Source: Candidatus Galloscillospira stercoripullorum (GTDB lineage: Bacteria; Bacillota; Clostridia; Oscillospirales; Oscillospiraceae). Taken from it: a DNA stretch of 38,184 nucleotides. Numbering within the stretch: the first letter of the stretch is position 1; each line of letters starts with the position of its first letter. Location of the stretch: positions 1-38,184 of the forward strand of contig DVLB01000048.1 of NCBI GenBank assembly GCA_018715695.1, given 5' to 3'. Positions 1-38,184 of the stretch are shown here, piece after piece. The notes under the pieces are model-generated. The model was not told the origin of the DNA and made no database searches. It saw nothing but the letters and a program-made list of their open reading frames with translations. Both the position numbers and the translations under genes were made by a program.

Positions 1-51
1 TCCCAGCCTTCCAAGCTGGTCGCGTGGGTTCGATTCCCATCACCCGCTCCA
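1..51 (+). tRNA. tRNA-Gly (anticodon TCC), 5' end outside the window
   Basis: Only the 3' part is present. An anticodon stem-loop with TCC at 10-12 is followed by the T arm (GGTTCGATTCC) and an acceptor strand ending in a genome-encoded CCA at 49-51. It is the first visible member of a five-gene tRNA cluster. Confidence 0.9.
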
Positions 52-54
52 TAC

Positions 55-131
<77 letters not shown>

Positions 132-189
132 GGTATTTTGGCCTCATCTTTGGACGTAGCATTTTGGTATCCTGCACTCCCTCCCCTGT

Positions 190-293
190 CGCGAATCGGG
201 CATCGCCCAACGGCTCGCCCTCTTCGGAAGGGACTTTGAGGGGTCCAACGTGCCCCTGGCACGTTGTCCTACCCTCAAACTTCAGGCGTGCCA
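190..293 (+). repeat. Structured repeat unit A ending in a tRNA-Arg 3' end copy
   Basis: The unit starts CGCGAAT, carries the segment TCTTCGGAAGGGACTTTG (a UUCG-type hairpin), then a long hairpin (arms about 238-256 and 261-277), then AAACTTCAGGCGTGCCA. The last 14 bases equal the end of tRNA-Arg. Together with unit B it fills the 339-base gap between tRNA-Arg and tRNA-His. I see no coding capacity that looks real; the open frames crossing it are short and are explained by the repeat. The function is unknown. Confidence 0.75.
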
Positions 294-352
294 TTCATCC
301 GGAAATTCTCCCGGATGCAACCCCAGCAGTCGCTGGCATTGGGCACTCCTGA

Positions 353-444
353 CGCGAATTAGGCTTTGCCTTCTTCGGAAGGGACTTTGGCTGGTGAACT
401 TGCCCCCGGCAAGTTCACTGGTCGGCCAAACTTCAGGCGTGCCA
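353..444 (+). repeat. Structured repeat unit B, diverged copy of unit A
   Basis: This unit has the same order of parts as unit A: a CGCGAATT start, the identical TCTTCGGAAGGGACTTTG block, a long hairpin, then AAACTTCAGGCGTGCCA. The hairpin arms differ in sequence from those of unit A (GTGAACTTGCC with GGCAAGTTCAC here, CAACGTGCC with GGCACGTTG there), yet both pair perfectly. The structure rather than the sequence therefore appears to be kept. Confidence 0.75.
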
Positions 445-470
445 GGTTGTTCCCCATTCTCCCCTTATAT

Positions 471-547
471 GGTGGGTGTAGTTCAGTTGGTAGAGCATCG
501 GATTGTGGTTCCGAGTGTCGCGGGTTCGAGTCCCGTCACCCACCCCA
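471..547 (+). tRNA. tRNA-His (anticodon GTG)
   Basis: The acceptor GTGGGTG (472-478) pairs with CACCCAC (537-543). An extra G at 471 faces C544, as is typical of tRNA-His. The anticodon loop contains GTG, and CCA is encoded at 545-547. Confidence 0.95.
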
Positions 548-564
548 TACGTCTCAAGGCGAGA

Positions 565-588
565 GGGCCGGAGCGTCCGCTCCGGCCC
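565..588 (+). terminator. Strong hairpin between tRNA-His and tRNA-Gln
   Basis: GGGCCGGAGCG and CGCTCCGGCCC are perfect complements with a two-base loop and are followed by TTCGCTTTT. It may be a terminator or a processing spacer between tRNA genes. The T stretch is interrupted, so termination is uncertain. Confidence 0.5.
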
Positions 589-610
589 TTCGCTTTTGAT
601 TTTCGGATAT

Positions 611-685
611 TGGGGTGTAGCCAAGCGGTAAGGCACGGGACTTTGACTCCCGCATTCGCTGGTTCGAGTCCAGCCATCCCAGCCA
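611..685 (+). tRNA. tRNA-Gln (anticodon TTG)
   Basis: The acceptor TGGGGTG pairs with CATCCCA, the anticodon loop is CTTTGAC, the T arm is GGTTCGAGTCC, and CCA is encoded at 683-685. Confidence 0.95.
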
Positions 686-730
686 CGCTTCTCTCCCGCG
701 CCCGGCCATGCGGCGCGCACAAATAAAGCT

Positions 731-806
731 GACCCAGTAGCTCAGTTGGTAGAGCAACGCCCTTTTAAGGCGAAGGTCCGGGGTTCGAGTCCCCGCTGGG
801 TCACCA
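731..806 (+). tRNA. tRNA-Lys (anticodon TTT)
   Basis: The acceptor GACCCAG pairs with CTGGGTC, the anticodon loop is CTTTTAA, and CCA is encoded at 804-806. It is the last tRNA of the cluster and is followed at once by a terminator. Confidence 0.95.
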
Positions 807-807
807 A

Positions 808-841
808 AAAGAAGGACACGCTTAGGCGTGTCCTTCTTTTT
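808..841 (+). terminator. Rho-independent terminator of the tRNA cluster
   Basis: AAGAAGGACACGC, a TTAG loop and GCGTGTCCTTCTT form a perfect stem flanked by A and T runs. Confidence 0.9.
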
Positions 842-924
842 GGGTTCCGGCGGCTAAGAGCCGCCTCCACCCCTTTGATTGAAATGCTCGGAGATGGCAA
901 AGCCGCACCCGCACCGCCATATTC

Positions 925-953
925 TTGCGCTACCTTTGTAAATCTGTTACACT
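925..953 (+). promoter_or_regulatory. Sigma-70-type promoter for the DJ-1/PfpI-like gene
   Basis: TTGCGC at 925-930 and TACACT at 948-953 are separated by 17 bases. The start codon lies 43 bases further on, behind AAGGAGG. Confidence 0.6.
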
Positions 954-996
954 AAATTCGTTGTACGCAATGCCCTACTGGTAAGGAGGCCGTGAT

Positions 997-1632
997 ATGA
1001 GAAAATTCGCCGTCATGTTATACCCCGACTTTTCTTTACAAGAGATTACCTGCCTGACATCCGCTTTGACCATCTGGTTTGGCCAATCCGTCGATTACAT
1101 CGCAAGCGAGAACAAAGAGTACCGCAGTGAAGAAGGCTTGCGTGTTCTCCCAACCAAAACAACCGCACAGGCAAACATTACGGATTATGATTGTGTCATC
1201 CTTCCCGGCACTATCAATCCGCTGCCTGCCCTGTTCGACAAATCCTTGATCGATTTTCTGAAAAGCGGAGCAAATACACCCGTTGTATTTGCGGCAATTT
1301 CCTCCTCCCCCGCCCTGTTGTCTAAAGCCGGAATTCTGGATGGCAAGAAATTCACCGCCGGGTATTTCATGCAACTGGCGGATACCTTCCCCTTTATCCA
1401 GAAAGAGAACTTTGTGCACAGAGCGGTGGTGGAGGACGGCAATGTCATTACTGCCATCGGGATGTTTTTCCGCGAATTTGCCGAGACAGTCTTAAAAAAA
1501 TTTCAGTACGATATTGGGCCCCGCTTTATGCGATATTCTCCGGAAGAATACACCGAAGAGCAGCTTACCTTTTACTGGTCTGAGAATGATTATCAAGAAT
1601 TTTTGGATGAATTAAAGGAATACCCTATGTAA
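997..1632 (+). CDS. DJ-1/PfpI-family protein lacking the usual nucleophilic cysteine
   Basis: This 211-residue protein starts at ATG behind a strong AAGGAGG. The N-terminal MRKFAVMLYPDFSLQE, the central DYDCVILPGT and the later FAAISSSP follow the DJ-1/PfpI (class I glutamine amidotransferase-like) fold. The family usually has A-x-C-H-G-P at the elbow that carries the reactive cysteine. Here that place reads A-I-S-S-S-P, so the cysteine is a serine and the histidine and glycine are also changed. A cysteine-dependent protease, glyoxalase or deglycase role is therefore unlikely; it may bind a ligand or act in regulation. Base composition is lower in GC than most of the window, as in the next gene, which suggests a shared acquired origin. 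The exact function is unknown. Confidence 0.75.
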   Translation: MRKFAVMLYPDFSLQEITCLTSALTIWFGQSVDYIASENKEYRSEEGLRVLPTKTTAQANITDYDCVILPGTINPLPALFDKSLIDFLKSGANTPVVFAAISSSPALLSKAGILDGKKFTAGYFMQLADTFPFIQKENFVHRAVVEDGNVITAIGMFFREFAETVLKKFQYDIGPRFMRYSPEEYTEEQLTFYWSENDYQEFLDELKEYPM

Positions 1633-1783
1633 AAAGCTATGCGTTGCGTCTCAATGCAGCCACAAAAGCAGCGGCGTCCATACCACTAATTTTTCGCTCT
1701 GCCCCAATATCTTTACGCCCACGCGCAAAAAGCCCCCTCCCCTCTTACTTGATTTGGGGAGCACTTAAACCGGAGGAAAACAG

Positions 1784-2293
1784 ATGCAAAACATTCAATA
1801 CGAAAACTTAACCATTCGTCAGGCCCAAGCTGCCGACGCCAAACAGCTGGCCGCTTGGTGGAACGATGGCACCGTGATGGCACACGCAGGCTTCCCCAAT
1901 GGCGTGGGGACCACCGAGGCCGAAGTTGCCAAAGGGCTTGGAAAGGGTTGTATGGTCATTCAGGAAGGTGACCGTTTGATCGGCGAGTGCAATTATCGCG
2001 AGGTGGAGGCCGGCACGGCCGAAATCGGCATCAAGATCTGCGAAACCGATTGTCAAAACAGAGGTGTGGGCAGAAAAATCTTGAGTCTGCTGATCGGATG
2101 GCTGTTCAGAAACGGCTATTCCAAAATCGTGCTCGACACAAATTTGAAGAACACGAGGGCCCAGCACGTTTATGAATCCCTCGGTTTCCGCAAAGTGAGG
2201 ACAAACATCGACGCTTGGAAGGACCAGGTTGGTCAGCTTCAATCGTCGGTCGATTATGAGTTGGTTGAGAAAGACTTCATCAGCTGTGTCTAA
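1784..2293 (+). CDS. GNAT-family N-acetyltransferase
   Basis: This 169-residue protein starts at ATG behind CCGGAGGAAAACAG. It is a complete GNAT fold. The acetyl-CoA pyrophosphate-binding signature Q-N-R-G-V-G lies at residues 91-96, followed by the helix KILSLLIGWLF, the strand SKIVLDTNLKN and the C-terminal ARxVYExLGF-type motif (AQHVYESLGFRKV). The N-terminal TIRQAQAADAKQLAAWW resembles aminoglycoside 6'-type and ribosomal-protein-type members, but the acceptor cannot be read from sequence. It stands alone, 151 bases after the DJ-1-like gene, with similarly low GC. No terminator is obvious after it. Confidence 0.85.
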   Translation: MQNIQYENLTIRQAQAADAKQLAAWWNDGTVMAHAGFPNGVGTTEAEVAKGLGKGCMVIQEGDRLIGECNYREVEAGTAEIGIKICETDCQNRGVGRKILSLLIGWLFRNGYSKIVLDTNLKNTRAQHVYESLGFRKVRTNIDAWKDQVGQLQSSVDYELVEKDFISCV

Positions 2294-2358
2294 GGACATG
2301 CTTGGGGGAACAAAAGTTTCTGTCGCCACACCCCAATTTTCTTTTCCCGGGGAGGCGC

Positions 2359-2387
2359 TGGAAATCTGGCCCTTCATCGGGTATAAT
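2359..2387 (+). promoter_or_regulatory. Promoter of the TlpA redox operon
   Basis: TGGAAA at 2359-2364 and a perfect TATAAT at 2382-2387 are separated by 17 bases. The start codon at 2416 follows a GGAGG site. Confidence 0.65.
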
Positions 2388-2415
2388 GGAGCAAATCTTC
2401 CGTCTGGAGGTCACT

Positions 2416-2997
2416 ATGAAACGCCTTGCCCTACTGTTCGCGCTGTGTCTTACCCTGCTTCTGTCCGCCTGTTCCTCCCCTGCCGCGTCGGGCACACCGT
2501 CCCCCTCGCCCTCTTCTTCCGCGCCGGAGGAGGAGACGCCGGGGGTGCTCTCCTCCTTCACCGCCGTGGACCTGGAGGGCAATGACATCACCCAGTCCGT
2601 CCTGGAGGGTCACACTCTCACCATGGTCAATGTCTGGGCTACCTTCTGCACCCCCTGCATCGGGGAGATGCCCGATCTGGGTGAGCTGGCAGCTGAGTAT
2701 GAGGAAAAGGGCGTGCAGATCATCGGTCTGGTCTCTGACGTTCTGGATGCGGAGGGGGCGGTGGATGAGGATCAGCTCTCCCTGGCCCAGGACATCGTGG
2801 AGCAAACCGGTGCAAACTATCTCCATATCATTCCCGGGTCCGACCTCTATCCCCTGCTCTATCAGATCACCTCGGTGCCCACCACATTTTTTGTGGATGA
2901 GACGGGCACGCAGGTAGGCTACACCTATCTTGGGGCTAAGGAGAAGGAAGACTGGCAGGCCATCCTGGACGATCTGCTGGAGGAGGTAGCGCCGTGA
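2416..2997 (+). CDS. TlpA-like thioredoxin-fold lipoprotein
   Basis: This 193-residue protein is an extracytoplasmic thiol:disulfide oxidoreductase. It starts at the ATG after CTGGAGGTCACT; the longer open frame upstream overlaps the promoter. A lipoprotein signal (MKRLALLFALCLTLLLSAC) places the lipidated cysteine at residue 19, and a Ser/Pro-rich linker runs to about residue 45. The thioredoxin-like domain has WATFC-T-P-C with the redox pair at C78 and C81, and a cis-proline region TSVPTTFF. It heads a three-gene operon with the CD1871A-type peptide (4-base overlap) and a polyferredoxin-like membrane protein. A likely role is passing electrons to or from surface thiols, with reducing power supplied by the downstream iron-sulfur protein. 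Confidence 0.85.
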   Translation: MKRLALLFALCLTLLLSACSSPAASGTPSPSPSSSAPEEETPGVLSSFTAVDLEGNDITQSVLEGHTLTMVNVWATFCTPCIGEMPDLGELAAEYEEKGVQIIGLVSDVLDAEGAVDEDQLSLAQDIVEQTGANYLHIIPGSDLYPLLYQITSVPTTFFVDETGTQVGYTYLGAKEKEDWQAILDDLLEEVAP

Positions 2998-3140
2998 AAT
3001 TTCTCCGTTCCAACGCTCCCGCGGTGGTCCTGCTCTCCGTGGGGATTCTGTTCCTGCTCCTGGGAATCTGGCGGGGGGAGCCGGGCGAGGTCCTGCGCAA
3101 GGCGGTCACCATCTGCATGGAGTGTATCGGCCTTGGATAG
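2994..3140 (+). CDS. CD1871A-family small CXXC membrane peptide
   Basis: This 48-residue protein starts at GTG, which overlaps the stop of the TlpA-like gene by four bases. One hydrophobic segment (about residues 9-26, VVLLSVGILFLLLGIW) is followed by RGEPGEVLRKAV and a C-terminal T-I-C-M-E-C-I-G-L-G. This layout matches the small CXXC peptides named after C. difficile CD1871A that sit between TlpA-like and 4Fe-4S membrane proteins in clostridia. The pair C41/C44 is probably a redox relay between its neighbours; that role is an inference from position. The next gene overlaps its end by eight bases, so the three genes are probably translationally coupled. Confidence 0.8.
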   Translation: MKFLRSNAPAVVLLSVGILFLLLGIWRGEPGEVLRKAVTICMECIGLG

Positions 3141-4017
3141 GCGGTGGGTGCACCGGGTGGGCCGGGTGCGTACGGCGGTGCAGCTGGCCTTTGCCGCCCT
3201 CACCAACGGCTACGCCGCCGGCTTCCTCAAGGGGACTATTTATAAGGGCGAGGGCAAATACCTGTGCCTGCCGGGCCTGAACTGCTACTCCTGCCCCGGC
3301 GCTCTGGGCTCCTGCCCGCTGGGCGCCTTTCAGGCGGTGATCACCGGCCGGGACCGGTCCTTTTCCTTTTATGTGGCCGGCTTTCTGCTCTTGTTCGGGG
3401 CGGTGCTGGGCCGCTTTGTGTGCGGGTGGCTGTGCCCCTTCGGTCTGGTCCAGGACCTACTCCACAAGATACCCTTCCCCCGCAAGTGGCGCGTCCTGCC
3501 CGGAGAGCGGGGCCTGCGGGCTTTGAAATACGTCCTGCTTGTCCTCTTTGTGATCCTGCTGCCGCTGACGGTACTGGACGTGGTAGGCCAGGGCCAGCCG
3601 TGGTTTTGCAAGTACATTTGCCCCTCCGGCACCCTGCTGGGCGGCATCCCACTGGTGGCATCCAATCCCGCCCTACGCTCCGCTCTGTCCTGGCTATTTG
3701 CCTGGAAGGGGGCCCTGCTGGCGGCTGTGGTGCTGCTCTCGGTGGTGCTCTGGCGGCCCTTCTGCCGGTATCTGTGCCCGCTGGGGGCGGTGTACGGGCT
3801 CTTCAATCCGGTGGCCCTGTGCCGCTATGCCATTCGGGAGGACAAATGCACCCGCTGCGGCAGCTGTCAGGCTGCCTGCCCCATGGACCTGCCGGTCTAC
3901 CGCCAGCCCAACACCACCCAGTGCATCCGCTGCGGCAAATGCCGCGCGGCCTGTCCCCAGGATGCCATTGCCCTGCTCTCCCCCCTGTCGTACCGTCGAG
4001 CTGGGAAGTCTGATTGA
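3133..4017 (+). CDS. NapH/YccM-like 4Fe-4S polyferredoxin membrane protein
   Basis: This 294-residue protein probably starts at TTG 3133, inside the end of the preceding gene; a GTG at 3148 is an alternative. Several membrane segments alternate with cysteine motifs of the NapH/CcoG-like kind: CYSCPGALGSCPLG, CGWLCPFG, CKYICPSG and CRYLCPLG. The C terminus holds two ferredoxin clusters, C-T-R-C-G-S-C-x3-C-P and C-I-R-C-G-K-C-x3-C-P. The protein should move electrons from a cytoplasmic donor across the membrane, here presumably to the CXXC peptide and the TlpA-like lipoprotein. The stop codon lies inside the -35 box of the galE promoter. Confidence 0.85.
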   Translation: MDRRWVHRVGRVRTAVQLAFAALTNGYAAGFLKGTIYKGEGKYLCLPGLNCYSCPGALGSCPLGAFQAVITGRDRSFSFYVAGFLLLFGAVLGRFVCGWLCPFGLVQDLLHKIPFPRKWRVLPGERGLRALKYVLLVLFVILLPLTVLDVVGQGQPWFCKYICPSGTLLGGIPLVASNPALRSALSWLFAWKGALLAAVVLLSVVLWRPFCRYLCPLGAVYGLFNPVALCRYAIREDKCTRCGSCQAACPMDLPVYRQPNTTQCIRCGKCRAACPQDAIALLSPLSYRRAGKSD

Positions 4018-4042
4018 CGCTGAGGGCCGGAGCGGATATAAT
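4014..4042 (+). promoter_or_regulatory. Near-consensus promoter of galE
   Basis: TTGACG at 4014-4019 and a perfect TATAAT at 4037-4042 are separated by 17 bases. The -35 box contains the stop codon of the upstream gene. Confidence 0.85.
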
Positions 4043-4106
4043 AGGCTTGTCCCAACCATTTTCCGGCGGCAGCGACGCCGGAGGCATATGACTGGAGGTC
4101 AACTGT

Positions 4107-5093
4107 ATGTCGATTCTTGTCACCGGCGGCGCCGGTTATATCGGATCTCACTGTGTGGCCGCCCTGCTGGAGCGGGGCGAGGACGTGGTGGTAGCGGACA
4201 ATCTGGTCACCGGCCACAAGGAAGCCCTGAAGGGCGGGCGTTTCTACGAGGGCGATGTGTCCAACCGCGCCTTTCTGGACCAGCTCTTTGAGCGGGAGCA
4301 TATCGACGCGGTGATCCATTTCGCGGCCTTCTCCCTGGTGGGTGAGAGCGTGAACCTGCCGGAGAAGTACTTCCGCAACAATGTGGTCGGCGGCCTGACC
4401 CTGATGGAGTCCATGGTAGCCCACGAGGTACCCTACCTGGTCTTTTCCTCCACGGCGGCCACCTACGGGGAGCCGGAGTACACCCCCATTGACGAGGTCC
4501 ATCCCCAGAACCCCACCAATCCGTACGGCGAAAGCAAGCGCATCGTGGAGTCCATGCTCAAGTGGTCTGACCGGGCCCACGGCCTGCGTTTTGTGCCGCT
4601 GCGGTACTTCAACGTGGCGGGGGCCTGGCGGGACGGGAGCATCGGCGAGGACCACCGGCCCGAGACCCATCTCATCCCCATGATCCTCAAGGCGGCCCAG
4701 GGAAAGGTGCCCTCTCTCAAGCTTTTCGGCACCGACTATCCCACCCGGGACGGCACCTGCATCCGGGACTATATCCATGTGGAGGACCTGATCGACGCCC
4801 ATTTCCTGGCTCTGGACTATCTGCGCGCGGGCAATCCGTCCACGGCCTTCAACCTTGGCAACGGCCAGGGCTTTTCCAACCGGGAGATCATTGAGGCGGC
4901 CCGCCGCGTGACGGGCGCGGAGATCCCCGTGGAGGAGGCTCCCCGCCGCGCCGGTGACCCGGCCACCCTGGTGGCCTCCAGCCGCAAAGCCAAGGAGGTC
5001 CTGGGCTGGGAGCCCAAGCATCCCGATGTGGAGGATGTCATCGCCTCCGCCTGGCGGTGGCACAGCGCCCATCCCAACGGCTATGGAGCGTGA
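4107..5093 (+). CDS. galE: UDP-glucose 4-epimerase
   Basis: This 328-residue protein starts at ATG behind TGGAGGTCAACTGT. It is a complete extended short-chain dehydrogenase. The NAD-binding TGGAGYIGSH lies at residues 6-15, the active-site serine region LVFSSTAATYG is near 111-121, and the catalytic Y140-x3-K144 is in NPYGESK. The C-terminal AGDPATLVASSRKAKEVLGW is typical of GalE. It interconverts UDP-glucose and UDP-galactose for galactose use and for surface sugars. It has its own promoter. A 15-codon phosphatase-like remnant follows eight bases after the stop. Confidence 0.95.
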   Translation: MSILVTGGAGYIGSHCVAALLERGEDVVVADNLVTGHKEALKGGRFYEGDVSNRAFLDQLFEREHIDAVIHFAAFSLVGESVNLPEKYFRNNVVGGLTLMESMVAHEVPYLVFSSTAATYGEPEYTPIDEVHPQNPTNPYGESKRIVESMLKWSDRAHGLRFVPLRYFNVAGAWRDGSIGEDHRPETHLIPMILKAAQGKVPSLKLFGTDYPTRDGTCIRDYIHVEDLIDAHFLALDYLRAGNPSTAFNLGNGQGFSNREIIEAARRVTGAEIPVEEAPRRAGDPATLVASSRKAKEVLGWEPKHPDVEDVIASAWRWHSAHPNGYGA

Positions 5094-5100
5094 AGGCGGT

Positions 5101-5148
5101 ATGAAGCGGCGCCTGTTCGTCTGCCACGGCAGGATCGACCGGATATGA
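5101..5148 (+). pseudogene. Possible 5' remnant of a low-molecular-weight phosphatase gene
   Basis: A 15-codon frame encodes MKRRLFVCHGRIDRI and is preceded by AAGGCGGT seven bases after the galE stop. Its FVCHG-I-R pattern matches the start of the intact phosphatase at 6377 (MAKILFVCHGNICRS), and about 22 of 29 bases agree in the core. The frame stops before the second half of the active-site loop. I read it as the leftover start of an older galE-linked phosphatase gene interrupted by the AT-rich insert; chance similarity is possible. Confidence 0.4.
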
Positions 5149-5174
5149 AAAAATGCTTGTAAATCAAGCTTTTT
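5148..5174 (+). terminator. Possible terminator after galE
   Basis: A-rich sequence, GCTTG, a TAAAT loop, CAAGC and TTTTT make a short hairpin with A/T flanks. The stem is only five strong pairs. Confidence 0.45.
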
Positions 5175-5294
5175 CTGTGTTTCGGCCTCGGTTTCAGCAA
5201 CGATTTACCAACATTTTTGGAGAATCACACTTGCCCACAAAGCAAGAATCATGCAGCCGCGATATTAAATACTTCGCCATGAGCACCATTTCTC

Positions 5295-5999
5295 TCAGAC
5301 GGTCATTGTCCAGACGGTCTCGCCCGTTTCTGTATCTTTTATTCGCACGGTTGCGCTGCGCAGGCCATGCGGTATATTGTCGCATGTACTCAAATCGATC
5401 TGGTAGGCAAAATGATCCCAGTCTCGAAAACAGCTTAGTCTGGCTGCATCGTTTTCCGCCAGTGAAATGCAATCTGCAATATATGTGCTGTTCTCAAGGA
5501 TATGCGGATAAGATGCGACAAGCATGACCATTTTTAGGGAGCAGCTCCAGCTCTCCCTCCACCATTCATCATCAATCTTACAGCCGTCACATAGTTCCAT
5601 ATCGACGAAGATGTGCTCGACGAGGATCTCTGCGGAATGGCAGTCCAACCCATGCTCAAGAAGGACATGAAGTATTTTCAGGCCACCTTCGGTATTGACA
5701 AACGCCAAGTCCCATAACGGGTTGATGTTGTTTTCGTCATCATCCGGAATGTTTCTGGCTGTGATATCCATCCCGTATGCAAAAAACAGGCGAAGCAACT
5801 CCGGCATCGCATCAGCCATTTTTTCGTCATCTGCCGAAGAATAGAATAGCTCGCTCAGGATGTATGCATGCTGCTCATTTGCATCTGGACTACCCAACGG
5901 GTCTGCTCCCCGCCTGAGCAACTCTTCAACCTTGATTAGGTCACACCCTTTTGCCGCTTCCAGCAATTCTTTGTTTAAGACGAACTGTGCTGTATCCAT
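5295..5999 (-). CDS. Ankyrin-repeat-like protein
   Basis: This 234-residue protein starts at ATG 5999 behind AAAGGTGCGCT. It contains ankyrin-like units: KELLEAAKGCDLIKVEELLRRGADP (about residues 9-33), a middle region ending LLRLFFAYGMDITARN, then NPLWDLAFVNTEGGLKILHVLLEHGLD. The C-terminal half is acidic and not obviously repetitive. There is no signal peptide or membrane segment, so it is probably a cytoplasmic protein-binding protein. Stand-alone proteins of this type in Firmicutes are often accessory or immunity-like; nothing here proves that. It is the only clear gene in an AT-rich insert (about 5150-6370) between galE and the phosphatase, which suggests horizontal acquisition. Confidence 0.7.
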   Translation of the reverse strand: MDTAQFVLNKELLEAAKGCDLIKVEELLRRGADPLGSPDANEQHAYILSELFYSSADDEKMADAMPELLRLFFAYGMDITARNIPDDDENNINPLWDLAFVNTEGGLKILHVLLEHGLDCHSAEILVEHIFVDMELCDGCKIDDEWWRESWSCSLKMVMLVASYPHILENSTYIADCISLAENDAARLSCFRDWDHFAYQIDLSTCDNIPHGLRSATVRIKDTETGETVWTMTV

Positions 6000-6020
6000 A
6001 GCGCACCTTTACCTTTCTTT

Positions 6021-6045
6021 GTGAAACGGATGAAAACCGTTTCAC
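6021..6045 (-). promoter_or_regulatory. Inverted repeat in the ankyrin gene leader
   Basis: GTGAAACGG, a seven-base spacer and CCGTTTCAC form a perfect 9-base inverted repeat 22 to 46 bases upstream of the start codon. It could be an operator or an RNA hairpin. A weak -10-like TACGAT (6055-6050) lies just upstream of it on the minus strand. Confidence 0.45.
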
Positions 6046-6376
6046 TTATATCGTATTTTTATGGTTGCTATCTATGGATAACATTGTGCTACTGCTTTAG
6101 AAATAATGCAAGTGCTTATGAGAAGAGCAAAAACAGAAAGGGGCACCCGTTATTTCCTGATAGCTAAAGAAGTGTCCGCGTGTGGCGAACGCTGAAAGCT
6201 GTCCGTTGGTAAAGCGGATTTCTTTCCCAGCATTGCAAAACATAGAAGATCCCGAGAAGATTCGAGAAGGCATCTCCAAAACAAGCGAAAGCTCAGGCTA
6301 CATGAAAAGTACGAAAAACCCTGTAATATCAAGCGTTTGAGAAGAAAGACAGGACTTGTGAGGAGTTATAAAAAAG
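6046..6376. other. AT-rich spacer without a clear gene
   Basis: This stretch separates the divergently transcribed ankyrin and phosphatase genes. One plus-strand frame is open from 6164 to 6340 with plausible codons (SCPLVKRISFPALQNIEDPE in the middle) but has no upstream start codon, so it may be the tail of a lost gene. I do not recognise it. GAGGAG before 6377 is the phosphatase ribosome site. I found no convincing promoter. Confidence 0.4.
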
Positions 6377-6841
6377 ATGGCCAAAATACTTTTTGTGTGC
6401 CACGGCAATATCTGCCGCAGCCCCATGGCGGAATTCGTCATGAAGGACCTGGTGTCCAAGGCGGGGCTGTCCGGTGAGTTTGAGATCGCTTCGGCGGCGG
6501 TAAGCAGCGAGGAGCTGGGCAATCCGGTCTATCCTCCCGCGGCCCGGGAGCTCTCCCGCCACGGAATCCACTGCGCAGGCAAGCGGGCCCGACGGCTGAC
6601 CCGGGAAGACTATGACCTTTACGACCTGCTCATCGCCATGGACCACTCCAATCTCAGCGGAATGGCGCGTATCTGCGGGGGTGACCCGGAGGGGAAATTC
6701 TCCCTGCTGCTCTCCCACGCCGGCCGTCCCGACGAGGAGGTGGCTGATCCCTGGTATACGGGAAATTTTGAGGCCACCTGGAGCGATGTGCTCTCCGGCT
6801 GCGAAGGTCTCCTGGCTCACCTGACAGGCAAGGTCTCCTGA
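6377..6841 (+). CDS. Low-molecular-weight protein-tyrosine-phosphatase family protein
   Basis: This 154-residue protein starts at ATG behind GAGGAG. The P-loop V-C-H-G-N-I-C-R-S at residues 7-15 gives the C-x5-R-S active site (C8, R14), and the general-acid loop appears as EVADPWYTGNFEATW near the C terminus. The length is normal for the family. It should remove phosphate from phosphotyrosine or, in the arsenate-reductase branch, reduce arsenate; the DPWY loop favours a phosphatase. GC content returns to the genomic level here, unlike the preceding insert. A strong bidirectional terminator follows. Confidence 0.9.
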   Translation: MAKILFVCHGNICRSPMAEFVMKDLVSKAGLSGEFEIASAAVSSEELGNPVYPPAARELSRHGIHCAGKRARRLTREDYDLYDLLIAMDHSNLSGMARICGGDPEGKFSLLLSHAGRPDEEVADPWYTGNFEATWSDVLSGCEGLLAHLTGKVS

Positions 6842-6856
6842 CTGTCCTTTCCAAAC

Positions 6857-6891
6857 AAAAAGCTCCGGCCACCACGGTGGCCGGAGCTTTT
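6857..6891 (+). terminator. Bidirectional terminator
   Basis: AAAAGCTCCGGCCACC, a two-base AC loop and GGTGGCCGGAGCTTTT form a perfect stem with A and T runs. It serves the convergent phosphatase and MFS genes. Confidence 0.95.
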
Positions 6892-6932
6892 CTGCGTCTT
6901 TCATCTTCAGCAGCGTTTTAGAAGTTACCCGG

Positions 6933-8360
6933 TCATGCCCGAACCTTCGCCGTCTGGCGTCTTGGCATGAGGAGAAGCGTGGCGGCCATAATACCCACGC
7001 CGGCCACGGCACTTACCACGGCCACGCCGGAGAAGGCCTGGGCGATGGCCACCGCCTCTCCCGCGCCGCCGGGGGCGGTGGCGGCGAGATAGCGGGCGTT
7101 ATAGAGGATGCTGTACGCGGAGGTAAAGATCACGTTGCCCATGGAGTTTGCAAATTGCAGCACAGCGGTGGCACTGCCCAGGTCCTCGCTGGCTACGGCA
7201 GCGTGCATATAGGGCTGAATGATCACACTCTGGCAGCTGGTACCCACGCCGAAGATGACCATGACGGCGTAGATGGTGAGAACGCTGGTCTGCGTATCCC
7301 AGAAGCAGCACAGAAGGCTTGCCAGTGCGATGCAGCCGCCGCACAGGAGGAAAATGGGTTTGAAGCGCCGCCTGTCTTTGGCGATCCACGCCCCCAGGAA
7401 GGTGGGCAGGACAAAGAAAATAATGTTCTTGGGCAAGGCCAGGGTACCGCTCACGGTGGCGGAGAGTCCCAGGCCCACTTGCCCGTACATGGTGAGAGTG
7501 CTGGAGCACAGGCACACCATAGGTCCGATGAGCAGATAGGTGGCCGCGGAGAGGAGGAAGCTCTTGTTGCGGAAGAAGCGGGGGTCGAAGATGGGATCGG
7601 CCGCTCTGCCCTCATGGCGCACCAGCAGGAAGAGCAGCGCCGCGCCCACCACCAGCAGGGTGATCCCCAACGGAGAGATACGCGGGAAGGCCACGCCGCC
7701 GAAATTGCACCAGGTCAGGATGGCAGCCAGGCCCAGGGCCAGCAGCACCATGCCTGCGCGGTCCAGTCCGCCGCCGCTGCCCGTGGTCTTGTTGGGGTAG
7801 CAGGTCGCCAGGCAGACGAGGGAGAGGGCCCCGAAGGGGGCGAAGAAGAGGAAGGCGGCAAAGGGCCCCAGGAAGTCCACAATGACGCCGCCCCCCAGCA
7901 GCCCGGCCAGAAGGGCCACGCCGTTGACGGTGCCGAACACGCCGAACCACTTGGGGCGCTCCCGCAGGTCGGTGACGTCGCCCAGGATGGCGTAGGGGAT
8001 GGAATTGAGGAGCCCGCCGGCCAGGTTTCCGGTGAGGTAAAGGGCAAAGAACACCCCTCCGCTGGTGGGCACGGCGCAGCAGAGCATGAGCCCCAGGCGC
8101 ACGGCCGAGGCGGCAATGGCCAGGCGGCGGCGGCCGAAGCGGTCGCCCAGCTTGCCGCCCAGGGGCGTGACCACGCAGGAGATGAGGGAGTTTAGGCCGT
8201 TTAAGAGGGCGTAGTGCTCCATGACCCCATAGCGCTCCAGCAAGGACGGGAGCACCACAGGCATGGTGAAGGCGAAAAGGAGATTGTAGAAGAACATGGC
8301 CCCCGCGCCCAGGATGACCACGCCCTTGGCCCTGTTCCCCAGGGAGATGTAAGGGGTCAT
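6933..8360 (-). CDS. MFS transporter (multidrug or organic-acid type)
   Basis: This 475-residue protein is a major facilitator with about 14 hydrophobic segments, as in the DHA2 branch. The loop after segment 2 reads GGKLGDRFGRRRLAIA, the classic MFS signature. The ATG overlaps the stop of the CoA-transferase gene by four bases (ATGA), so the two are co-transcribed and translationally coupled. Given that partner, it may import a substrate or export a product of the acid-degradation pathway rather than act as a drug pump. The cargo cannot be read from the sequence. It is the last gene of the minus-strand transcript. Confidence 0.85.
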   Translation of the reverse strand: MTPYISLGNRAKGVVILGAGAMFFYNLLFAFTMPVVLPSLLERYGVMEHYALLNGLNSLISCVVTPLGGKLGDRFGRRRLAIAASAVRLGLMLCCAVPTSGGVFFALYLTGNLAGGLLNSIPYAILGDVTDLRERPKWFGVFGTVNGVALLAGLLGGGVIVDFLGPFAAFLFFAPFGALSLVCLATCYPNKTTGSGGGLDRAGMVLLALGLAAILTWCNFGGVAFPRISPLGITLLVVGAALLFLLVRHEGRAADPIFDPRFFRNKSFLLSAATYLLIGPMVCLCSSTLTMYGQVGLGLSATVSGTLALPKNIIFFVLPTFLGAWIAKDRRRFKPIFLLCGGCIALASLLCCFWDTQTSVLTIYAVMVIFGVGTSCQSVIIQPYMHAAVASEDLGSATAVLQFANSMGNVIFTSAYSILYNARYLAATAPGGAGEAVAIAQAFSGVAVVSAVAGVGIMAATLLLMPRRQTAKVRA

Positions 8361-9940
8361 GGCTTCATGGCCTTCTGGATGGGTTTGAAGCAGATCTCAG
8401 GCATGTTGCGCACCCTGGGGTGGACGCGGACCGGGAAGGGCAGCTGGGCCTGGACGAAGAAGTAGGGGTGCAGGCCGGGGGCCACCTCGGTGATGAGCAG
8501 TCCCTCGTCCTCCAGTTCAAAGACCGCCCGCTCGGTGACATAGAGGATGCGCTTGCCCAGGGAGCGGAAGTAGGGGGCGTTGAGGGAGATGCGCTCCACC
8601 TCCTCCACGAATTTGCTGCCCTTGCCCTCCAAGACGGAGATACGGCCGTTTTCCACGGCGTAGCCGGAACCCTGGCGGAACTTGGAGCAGACCACGATCT
8701 TCTTCGCCCCCTGGGTGACGTGGTTGAAGCCGCCCACGCCCATGAGGAGCTGCCCCTTGGCCGAGACGTTGACGTTGCCCTTCCGGTCGATCTCCAAAGC
8801 GCCCACAAAGCTGGCGTCCAGGCCGCCGCCCTCGTAGAGGTCGAACTGGGCGGCCATGTCGTAGATAGCGTCGGCATTGATGACGGCGCCGAAGGCGTCG
8901 GGCACGGGTACGCCGCCCATGACGCCGGTCTCGATGGAGACGTGGTGCCGGGGGGTGAGGATGCCCATGTCCCTGGCCTCAGAGGCGGCCAGCATGGGGG
9001 TGCCGATGCCCAGGTTGATGAGGTAGGAATCCTTGAGCTCCAGGGCGGCCCGCCGGGCGATGACCCGCTCGGCCAGGGTGAGGGGCTTGCCCGGAGCGCG
9101 GTCCCGGGTGAGGTTGTCCCGGCACATTTTTTCCACCATCTCCTCGGGAGCGCGGCACTCGCCGGAGAGATAGGGGTCGTAGCCGGGGCGGTTGCTCTGC
9201 CACTGATCGGGGGAGAGCCAGATGCAGTCCACCAGGGCACCGGGCACCCGCACGTCCTTGGGGTCGGCCGGGACTGCAGAGAGGCGCTCCACCTGGACCA
9301 TGACGAGGCCGCCGTTGTTGTGGACGGCCATGGCCAGGGAGAGGGAGTCGGAGACGTTGACTTCCTTTTCAAAGGTAATGTTGCCGCCCGGGTCGGCAGT
9401 GGTGCCCCGGAGGACGCACACATCGGGGTAAACGGTGCGGTAGAAGAGGTACTCCTCCCCGTCCACCTCCCGCAGCTCCACCAGCTTTTCCCTTGAGCGG
9501 TCATTGAGGGCACAGCCCTGCTGCCGGGGATCTGCCGAGGTGTGCAGTCCCACCTTGGACAAGAAGCCGGGCCGGCGGGCGGCGGCGGCACGGTAGTTGG
9601 TGGAGATGATGCCCTGGGGCAGGTTGTAGCCCTCCATCTCCCCGCTGAGGATGGCGGGGGCGAAGACGGCGTAAGGGGCGATATAGCCCACGATGGCCCT
9701 GGAGACCATGCCCGGGTGAGCCAGACGGGTGATGTAGGCGTTCTCGCCGCTTCCGCCCAGGCCGCAGGCGGAGTAGAGGGTGAGGTTTCTGGGGTGTCCC
9801 TCGCTGAGGAAGCGCGCCTCGGCCGCCAGGAAGAACTGCTCGGCCAGGCCGATCATGCCGATGCCGTTGAAGGAGACGATGGCGCCGTCCCGGATGCGGG
9901 CCACGGCCTCCTGTGGGGTAGTAAGCTGTCTGGGCTGCAT
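8357..9940 (-). CDS. Fused family I acyl-CoA:acetate/3-ketoacid CoA-transferase
   Basis: This 527-residue protein joins the alpha and beta halves of a family I CoA-transferase in one chain, like YdiF and propionate CoA-transferase. The alpha half starts TPQEAVARIRDGAIVSFNG. The beta half begins near residue 290 (LAERVIARRAALEL), carries the INLGIGTP strand and then SIETGVMGGVP, in which E337 is the expected catalytic glutamate that forms the enzyme-CoA thioester. The ATG follows CGGAGG. It moves CoA between short acyl-CoAs and acids. Here its natural job would be activating acetoacetate released by the BKACE encoded on the divergent transcript, or making butyrate or acetate. Confidence 0.9.
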   Translation of the reverse strand: MQPRQLTTPQEAVARIRDGAIVSFNGIGMIGLAEQFFLAAEARFLSEGHPRNLTLYSACGLGGSGENAYITRLAHPGMVSRAIVGYIAPYAVFAPAILSGEMEGYNLPQGIISTNYRAAAARRPGFLSKVGLHTSADPRQQGCALNDRSREKLVELREVDGEEYLFYRTVYPDVCVLRGTTADPGGNITFEKEVNVSDSLSLAMAVHNNGGLVMVQVERLSAVPADPKDVRVPGALVDCIWLSPDQWQSNRPGYDPYLSGECRAPEEMVEKMCRDNLTRDRAPGKPLTLAERVIARRAALELKDSYLINLGIGTPMLAASEARDMGILTPRHHVSIETGVMGGVPVPDAFGAVINADAIYDMAAQFDLYEGGGLDASFVGALEIDRKGNVNVSAKGQLLMGVGGFNHVTQGAKKIVVCSKFRQGSGYAVENGRISVLEGKGSKFVEEVERISLNAPYFRSLGKRILYVTERAVFELEDEGLLITEVAPGLHPYFFVQAQLPFPVRVHPRVRNMPEICFKPIQKAMKP

Positions 9941-9979
9941 GGATAGGACCTCCGTTCACACATTATATTGTCTGAAATT

Positions 9980-10008
9980 AAGCTATCCGATTTCACGGCC
10001 GTTGTCAA
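9980..10008 (-). promoter_or_regulatory. Candidate promoter for the CoA-transferase/MFS transcript
   Basis: On the minus strand TTGACA (10008-10003), 17 bases, then TAGCTT (9985-9980). An alternative -10 box TATAAT lies closer to the gene (9967-9962) but has only a poor -35 match. The two divergent transcripts share this 206-base AT-rich region. Confidence 0.45.
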
Positions 10009-10038
10009 TAGTTTTTTCTAATATTTTGTTTTTACGTC

Positions 10039-10067
10039 TTGCAAAGCACATTTCTATGTGATAATAT
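10039..10067 (+). promoter_or_regulatory. Candidate promoter for the cyclase-MBL-BKACE-MATE operon
   Basis: TTGCAA at 10039-10044 and TAATAT at 10062-10067 are separated by 17 bases, leaving a leader of about 70 bases. Confidence 0.5.
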
Positions 10068-10146
10068 GGTCCTAAATTAATATGCAACCGCGTTCCTTTT
10101 TCTCAAATTCACTTTTCTGTAATTCATCAACAAAGGAGTGGAACCC

Positions 10147-10917
10147 GTGAAACTGATCGATCTCAGTTCTCTTTTGCGCAACAACGCCCCCAACGATCCC
10201 CCCGCCCAGCGGCCCACCATCGTCTACTCCGACCATGTGGCCGGCCGGGACAACATGCTCTCCTTCTACCCCTCCGCCACGGCGGCCGACCTGCCCGACG
10301 GTCTGGGCTGGGCCTTTGAAGGGGTGTTCCTGGGCACTCACAGCGGCACCCATCTGGACGCACCCTGGCACTATCACCCCACCATGAACGGCGGGGAGCG
10401 GGCCTGGACCATTGACGAGATCCCGCTGGAGTGGTGCTTCTCCCGCGGGGTGAAGCTGGACTTCTCCGACAAGGGGGACGGCTACCGGATCATGGCCGCC
10501 GATGTGGAGGCCAAGCTCCAGGAGATCGGCCATACCCTGCAGCCGCTGGACATCGTGCTGATCCAGTCTGGGGCAGCGCCCTTTGCAAACAGCGAGGAGT
10601 ACATGGTCAAGGGCTGCGGTATGAGCCGGGAGGCCACCAACTACCTCACCGAGCGGGGGGTGCGCATCACAGGCACCGACGCCTGGAGCTGGGACCGTCC
10701 CCTGCCCCTGGTGACCGAGGAGTTTGCCCGCACCCATGACAAGAACATTATCTGGGAAGGGCATTTTGCCGGCATCGACCGGGGCTATTGCCATATGGAG
10801 AAGGTGACCAACCTGGACCTGCTGCCCGCCACGGGCTTCAAGGTGGCCTGCTTCCCCATCAAGATCGAGGGGGCCAGCGCCGGCTGGGTCCGGCCGGTGG
10901 CCATTCTGGAGGACTGA
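10147..10917 (+). CDS. Cyclase-family (kynurenine formamidase-like) metal-dependent hydrolase
   Basis: This 256-residue protein belongs to the PF04199 family. I chose GTG 10147 because AAGGAG sits eight bases before it; an in-frame GTG at 10138 overlaps that ribosome site. The metal-binding signature H-S-G-T-H-L-D-A-P at residues 65-73, followed by W-H-Y-H, is the family hallmark (HxGTHxD). Members hydrolyse amides, cyclic imides, lactones or N-formyl groups, for example formylkynurenine and isatin. No other tryptophan-catabolic gene is nearby. As first gene of an operon with an MBL-fold hydrolase and a BKACE, it probably opens a ring or removes an acyl group to release the acid that enters the pathway. 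The substrate is unknown. Confidence 0.85.
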   Translation: MKLIDLSSLLRNNAPNDPPAQRPTIVYSDHVAGRDNMLSFYPSATAADLPDGLGWAFEGVFLGTHSGTHLDAPWHYHPTMNGGERAWTIDEIPLEWCFSRGVKLDFSDKGDGYRIMAADVEAKLQEIGHTLQPLDIVLIQSGAAPFANSEEYMVKGCGMSREATNYLTERGVRITGTDAWSWDRPLPLVTEEFARTHDKNIIWEGHFAGIDRGYCHMEKVTNLDLLPATGFKVACFPIKIEGASAGWVRPVAILED

Positions 10918-10921
10918 GAGC

Positions 10922-11839
10922 GTGGACTGGAGCAAAGCGCCCACGCTGGAGCACGTGAAGGGGGATACCTACTGTATCGTCACCGCTTTTTCCCGCATTC
11001 CGCTTTTCAAACTGGACGCGCATAACGCCGTGCTGATGGACTCCGGCCTTGCCCTGGACCGGGCCGGGATCTGCCGGGTGCTGGAGCGAGAGGGTCTGCG
11101 AGTACGTGCCATCCTCACCAGCCACATCCATATCGACCACGCGGGCAACCACCGCTATTTTCAGAAGGCCCATGGGGCGCGGCTGTATCTGAGCCTGTAT
11201 GACGCCGCCCTGGGCTCCAACCCGCTGGCCATGCACACCTATCTCTACGGAGACAGCTATCAGCACACCAATGCCTACGCCCACAGCCTTTTCTGCCGGG
11301 CCGATGAGCTCTTGTGGCGGGACAAAGACTTTGTGGAGGTGGAGGGGGCCCGGTTCCAGATCGTGCCGCTGGACGGCCACGCGCCGGAGCATCTGGGCTT
11401 CATCACGCCGGACAACGTGGGCTATGTGGCCGACGCTCTCATGAGCGACGACGTGCTGCGTTCGGTGCGTATCCCCTACTGCAACTGCTGCCAGGTTGAC
11501 CTGGAGAGCAAGCGCCGGGCGGGCGAGCTGCCCTGCGACCGGTTTATCCTGGCCCATAACGCCGTGGAGGACGATCTGCGGGAGCTGACCGAGCGCAACA
11601 TCAATTCCCTGCTGGAGCGCATCGAAATGGTGGCGGACCTGGCCGACCACTACATGACCATGGGCGAGCTGATCTGGGCCAGCGGTAAGGCGCTGGGCGC
11701 CCGGATGCAGACTACCGAGAAGATCATGGTGGCCGAGCAGAACCTGCGTTCCTACATCGAGTTTCTGGTGGACCGGGACGTGCTCATCAACCGCGCCAAC
11801 GACGGTCGGGTGGAGTATATCCGCGCGGACCTGGCCTGA
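10922..11839 (+). CDS. Metallo-beta-lactamase-fold hydrolase, lactonase-like
   Basis: This 305-residue protein starts at GTG four bases after the cyclase gene, behind GGAGG. The metal site S-H-I-H-I-D-H-A-G places H68, H70, D72 and H73 in the HxHxDH motif, and a later D-G-H-A-P-E-H supplies a further ligand. The C-terminal 80 residues (from about NINSLLERI) are helical and may form a cap or winged-helix-like tail, as in several MBL hydrolases. The family includes quorum-type lactonases and thioester hydrolases. In this operon the plausible jobs are opening a lactone or hydrolysing an acyl-CoA made by the next enzyme. Known aerobic carnitine pathways use a thioesterase at the latter step, but of a different fold. 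Confidence 0.8.
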   Translation: MDWSKAPTLEHVKGDTYCIVTAFSRIPLFKLDAHNAVLMDSGLALDRAGICRVLEREGLRVRAILTSHIHIDHAGNHRYFQKAHGARLYLSLYDAALGSNPLAMHTYLYGDSYQHTNAYAHSLFCRADELLWRDKDFVEVEGARFQIVPLDGHAPEHLGFITPDNVGYVADALMSDDVLRSVRIPYCNCCQVDLESKRRAGELPCDRFILAHNAVEDDLRELTERNINSLLERIEMVADLADHYMTMGELIWASGKALGARMQTTEKIMVAEQNLRSYIEFLVDRDVLINRANDGRVEYIRADLA

Positions 11840-11880
11840 GACAAGAGAGAATTAAAAAAATATAAAAGAGGAGGATCATC

Positions 11881-12747
11881 ATGAACAAGCTCATCATCGC
11901 CGCCGCCCTCGCCGGGGCCGGCACCAGCAAGGAGGCCAACCCCAGCGTGCCCTACCATGCCGACGAGATCGCCGAGCAGGTGGTGGCCTGCGCCAAGGCG
12001 GGGGCGGCCGCGGTGCATATCCACGTCCGGGAGGACAGCGGCTGGCCCACCATGGATACGGACAAGTTCACCGCCGCCTTTGAAGCCATCAAGAAGGCCA
12101 CCGAGGCTGCCGGCGTGGACGTGGTGGTGAATCTTACCACCTCCGGCGCTTCCGGCATCGTGCCCAACGAGCTGCGCCTTGCCCACCTGAAGAAGCTGCG
12201 CCCCGAGATGTGCTCCTTTGACGCGGGCACCATGAACTGGAACAACGGCGGCGTATTCGTCAACGCCCCCGATTTCCTGGAGCAGCTCTCTGCCACCGTG
12301 GTGGCCGAGGACATCAAGCCGGAGATCGAGATCTTCGATAACGGCATGATCGGAAATTCCCTCTATTACATCAACAAGTACCACATCCCCACCCCCTGCC
12401 ACTTCCAGTTCGTCCTGGGCGTGGGCGGCGGCGCCGACGGCACGGTGCGCAACCTCAACTTCCTGCGGGAGATGCTGCCCGAGGGGTCCACCTGGTCGGT
12501 GACAGGCATTGGCAAGACCCACCTGCCCATGCTGCTCACCGCCCTGGCCATGGGCGCCGACGGGGTCCGGGTGGGTCTGGAGGACAATCTCTATCTTTCC
12601 CGGGGCGTGAAGGCCACCAACGTGCAGCTGGTAGAGCGGGCGGCGGCCATCGCCAAGCTCTGCGGCCGCGAGATCGCCACCGCCGAGGAGGCCCGGGCCA
12701 TCTGGGGTATCAAGCGCCATGCCCTGGCCGAGTACACCCCCGCCTGA
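11881..12747 (+). CDS. Beta-keto acid cleavage enzyme (BKACE, DUF849; Kce-like)
   Basis: This 288-residue protein starts at ATG behind AGAGGAGGATCATC. It is a full-length DUF849 TIM barrel. The zinc ligands H46 and H48 lie in V-H-I-H-V-R-E, and the catalytic cluster appears as R230, E234 and D235 in G-V-R-V-G-L-E-D-N. The family converts a beta-keto acid plus acetyl-CoA into acetoacetate and a shortened acyl-CoA. Known substrates include 3-keto-5-aminohexanoate (lysine fermentation) and dehydrocarnitine. Residue 14, a glutamate in the lysine-pathway enzyme as I recall it, is glycine here (AGAGTSKE), so a different substrate is likely. No other lysine-fermentation gene lies in the window. The carnitine-dehydrogenase-like gene at 21501 would make a suitable keto acid. 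Confidence 0.9.
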   Translation: MNKLIIAAALAGAGTSKEANPSVPYHADEIAEQVVACAKAGAAAVHIHVREDSGWPTMDTDKFTAAFEAIKKATEAAGVDVVVNLTTSGASGIVPNELRLAHLKKLRPEMCSFDAGTMNWNNGGVFVNAPDFLEQLSATVVAEDIKPEIEIFDNGMIGNSLYYINKYHIPTPCHFQFVLGVGGGADGTVRNLNFLREMLPEGSTWSVTGIGKTHLPMLLTALAMGADGVRVGLEDNLYLSRGVKATNVQLVERAAAIAKLCGREIATAEEARAIWGIKRHALAEYTPA

Positions 12748-12772
12748 GGGGGACGGGAAGGAGGCCGACTCC

Positions 12773-14170
12773 ATGGCTGAGACCCTGACCCAACCGGGCG
12801 GGGGTCTGGACATGACCCAGGGCCGCCCCATCTCCCTGATCTTCCGTTTTTCCCTGCCCCTTCTGCTGGGCAACCTGCTCCAGCAGGTCTATAACATGGT
12901 GGACTCGTCGGTGGCCGGCATTTTTGTGGGCAAAGCGGCGCTGTCCGCCGTGTCGGCGGGGTATCCCATCGTGTTCATGCTCACCTCGGCCTTCTCCGGG
13001 GTGAGCATCGGTGGCACCATCCTCATCGCCCAGTATTTCGGGCGGCGCAGCTACGAGGACGTGGACCGCACCGTCCGGGCGGTCTACTTCGGCATCACAG
13101 TGGTATGCGTGCCTCTGATGGTGCTGGGCATTCTGGGGGCAAAGCCGCTGCTGGAGCTGTTTCTCACCCCGCAGGATGTACTGCCCCACGCCACCACCTA
13201 TGTCCAGGTCATTTTCGCCGGGCTCATCGGCGGCATGATCTACAACGTCAACGCCGGCATCCTCCAGGGCCTGGGGGACAGCAAAAGCTCCCTGCGCTTT
13301 CTGTCCATCTCCTGCGCGGTGAACGTGGTGCTGGACCTTTTGTTCGTGGCGGTGGTGGGCTGGGGAGTCTTTGGAGCCGCCTTTGCCACCATCCTGGCCC
13401 AGGGCCTCTCGGCCTGGCTGGGGGTACGGCACATCAACCGGCGCTATCCCTTCATCCATATCCGGCTCTTCTCCCGGCAGGTGGACATGGCCCTGGTGAA
13501 AAAGTCCCTGTATCTGGGCATCCCCTCCTCCATCTCCAACCTGCAGTACAGCATTGGCATGCTGGTCATCCAGTCCATTATCAACAGCTGTGGCACCGAT
13601 TTTATGGCTGGTGCAGGGGCGGCGGCCAAGATCGACTCCTTCGCCTTCATGCCCATTCTCAGCTTCTCCACCGCCATCACCACCTATGTGGGACACAACA
13701 TGGGGGCGGGGCGGCTGGACCGGGTGCGGCAGGGAGTCCACGCCACCCTTGCGCTCTCCTGCGGCACCTGCGCACTGATGGCCCTGATCTTCGTGCCGCT
13801 GGGCCGGTTCATCATGAGCCTGTTTTTCGGACTGGGAGAGGACCCGGCGGCGCTGGATGCGGGCATGGCTTACCTGCTGCGCATCATGATCCCCACGCCA
13901 GCCCTGGCGGTGCTCTATGTGCTCAACGCCACCCTCCGGGGGGCAGGCGCGGCCATTCTGCCCACGGTATCCGGCATCGTGGCTCTGTGGGTGGTCCGGG
14001 TGCCTGCGGCCTATCTGCTGATGGACGCCTTCGGGCCGGAAAATATGTTTTTCTCCTTTGTCATCGGCTGGACGGTGGGCCTCATCATCACCGGCACGGC
14101 CTATCTGCGGGGCAAATGGACCCGCAAGTCTCTTTTTGACCCGCCTCCTCTCGGGGAGGAACTCCTTTGA
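12773..14170 (+). CDS. MATE-family efflux transporter
   Basis: This 465-residue protein starts at ATG 12773, eight bases after AAGGAGG. The longer frame from 12719 overlaps the BKACE gene and lacks a ribosome site. Twelve hydrophobic segments in two similar halves and the signatures LLLGNLLQQVYNMVDSSVAG and ILQGLGDSKSSLRF mark the multidrug and toxin extrusion (DinF/NorM-like) family. It should exchange cations for an organic compound. As last gene of the cyclase-MBL-BKACE operon it probably exports a by-product of that pathway, such as an amine or betaine-like molecule; this is inferred from position only. A very strong hairpin terminator follows. Confidence 0.85.
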   Translation: MAETLTQPGGGLDMTQGRPISLIFRFSLPLLLGNLLQQVYNMVDSSVAGIFVGKAALSAVSAGYPIVFMLTSAFSGVSIGGTILIAQYFGRRSYEDVDRTVRAVYFGITVVCVPLMVLGILGAKPLLELFLTPQDVLPHATTYVQVIFAGLIGGMIYNVNAGILQGLGDSKSSLRFLSISCAVNVVLDLLFVAVVGWGVFGAAFATILAQGLSAWLGVRHINRRYPFIHIRLFSRQVDMALVKKSLYLGIPSSISNLQYSIGMLVIQSIINSCGTDFMAGAGAAAKIDSFAFMPILSFSTAITTYVGHNMGAGRLDRVRQGVHATLALSCGTCALMALIFVPLGRFIMSLFFGLGEDPAALDAGMAYLLRIMIPTPALAVLYVLNATLRGAGAAILPTVSGIVALWVVRVPAAYLLMDAFGPENMFFSFVIGWTVGLIITGTAYLRGKWTRKSLFDPPPLGEELL

Positions 14171-14198
14171 TCCCCGTTTCTCTTTTTTCCTCGCGCGC

Positions 14199-14250
14199 AA
14201 ACGGGATGCGCCCCGGAAGCCCATGGCTTCCGGGGCGCATCCCGTTTTTT
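14199..14250 (+). terminator. Long bidirectional terminator between the MATE and AraC genes
   Basis: AAACGGGATGCGCCCCGGAAGC and its complement (14226-14247) form a stem of about 22 pairs around a five-base loop, with TTTTTT at the end. The genes on both sides converge on it. Confidence 0.95.
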
Positions 14251-14258
14251 GTGTTTTC

Positions 14259-15212
14259 TCAGGCCGGCTCGCCGCCGCCGGGAGCCAGGCCCTCCAGGAT
14301 TGTGATGGTCTCGGCGGAGAGCTTTTTTCCGCCCAGCACCGAGTAGACAAAGCCGTTTTGCTCCAGCCACTCGGGGGACTTCTCCACATCGCCAGGGAGC
14401 AGGATGTCGGCGGGGAACATCCTGCGGTACTGTCCGGGGGGCACGCCCACGATTTTTTTGAAAATGCGGTTGAAGTGGCTCAGGTTGGTAAAGCCGGTGG
14501 CCTCGGCCACCTGGGTGAGGTTCATATCGGAGAAGGAGATAAGCTCGGCTGCCTTGCGGATGCGGATGATGGTAAGGCACCCACCGATGGTCATACCGGA
14601 GTCCCGCTTGAAGGCCGAGCAGATATAGTTCTTATTGAAGCCCAGGGCGTCGGCCACCTCCTGGAGGGGGACCTCCTGCTGGTAGTGAGCCTCCAGGTAG
14701 CGCACGATGTCCTTGGAGACCTGGCCATAGCCGGTGGTATCGATGACGCCGGTGGTGACCTCCACCCGGTCTCCGTAATGGCGATAGAGGTAATTGATGA
14801 GGGTGAGAAGGTAATCGCTGGCGATGGTGGGGGAAGCGGGTTCGCCTCTGGCGCTCTCCTCCACCAGTTCGCGGATGAGGGCGCCCGCGAACTCATCTCT
14901 GGGCAGTTTGGGCGGCAGGGAGGCAATCAGCCGCTCCAGGCGGTGGCTGGAAACACTGAACTTAATCTCATAGCAGCGCACCATGCGCTCTTTGATCTCG
15001 TTCATGCCGTGGGGGGTACCGGGTGGCGGGATGATAAACTCCCCGTCCTCCATGGCCAGCACCTGGTCTCCCACCGGGAAATCCACCGGTCCCTGCCGCA
15101 CATAAAAGAGGTGGTAATAGTCGTGGGTGTGTACCTTGATGCCGCCCTTGATTGGGAAATTGGATTCGGCCACCCACAGCACGTTGGCACTTCGATCTGA
15201 CTTGGTCTCCAT
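14259..15212 (-). CDS. AraC-family transcriptional regulator
   Basis: This 317-residue protein starts at ATG 15212, with GAGG ten bases before it. A TTG 84 bases upstream could extend the frame but coincides with the -35 box. The N-terminal cupin-like sensor shows HTHDYYHLFYVRQG and PPPGTPHGMNE. The C-terminal pair of helix-turn-helices begins near VSKDIVRYLEAHY and includes VADALGFNKNYICSAFKRDSG and VAEATGFTNLSHFNRIFKKIVG. About 50 residues follow the DNA-binding domain, which is longer than usual. It is transcribed away from the ABC importer operon and lies between the two plus-strand catabolic operons. It probably senses the pathway substrate or an intermediate and activates them. Confidence 0.9.
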   Translation of the reverse strand: METKSDRSANVLWVAESNFPIKGGIKVHTHDYYHLFYVRQGPVDFPVGDQVLAMEDGEFIIPPPGTPHGMNEIKERMVRCYEIKFSVSSHRLERLIASLPPKLPRDEFAGALIRELVEESARGEPASPTIASDYLLTLINYLYRHYGDRVEVTTGVIDTTGYGQVSKDIVRYLEAHYQQEVPLQEVADALGFNKNYICSAFKRDSGMTIGGCLTIIRIRKAAELISFSDMNLTQVAEATGFTNLSHFNRIFKKIVGVPPGQYRRMFPADILLPGDVEKSPEWLEQNGFVYSVLGGKKLSAETITILEGLAPGGGEPA

Positions 15213-15267
15213 CTGATCACATCCTCGCAGGCTCCCCGGTTCTACCAGGAAATATTTTCCCTCGTTT

Positions 15268-15296
15268 ATTTTATCACCCGCTTGCCCCTGTTTCAA
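15268..15296 (-). promoter_or_regulatory. Promoter of the AraC regulator
   Basis: On the minus strand TTGAAA (15296-15291), a 17-base spacer and TAAAAT (15273-15268). This fixes the real start of the gene downstream, at 15212. Confidence 0.75.
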
Positions 15297-15550
15297 TGCC
15301 TTTTCTCACCTTTCTGTTCAGATATTCACTTCCCAGGCCCCTTCTCCTCCCGGAGCGGCACCTCTTTCCCGTCGCATCCACAGCCAGCAGGAGCAAAATA
15401 TCAGACAATCCGCTTCCGCTTTCTTTCCCTCTCGCTCCCGTCACCCGTTTTCTGAATATCAGCAATTTTTCTCCATTTTCTCATTCATATATCCGCCAGA
15501 TCCCAGCTTGTCTAATTTCAATAAAAACAGATAAAAAACAATTTTCAGTA
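15297..15550. other. Intergenic control region between araC-type gene and ABC operon
   Basis: No gene is visible here. The left part is pyrimidine-rich on the plus strand and the right part is AT-rich (runs of A and T around 15515-15550). It separates the divergent promoters of the regulator and the importer operon, so AraC binding sites are expected in it. I could not identify a clear pair of direct repeats by eye. Confidence 0.5.
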
Positions 15551-15578
15551 TTGACAAATCTCATGCAACAAGTATAGT
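15551..15578 (+). promoter_or_regulatory. Main promoter of the importer/catabolic operon
   Basis: A perfect TTGACA at 15551-15556 and TATAGT at 15573-15578 are separated by 16 bases. The leader to the chosen start codon is about 200 bases and AT-rich. Confidence 0.8.
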
Positions 15579-15783
15579 ATATGAACATAAATCAAGTCAA
15601 GCTAGTTTTTAGCTGAATTTTAGAAAATCTTACCTCTTCCATCCGTTATATTTCCACATCATAATTTCAGGCAACACATTTTCTTGTTTTGTCTCTATCC
15701 AAAAAGGCGGTGATATGCGAACCAAAGTAAAATTCGATACAGTTTCCCGTGTTTTCAAAAAAAGAGAAAAGGAGATCATCATT

Positions 15784-17358
15784 ATGAAGCGCAAACTATC
15801 CCTTGTTCTGGCCGCTGCCATGACGCTGACCATCGCGCTCGCCGGCTGCACCCCCGCAGCCTCTGATCCTACCGACTCTCCTGACAACACCCAGCCCGGC
15901 GGCGAGACCACGGTACGCACCGACATGAATGCCCAGCTTTTCTCTGAGTGCACCTCTCTGGACCCCCAAGTGAACCCCTCCTCCTACGATCTGGCCGTTA
16001 TGTACCAGATCTACGACAGTCTCTTTGAGCCCGTAGACGGAGACTACAACAACCTCAAGGGCTCCCTGTGCGAGAGCTACGAGGTGGATGACGCCCAGAT
16101 GAACTACACCCTGCACATCCGCCAGGGCGTGCTGTGGCACAACGGCGACACCCTCACCGCTGACGACGTGGTGTTCTCCATCAACCGTATGAGAGAGTCC
16201 GCGGTGACCATGGCCCGTATCTCCTTCATCACCGATGTGCAGAAGGTGGACGACTACACCGTGACCATCGCCTGCGCCTATCCCTCCCCCCGTCTGCCCG
16301 CCCTGTTCTCCACCGCTTCCATGTCCATCGTCAACAAGAAACTGGTGGAGCAGTACGGCGACAACGCCATTGAGACCGTAGTGGGCACCGGCGCTTACAA
16401 ACTGGAATCCTGGGAGCCCGGCGGCAACATCGTGCTGACCTCCTTTGAAGAGGGCTGGCGCGGCTCTCCCCAGATCAAGACCATCACCTATAAGCTGATC
16501 ACCGACACCAACGCCGCCCGCATCGCCTTCCAGAACGGCGAGATCGACACCTTCTACGCCTCGGCCGCCACCGACCTGGAGCTGTTCTCCGACGAGACCA
16601 AGTACACCACCACCGCCTACACCAACTCCACCCAGGACCACCTGGCCTTCAACGTCTCCCGCACCGACAGCTGGGTGAGCAACAAGACCTTCCGCCAGGC
16701 CGTGGCCTACGCCATCGACCGGGAAGCTCTGGCTGAGATCACCAGCGACGGTCTCTACAAGGTGGCCAACTCCGTGGTGGCTCCCGGCAACGCCGCTTAC
16801 AGCGACACGCCCTTCCCCTACGAGTACAACCCTGAAAAGGCCAAGGAGCTGCTGGCCGACTGCGGCTATGACGGCGCTGAGGTGGGTCTGCTCTACACCT
16901 CCTCCTATCCCATCTCCAACACCTGGGGCACCACCGTGGAGGCCTATCTGCGGGCCGTGGGTATCAACGTGAAGATGGAGGGCCAGGAGTACGCCTCCGT
17001 GGTGCAGCGGGTGACCGATCGGGATTATGACATGACCATGTTCGAGTACTCCGTGTCCTTCCCCGATCCTCTCTCCAGCTTCTATGCCATGTTCCGCAGC
17101 GACGGCTACTACAACGTTTGGCAGTACATCACCGACGAGATGGACCAGCGCATCATCGAGCTGTACGGCGAGGCTGACGACAACGCCCGCAACCAGGCCA
17201 TGATGGAGATCGACGAGTGGGCCAAGGAAGAGGTCCTCTACATCCCCTCCTATCAGCAGGGCGGCTACTACTTCCGTCCGGTGGAGCTGACCTCCACCAC
17301 CGTGCCCGAGCCCATGTTCGGCTGGACCCGTATCTGCTATTCCTCCTGGGAGGCCTGA
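15784..17358 (+). CDS. ABC transporter substrate-binding lipoprotein, peptide/opine (SBP family 5) type
   Basis: This 524-residue protein starts at ATG 15784, behind AAAAGGAGATCATCATT. An in-frame ATG at 15715 would add 23 charged residues before the signal and is less likely. A lipoprotein signal (MKRKLSLVLAAAMTLTIALAGC) ends at C22, followed by a Thr/Pro-rich linker. The mature domain has family 5 hallmarks: a region near LDPQVNPSSYDLAVMYQIYD, RQGVLWHNGDTLTADDVVFS, and FRQAVAYAIDREAL. Such proteins bind peptides, but also opines, glutathione, heme or nickel complexes. As first gene of an operon whose enzymes handle CoA thioesters of hydroxy and keto acids, its ligand may be a conjugated acid or amide rather than a plain peptide. 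Confidence 0.9.
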   Translation: MKRKLSLVLAAAMTLTIALAGCTPAASDPTDSPDNTQPGGETTVRTDMNAQLFSECTSLDPQVNPSSYDLAVMYQIYDSLFEPVDGDYNNLKGSLCESYEVDDAQMNYTLHIRQGVLWHNGDTLTADDVVFSINRMRESAVTMARISFITDVQKVDDYTVTIACAYPSPRLPALFSTASMSIVNKKLVEQYGDNAIETVVGTGAYKLESWEPGGNIVLTSFEEGWRGSPQIKTITYKLITDTNAARIAFQNGEIDTFYASAATDLELFSDETKYTTTAYTNSTQDHLAFNVSRTDSWVSNKTFRQAVAYAIDREALAEITSDGLYKVANSVVAPGNAAYSDTPFPYEYNPEKAKELLADCGYDGAEVGLLYTSSYPISNTWGTTVEAYLRAVGINVKMEGQEYASVVQRVTDRDYDMTMFEYSVSFPDPLSSFYAMFRSDGYYNVWQYITDEMDQRIIELYGEADDNARNQAMMEIDEWAKEEVLYIPSYQQGGYYFRPVELTSTTVPEPMFGWTRICYSSWEA

Positions 17359-17414
17359 TCCTTCCGGCGGAGGAGAAACTTCCTCCCTTTCCCCATTTCC
17401 CTACCCTGGCACTT

Positions 17415-17451
17415 GGGCGAGGGTCGGCCTTGAACGGACCGGCCCTCGCCC
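17415..17451 (+). promoter_or_regulatory. Intra-operon stem-loop after the binding-protein gene
   Basis: GGGCGAGGGTCGG pairs with CCGGCCCTCGCCC (13 pairs, one wobble). No T run follows. Hairpins in this place in importer operons commonly protect the upstream message and allow more binding protein than permease. Confidence 0.6.
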
Positions 17452-17486
17452 TCTCTCAGGGAGAATCCGCGCATAAGGAGGCAAAC

Positions 17487-18551
17487 ATGGTTAAATTTGT
17501 CATAAAGCGTCTGCTGATGATCATCCCCACTCTGCTGGTAGTCAGTTTGGCGGTTTTTCTGCTGTGCAACATCACTCCTTCGGACCCCGGCCGGATCAAA
17601 CTGGGCGTGGACGCGCCCCAGGAAGCAGTAGACCAGATCAATCACGAACTGGGCTATGACCGCCCCCTGCTGGTACGGTACGGCATGTGGGTGTGGGACG
17701 CCCTCCACGGCGATTTCGGCACCTCCTATTACACCAACCGCAACGTGTTCACCGAGCTGCTGGCCCGGTTCCCCTACACCCTCAAGCTGGCCCTTTTGGG
17801 CCTGATCTCCGCTATCATCGCCGGTATTCCCCTGGGTGTGCTGTGCGCGGTGAAGCAGTACTCCATCGCCGACTACACACTCTCCACCCTGGCCATGTTC
17901 CTGGCTGCTATGCCGGTGTTCTGGATCTCGCTTTTGTTGCTGCTGCAGTTTTCCATGAACCTGGGCTGGTTCCCCTCAAACGGCGTCTCAGACGGATGGC
18001 GGAGCTGGGTGCTCCCCACCATCCCTCTTACCGTCGGCTACGGAGCGGGCTATCTCCGGTATACGCGCACGGCCATGCTGGATACCATCCGTCAGGATTA
18101 TATTCGCACCGCCCGCGCGAAAGGCTGCGGCGAGCAGACCGTCATCTGGAAGCACGCCTTCCGCAACTCCCTTATGACCCTGGTCACCATCACCGGCATG
18201 AGCTTTGCCGGTCTGCTGGGCGGAGCCTTCGTCATTGAGAACGTCTTTTCCATCAATGGTCTGGGCATGATGGGCGTCACCGCCATCACCCGGAAGGACA
18301 TGCCCCAGATCCTGGCCTCGCTGCTGGCCATCGGCACCATGTTCCTCATCGTTATGGTGATCATCGATGTGCTCTACGCGGTGCTCAACCCCCGCATCCG
18401 CAGCATGTACAGCTCCGGCGGGAAGAAACGCCGCAAGAGCGCGGCTGCCGTGGTATCCGTAGATCCGGACACCCTCGCCGACCCCGCTATGCCTGACTGG
18501 AGCCAGGAGAATCTGGCGCTTTTGAGAAACGGAGGTGTGAACCATGGCTGA
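17487..18551 (+). CDS. ABC transporter permease, DppB/OppB type
   Basis: This 354-residue protein starts at ATG behind TAAGGAGGCAAAC. The open frame reaches further upstream but has no ribosome site there. The N terminus MVKFVIKRLLMIIPTLLVVSLAVFLL is typical of DppB. About six membrane segments follow, and the cytoplasmic EAA loop appears as YIRTARAKGCGEQTVIWKHA with the expected A-x3-G spacing. The C-terminal 50 residues are hydrophilic and longer than usual. It forms the inner-membrane channel with the next permease, whose start it overlaps by eight bases. Confidence 0.9.
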   Translation: MVKFVIKRLLMIIPTLLVVSLAVFLLCNITPSDPGRIKLGVDAPQEAVDQINHELGYDRPLLVRYGMWVWDALHGDFGTSYYTNRNVFTELLARFPYTLKLALLGLISAIIAGIPLGVLCAVKQYSIADYTLSTLAMFLAAMPVFWISLLLLLQFSMNLGWFPSNGVSDGWRSWVLPTIPLTVGYGAGYLRYTRTAMLDTIRQDYIRTARAKGCGEQTVIWKHAFRNSLMTLVTITGMSFAGLLGGAFVIENVFSINGLGMMGVTAITRKDMPQILASLLAIGTMFLIVMVIIDVLYAVLNPRIRSMYSSGGKKRRKSAAAVVSVDPDTLADPAMPDWSQENLALLRNGGVNHG

Positions 18552-19434
18552 GGTGGCCGTCAAGTCCGCCCCCAAGAAAAAGCGCCGCAGCAACGGCCAG
18601 GGCGCTGACATATGGCGCCGCCTGCGCCAGAACAAAAAGGCGGTGGGCGCCATGATCGTGCTGGCCTTTCTGCTCTTCCTGGTGGTCTTCGCCAACCTGC
18701 TCATCCCCTACGGCAACGCCGTGGACATCAATCCTCCCGACCGGCTCCAGTGGCCCAACGCCGAGCACTGGTTCGGCACCGACCACTACGGCCGCGACAT
18801 TTTCGCCCGCATCATCTACGGCGCCCGGGTGACCCTGCTCATCGGCTTCGGCGCCACCGCCATCTCCGCTCTTATCGGCACCGCCATCGGCACCACCAGC
18901 GCCTACCTGGGCGGCAAGGCCGACGCGGTCATCACCCGCATCCTGGACACCTGGATGGCCATCCCCTCGCTGCTGGTGACCCTGGCCCTCATCGCCGGTA
19001 TCGGCCGGGGCCTGCCCCAGACCATCGCAGCTCTGGCGGTGGGCGGTATCCCAGGCTTTTCCCGCATCCTGCGAGCAGCCGCCCTGGACGTGGTCAACCG
19101 GGACTACATGGAGGCAGTGCGAGCCCTGGGCGCCTCCCGGAAGCGGGCGGTGTTCAAGCATGTGGTTCCCAACGTCATGAGCCAGGTTCTCATCCAGGCC
19201 ACCAGCAGCGTCTCGGGCAACATCCTGCTGGGCGCCACCCTGAGCTTCCTGGGCCTGGGTGCCCAGCCTCCCGCTCCCGAGTGGGGCTATATGCTGGCCG
19301 AGGGCATTGACAACTACCAGTTTTACAGCTACCTGGTGTCCATCCCCGGCCTGGCCATCGCCATCACCGCCCTGGCCATTAACATCCTGGGCGACGCCCT
19401 GCGGGACGCCCTGGACCCCAGACTGAAGAAGTAA
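18544..19434 (+). CDS. ABC transporter permease, DppC/OppC type
   Basis: This 296-residue protein starts at ATG inside the end of the first permease gene, behind CGGAGGTGTGAACC. The N-terminal WRRLRQNKKAVGAMIVLAFLL and the periplasmic HWFGTDHYGRDIFARIIYGAR are the DppC signatures. The EAA loop is DYMEAVRALGASRKRAVFKHV. It pairs with the preceding permease to form the translocation pore of the importer. Confidence 0.9.
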   Translation: MAEVAVKSAPKKKRRSNGQGADIWRRLRQNKKAVGAMIVLAFLLFLVVFANLLIPYGNAVDINPPDRLQWPNAEHWFGTDHYGRDIFARIIYGARVTLLIGFGATAISALIGTAIGTTSAYLGGKADAVITRILDTWMAIPSLLVTLALIAGIGRGLPQTIAALAVGGIPGFSRILRAAALDVVNRDYMEAVRALGASRKRAVFKHVVPNVMSQVLIQATSSVSGNILLGATLSFLGLGAQPPAPEWGYMLAEGIDNYQFYSYLVSIPGLAIAITALAINILGDALRDALDPRLKK

Positions 19435-19447
19435 GGAGGAGACAGAC

Positions 19448-20488
19448 ATGGAAGAAAAGAAAAAGCTTCTGGAAGTCAAGGACCTGCGGGTCTCCTTCTT
19501 CACCCACGCCGGCGAGGTCAAAGCGGTGGGAGGCATCTCCTATGAGCTGGACTACGGCGAGGTCATTGGCATCGTGGGCGAGTCTGGCTCGGGCAAGAGC
19601 GTGGAGGCCTACTCCATCATGGGCCTGCTCCAGGACCCCGGCAAAGTGGTGGGCGGTTCCATCACCTTTGAGGGCCGGGACGTGCTGGCCATGAGCAAGA
19701 AGGAGAAGAAGCAGTTCCGTGGCACCCAGGTGAGCATGATCTTCCAAAACCCCATGACCTGCCTCAACCCGGTCTACACCATCGGCGCGCAGCTGATGGA
19801 GGCCCTGCGGGTCCACGAGAAGATCCCCAAGGCCCAGGCCATGGAGCGGGTCAAGGAAATCCTGGAGCTGGTGGGCATCACCAACGTGGAGCGGCGGGTC
19901 AAGCAGTACCCCCACGAGCTCTCCGGCGGCATGCGCCAGCGGGTGATGATTGCCATGGGCATGATCTGCAAGCCCAAGATCCTCATCGCCGACGAGCCCA
20001 CCACCGCCCTAGACGTGACCATCCAGGCCCAGATCCTGGAGCTGATGAAGGACATCCAGAAAAAGACGGGCATGGCCATCATTTTCATCACCCATAACCT
20101 GGGCGTGGTAGCTGAGATCTGCGACAAGGTGGCGGTGATGTACGCCGGCCACCTGGTGGAGAAGGGCACCGTGGACGACATCTTCTACAATCCCTCCCAC
20201 CCCTATACCCGGGGTCTGCTCAAGTCCATGCCCCGGGTGGACGCCAAGAAGTATGAGCGGCTTATCCCCATCGAGGGCTCGCCGGTGGATATGCTGGACC
20301 CCCCTCCCGGCTGTCCCTTCGCCCCCCGGTGCCAGTCGTGCATGGCGGTGTGCACCATGCGGGAGCCGCCGGAGACCACCGTGGGAGAGGGCCACTGTGC
20401 CTCCTGCTGGCTGCTCAACCAAGAGGAGCTGACGGCAGAGGAGACCGCCAGCGTCAAGAGAGAGGAGGCCGCAGAGCATGCCGGGTGA
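19448..20488 (+). CDS. ABC transporter ATP-binding protein, DppD/OppD type
   Basis: This 346-residue protein starts at ATG behind AAGGAGGAGACAGAC. Walker A is GESGSGKS at residues 44-51, the signature is LSGGMRQR, and Walker B is ILIADEPTTALD. The C-terminal oligopeptide-transporter domain has PPPGCPFAPRCQSCMAVC with several further cysteines; in some DppD proteins such cysteines hold an iron-sulfur cluster. It powers the importer with its partner ATPase, whose start it overlaps by 11 bases. Confidence 0.9.
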   Translation: MEEKKKLLEVKDLRVSFFTHAGEVKAVGGISYELDYGEVIGIVGESGSGKSVEAYSIMGLLQDPGKVVGGSITFEGRDVLAMSKKEKKQFRGTQVSMIFQNPMTCLNPVYTIGAQLMEALRVHEKIPKAQAMERVKEILELVGITNVERRVKQYPHELSGGMRQRVMIAMGMICKPKILIADEPTTALDVTIQAQILELMKDIQKKTGMAIIFITHNLGVVAEICDKVAVMYAGHLVEKGTVDDIFYNPSHPYTRGLLKSMPRVDAKKYERLIPIEGSPVDMLDPPPGCPFAPRCQSCMAVCTMREPPETTVGEGHCASCWLLNQEELTAEETASVKREEAAEHAG

Positions 20489-21473
20489 GAGACTGCTTGA
20501 GATCCAGCACCTCAAAAAGTACTTCCCTATTAAGGGAAACGGCGGCACCAGCTATGTCCACGCGGTAGAGGACGTGTCGCTCTACATACGCCGGGGTGAG
20601 ACCCTGGGCCTGGTGGGCGAGTCGGGCTGCGGCAAGTCCACCCTGGGCCGGGCCATCCTGCGCCTGCACGAGCCCACTTCGGGCAAGATCATCTACGACG
20701 GCAAACCCTTTTACGACTCCGAGGCGGGCATCGCCGAGAACACTCTCCCCTATCGCCGGAAGATGCAGATCATCTTCCAGGACCCCTCCGCCTCCCTGGA
20801 CCCCCGCATGACGGTGGGCGAGATCATCGGCGAGGCGCTGGACATCCACAAGCTGGCCAAAAGCCGCAAGGAGCGCCGGGAGCGCATCCTGGAGCTTCTG
20901 GCCATGGTAGGTCTCAACGACGAGCAGGCCGACCGCTATCCCCACGAGTTTTCCGGCGGCCAGCAGCAGCGGGTGGGCATCGCCCGGGCCCTGGCGGTGG
21001 AGCCGGAATTCATCGTCTGCGACGAGCCCATCTCCGCCCTGGACGTGTCCATCCAGTCCCAGATCGTCAATATGCTGGAGGACATGCAGCGGGAGCTGGG
21101 TCTCACCTACCTCTTCATCGCCCACGACATCTCGGTGGTGCGGCACATCTCCAACCGCATCGGCGTGATGTACATGGGCAGCCTGGTGGAGCTGGCTGAG
21201 AGCTATGAGCTCAGCGACCATCCCCTCCACCCCTATACCCGCACCCTGCTCTCCGCGGTGCCGGTGCCCGATCCCAAGGTGAGCCGCTCCAAGAGCCGCA
21301 TCATCCTGGAGGGCGACATTCCCAGTCCCATCGATCCCGGCCCCGGCTGCCGGTTCGCCTCCCGCTGTCCCTACGCCACTGACAAGTGCCGCCAGTGCGC
21401 CCCCCAGTTCCGGGAGGTGGCTCCGGAGCACTTCGTGGCCTGCCACATCTACAACACTACGCCCGGCTGCTGA
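20478..21473 (+). CDS. ABC transporter ATP-binding protein, DppF/OppF type
   Basis: This 331-residue protein starts at ATG overlapping the previous gene. It has Walker A GESGCGKS, the DppF-type signature [15 protein letters not shown], Walker [13 protein letters not shown], and the C-terminal [17 protein letters not shown] block. It completes a five-gene importer. The operon continues without a terminator into the dehydrogenase gene, so import and breakdown are co-expressed. Confidence 0.9.
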
Positions 21474-21500
21474 GCTGGACAGGACAAGGAGGAAGATCCT

Positions 21501-22472
21501 ATGCAGATCCAAAACATCACCCTCTACGGCGCGGGTCTCATTGGCAGCGGCTGGGCCACCCATCTGCTGTGCTGCGGCAAGCGGGGCGTCGTGGTCTATG
21601 ACCTGGCCGAGTCCGCTCTGGACCGGGCCCGGGAGCGCATCCAAAACGACCTTAACTTCCTGGTCTCCCAGGACATCCTCACCAAGGCCCAAGCTGACGA
21701 GGGCTATGCCTCTCTGGTGTTCACCACCGAAGCGGACGTCGCTCTCAAGGATGCCGACCTCATCCAGGAGAGCTGCCCGGAAAACCTGGAGCTCAAGCGC
21801 AAGGTCCTTGCCGACATCGAGGCGCGCTGCCGGTGCGACGCCATCATCTGCACCAGCACCTCGGGCATCATGGTCCGGGAGATCGCCCGGGACGCCGTCC
21901 ACCCCGAGCGGGTCATCGGCGCCCATCCCTACCACCCGGTCTACCTGCTTCCCCTGGTGGAGATGATCCGGGGTGACAAGACCGGCGAGGAATATATGCG
22001 CGCCGCCTATGACTTCTACAAAAGCGTGCGCAAGGAGCCGGTGATCCTCAAAAAGGAGAGCCCTGGCTACATCGCCAGCCATCTCATGAGCGCCCTGTTC
22101 CGCGAGTGCGTGAACCTGATCTCCCAGGGTGTGGGCACCATGGAGGACATCGACACCGCCTTCTGCTACGGTCCTGGCCTGCGCTACGCCCTCATGGGTC
22201 CCTGCACGGTGCTGCAGCTGGCGGGTGGCGACCACGGCATCGCGGGCACTCTCTTCGGAGGTATCGGCAACTCGGGCGGCAACTGGCTGGAGAGCTTCGC
22301 CAACTGGACGGTGTATCCGCCGGAGACCCAGCCCTTCTTCCAGACCTGCCAGGAGGAAATGAACAAGGAGATGTCCCACCGGGACGCCCTCCACGGCCGC
22401 ACCAACGCGGAGATGGAGCTGTTCCGGGACAAAGGACTGGTGGCGCTGCTACGCCATCACGGGAAACTGTAA
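21501..22472 (+). CDS. 3-hydroxyacyl dehydrogenase of the L-carnitine dehydrogenase/lambda-crystallin type
   Basis: This 323-residue NAD-dependent dehydrogenase starts at ATG behind AAGGAGGAAGATCCT. The dinucleotide motif is G10-A-G12-L-I-G15. The stretch ADLIQESCPENLELK and the later TSTSG, AHPYHPVYLLPLVE (H142, E154 as the catalytic dyad) and YGPGLRYALMGP follow L-carnitine dehydrogenase far more closely than 3-hydroxybutyryl-CoA dehydrogenase. Carnitine dehydrogenases have HPFNPVYLLPLVE at the active site, so here the asparagine position is histidine, which may alter the substrate. It probably oxidises a free beta-hydroxy acid to the beta-keto acid used by the BKACE. Carnitine itself is one candidate, but not proven. 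Confidence 0.85.
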   Translation: MQIQNITLYGAGLIGSGWATHLLCCGKRGVVVYDLAESALDRARERIQNDLNFLVSQDILTKAQADEGYASLVFTTEADVALKDADLIQESCPENLELKRKVLADIEARCRCDAIICTSTSGIMVREIARDAVHPERVIGAHPYHPVYLLPLVEMIRGDKTGEEYMRAAYDFYKSVRKEPVILKKESPGYIASHLMSALFRECVNLISQGVGTMEDIDTAFCYGPGLRYALMGPCTVLQLAGGDHGIAGTLFGGIGNSGGNWLESFANWTVYPPETQPFFQTCQEEMNKEMSHRDALHGRTNAEMELFRDKGLVALLRHHGKL

Positions 22473-22511
22473 ATCAGCAACCATCGTGTTGCAGTAAAAG
22501 GAGAGAATCAT

Positions 22512-23711
22512 ATGCGTGAAGTCGTGTTCGTGGACGGGGCCCGTTCGGCGTTCTGCAATATGGGCGGCGGCCTGCGGGACCTTTCCTCCACCGAGATCGC
22601 GGGATTTACCATCCGTGGCCTGCTGGCGCGGACGGGCATCCTGGAGCGGGGCAAGGTGGACGGTGTGGTGGCGGGCAACGCCCTGCGGGACGCCCGCAGC
22701 TGCAACCCCGCCCGGTATGCCGCCCTGGCCGCTGGTCTGCCGGTGGAGACCGAGGCCCACTATGTGGAGATGCAGTGCGGCAGCGCCATCACCAGCGTCA
22801 ACCACGCCGCGGCCATGATCGGCGCGGGGTATGCCGACGTGATGGTGGTGGGCGGCATGGAGTCCTACTCCACCCTCCTGGCGGAGTTTGACATGAACGT
22901 CCCGCCCTACAAGCTCATCCCCCCCATCCCGCTGGCTCCCCACCTGGCTCCCACCAAGGAGGAGGACATCGACATGATCCATGTCAGCGACGGCATGGCG
23001 AAGAAGTGGAACGTCTCCCGGAGCGAGTGCGACGAGTACGCCCTGCGCAGCCAGCAGCGGCTCCAGAAAGCCTACGAGCGGGGGATCACCGGCAGCGAGA
23101 TCATCCCCTACACCATTCCAGCCACCCGCAAGACCCCTGAGGTGGTCATCGACAAGGACGAGTTCCCCCGCCCCTCCACCACCCTGGAGGGTCTTGCCAA
23201 GCTGCGCTCCGTCCTGCCCGAGGGCGTGACCACCGCCGGCAACGCCTCCGGCCGCAACGACGGCGCCGCCTTCCTGCTGATGATGAGCGCCGACAAGGCC
23301 AAGGAGCTGGGCTATGAGCCTCTGGCCCGCTGGGTCATGGGGGCCGACGTGGGCGTTGCCCCGCACGAGATGGGCATCGGCCCGGCTTTCTCCAACCTGA
23401 AGGCCATGAAGCTCGCCGGACTCAAGGTCTCCGACTTTGACGTCTTCGAGTGCAACGAGGCCTTTGCCGCCCAAAACCTCTCGGTCATCCGAGAGATGGA
23501 GACCCAGAGCGGCACGACCATCGACCAGGAGAAGTGGAACCCCAACGGCGGCGCCATCTCCATCGGCCACCCCAACGGGGCCTCGGGGGCCCGCATCGCC
23601 ATGTTCGCTATGCGCGAGCTCATCCGCACCAGCGGCAGGTACGGCCTGTTCAGCTCCTGCTGCGGCGGCGGCCACGGCACCACCACCATCATCGAGAACC
23701 TCAAGCGGTAA
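22512..23711 (+). CDS. Thiolase (acetyl-CoA acyltransferase), first of a tandem pair
   Basis: This 399-residue protein starts at ATG behind AAAGGAGAGAATCAT. All thiolase catalytic elements are visible: C89 in V-E-M-Q-C-G-S-A, the N-E-A-F-A motif, the histidine in ISIGHPNGASGARI, and the second cysteine in SSCCGGGHGTT. Thiolases cleave beta-ketoacyl-CoA with CoA, or condense two acyl-CoAs. The usual GGMESMS reads GGMESYS here. It shares its start, spacing and motifs with the next gene, showing a tandem duplication. One copy may act on acetoacetyl-CoA and the other on a longer or substituted ketoacyl-CoA. Confidence 0.9.
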   Translation: MREVVFVDGARSAFCNMGGGLRDLSSTEIAGFTIRGLLARTGILERGKVDGVVAGNALRDARSCNPARYAALAAGLPVETEAHYVEMQCGSAITSVNHAAAMIGAGYADVMVVGGMESYSTLLAEFDMNVPPYKLIPPIPLAPHLAPTKEEDIDMIHVSDGMAKKWNVSRSECDEYALRSQQRLQKAYERGITGSEIIPYTIPATRKTPEVVIDKDEFPRPSTTLEGLAKLRSVLPEGVTTAGNASGRNDGAAFLLMMSADKAKELGYEPLARWVMGADVGVAPHEMGIGPAFSNLKAMKLAGLKVSDFDVFECNEAFAAQNLSVIREMETQSGTTIDQEKWNPNGGAISIGHPNGASGARIAMFAMRELIRTSGRYGLFSSCCGGGHGTTTIIENLKR

Positions 23712-23727
23712 GGGAGGCAGGAAGAAA

Positions 23728-24924
23728 ATGCGTGAAGTAGTGATCGTAGACGGCGTCCGCAGCGCCTTTACCAATTTCGGCGGGGGCCTGCGCACCCTGG
23801 CCTCGGTGGACATCGCCTCCCGAGTGGTGGACGGCCTGCTGGAGAAGACGGGCATTCTGGAGCGGGGCACGGTGGACAGCCTGATTGCGGGCTGCGCTCT
23901 GGGCGACTATAAGTGCAAGGACATTGCCCGGTATGTGGTGCTCCAGTCCAAGCTGCCCACCGAGACCAGCGGCACCTTTGTGGAGATGCAGTGCGGCAGC
24001 GCCATCACCAGTCTCAACCACGCGGCGTGGAAGATCATGGCCGGGATGTCCGATGTGGCCATCGTGGGCGGCATGGAGTCCTATTCCACTATGACCGCCA
24101 AGTTCCCCATGTCCAAGCCCCAGTACAAACTCATCCCCCCCTACCCCATCGCCCAGGGACTCACCCCCAACAAGGAGCGCAACGTGGACATGATCACCGT
24201 CAGCGACAAGATGGCGGTGAAGTGGAACGTAAAACGGGAGGAGGCCGACGCCTACGCCGCGCGCAGCCAGCAGCGGCTGCAGCGGGCCTATGAGCGGGGC
24301 GTTACCGGCACTATCATCCCCATCACAATTCCCGGCGACCGCAAACGCCCCGACACGGTAGTGGACAAGGACGAGTTTCCCCGTCCCGAGACCACTCTGG
24401 AGGGGCTTGCCAAGCTGCGCGCGGTCCATCCCGACGGAGTGACCACCGCCGGCAACGCCTCCGGCCGCAACGACGGCGCCGCCTTCCTGCTGGTCATGAC
24501 CGCCGAGAAGGCCAAAGAGTACGGCTACACCCCCATTGCCCGCTGGGTCACCGGGGCCCACTGCGGCGTGCAGGAGGACTACATGGGCATCGGCCCCGCC
24601 TTCTCCAACCTGAAGGCCATGAAGGCTGCCGGTCTCAAGATCGGGGACGTGGACGTGTACGAGTGCAACGAGGCCTTCGCCGCCCAAAACCTCTCGGTCA
24701 TCCGGGAGATGGAGGCCCAGACCGGCGATACCATCGACCAGGAGAAGTGGAACCCCAACGGCGGCGCCATCTCCATCGGCCATCCCAACGGCGCCTCGGG
24801 TGCCCGTATCACCATCTTTGCCATGAATGAGCTGCTGCGCACCGGCGGCAAGTACGGTGTCATCAGCTCCTGCTGCGGCGGCGGTCTTGGCACCACGGCC
24901 ATCATCGAAAATCTCAAACGCTGA
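23728..24924 (+). CDS. Thiolase (acetyl-CoA acyltransferase), second of a tandem pair
   Basis: This 398-residue protein starts at ATG 23728, behind AGGGAGG, 16 bases after the first thiolase gene. The open frame extends far upstream in another reading frame of that gene, which is a GC artefact. C89, the N-E-A-F-A motif, ISIGHPNGASGARI and SSCCGGGLGTT are all present, so it should be active. It is colinear with its neighbour along its whole length and differs mainly in the substrate-facing middle (KFPMSKPQYKLIPPYPIAQG compared with the EFDMNVPPYKLIPPIPLAPH of the first copy). Confidence 0.9.
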   Translation: MREVVIVDGVRSAFTNFGGGLRTLASVDIASRVVDGLLEKTGILERGTVDSLIAGCALGDYKCKDIARYVVLQSKLPTETSGTFVEMQCGSAITSLNHAAWKIMAGMSDVAIVGGMESYSTMTAKFPMSKPQYKLIPPYPIAQGLTPNKERNVDMITVSDKMAVKWNVKREEADAYAARSQQRLQRAYERGVTGTIIPITIPGDRKRPDTVVDKDEFPRPETTLEGLAKLRAVHPDGVTTAGNASGRNDGAAFLLVMTAEKAKEYGYTPIARWVTGAHCGVQEDYMGIGPAFSNLKAMKAAGLKIGDVDVYECNEAFAAQNLSVIREMEAQTGDTIDQEKWNPNGGAISIGHPNGASGARITIFAMNELLRTGGKYGVISSCCGGGLGTTAIIENLKR

Positions 24925-24946
24925 AATAAGAGAGGAGTCATCCAGT

Positions 24947-25801
24947 ATGGAAATCAAGAAGGTATGCGTCATCGGCGGCGGTCTCATGGGCCGTCAGATC
25001 GGCCTGTGCGCCGCCATCCACGGCTATGACGTGACAGTGTACGACAAGGTCCCCGAGGTGGAGGAGAAGGTAGTGGCCTGGGAGAACGAGTATCTCGCCG
25101 GCCGCATCGCCAAGGGCAAGATGACCCAGGAGCAGGTGGACGAGACCAAGAAGCGCTTTGCCGTCAACCAGGACCTGAAGGCCTCCGCCTCCGACGCCGA
25201 CCTCATCATCGAGGCCATCGTGGAGATCTACGACGCCAAGGCCAGCCTCTTCAAGGAGCTCAGCGCCGTCATCAAGCCCACCGCCATCGTGGCCACCAAC
25301 TCCAGCTACATGGTCTCCTCCCTGTTCAAGGACTGCTTCACCGATCCCAGCCGCCTGCTCAACTGTCACTTCTATAATCCCGCCCTGGTGATGAAGTTTG
25401 TGGAGGTGGTCCAGGGCCCCCACACCGACCCAGCCTGCGCCGAGGCAGTGATGGACTTCTGCAAGAAGATCGGCAAGGCGCCCATCTGGATGAAGAAGGA
25501 GATCAGCGGTTTCGCAGCCAACCGCCTGGTAGGCGTACTCAACGCCGAGGCCCGCTACCTGGTCCAGAACGGCTATCTCACGCCCCAGGAGGTGGATATG
25601 GCCTGCGAGCTGGGCCTGGGCCACCCCATGGGTCCCTTCCGTCTGATGGACCTGACCGGCGTGGATCTGACCTACGACCTGATGCGTCCCGCGGTGGAGG
25701 CCGGCCAACCCAAGCCCGACTGCTATGATCTCATCGAGAGCATGGTCAAGGAGGGCAAGCTGGGCCGCAAGAGCGGCCACGGCTTCTACGATTACGAGTA
25801 A
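24947..25801 (+). CDS. 3-hydroxyacyl-CoA dehydrogenase (3-hydroxybutyryl-CoA type)
   Basis: This 284-residue protein starts at ATG behind GAGAGGAGTCATCCAGT. The NAD motif is G10-G-G-L-M-G15. The catalytic site has S119/S120 in TNSS, H141 in NCHFYNPALVMKFVEVV and E153, and the C-terminal domain starts ISGFAANRL. Length and motifs fit the Hbd/PaaH group. It interconverts 3-hydroxyacyl-CoA and 3-ketoacyl-CoA. Together with the thiolases it links acetoacetyl-CoA to 3-hydroxybutyryl-CoA, which is on the route to butyrate. No crotonase or acyl-CoA dehydrogenase gene lies in the window, so those steps would be encoded elsewhere. Confidence 0.9.
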   Translation: MEIKKVCVIGGGLMGRQIGLCAAIHGYDVTVYDKVPEVEEKVVAWENEYLAGRIAKGKMTQEQVDETKKRFAVNQDLKASASDADLIIEAIVEIYDAKASLFKELSAVIKPTAIVATNSSYMVSSLFKDCFTDPSRLLNCHFYNPALVMKFVEVVQGPHTDPACAEAVMDFCKKIGKAPIWMKKEISGFAANRLVGVLNAEARYLVQNGYLTPQEVDMACELGLGHPMGPFRLMDLTGVDLTYDLMRPAVEAGQPKPDCYDLIESMVKEGKLGRKSGHGFYDYE

Positions 25802-25812
25802 GTGCCTGCCGG

Positions 25813-25846
25813 AAGGTCCCCGCTCCATCCGTGGGGCGGGGACCTT
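25813..25846 (+). promoter_or_regulatory. Intra-operon hairpin before the membrane-protein gene
   Basis: AAGGTCCCCGC and GCGGGGACCTT are perfect complements around a 12-base loop. No T run follows. It may be a processing or stabilising site, or a weak terminator that lowers expression of the last two genes. Confidence 0.5.
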
Positions 25847-25873
25847 CCCCGTCAAGAGAAAGGAGGAGCCGTC

Positions 25874-26413
25874 TTGAAGTGGCTCACAAGGCCGGAGCCG
25901 GGGGAAGTGGGCCGCCAGGTCCTGATCTTCGCCTGGATTCTGGTGTGCAACCTGGCGGTGCAGCTGCTGCACGGAGCGCTCTCTGCGGTGGGGATGCCCA
26001 CCTGGCCCATTTTTCTCTCCAACATCCTCTACTTCCTCATGGGCGCGCCGGAATATAAAGAGCGCCTCATACACTGCGTGTGCGGAGGCGTGTTCGGGCT
26101 TGTGTGCGCCGTGGGACTTCTGTGGGCCGACGGGGCGCTACTCTCCCTGGGTCTTTCGTCTTTGTGGGCCCTGATGCTCCCCCTGGCGGTGGCCCTCTTC
26201 TTGCTGCTGGCCCTCCATCCGGTGGTGCCCTGGCTTTGCAACAATGTGGCCTTCGCCTTTTTCACCATCAGCCTGCTGGACCCTCCGGCTCTCATGGCCG
26301 GTCTGGGCCAGCATATCCTGGGCGTGCTGCTGGGCAACGCCGTCATCAACGTGGGCGTGCTGCTTCTGGCCGTCTGGTACGGGAAGCGTCAGGCCGCCAA
26401 GGCAAAACGATAG
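25874..26413 (+). CDS. Integral membrane protein of unknown function
   Basis: This 179-residue protein starts at TTG 25874, three bases after AGGAGGAGCC; no ATG is suitably placed. Five or six hydrophobic segments are visible (for example VLIFAWILVCNLAVQLL, LPLAVALFLLLALHPVV and HILGVLLGNAVINVGVLL), with a basic C terminus. The layout resembles small DUF1097-like membrane proteins, but I do not recognise it firmly. It sits between the 3-hydroxyacyl-CoA dehydrogenase and the CaiB-type gene, 12 bases before the latter, so it belongs to the operon and may help transport. Confidence 0.6.
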   Translation: MKWLTRPEPGEVGRQVLIFAWILVCNLAVQLLHGALSAVGMPTWPIFLSNILYFLMGAPEYKERLIHCVCGGVFGLVCAVGLLWADGALLSLGLSSLWALMLPLAVALFLLLALHPVVPWLCNNVAFAFFTISLLDPPALMAGLGQHILGVLLGNAVINVGVLLLAVWYGKRQAAKAKR

Positions 26414-26425
26414 GAGGACCAAGGA

Positions 26426-27586
26426 ATGCCGACACAAAAGCCTTTGGAGGGACTGCGGGTGGTGGAGCTGACCACCTATGTGGCCGCTCCCACATGCGGC
26501 AAGCTGCTGCGGGACCAGGGGGCGGAGGTCATCAAGGTGGAAGCCCCCCGCGGGGACGCCTGGCGCTATAATTTCGCGCTCTCCGACCACCCCAACCCCC
26601 GCTTCCACATCTGCAACGCGGGCAAGAAGAGCATAGTGCTGGACCTGAAGACGGAGGAAGGGCTCGCCTCCCTGCACAAGCTCATCGCGCGCGCCGACGT
26701 CTTCATCACCAACACCAGATCCCAGTCTCTCATCCGGCTGGGCCTGGATCACGACACGCTATGTGAGCGCTACCCCCGGCTCATCTACGCCTTTCTCTCC
26801 GGCTACGGTGAGGCAGGGCCCGACGCCGACCTGCCCGGCTTCGACACGGTGGCCTACTGGGCCAAGAGCGGCTTCATGGCGGACATGAGCATCTCCACAG
26901 GCCACAATTACCCGGTGGACTCCCCGGTAGGGGTGGGCGACTCGGTCACTGGCATGACGCTGTACGCCGGGGTCATGACCGCCCTGCTCCAGCGAGAGCG
27001 CACCGGCCGCGGAGATTATGTCACCGCTTCGCTCTACAACACGGGCATCTGGGCGGTAAGCGGCTCCATCATTCTCTCCCAGTACCCCTCGGTGACCATG
27101 CCCCGCACCCGCGACACCTGCTTCCCTGAGAGCAGCGCCTACCGCTGCGCCGACGGGGAGTGGCTGCAGCTGTGCATCCTGGAGTTTGACCGCTACGCTC
27201 CCTCCCTGTTCGCAGCTCTGGGCTATCCCGATATTCTCAAGGACCCCCGCTATTCCACCTTTGAGGCCCGGCTCGTCCACAACGGGGAGCTGGTGGCCCT
27301 GGCAGAGGAGGTCTTTGCCACCAAAACGGTGGAGGAGTGGCTGGACATCCTGCGGCCGCTGGACATTGTCTGCTGCCGCATCGCCCACTTTGCCGATATT
27401 CCCCACAGCGAGCAGGCCTGGGCCAACGACTATTTGGAGCGCCTCTCCTATGGCGGCGGGGACGACTATGTGGTCCCCCGCTCCCCCATCCGCATGGGCT
27501 CCCGGCCCACAGCTCCCCTGGAGGAATGTCCCGCTCTGGGGGCGGACACCGCCGCCGTTCTCGCGGAGCTGGAGGATGCCCGCTGA
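26426..27586 (+). CDS. CaiB/BaiF (family III) CoA-transferase
   Basis: This 386-residue protein starts at ATG behind TAGGAGGACCAAGGA. The N-terminal LEGLRVVELTTYVAAPTCGKLLRDQGAEVIKVE is the family signature, and D140 in PGFDTVAYWAKSG is the expected catalytic aspartate. Family III enzymes move CoA between carboxylic acids, such as carnitine/gamma-butyrobetaine (CaiB), oxalate/formate, bile acids and aromatic acids. As last gene of the importer operon it probably exchanges CoA between an entering acid and a product. CaiC, CaiA and CaiD homologues are absent, so this is not the E. coli carnitine pathway. A strong terminator follows. Confidence 0.9.
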   Translation: MPTQKPLEGLRVVELTTYVAAPTCGKLLRDQGAEVIKVEAPRGDAWRYNFALSDHPNPRFHICNAGKKSIVLDLKTEEGLASLHKLIARADVFITNTRSQSLIRLGLDHDTLCERYPRLIYAFLSGYGEAGPDADLPGFDTVAYWAKSGFMADMSISTGHNYPVDSPVGVGDSVTGMTLYAGVMTALLQRERTGRGDYVTASLYNTGIWAVSGSIILSQYPSVTMPRTRDTCFPESSAYRCADGEWLQLCILEFDRYAPSLFAALGYPDILKDPRYSTFEARLVHNGELVALAEEVFATKTVEEWLDILRPLDIVCCRIAHFADIPHSEQAWANDYLERLSYGGGDDYVVPRSPIRMGSRPTAPLEECPALGADTAAVLAELEDAR

Positions 27587-27603
27587 CACGGTGAAAAGCG
27601 CAA

Positions 27604-27641
27604 AAAAGCGCGCCTGAAACCAAAGTTTCAGGCGCGCTTTT
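27604..27641 (+). terminator. Bidirectional terminator ending the catabolic operon
   Basis: AAAAGCGCGCCTGAAAC, a CAAA loop and GTTTCAGGCGCGCTTTT form a perfect 17-pair stem between the convergent CaiB-type and pyrB genes. Confidence 0.95.
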
Positions 27642-27663
27642 GGTGTTTTGGGAAGGCGGTGCA

Positions 27664-28722
27664 TTACCGCAGGGCGGCGTCGCAGAAGGCGCAGCAGTCC
27701 ACCCCTCCGTTTTTCTTGACCAAGGGGGGCAGATAGGGGTCGGTCTGGGTGATGCAGTTGGGGTTGGAGCACACGGGCACGGTGCCGATCTCCACCGCCT
27801 CAGGGGCGCGGCGCTCCTGGTTTGCAAGGTCGGTGAGCAGCGCCATGCGGGCGAACATACCGTACCGGGCCTGCTCGAAGTAGACCGCCCTGGGGTCGTC
27901 GTCCACGTCAATGGAGATCTCATCCACCCTGGGCAGGGGGTGCATGATGAGCAGGTTTTTTCTGGCCCGCTCCAGCTTGCGGCGGTTGAGGATGTAGATG
28001 CCCTTGTTGCGCTCGTACTCCAGGGGGTCCACAAAGCGCTCCCGCTGGATACGGGTCATGTAGAGCACGTCCAGCTGGGGCATGACGGTCTCCAGGCCAG
28101 TGACCTCCACAAAGCGCATATTGTTTTCCCGCATGAAGCCCCGGATGTACTCGGGTACGGCCAGCTCCCGAGGGGAGATAAGGTAGAACATCACGTCCTT
28201 GAACTTGGCCAGCGCCTTGATGAGGGAGTGGACGGTGCGTCCGTTTTTCAGGTCGCCGCACAGTCCGATGGAGATGCCATCCACGCCGCCGTGGAGGCGG
28301 GTGATGGTGGTCAGGTCAGCAGTGGTCTGGGTGGGGTGCATGTGGCCGCCGTCGCCGGCGTTGATGACCGGCACATCGGAGTAGAGGCTGGCGGCCTTGG
28401 CGGCGCCCTCTCTGGGGTTGCGCATGACCACCACGTCGGCGTAGCCGGAGACCATCTTGATGGTGTCCTTGAGGGTCTCGCCCTTGGCGGTGGAGGTGGA
28501 CTTGGGATCGGCAAAGCCGAAAACGGTGCCGCCCACCCGGAGCATGGCGGTCTGGAAGGAAAAGTTGGTGCGGGTAGAGGGCTCATAGAACAAGCTGGCC
28601 ATGACCCGCCCCCGACAGGCGTCCATATAGTCGCCGGGATGATCCATAATGTCACTGCAGCGCCGGTAGAGCGCGTCCCATTCCTCCCTGGGCAGATCCC
28701 CAAAGTCAATCAGATGCCGCAT
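27664..28722 (-). CDS. pyrB: Aspartate carbamoyltransferase with a PyrI-like zinc tail
   Basis: This 352-residue protein starts at the second ATG (28722), nine bases after CGGAG; the ATG at 28728 is too close to that site. The catalytic chain has the carbamoyl-phosphate loop FYEPSTRTNFSF, the HPTQT motif and the HPLPRVDE motif. It makes carbamoyl-aspartate in pyrimidine synthesis. Beyond the usual end, about 45 residues carry C318-x4-C323 and C344-x2-C347 with C-x4-C-I-T. That is the zinc-ligand spacing of the regulatory chain PyrI, but the nucleotide-binding domain of PyrI is missing. The tail could hold zinc for trimer contacts or pairing with a separate partner. No other pyr gene is adjacent. 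Confidence 0.9.
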   Translation of the reverse strand: MRHLIDFGDLPREEWDALYRRCSDIMDHPGDYMDACRGRVMASLFYEPSTRTNFSFQTAMLRVGGTVFGFADPKSTSTAKGETLKDTIKMVSGYADVVVMRNPREGAAKAASLYSDVPVINAGDGGHMHPTQTTADLTTITRLHGGVDGISIGLCGDLKNGRTVHSLIKALAKFKDVMFYLISPRELAVPEYIRGFMRENNMRFVEVTGLETVMPQLDVLYMTRIQRERFVDPLEYERNKGIYILNRRKLERARKNLLIMHPLPRVDEISIDVDDDPRAVYFEQARYGMFARMALLTDLANQERRAPEAVEIGTVPVCSNPNCITQTDPYLPPLVKKNGGVDCCAFCDAALR

Positions 28723-28760
28723 ACCCATCTTCTCCGTTCTTCGTCATTTGTTATCGAGCT

Positions 28761-28789
28761 ATCATACCATAATTCGCCCTTCATCACAA
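28761..28789 (-). promoter_or_regulatory. Promoter of pyrB
   Basis: On the minus strand TTGTGA (28789-28784), a 17-base spacer and TATGAT (28766-28761). The leader is only about 35 bases, too short for a PyrR-type attenuator. Confidence 0.75.
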
Positions 28790-28897
28790 GAGGTCACTTG
28801 AGCCTATGAGGGAAAAAATCAGTTTTTCTCAAAAATTGCCCCGTATGATTTTCGGCTGGGCAGTCCATGCTAACCGGGAGAAAAGGGGGCTGCAGAT

Positions 28898-29452
28898 TTG
28901 GCGGTGTGGTTTTGGTATTTTATGTGTTACAGCTTTCTGGGCTTTGTCTTGGAGGTGTTCTACGCCCGGGCCACCCGCAGTTCCAAGCTGGACCGGAAGT
29001 GCCTCTTTCTTCTTCCCCTTTGCCCGGTCTACGGCCTTGGGGCGCTGTTCATCCTCGCCCTGCCGACGCCGGTACGGGAGCAGCCGCTGCTGCTGGTGCC
29101 TGCCGCGGCGTTGCTGTGCACTGCCGCGGAGTACCTGATGGGGCTTTTTTACGAGAAGGTAACCCTGGTCTCTTTCTGGGACTACTCCCATCTGCGGGGC
29201 AATGTGGGCGGCAAGATCTGTCCTGCATTCAGTGCCGCCTGGGGTGTGCTGGCGGCGGTGGTGGCTTACCTGATCCACCCCGTCGTGGCCCGACTGGTCC
29301 CCCTCATTCCCCCGGCGGTCACCGTTACGACGGCCCTGGCGCTGAGCGCGGACTCTCTGCTCTCGGTGGTGCTGCTGCGCAGGGCCAGAAGCGCTCAGGT
29401 CCTGCGCTGGTATGACCGCCTGCCCCATCCCTTCCGGCCCGTCCGGACATAA
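28898..29452 (+). CDS. PF06541-type (putative ABC-transporter type IV) membrane protein
   Basis: This 184-residue protein starts at TTG 28898, or GTG 28904, behind AAAGGGGGC. The N-terminal WFWYFMCYSFLGFVLEVFYA and the later FLLPLCPVYGLGAL, AAEYLMGLFYEK and FWDYSHLRGNVGGKICPAFSAAWG match the conserved blocks of a small Firmicute membrane family with four to five segments, labelled ABC-transporter type IV in Pfam. Its function is not established. It is a single gene diverging from pyrB and ending at a shared terminator. Confidence 0.75.
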   Translation: MAVWFWYFMCYSFLGFVLEVFYARATRSSKLDRKCLFLLPLCPVYGLGALFILALPTPVREQPLLLVPAAALLCTAAEYLMGLFYEKVTLVSFWDYSHLRGNVGGKICPAFSAAWGVLAAVVAYLIHPVVARLVPLIPPAVTVTTALALSADSLLSVVLLRRARSAQVLRWYDRLPHPFRPVRT

Positions 29453-29458
29453 TAGAAA

Positions 29459-29498
29459 CGGGACCGCCCGGCACATGCTGCCGGACGGTCCCGCTTTT
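29459..29498 (+). terminator. Terminator between convergent small genes
   Basis: CGGGACCG-C-CCGGCA and TGCCGG-A-CGGTCCCG pair with one mismatch and are followed by CTTTT. Confidence 0.85.
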
Positions 29499-29710
29499 CA
29501 TAGGTCTCTGAGCTCCCGCAGAGTGTCCTGGATGGTTTTCTGTGGTACATAGCTTTTTGCGAAGGCCACCAGCTGCTCCAGCGTCACCGTCCTGGCCGCG
29601 CCCAGCAGCGGATGGCGCATCGCCATGGGAAAGCGGCGATTGAGTACTCCTCTGGATGCCGGATTGTCCAGCAACTCACCCAGGGTGATCTTGTTTTGCT
29701 TCAGGTCCAT
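29498..29710 (-). CDS. Small conserved-looking protein of unknown function
   Basis: This 70-residue protein starts at ATG 29710, seven bases after GGAGG; a longer frame from 29743 lacks a ribosome site. The sequence MDLKQNKITLGELLDNPASR, then RRFPMAMRHPLLGAARTVTLEQLVAFA and KTIQDTLREL, looks like a compact three-helix protein. I recall similar stretches as C-terminal modules of some clostridial glycosidases, but I cannot name the family. It has no signal peptide or cysteines. It is alone on its strand between two plus-strand genes. Confidence 0.6.
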   Translation of the reverse strand: MDLKQNKITLGELLDNPASRGVLNRRFPMAMRHPLLGAARTVTLEQLVAFAKSYVPQKTIQDTLRELRDL

Positions 29711-29762
29711 GCCATCACCTCCCTGACCCTCCATTCTATGCATCTGGGACGTATCTTTTGAC

Positions 29763-29791
29763 TTGTCAGGCCGACGCGAGGGCGATATAAT
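29763..29791 (+). promoter_or_regulatory. Promoter of the gamma-carbonic anhydrase-like gene
   Basis: TTGTCA at 29763-29768 and a perfect TATAAT at 29786-29791 are separated by 17 bases. Confidence 0.8.
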
Positions 29792-29837
29792 ACATCCATC
29801 TTCTCAAATCGGTTTTCGGTGAAAGGAGCGTTTTTTC

Positions 29838-30347
29838 ATGACGGTCAGTTTCGAAGGACATCTGCCCCAGGTCCACCCCACCGCAAAAGTGGCGGAGAAC
29901 GCCACACTGGTGGGCTCGGTCACCCTGGGGCCCAACGCCAGCGTGTGGTACGGAGCTGTGATTCGGGGGGACGAGGCCCCCATCTCCATCGGGGAAAACA
30001 CCAATATCCAGGACAACGCCACCGTCCACGCCAGCCCCAACTTCCCCGCCCATGTGGGCTCTAACGTTACCGTGGGCCACAACGCGGTGGTCCACGGCTG
30101 CACGGTGGAGGACGGCTGTCTCATCGGCATGGGCGCCATTTTGCTCAACGGCTGCGTGATCGGCGCCGGGAGCATGGTGGCAGCGGGGGCGCTGGTACCC
30201 CAAAACAAGGTGATCCCCCCCGGCAGCCTGGTGATGGGCGCGCCGGCCAAGGTGGTGCGCACCCTGGAAGAGGCGGACCGTTCCTCCGTCACCTTTGCCG
30301 CGTCGGAGTACGTCCGTCTGTCACAGCAACTGGAAAAGTCCGAGTAA
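29838..30347 (+). CDS. Gamma-carbonic anhydrase-family left-handed beta-helix protein
   Basis: This 169-residue protein starts at ATG behind GAAAGGAGCG. Hexapeptide repeats run through most of it (for example LVGSVTLGPNASVWYGAVIRGD and CLIGMGAILLNGCVIGAG). The metal-site pattern is visible as N-I-Q-D-N-A-T-V-H and V-G-H-N-A-V-V-H-G-C, giving three histidines expected to bind a metal at the trimer interface. Relatives (YrdA, PaaY, CaiE types) have carbonic anhydrase or thioesterase activity. It has its own promoter and lies outside the catabolic operon, although a PaaY/CaiE-like role in CoA metabolism is conceivable. Confidence 0.9.
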   Translation: MTVSFEGHLPQVHPTAKVAENATLVGSVTLGPNASVWYGAVIRGDEAPISIGENTNIQDNATVHASPNFPAHVGSNVTVGHNAVVHGCTVEDGCLIGMGAILLNGCVIGAGSMVAAGALVPQNKVIPPGSLVMGAPAKVVRTLEEADRSSVTFAASEYVRLSQQLEKSE

Positions 30348-30454
30348 AATTTCCCTTTTGCTCCAGCCGTTCAGGCGCATATTCCTCCCGGAACGGCACA
30401 TACTAGCTGCGGCTAAAGGCCACAGTCCGTTTACTTTCAAAAGGAGGAATTCAT

Positions 30455-30649
30455 ATGTCCTGTCGCTCCAACGCCAATCCCAGCATCAAGTGCACCGTGT
30501 CCAGCTGCGCCTATCACAGCGGCACCCAGCACGCCTGCACTCTGGACGAGATCAAGGTGGGCTGCACCACCAGCGAGGTGTCCAACTGCGCCGCCACCGA
30601 GTGCGCCTCCTTCAAGCTGGGGGACCACGGCACCTGCTGCGGCAAGTAA
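30455..30649 (+). CDS. DUF1540 cysteine-rich protein
   Basis: This 64-residue protein starts at ATG behind AAAGGAGGAATTCAT. Nine cysteines sit in the DUF1540 pattern: I-K-C-x3-S-C-x-Y-H, then C-T-L-D-E-I-K-V-G, and T-E-C-A-S-F near the end. These small proteins are widespread in spore-forming Firmicutes and probably bind a metal; their role is unknown. It stands alone and is followed by a hairpin. The 107-base gap before it holds no clear promoter, so it could be read through from the preceding gene. Confidence 0.85.
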   Translation: MSCRSNANPSIKCTVSSCAYHSGTQHACTLDEIKVGCTTSEVSNCAATECASFKLGDHGTCCGK

Positions 30650-30660
30650 GCAAGGCCAAA

Positions 30661-30693
30661 AAACGGCTGCTGTCGGTTTGACAGCAGCCGTTT
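30661..30693 (-). terminator. Terminator with its T run on the minus strand
   Basis: AAACGGCTGCTGTC, a GGTTT loop and GACAGCAGCCGTTT. The seven-A run at 30657-30663 becomes a T run on the minus strand, so the hairpin fits termination of the rnf operon best. It lies directly after the DUF1540 gene and may serve both strands. Confidence 0.85.
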
Positions 30694-30724
30694 CGTTTGT
30701 CAAGAAAGGCTTGCCGGCAATCTC

Positions 30725-30758
30725 AACCCGCCGCGAATTTTCATTCGCGGCGGGTTTT
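30725..30758 (+). terminator. Terminator with its T run on the plus strand
   Basis: AACCCGCCGCGAA, a six-base loop and TTCGCGGCGGGTT are followed by TTCT. It stops plus-strand transcription just before the end of rnfA. Confidence 0.8.
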
Positions 30759-30762
30759 CTGC

Positions 30763-31344
30763 TCAGATCTGCAGCCCGGTGAATCCCAAAAAGGCCATGG
30801 CCAGCAATCCCACGGTCACCAGAGCGATGGGCACGCCCTCAAAGGCCCTGGGCCATTTCGAGAAGGCCAGCCGGCCTCGGACGCTCATAAGCAGCACCGC
30901 CGCCAGGGCGTAGCCCGCACCGCTGAAGACAGCCTGCACCCAGCACTCCTCCAGGCGCAGGTTCTCCTGCGCCGCCAGAAGGATGACGCCCAGCACCGCG
31001 GCATTGACGGCGCTCACCTTTATGTGTGCGTTCACCTTTTCGCCCAGGCGGGGAATGCGGGACGCCAGGGCGGACAGAACCAGCTCCAGCACCGCGCACA
31101 GGGCAATGAATACCACCAGGCGCAGGTACTCCAGACCCAAGGGCCGCAGCAGGAAGAAGTCCGCGCACCAGCATACCGGCGCGGCCACGGCCATGATGAC
31201 GGTGACCGTGATTCCGGCGATGGCGCACTGGGACAGAGAGCCCTTCTGCCGCACCAAAGCGCCGGCACCCAGTACTCGGCCCAGCAGCAGGTTTTCCGTC
31301 AGGGCGGCAGCCAGAGCAAGAGCGATGATCTCAAAAATGCTCAC
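30763..31344 (-). CDS. rnfA: RnfA-like membrane subunit without the iron-sulfur cysteines
   Basis: This 193-residue protein starts at GTG overlapping the rnfE stop by four bases (GTGA). Length, six membrane segments and the C-terminal ALVTVGLLAMAFLGFTGL match RnfA/RsxA. Canonical RnfA has F-L-G-L-C-P-F-M-G in the first segment and T-N-C-A-V-L-G in the fourth. Those cysteines, with two in RnfE, hold a [2Fe-2S] centre inside the membrane. Here the sites read V-L-G-A-G-A-L-V (residue 28 is glycine) and V-N-A-A-V-L-G (residue 115 is alanine). The protein should still fold and pair with RnfE but cannot supply the cluster ligands. It is the last gene of the operon, with no rnfB after it. Confidence 0.85.
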   Translation of the reverse strand: MSIFEIIALALAAALTENLLLGRVLGAGALVRQKGSLSQCAIAGITVTVIMAVAAPVCWCADFFLLRPLGLEYLRLVVFIALCAVLELVLSALASRIPRLGEKVNAHIKVSAVNAAVLGVILLAAQENLRLEECWVQAVFSGAGYALAAVLLMSVRGRLAFSKWPRAFEGVPIALVTVGLLAMAFLGFTGLQI

Positions 31345-32108
31345 GCGGTCTCACCCTCCTTTTTCCGGCCCAGGCGGGTGCGGAGATACTGGGCCAGAGC
31401 GGTGAGAAAGCCCAAAGTAAGAAAGCCGCCACAGGGCGCGGCGATGAGCAGAGCGGGATGGACGGCCCCGCCCAGCAGCTTCACGTCCCACAGGCTACCG
31501 GCGCCCAGCAGCTCCCGCACCGCGCCCAGCACCGCCAGTGCCAGGGCGTAGCCCATCCCCGCGCCTAAGGCATCGACCAGAGCGTAGCCGGGGTCCTGCC
31601 GGCTCTGGACGGAGGCCGAACGCACTAGGAGCAAACTGCTCACTGCGATGAGGGGCAGATAGACCCCCAGCTGCTCGGTCTCCACGGGGCACACCAGCGT
31701 GGCCAGCTGGACCGCCGCGGCGGTAAAGGCCGCAATGATGATGAGCTGCGCCATGTGCCGGAAGGCCTTGGGAAACACCTCCCGGGTCAGGGAGATCATG
31801 AGGGCCGAGCATAGCAGCACCGCCAGGGTGCACACCCCCATGAGCACCGCGCTTTTGAGCCGGCTGCCGGCGGCCAGAGCACAGCTGATACCCAAAGCCG
31901 CGGTCAGCAGGGGGTTGCGGGTGAGGAGTCCCTCTCCCAGCAGCCGTCCCGCGGTCTTTTTGTCCAGGGCGAATTTCTGTGCGGTCTTTCCCGCCAGCGT
32001 CCCGGCACCTTTGGCCAAAGCGGCTTGCGCGGAAGCCCTCAGGGTCTTGAGCCGCGCTCCAGCCTTGCCCCGGAACTCCAGCCAGCCCTTAGACGGTTCC
32101 TTCTTCAC
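31341..32108 (-). CDS. rnfE: RnfE-like membrane subunit with altered cysteine sites
   Basis: This 255-residue protein starts at GTG behind GGGAGGTG, overlapping rnfG by 20 bases. About 55 hydrophilic, basic residues precede the RnfE-like core (LLTRNPLLTAALG). The end of the core, GYALALAVLGAVRELLGAGSLW, is typical. The canonical L-G-L-C-P site reads L-G-I-S-C (S75, with C76 next to it). The canonical V-T-N-C site reads A-V-S-S (S158). Three of the four intramembrane cluster ligands expected across RnfA and RnfE are therefore lost outright, and the fourth is shifted by one residue. The length of the N-terminal tail is also unusual. Confidence 0.85.
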   Translation of the reverse strand: MKKEPSKGWLEFRGKAGARLKTLRASAQAALAKGAGTLAGKTAQKFALDKKTAGRLLGEGLLTRNPLLTAALGISCALAAGSRLKSAVLMGVCTLAVLLCSALMISLTREVFPKAFRHMAQLIIIAAFTAAAVQLATLVCPVETEQLGVYLPLIAVSSLLLVRSASVQSRQDPGYALVDALGAGMGYALALAVLGAVRELLGAGSLWDVKLLGGAVHPALLIAAPCGGFLTLGFLTALAQYLRTRLGRKKEGETA

Positions 32109-32685
32109 CGACCTGCACCTCCCCGCTCTGGATCTCGGTCACCACCGCCAAGGCAGCGTTGACACCTTCGGTCACCGAGCGGCTGGTGGTGGTAGCGCCG
32201 CTGATGGCCTCAATGGCGTTGGTGCCCCGTTCCACCCGGACGGTGCCGGATTTTCCGATAAATTGTCCCAAAAACTCCTGTTCTCCAGCAAGAGCGCCCA
32301 TCTCTCCGGTCTCCCGGTGGGAGAGGAGCATCACGCCGGTGACCGATCCGCCCGCGTCCACGCCTACCAGCAGCTGCATGGGTCCGCCGAAGCCCTGGGT
32401 GGTAACGGTGACGCAATAGCCCACCAGCTCCAGGTCGGAGAAGGCGGCCAGAACGCTGTCAGCCTTGCTGTGGTCGAACCAGGTTTCAGAAAAGGAGTCC
32501 GCTCCGGGCATGACGGTCTGGAGCTGGGCCAATTCCCGCTGCGTTCTTCCCTGCTGGATGGGCCCCGCGGTGAGGGCGTTGAGCACGGTCAGGGCCAGGA
32601 CCAGGACCACGCACAGCACCACCGCCGGCACTGCCCGCAGGAGAGCGGGGCCCAGAGGGAGCCGGGTTCTGGATCTACGCGCCAT
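32089..32685 (-). CDS. rnfG: RnfG-like FMN-binding subunit
   Basis: This 198-residue protein starts at ATG behind GGAGGAGAGCGGCC, overlapping rnfD by 11 bases. One N-terminal membrane anchor (AVVLCVVLVLALTVLNALTAG) is followed by an extracytoplasmic FMN-binding domain. The flavinylation motif I-S-G-A-T-T-T is intact near residues 161-167, with T165 the expected attachment site for FMN by ApbE. The usual E-T-P-G-L-G loop reads E-T-G-E-M-G. The intact motif suggests that the complex still moves electrons through its flavins. Confidence 0.9.
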   Translation of the reverse strand: MARRSRTRLPLGPALLRAVPAVVLCVVLVLALTVLNALTAGPIQQGRTQRELAQLQTVMPGADSFSETWFDHSKADSVLAAFSDLELVGYCVTVTTQGFGGPMQLLVGVDAGGSVTGVMLLSHRETGEMGALAGEQEFLGQFIGKSGTVRVERGTNAIEAISGATTTSRSVTEGVNAALAVVTEIQSGEVQVGEEGTV

Positions 32686-33943
32686 GGCCGCTCTCCTCCT
32701 TTCTCACACCGTCTCTTCGGAGCCGGCGCCGGTACATAAGCCCTACCCGGTCAAAAAGCCAGGCAGCGGCATTCATAAGCAGGATGGCGAAGGCCACCCC
32801 CTCGGGGTACGCGCCGAAGTAGCGCAAAAAGACCGTCAGGGCTCCGCACCCCACGCCGTAGAGGACCTGCCCCCAGCCGGTGGTGGGGGAGGTGACAGGG
32901 TCAGTGGCCATGAAGAAAGCGCCCAGCAGCAGCCCGCCCCCGGTGAGCTGATAATACATCCAGTAGAGCCGGTCGCCGCTGGTCTGAGGAAAGAGCCAGG
33001 TGAGCAGGGCCACCGTGCCAATCATGCACAGGGGGATGCGGGGCCGGATGACCCGCCGGACCACCAGATAAAGCCCGCCCAGCAGCACCAGGGCGGCGGA
33101 AACCTCCCCGATGGCACCGCCCCGGATGCCGGTGAGCATTTCCAGGGGCGTGGTGCCCGGCAGGTTTCCCTGATGGAGCGTGGCCATGGGGGTGGCCGCG
33201 GTCACCGCGTCCAAGGCGGAGAGCAGATCAGGACTGGTGCGTGTGGCGGCCCAGGTATTGATGAGGGCCGGGAAGGAGAAGAGGAACACCCGTCCCGCCA
33301 GGGCGGGGTTCATAAAGTTCTTGCCCAGGCCGCCGTAGAGCAGCTTGACCACCACGATGGCAAAAAGCCCGCCGATCGCCACCACCCAATAGGGGGTGGT
33401 CACCGACAGTGTCATGGCAAGCAGTACGCCGGTGACCACGGCGGAGAGGTCTCCCACCGTCTGCCGCTCCCGGCGCAGCGCCCGCCATGCCGCCTCAGCA
33501 CCCACACAGACGGCCACAGACACCGCCGTCACCAGAAAGGACCTGGGGCCGAAGAAGTAGATCCCGGAAAAAAGCAGCGCAGGCAGCAGGGCAATGAGCA
33601 CATCGGCCATCATGCCCCGGGTACTCTCCCGGCCAGTCAGATGGGGAGCGGCACCGGGAAGCTCCCCGCTCTCTCCCCGTCGTCTGTGCCTGGGGTGGAG
33701 CTTCTTGCGCTCAGGCCCGGTCTCCCGGGCCGTTTTCTTCTCCTCAGGGGAGCTGTCTTTTCCCTCCTGCTCCCGGTCCGCTTCGCCGGGACCGCCGTGC
33801 TCCTCGGGAGCGGTCTGCGTCTCGGAGGTGCTTTCCTCTTCCGGGTGGGCGTGGGCCCCGGCGGTGGTCTCCTCCGCTGAAACAACGTTCCCTTCTTTTG
33901 CCTTCTCAGCCTCTCCCTTTGTATCCCGAAGGTCCTCGCTCAC
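32675..33943 (-). CDS. rnfD: RnfD-like membrane subunit with a long acidic N-terminal extension
   Basis: This 422-residue protein starts at GTG 33943, which overlaps the rnfC stop by four bases (GTGA) and follows AGGAGG; the ATG at 33964 is a poorer choice. The RnfD core begins at P-H-L-T-G-R-E-S-T-R near residue 100, a place normally found within the first ten residues or so. Before it lies a hydrophilic stretch rich in Glu, Lys, Ser and Thr. The core has the conserved KLLYGGLGKNFMNPALAGRVFL, the covalent-FMN motif D-A-V-T-A-A-T-P, and FFMATDPVTSPTT. It should carry FMN in the membrane and form part of the ion path. The extension could be a docking or regulatory tail. Confidence 0.9.
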   Translation of the reverse strand: MSEDLRDTKGEAEKAKEGNVVSAEETTAGAHAHPEEESTSETQTAPEEHGGPGEADREQEGKDSSPEEKKTARETGPERKKLHPRHRRRGESGELPGAAPHLTGRESTRGMMADVLIALLPALLFSGIYFFGPRSFLVTAVSVAVCVGAEAAWRALRRERQTVGDLSAVVTGVLLAMTLSVTTPYWVVAIGGLFAIVVVKLLYGGLGKNFMNPALAGRVFLFSFPALINTWAATRTSPDLLSALDAVTAATPMATLHQGNLPGTTPLEMLTGIRGGAIGEVSAALVLLGGLYLVVRRVIRPRIPLCMIGTVALLTWLFPQTSGDRLYWMYYQLTGGGLLLGAFFMATDPVTSPTTGWGQVLYGVGCGALTVFLRYFGAYPEGVAFAILLMNAAAWLFDRVGLMYRRRLRRDGVRKEESGHGA

Positions 33944-35271
33944 GCTCTCCCCTCCTCTCTCCATTCACGCAGCGCCGCTTTCCCCCGGCGTATGCTCTCC
34001 AGCTGCCGGATGCGGGACGGGCAGACATAGGTACAGGCGCCGCACTCCAGGCACCGAGCGCCGTCCAGCTTCTCCAGCATTTCTGTCTTTCCCGCATCGG
34101 AGCAGGCCCCGAGCAAATAGGGCTCCAGCCCGGCGGGGCACACGTCCACGCAGCGCCCGCAGCGCACGCAGCTGCCGCTCTCCTCTCCGTCCCCGGCGCA
34201 CTCCCGTTCGCTCAGGGCCAGGACGGCCTCCTCCCCCTTGCCTATGGGCATGGTGAGGTCAGTAATTGCCTCCCCGGTCATGGCGCCGCCCAGGACCACT
34301 CGGGCCGGGCGCCCCTTCCGCCCGGCCTCCTGGAGCACATCGCCAATCCTGGCGCCCAGGGGCAGGGTGTAGTTGCCAGGCTTCCCCAGCGCGCCCCCGG
34401 CCACGGTGACCAGGCGGCTGGTGAGAGGCTTGCGGAGGTAGACCGCGTCGTAGACCGCCGCAGCGGTGGCGGCGGGAATGACCAGGCAGCCGACATCCAG
34501 GGTGGGACCGCCGGGGCTCATCCGGCGGTGCTTCACCCGCTGGGCCAGGGCCCACGGTTCTCCCTGGGGGTAACGCACCGGAGTCGTGATCACCCGGATG
34601 TCACCTCCCCGCAAGGGCAGGGCCTTCTGGAAGGCGGCGATGGCGTCGCCCTTGTCGCTGCCGATGGCCAGGGTGGCCTCCTTCAGGTCCAGCACCCGCA
34701 TGAGCAGCCGGATACCCCCCAGGATCTCCTCGGTGCGTTCCAGCAGCAGCCGGTGGGTGGAGGTCACATAAGGCTCGCACTCCACGGCGTTGAGGATGAG
34801 GGTATCCACCTTTCCCTCGGCCTCCCGCAGTCGGGCGTAGGTAGGCGCACAGGTGCGGTCCATGTCCACCACGCCGCACTCCCGCACGGCCTTGAGGATC
34901 TCCGCGGGAGAGAGCAGGTCCGGCCGGTCTTTCCGAGGAAGGGGCTCCTCCCGGTCCACAGGGGTGTTCTGCCCGTCGTTTTCCAGGATCACAGCCAATC
35001 CCCTGCCTCCCCGGAAGGGCCGCTCCTCAATGGAGAGCACCCGGCCGGAGACGCTGGCGTGCAGGGGGACGCCCTTGCCGGTGGGTTCGGCCAGCTTTTG
35101 TCCCAGTCTCACCCGGTCCCCCTCTTTCACCAGCACCCTGGGCACCGCACAGCACCATTCCAGGGGCAGTACCACCAGCGCGGGAGGATGGTCCAGCGCG
35201 ACGGGAGAGAGCCTGCGTGTATTTTTCTTCTGTGCCGCGGGGCGCACCCCGCCGCGGAACGCGCGGAACAT
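33940..35271 (-). CDS. rnfC: RnfC-like subunit lacking the FMN/NADH glycine-rich motif
   Basis: This 443-residue protein starts at ATG 35271 behind GGAGTGGAGCC; the longer frame runs through the promoter. The order of parts is RnfC-like: FRGGVRP at the N terminus, a barrel/biotinyl-like region (VKEGDRVRLGQKLAEP), the Rossmann-like VDTLILNAVECEPYVTS, and a C-terminal pair of 4Fe-4S motifs (C-V-R-C-G-R-C-x3-C-P and C-L-E-C-G-A-C-x3-C-P). Canonical RnfC has G-x-G-G-A-G-F-P-T just before the ECEPY block, the site of FMN and NADH. Here residues 133-144 read GVVDMDRTCAPT. NADH oxidation or reduction by this subunit is therefore doubtful, while iron-sulfur relay remains possible. Confidence 0.85.
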   Translation of the reverse strand: MFRAFRGGVRPAAQKKNTRRLSPVALDHPPALVVLPLEWCCAVPRVLVKEGDRVRLGQKLAEPTGKGVPLHASVSGRVLSIEERPFRGGRGLAVILENDGQNTPVDREEPLPRKDRPDLLSPAEILKAVRECGVVDMDRTCAPTYARLREAEGKVDTLILNAVECEPYVTSTHRLLLERTEEILGGIRLLMRVLDLKEATLAIGSDKGDAIAAFQKALPLRGGDIRVITTPVRYPQGEPWALAQRVKHRRMSPGGPTLDVGCLVIPAATAAAVYDAVYLRKPLTSRLVTVAGGALGKPGNYTLPLGARIGDVLQEAGRKGRPARVVLGGAMTGEAITDLTMPIGKGEEAVLALSERECAGDGEESGSCVRCGRCVDVCPAGLEPYLLGACSDAGKTEMLEKLDGARCLECGACTYVCPSRIRQLESIRRGKAALREWREEGRA

Positions 35272-35298
35272 GGCTCCACTCCTTTCATTTTTCGTTTC

Positions 35299-35327
35299 AG
35301 TATACCCCAATCTGTCAAAAAAGTCCA
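35299..35327 (-). promoter_or_regulatory. Candidate promoter of the Rnf-like operon
   Basis: On the minus strand TGGACT (35327-35322), a 17-base spacer and TATACT (35304-35299), 28 bases before the rnfC start. Confidence 0.55.
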
Positions 35328-35414
35328 GCGGCAGCGGGAAAAAGGCTTTTTTCAACTTTTTCCGTGTTCTTAGGGCATTTTGTAGAAATTCCGCCGGAAG
35401 AGAAAATAACGCGA

Positions 35415-35443
35415 TTGACAAATAGGCCCGGAGGCCTTACAAT
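35415..35443 (+). promoter_or_regulatory. Promoter of the T-box/ilvBN transcript
   Basis: A perfect TTGACA at 35415-35420 and TACAAT at 35438-35443 are separated by 17 bases. Transcription would begin near 35450, just before the T-box. Confidence 0.85.
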
Positions 35444-35460
35444 AGGGAGCATCATACCAT

Positions 35461-35734
35461 ATGCGCAGCAAACGCAATGACCGGGAGAGTACCGCCTTGG
35501 TGCCGGCGCAGAGAGGGGACGTGGCCCGTGGGGCCGTGGTGAAAGTCCCTCCGCACCCAGGCAGGGAAGGTCGCCCGCGAGCGGTCACGCCCAGCGGCCA
35601 GAGGGCCGTAAGTGTGGACGGTATCCCGCCGTTAATCGGGCAAGGAGCGCGCGGGGAGCATCCCCGCGAAGCTAGGTGGTACCGCGGAGCATGGCTTCGC
35701 CCTAGGAGTAGGGCGGGACCGTGCTTATTTTTTT
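35461..35734 (+). promoter_or_regulatory. T-box leader controlling ilvBN
   Basis: The basal stem of Stem I is TGACCG (35478-35483) with CGGTCA (35582-35587). The AGTA turn is at 35488-35491, and the next helix is GCCTTGGTGC with GCACCCAGGC. The T-box sequence AGGTGGTACCGCGG is at 35674-35687, with the UGGU bulge that pairs with tRNA ending A-C-C-A. The terminator stem is 35689-35704 with 35709-35724, followed by ATTTTTTT. The most likely specifier codon, opposite AGTA and before a purine, is GTC (Val) at 35570-35572, which suits acetohydroxyacid synthase. The T-box itself is certain; the codon choice is tentative. Uncharged tRNA would favour the antiterminator and switch the genes on. Confidence 0.92.
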
Positions 35735-35775
35735 ATCCCGCGCAGCGCGCGGGGCAACTGAGAAGGAGGGCTTGG

Positions 35776-37488
35776 ATGATGTTAATGAAAGGTTCCCAAA
35801 TCGTGATGGAGTGTCTGCTGGAGCAGGGGGTGGATACGGTCTTCGGCTATCCCGGCGGCACCATTCTCAACATCTACGATGAGTTTGAGCTCCACGGCTA
35901 TGGGGAGAAGATCACCCACATCCTCACCTCCCATGAGCAGGGCGCCTCCCACGCCGCCGACGGCTACGCCCGTTCCACCGGGAAGGTGGGCGTGTGCTTC
36001 GCCACCAGCGGCCCCGGAGCCACCAACCTGACCACCGGCATTGCCACGGCCTACTATGACTCCTCGCCGGTAGTTTTCATCACCTGCAACGTCTCGGAAA
36101 ACCTCATCGGCAAGGACTCCTTCCAAGAGGTGGACATCACCGGTATCACCATGCCCATCACCAAGTGCAACTTCCTGGTGCGGGACGTGAACCGGCTGGC
36201 CGATGTGATCCGGGAGGCCTTTGCCATCGCCCGGTCGGGCCGTCCCGGCCCGGTGCTCATCGACATCGCCAAGAACGTCACCGCCGCCACGGCGGAGTAC
36301 TCCTATCTGCCGGTGTCGGAGCATCCCAACCACGGGCGGCTGGCCAATATGCTCAAGCGGTCCAACCGGGACCTGAAGAACCCGGAACCCGACCAGGGCG
36401 ACATCGACAAGCTCCTGGACATGATCGAGAAGTCGGAGCGGCCCATGGTGCTGGTCGGAGGCGGCGTGATCCGCTCCAAGGGCGCGGTGGAGGAGTTCCG
36501 CAAGTTCATGGAGACCCTGGACGCGCCGGTGGGCTCCACCATCATGGGCGGGGGCGCCTGCCCGGGCAACCACCCGCTGTTCACCGGCATGGTGGGCATG
36601 CACGGCTCCCACGCCTCCAACCTGGCCACCGCCGAGTGTGATCTGCTCATCGCCATCGGCTGCCGGTTCTCCGACCGGGTGGCCACCGATCCCAAGACCT
36701 TCGCCAAAAACGCGAAGATCGTCCACATCGACATCGACCGTTCGGAGATCGACAAAAACGTCATCACCGACCACCATATCATCGGTGACGCCCGCCGGGT
36801 GCTGGAGCTGCTCAACGCCAAGCTGCCCAAGCACGATTATAGCCAGTGGAAGGAGCATGTGTTCTCCCGCAAGGAGGTACCGCTCAAAAAGGACGACATC
36901 CTCCACGCCCACGAAGTGCTGGAGACCATTTCGGAGCTCACCGGCGGGGACGCCATCATTGCCACCGACGTGGGGCAGCACCAGATGTGGTCGTGCCAGT
37001 ACTACCACTTCTCCCGTCCGGGCCAGCTGCTCACCAGCGGCGGCTTCGGCACCATGGGCTTCGGCCTGGGCGCGGCCATGGGTGCCAAGGTGGGTAACCC
37101 CGATAAGGTGGTGGTTCACTGCACCGGAGACGGCTGCTTCCGTATGAACTGCCATGAGCTCTCCACCGTGGAGCACTACCACCTGCCCATCATCACGGTC
37201 ATCTTCAACAACGGCACCCTGGGCATGGTGCGTCAGTGGCAGAACCTCATCTACCAGAAGCGTTTCTCCCAGACCACCCTGGACCGTGGTCCGGACTTTG
37301 TGAAGCTGGCGGAGGCCTATGGGCTCAAGGGCTTCCGAGCCAAAAACCAGGCGGAGTTCGCCGACGCCTTCCGTCAGGCCCTCCAGGCCGGCTGCGGCTG
37401 CGTCATCGACTGCGCCATCCACATCGACGCCATGGTCCACCCCATGGTCAATGGCGGCACCCCCGTCACCGATTTCCTGCTGGATTAA
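35776..37488 (+). CDS. ilvB: Acetohydroxyacid (acetolactate) synthase, large subunit
   Basis: This 570-residue protein starts at ATG 35776 after AAGGAGGG; ATG 35779 is an equally spaced alternative. It is a full-length ThDP enzyme. The N-terminal domain has VFGYPGGTILNIYDEF and the catalytic glutamate in T-S-H-E-Q-G-A. The middle domain has VLVGGGVIRSKGAVEEF, and the C-terminal ThDP-Mg motif is GDGCFRMNCHELSTVEHYHLPIITVIFNN. It condenses pyruvate with pyruvate or 2-oxobutyrate, the first shared step to Val, Leu and Ile. The next gene is the regulatory subunit, 13 bases on, and a T-box governs both. Confidence 0.95.
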   Translation: MMLMKGSQIVMECLLEQGVDTVFGYPGGTILNIYDEFELHGYGEKITHILTSHEQGASHAADGYARSTGKVGVCFATSGPGATNLTTGIATAYYDSSPVVFITCNVSENLIGKDSFQEVDITGITMPITKCNFLVRDVNRLADVIREAFAIARSGRPGPVLIDIAKNVTAATAEYSYLPVSEHPNHGRLANMLKRSNRDLKNPEPDQGDIDKLLDMIEKSERPMVLVGGGVIRSKGAVEEFRKFMETLDAPVGSTIMGGGACPGNHPLFTGMVGMHGSHASNLATAECDLLIAIGCRFSDRVATDPKTFAKNAKIVHIDIDRSEIDKNVITDHHIIGDARRVLELLNAKLPKHDYSQWKEHVFSRKEVPLKKDDILHAHEVLETISELTGGDAIIATDVGQHQMWSCQYYHFSRPGQLLTSGGFGTMGFGLGAAMGAKVGNPDKVVVHCTGDGCFRMNCHELSTVEHYHLPIITVIFNNGTLGMVRQWQNLIYQKRFSQTTLDRGPDFVKLAEAYGLKGFRAKNQAEFADAFRQALQAGCGCVIDCAIHIDAMVHPMVNGGTPVTDFLLD

Positions 37489-37501
37489 GGAGGGACTCAC
37501 T

Positions 37502-38062
37502 GTGAATACCGTAAATAAGCGTCATACGCTGTCCGTTCTGGTGGAGAACGCCGCCGGCGTGCTCAGCCAGGTCTCCCGTCTGTTCTCCCGCAAGGGGTAT
37601 AACATCGAGTCCCTGGCGGTGGGCACCACCGACGACCCCGAGGTCTCCCGTATCACCATCGAGGTCAAGTGCGACGATCTGATGGTGGAGCAGATCATCA
37701 ACCAGCTGCGCAAGCAGTTTTCCGTCTACTCTGTCCGCCTGCTTCCTCCTGCCTCCTCCATCCGACGGGAGCTGGTGCTCATCAAGGTGAAGGCGGAGAG
37801 CCGTGAGGTGCGCAACGAGGTCATCCAGATCGCCAACATCTTCCGTGCCTCCATCATCGACGTATCCTCCAAGAGCCTGACGCTGGCCATCATCGGCGAG
37901 GAGTCCAAGGACGACGCGCTGGAACGCCTGCTGCGGGAGTTTGGCATCCTGGAGCTGGTGCGCACGGGCATGGTGGCCCTGGAGCGCGGCGAAGCCACCA
38001 TCAGCGACAACGACGATAATAAAGAGACCGACGAGTTCGGCTTGGGCAAGAATCTGCTTTAA
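37502..38062 (+). CDS. ilvN: Acetohydroxyacid synthase, small (regulatory) subunit
   Basis: This 186-residue protein starts at GTG behind AAGGAGGGACTCACT. An N-terminal ACT domain (HTLSVLVENAAGVLSQVSRLFSRKGYNIESLAVG) binds valine for feedback control. The C-terminal half (RELVLIKVKAESREVRNEV onwards) resembles the IlvH/IlvN C-terminal domain. It activates the large subunit and confers inhibition. The size is slightly larger than the E. coli IlvH protein because of an acidic tail (SDNDDNKETDEFG). Confidence 0.95.
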   Translation: MNTVNKRHTLSVLVENAAGVLSQVSRLFSRKGYNIESLAVGTTDDPEVSRITIEVKCDDLMVEQIINQLRKQFSVYSVRLLPPASSIRRELVLIKVKAESREVRNEVIQIANIFRASIIDVSSKSLTLAIIGEESKDDALERLLREFGILELVRTGMVALERGEATISDNDDNKETDEFGLGKNLL

Positions 38063-38077
38063 CGCCGCGCTCCAGGC

Positions 38078-38151
38078 GCGCCGCAGGTGCGGCGCACAAG
38101 CGTTTTGCGCAGCAAAACCTTGAACTGGGCGGGATTCACTCCCGCCCAGTT
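38078..38151 (+). other. Three consecutive stem-loops after ilvN
   Basis: GCGCCGC with GCGGCGC (38078-38095), CAAG-C-GTTTTGC with GCAAAAC-CTTG (38097-38122), and AACTGGGCGGGA with TCCCGCCCAGTT (38123-38151). None has a T run. They may separate ilvN from a following gene by processing or attenuation; the window ends before that gene. Confidence 0.6.
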
Positions 38152-38184
38152 GAGTAAGATCCGGGGTCCCCGCCGCGCCGGCGC

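Follow-up and report, generated by a model that had tools for sequence, protein, structure and literature searches.

The window, that is the whole analysed stretch of 38,184 nt (contig DVLB01000048.1 of assembly GCA_018715695.1, from Candidatus Galloscillospira stercoripullorum, genome label G000), carries at 30763-35421 on its reverse strand five genes homologous to subunits of the Rnf complex (Table 1). Their order, rnfC-rnfD-rnfG-rnfE-rnfA (rnfCDGEA), is that of the homologous genes in the canonical RnfCDGEAB systems of Acetobacterium woodii and Clostridium tetanomorphum. RnfC and RnfD score above their NCBIfam cut-offs, RnfA and RnfE reach about half of theirs and RnfG also stays below. 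The likely true start of rnfC lies around 35271, at Met51 of the ORF, and RnfD bears a charged N-terminal extension of about 100 aa. The genes rnfE and rnfA overlap by 4 nt with both frames open, in line with an earlier note on this DNA that had described them as intact and overlapping. No rnfB is present at the operon: no FeS-rich ORF adjoins it, and a strong hairpin stands straight after rnfA. In the window and its closest relatives, RnfE also has a conserved N-terminal extension of about 50 aa (MKKEPSKGW...), predicted to be cytosolic from the known RnfE topology, which may cover the former docking face of RnfB.

Table 1. Positions of the rnf homologues in the window and of selected genes at other surveyed loci
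Locus	Feature	Position	Strand	Evidence or context
Window	rnfC homologue	33940-35421	(-)	TIGR01945 355 bits, above cut-off; aligned to 7zc6_C and 9eri_C
Window	rnfD homologue	32675-33964	(-)	TIGR01946 292 bits, above cut-off; aligned to 9eri_D
Window	rnfG homologue, FMN_bind domain	32089-32685	(-)	PF04205; aligned to 7zc6_G and 9eri_G
Window	rnfE homologue, 255 aa	31341-32108	(-)	PF02508 and TIGR01948; alignments
Window	rnfA homologue, 193 aa	30763-31344	(-)	TIGR01943 112 bits, below cut-off of 229; alignments; AlphaFold
Window	Terminator-like hairpin, strong, directly 3' of rnfA	30726-30757	(-)	Fold of 30715-30775: -32.8 kcal/mol, z -6.2
L176	733 aa protein, N-terminal hydrophobic segment, two FMN_bind and FAD_binding_2	2727-4928		Directly upstream of and overlapping rnfC
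L104	814 aa protein, FMN_bind and FAD_binding_2, signal-like N-terminus	6130-8574		Divergent, adjoins rnfC
L104	RnfB-like ORF	12884-13999
L166	RnfB-like ORF	9211-10326
L167	RnfB-like ORF	4508-5716
L197	RnfD fused to three FMN_bind domains	5458-7506
L199	RnfD fused to four FMN_bind domains	5754-8195
L049	Reduced rnf operon	8796-11004
L051	Reduced rnf operon	714-4542
L052	Reduced rnf operon	8597-12320

In canonical Rnf, electrons follow a U-shaped path from ferredoxin to RnfB, the [2Fe-2S] cluster of the RnfA/RnfE pair (AE1), the FMN of RnfG, the FMN and riboflavin of RnfD, and the [4Fe-4S] clusters and FMN of RnfC, which deliver them to NAD+. Alignment to the RnfA/NqrE and RnfE/NqrD chains of 9eri, 7zc6, 8ahx and 7xk3 and to canonical relatives places Gly28 and Ala115 of the window RnfA, and Ser75 (adjacent to Cys76) and Ser158 of its RnfE, in the four cysteine columns of AE1, exactly as the earlier note had read them. 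The surroundings are still those of RnfA and RnfE, another of its claims, and the local motifs remain recognisable: LG(I/L)CPFL has become LGAGALV and TTNCAVLG has become AVNAAVLG in RnfA, with LGxCPxLA shifted to LGISCALA and VxNCIIL to AVSSLLL in RnfE. Since cysteine occupies all four places in the 77 of 77 surveyed canonical loci having RnfB, these substitutions are not ordinary variation. The AlphaFold model of the window RnfA (mean pLDDT 89) superposes on A. woodii RnfA (9eri_A) with Z 24 and an rmsd of 2.3 over 189 residues, so the scaffold is kept.

The loss is common to a clade (support 97/96) formed by the window and L043, L170, L171, L172, L044 and L174, L172 having been placed in a separate analysis. 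The ligand positions (RnfA; RnfE) read E/S; T/T in the congener L043, P/W; A/A in L170 and L172, P/G; C/C in L171 and T/S; C/S in L044, while L174 has G/C in RnfA and its RnfE was not found. Residues at the old positions thus vary within the clade (G/E/T/P and A/S/S/W/G in RnfA, S/T/C/A and S/T/S/A in RnfE), a pattern more consistent with drift following the loss than with a new set of ligands. It is very improbable, in our judgement, that the pair binds another cofactor or metal through non-cysteine ligands and still lets electrons cross there. A few clade features could be read in that sense, namely Cys76 beside the old RnfE site, Cys226 of RnfE, and Glu17 and Arg23 of RnfA; but no replacement set of Cys or His ligands is conserved across the clade in either protein, no other conserved cysteines fall at the ligand positions, and in the absence of RnfB no known partner would feed such a site. 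Cys226 occurs in five of six clade members and Cys76 is confined to the genus of the window; both were dismissed as substitute ligands, a single residue being unable to hold a cluster.

The other half of the operon is far better preserved. The window RnfC keeps both CxxCxxCxxxC [4Fe-4S] motifs with all 8 FeS cysteines, and its AlphaFold model (pLDDT 94; Z 49 against solved RnfC) retains the RnfC fold. Four A. woodii residues, T156, N123, D249 and T185, have been named as ligand residues (PMC11889175). The window RnfD keeps the FMN-Thr (VTAATP) and the riboflavin Asn and Asp (NFMNPA, FMATD), equivalent to T156, N123 and D249, and alignment of RnfG to the A. woodii chain shows the flavinylation motif SGAT with its FMN-Thr at the place of T185. 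Where a column shows 90% conservation or more in canonical Rnf, the share kept by the window is 92% in RnfD, 90% in RnfG, 72% in RnfC, 66% in RnfE and 46% in RnfA. As predicted from these motifs, the remaining sites are exactly one arm of the U-shaped path: the two [4Fe-4S] clusters of RnfC, the riboflavin and FMN of RnfD and the FMN of RnfG. In solved Rnf the riboflavin lies 11.7 Å from the RnfC-2 cluster and the FMN 7.7 Å from the riboflavin in RnfD (PMC9588780). With RnfB and AE1 lost and the C-D-G sites kept, the operon has the make-up of a single-limb system, with one electron limb only and an FMN_bind partner.

RnfC has itself changed at one place. Its glycine loop, which we take to be the FMN/NAD site in part by comparison with NuoF, reads DMDRTCAPT in the window instead of GxGGAxFPT and no longer matches the canonical pattern, which is kept in 72 of 72 scorable canonical loci. 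The assignment of this loop draws on the relationship between RnfC and NuoF (PMC9588780). Elsewhere in the genome G000 (1.88 Mb, completeness 74%), contig C38 bears a canonical rnfCDGEAB operon with four A/E cysteines and a normal RnfC loop, and most other genomes bearing a reduced copy also hold a canonical one. The only full RnfB of G000 belongs to the canonical copy; its sharing in trans with the reduced complex, along a path through A/E, is ruled out by the missing AE1. The earlier note had seen neither the absence of rnfB nor the loss of the RnfC loop, nor the additional canonical operon or the recurrence of the losses described below.

About 115 loci were surveyed, 80 of them collected by RnfD similarity, together with RnfA/E paralogs of low score from a sample of genomes across the family, the order and the phylum, and with loci gathered earlier; all were annotated by one pipeline and RnfB was scored by FeS count. 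Of the scorable loci, 31 had lost at least one A/E cysteine, and none of these 31 had an intact RnfB with its B8 domain; 80 had all four A/E cysteines, and 77 of them had such an RnfB (Fisher p 2e-24, a descriptive value, since the sampling was enriched for the low-scoring copies, that is for losers). The N-terminal domain of RnfB (B8) hands electrons to the A/E cluster in Rnf. At L104, L166 and L167, RnfB-like ORFs with three 4Fe-4S motifs and a broken N-terminal B8 cysteine motif adjoin an RnfA missing one AE1 cysteine. A tree of RnfC and RnfD from which the loop had been left out calls for six changes on branches that have support, hence at least six independent A/E losses, and a single origin of all of them was rejected (AU p 2.6e-6). 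Among six independent pairs, RnfB differs along with A/E in five and in the opposite sense in none (sign test p 0.06). The suspicion of the earlier note that electrons are carried otherwise, or not through the A/E pair at all, agrees with these results, the A/E loss accompanying that of the RnfB feeding the cluster while the sites of the other arm persist.

The sister of the window's clade, L047 (96/89), lacks rnfB, and no RnfB over cut-off was found in its genome (99% complete); it keeps the four A/E cysteines, so RnfB was the first to be lost, and its RnfC loop has already changed (GGSARPT). All 24 A/E losers having RnfC keep its 8 FeS cysteines; the FMN loop is retained in 13 of these 24 and gone from the other 11, whereas it is missing from 0 of 72 canonical loci. 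One exception, L196 (G572), consists of RnfCDEA without B or G and has lost the RnfC loop with four A/E cysteines kept. A deeper reduced group (L049, L051, L052 and L183-L192) has rnf(C)DEA and neither G nor B; where RnfC is present it keeps its FeS cysteines, the RnfD FMN-Thr is changed in several members and rnfC is missing in some, L183-L189 being reduced to rnfDEA. Without RnfG, and partly without the RnfD FMN-Thr, this group indicates that not every A/E loser fits a one-arm reading. L049, L051 and L052 lie near a ribulose-phosphate 3-epimerase gene, and a membrane-anchored DUF4015 protein, a putative glycosyl hydrolase, is encoded next to L049, L051 and the unrelated L112.

The coexistence of reduced and canonical copies raises the question of decay: the canonical Rnf would do the work and its duplicate would slowly erode under relaxed selection, losing first RnfB, then A/E and RnfC. 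dN/dS values (Nei-Gojobori) between the window and L043 range from 0.34 for D to 0.65 for C, with 0.52 for A and 0.50 for E, above those that the canonical copies of these two genomes show (A 0.32, E 0.39), and A/E retains only 46-66% of its conserved columns. For A and E, more closely related pairs of other losers lie at 0.04-0.31, apart from RnfE of L170/L172 (0.53), and L183/L184/L185 give 0.04-0.14. Constraint is therefore present but relaxed in the A/E half. Decay nevertheless appears unlikely, considering that dN/dS is below 1 everywhere, that the frames are open in every member read, that the window's clade has lost none of the RnfC FeS cysteines or RnfD ligands, that several genera have the operon at the same place, divergent from ilvB (the window, L043, L044, L047, L170, L171 and L172), and that the loss recurred in at least six lineages. 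The operon is no pseudogene cluster in its relatives, and the view of the earlier note that the changes are not simple decay stands, with frames intact in several genera, dN/dS below 1, a confidently predicted RnfA fold and C, D and G cofactor sites kept.

We consider it probable that the window operon encodes an additional complex, derived from Rnf, in which a single electron arm is left and works as a one-way transmembrane conduit through C, D and G. The entry limb (RnfB and the A/E cluster) and the FMN/NAD site of RnfC are gone, and the kept chain of sites, from the two [4Fe-4S] clusters of RnfC through the riboflavin and FMN of RnfD to the FMN of RnfG, is unbroken. A soluble cytosolic one-electron donor, perhaps ferredoxin, would reduce the RnfC clusters; electrons would cross the membrane via RnfD to RnfG and leave it for an extracytosolic acceptor, with RnfA and RnfE staying as a cofactor-free scaffold. 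Loss of the FMN loop in the window's clade makes NADH an unlikely donor there, and a ferredoxin-like one-electron carrier is our guess for it. A. woodii loses its Fd:NAD activity and can no longer grow autotrophically when the AE1 cysteines, the RnfG FMN or the ligands of the RnfD riboflavin are removed (PMC11889175); by analogy, the window complex should lack Fd:NAD oxidoreductase activity.

The best candidate partners of such a conduit lie outside the window's clade. The proteins next to rnfC at L176 and L104 are predicted secreted reductases and candidate electron acceptors, and an apbE gene lies upstream of rnfC at L053. Such partner-gene context in other losers supports a one-way outward wire; the best of it, however, comes from other clades, mostly with the RnfC FMN loop (as in L053 and L176), which counts against extending it to the window's clade. 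No reductase gene adjoins the operon in that clade, and G000, at 74% completeness, encodes one ApbE, no FMN_bind protein besides its two RnfGs and no FMN_bind/FAD reductase partner. The fused RnfD genes of L197 and L199 lie in operons without RnfB and without A/E cysteines, and RnfD-RnfG fusions also occur in L173, L174, L176, L180 and L181. Electrons could conversely enter from an outside donor through RnfG and run via D and C to a cytosolic acceptor, the chain being symmetric and Rnf reversible (PMC11889175). Such reverse flow is quite unlikely in our estimate, since the inside-negative potential favours outward electron flow and the partner genes encode secreted fumarate-reductase-like proteins. 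In characterised relatives, proteins of this kind act as acceptors.

For ion transport, both RnfA/E and RnfD have been put forward as the route (PMC11889175, PMC9588780). An ion channel or transporter with little or no redox function, built on RnfA/E or RnfD, would suit the relatives keeping rnfDEA only (L183-L189); we give it little credence, as it leaves unexplained why the window's clade keeps the 8 FeS cysteines, the riboflavin ligands and the FMN-Thr in both D and G. Just as improbable is a one-way electron-exporting ion pump, in which AE1-less complexes would export electrons and continue to transport ions, by way of RnfD or of an A/E pair without cofactor, making ion transport independent of the A/E cluster.

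With canonical Rnf the window complex shares the C, D and G cofactor sites and the RnfA and RnfC folds of solved chains, and it differs by the absence of RnfB, the A/E [2Fe-2S] ligands and the RnfC FMN/NAD loop, besides the low scores of A, E and G. NQR/RNF-like single-arm systems, in which an RnfD fused to an NqrF-type NAD domain is accompanied by an FMN_bind subunit, have been proposed to export electrons unidirectionally (PMC8238504, Meheust et al. 2021) and have been modelled (PMC10979944). The likeness lies in the single arm and the presumably one-way export via an RnfD-type protein to an FMN_bind protein. These systems consist of two subunits only, have no FMN-Thr in their RnfD and are found chiefly in Actinobacteria and the candidate phyla radiation, whereas the window keeps separate C, D, G, E and A, an input through the RnfC FeS clusters and the RnfD FMN-Thr; its RnfD matches PF03116 only, with no fused PF00175 NAD domain found. 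The present operons reach the NQR/RNF-like logic by another route, the loss of RnfB and AE1 from a full Rnf. As the RNF class was defined by RnfB in that survey (PMC8238504), RnfB-less clusters would have fallen outside that class. Nqr (NqrA-F) has the same core, and its NqrA, a relative of RnfC, is also without FMN (PMC9588780); NqrA nevertheless has no [4Fe-4S] cluster where the window RnfC has two, NqrD and NqrE keep their cysteines, and no NqrF is encoded in the window operon. In the open-access literature we found no report of a combined loss of RnfB and A/E cysteines or of RnfB-less or incomplete Rnf, which does not prove that none exists, and nothing relevant on second or divergent rnf operons.

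The coupled loss, having occurred at least six times, points to Rnf having been turned time and again into a wire that carries electrons one way through the membrane. In effect, nature has repeatedly deleted the same parts of a major respiratory pump, which favours the idea that the role of the A/E cluster is confined to the RnfB-to-RnfG step. The AE1-less complexes also offer a test of ion transport by RnfA/E versus RnfD, disputed in recent structural papers. For genome annotation, an 'Rnf' called by RnfC, RnfD or RnfA matches may be a complex unable to gain energy from ferredoxin. More generally, the finding suggests that gut Clostridia export electrons through complexes derived from Rnf.
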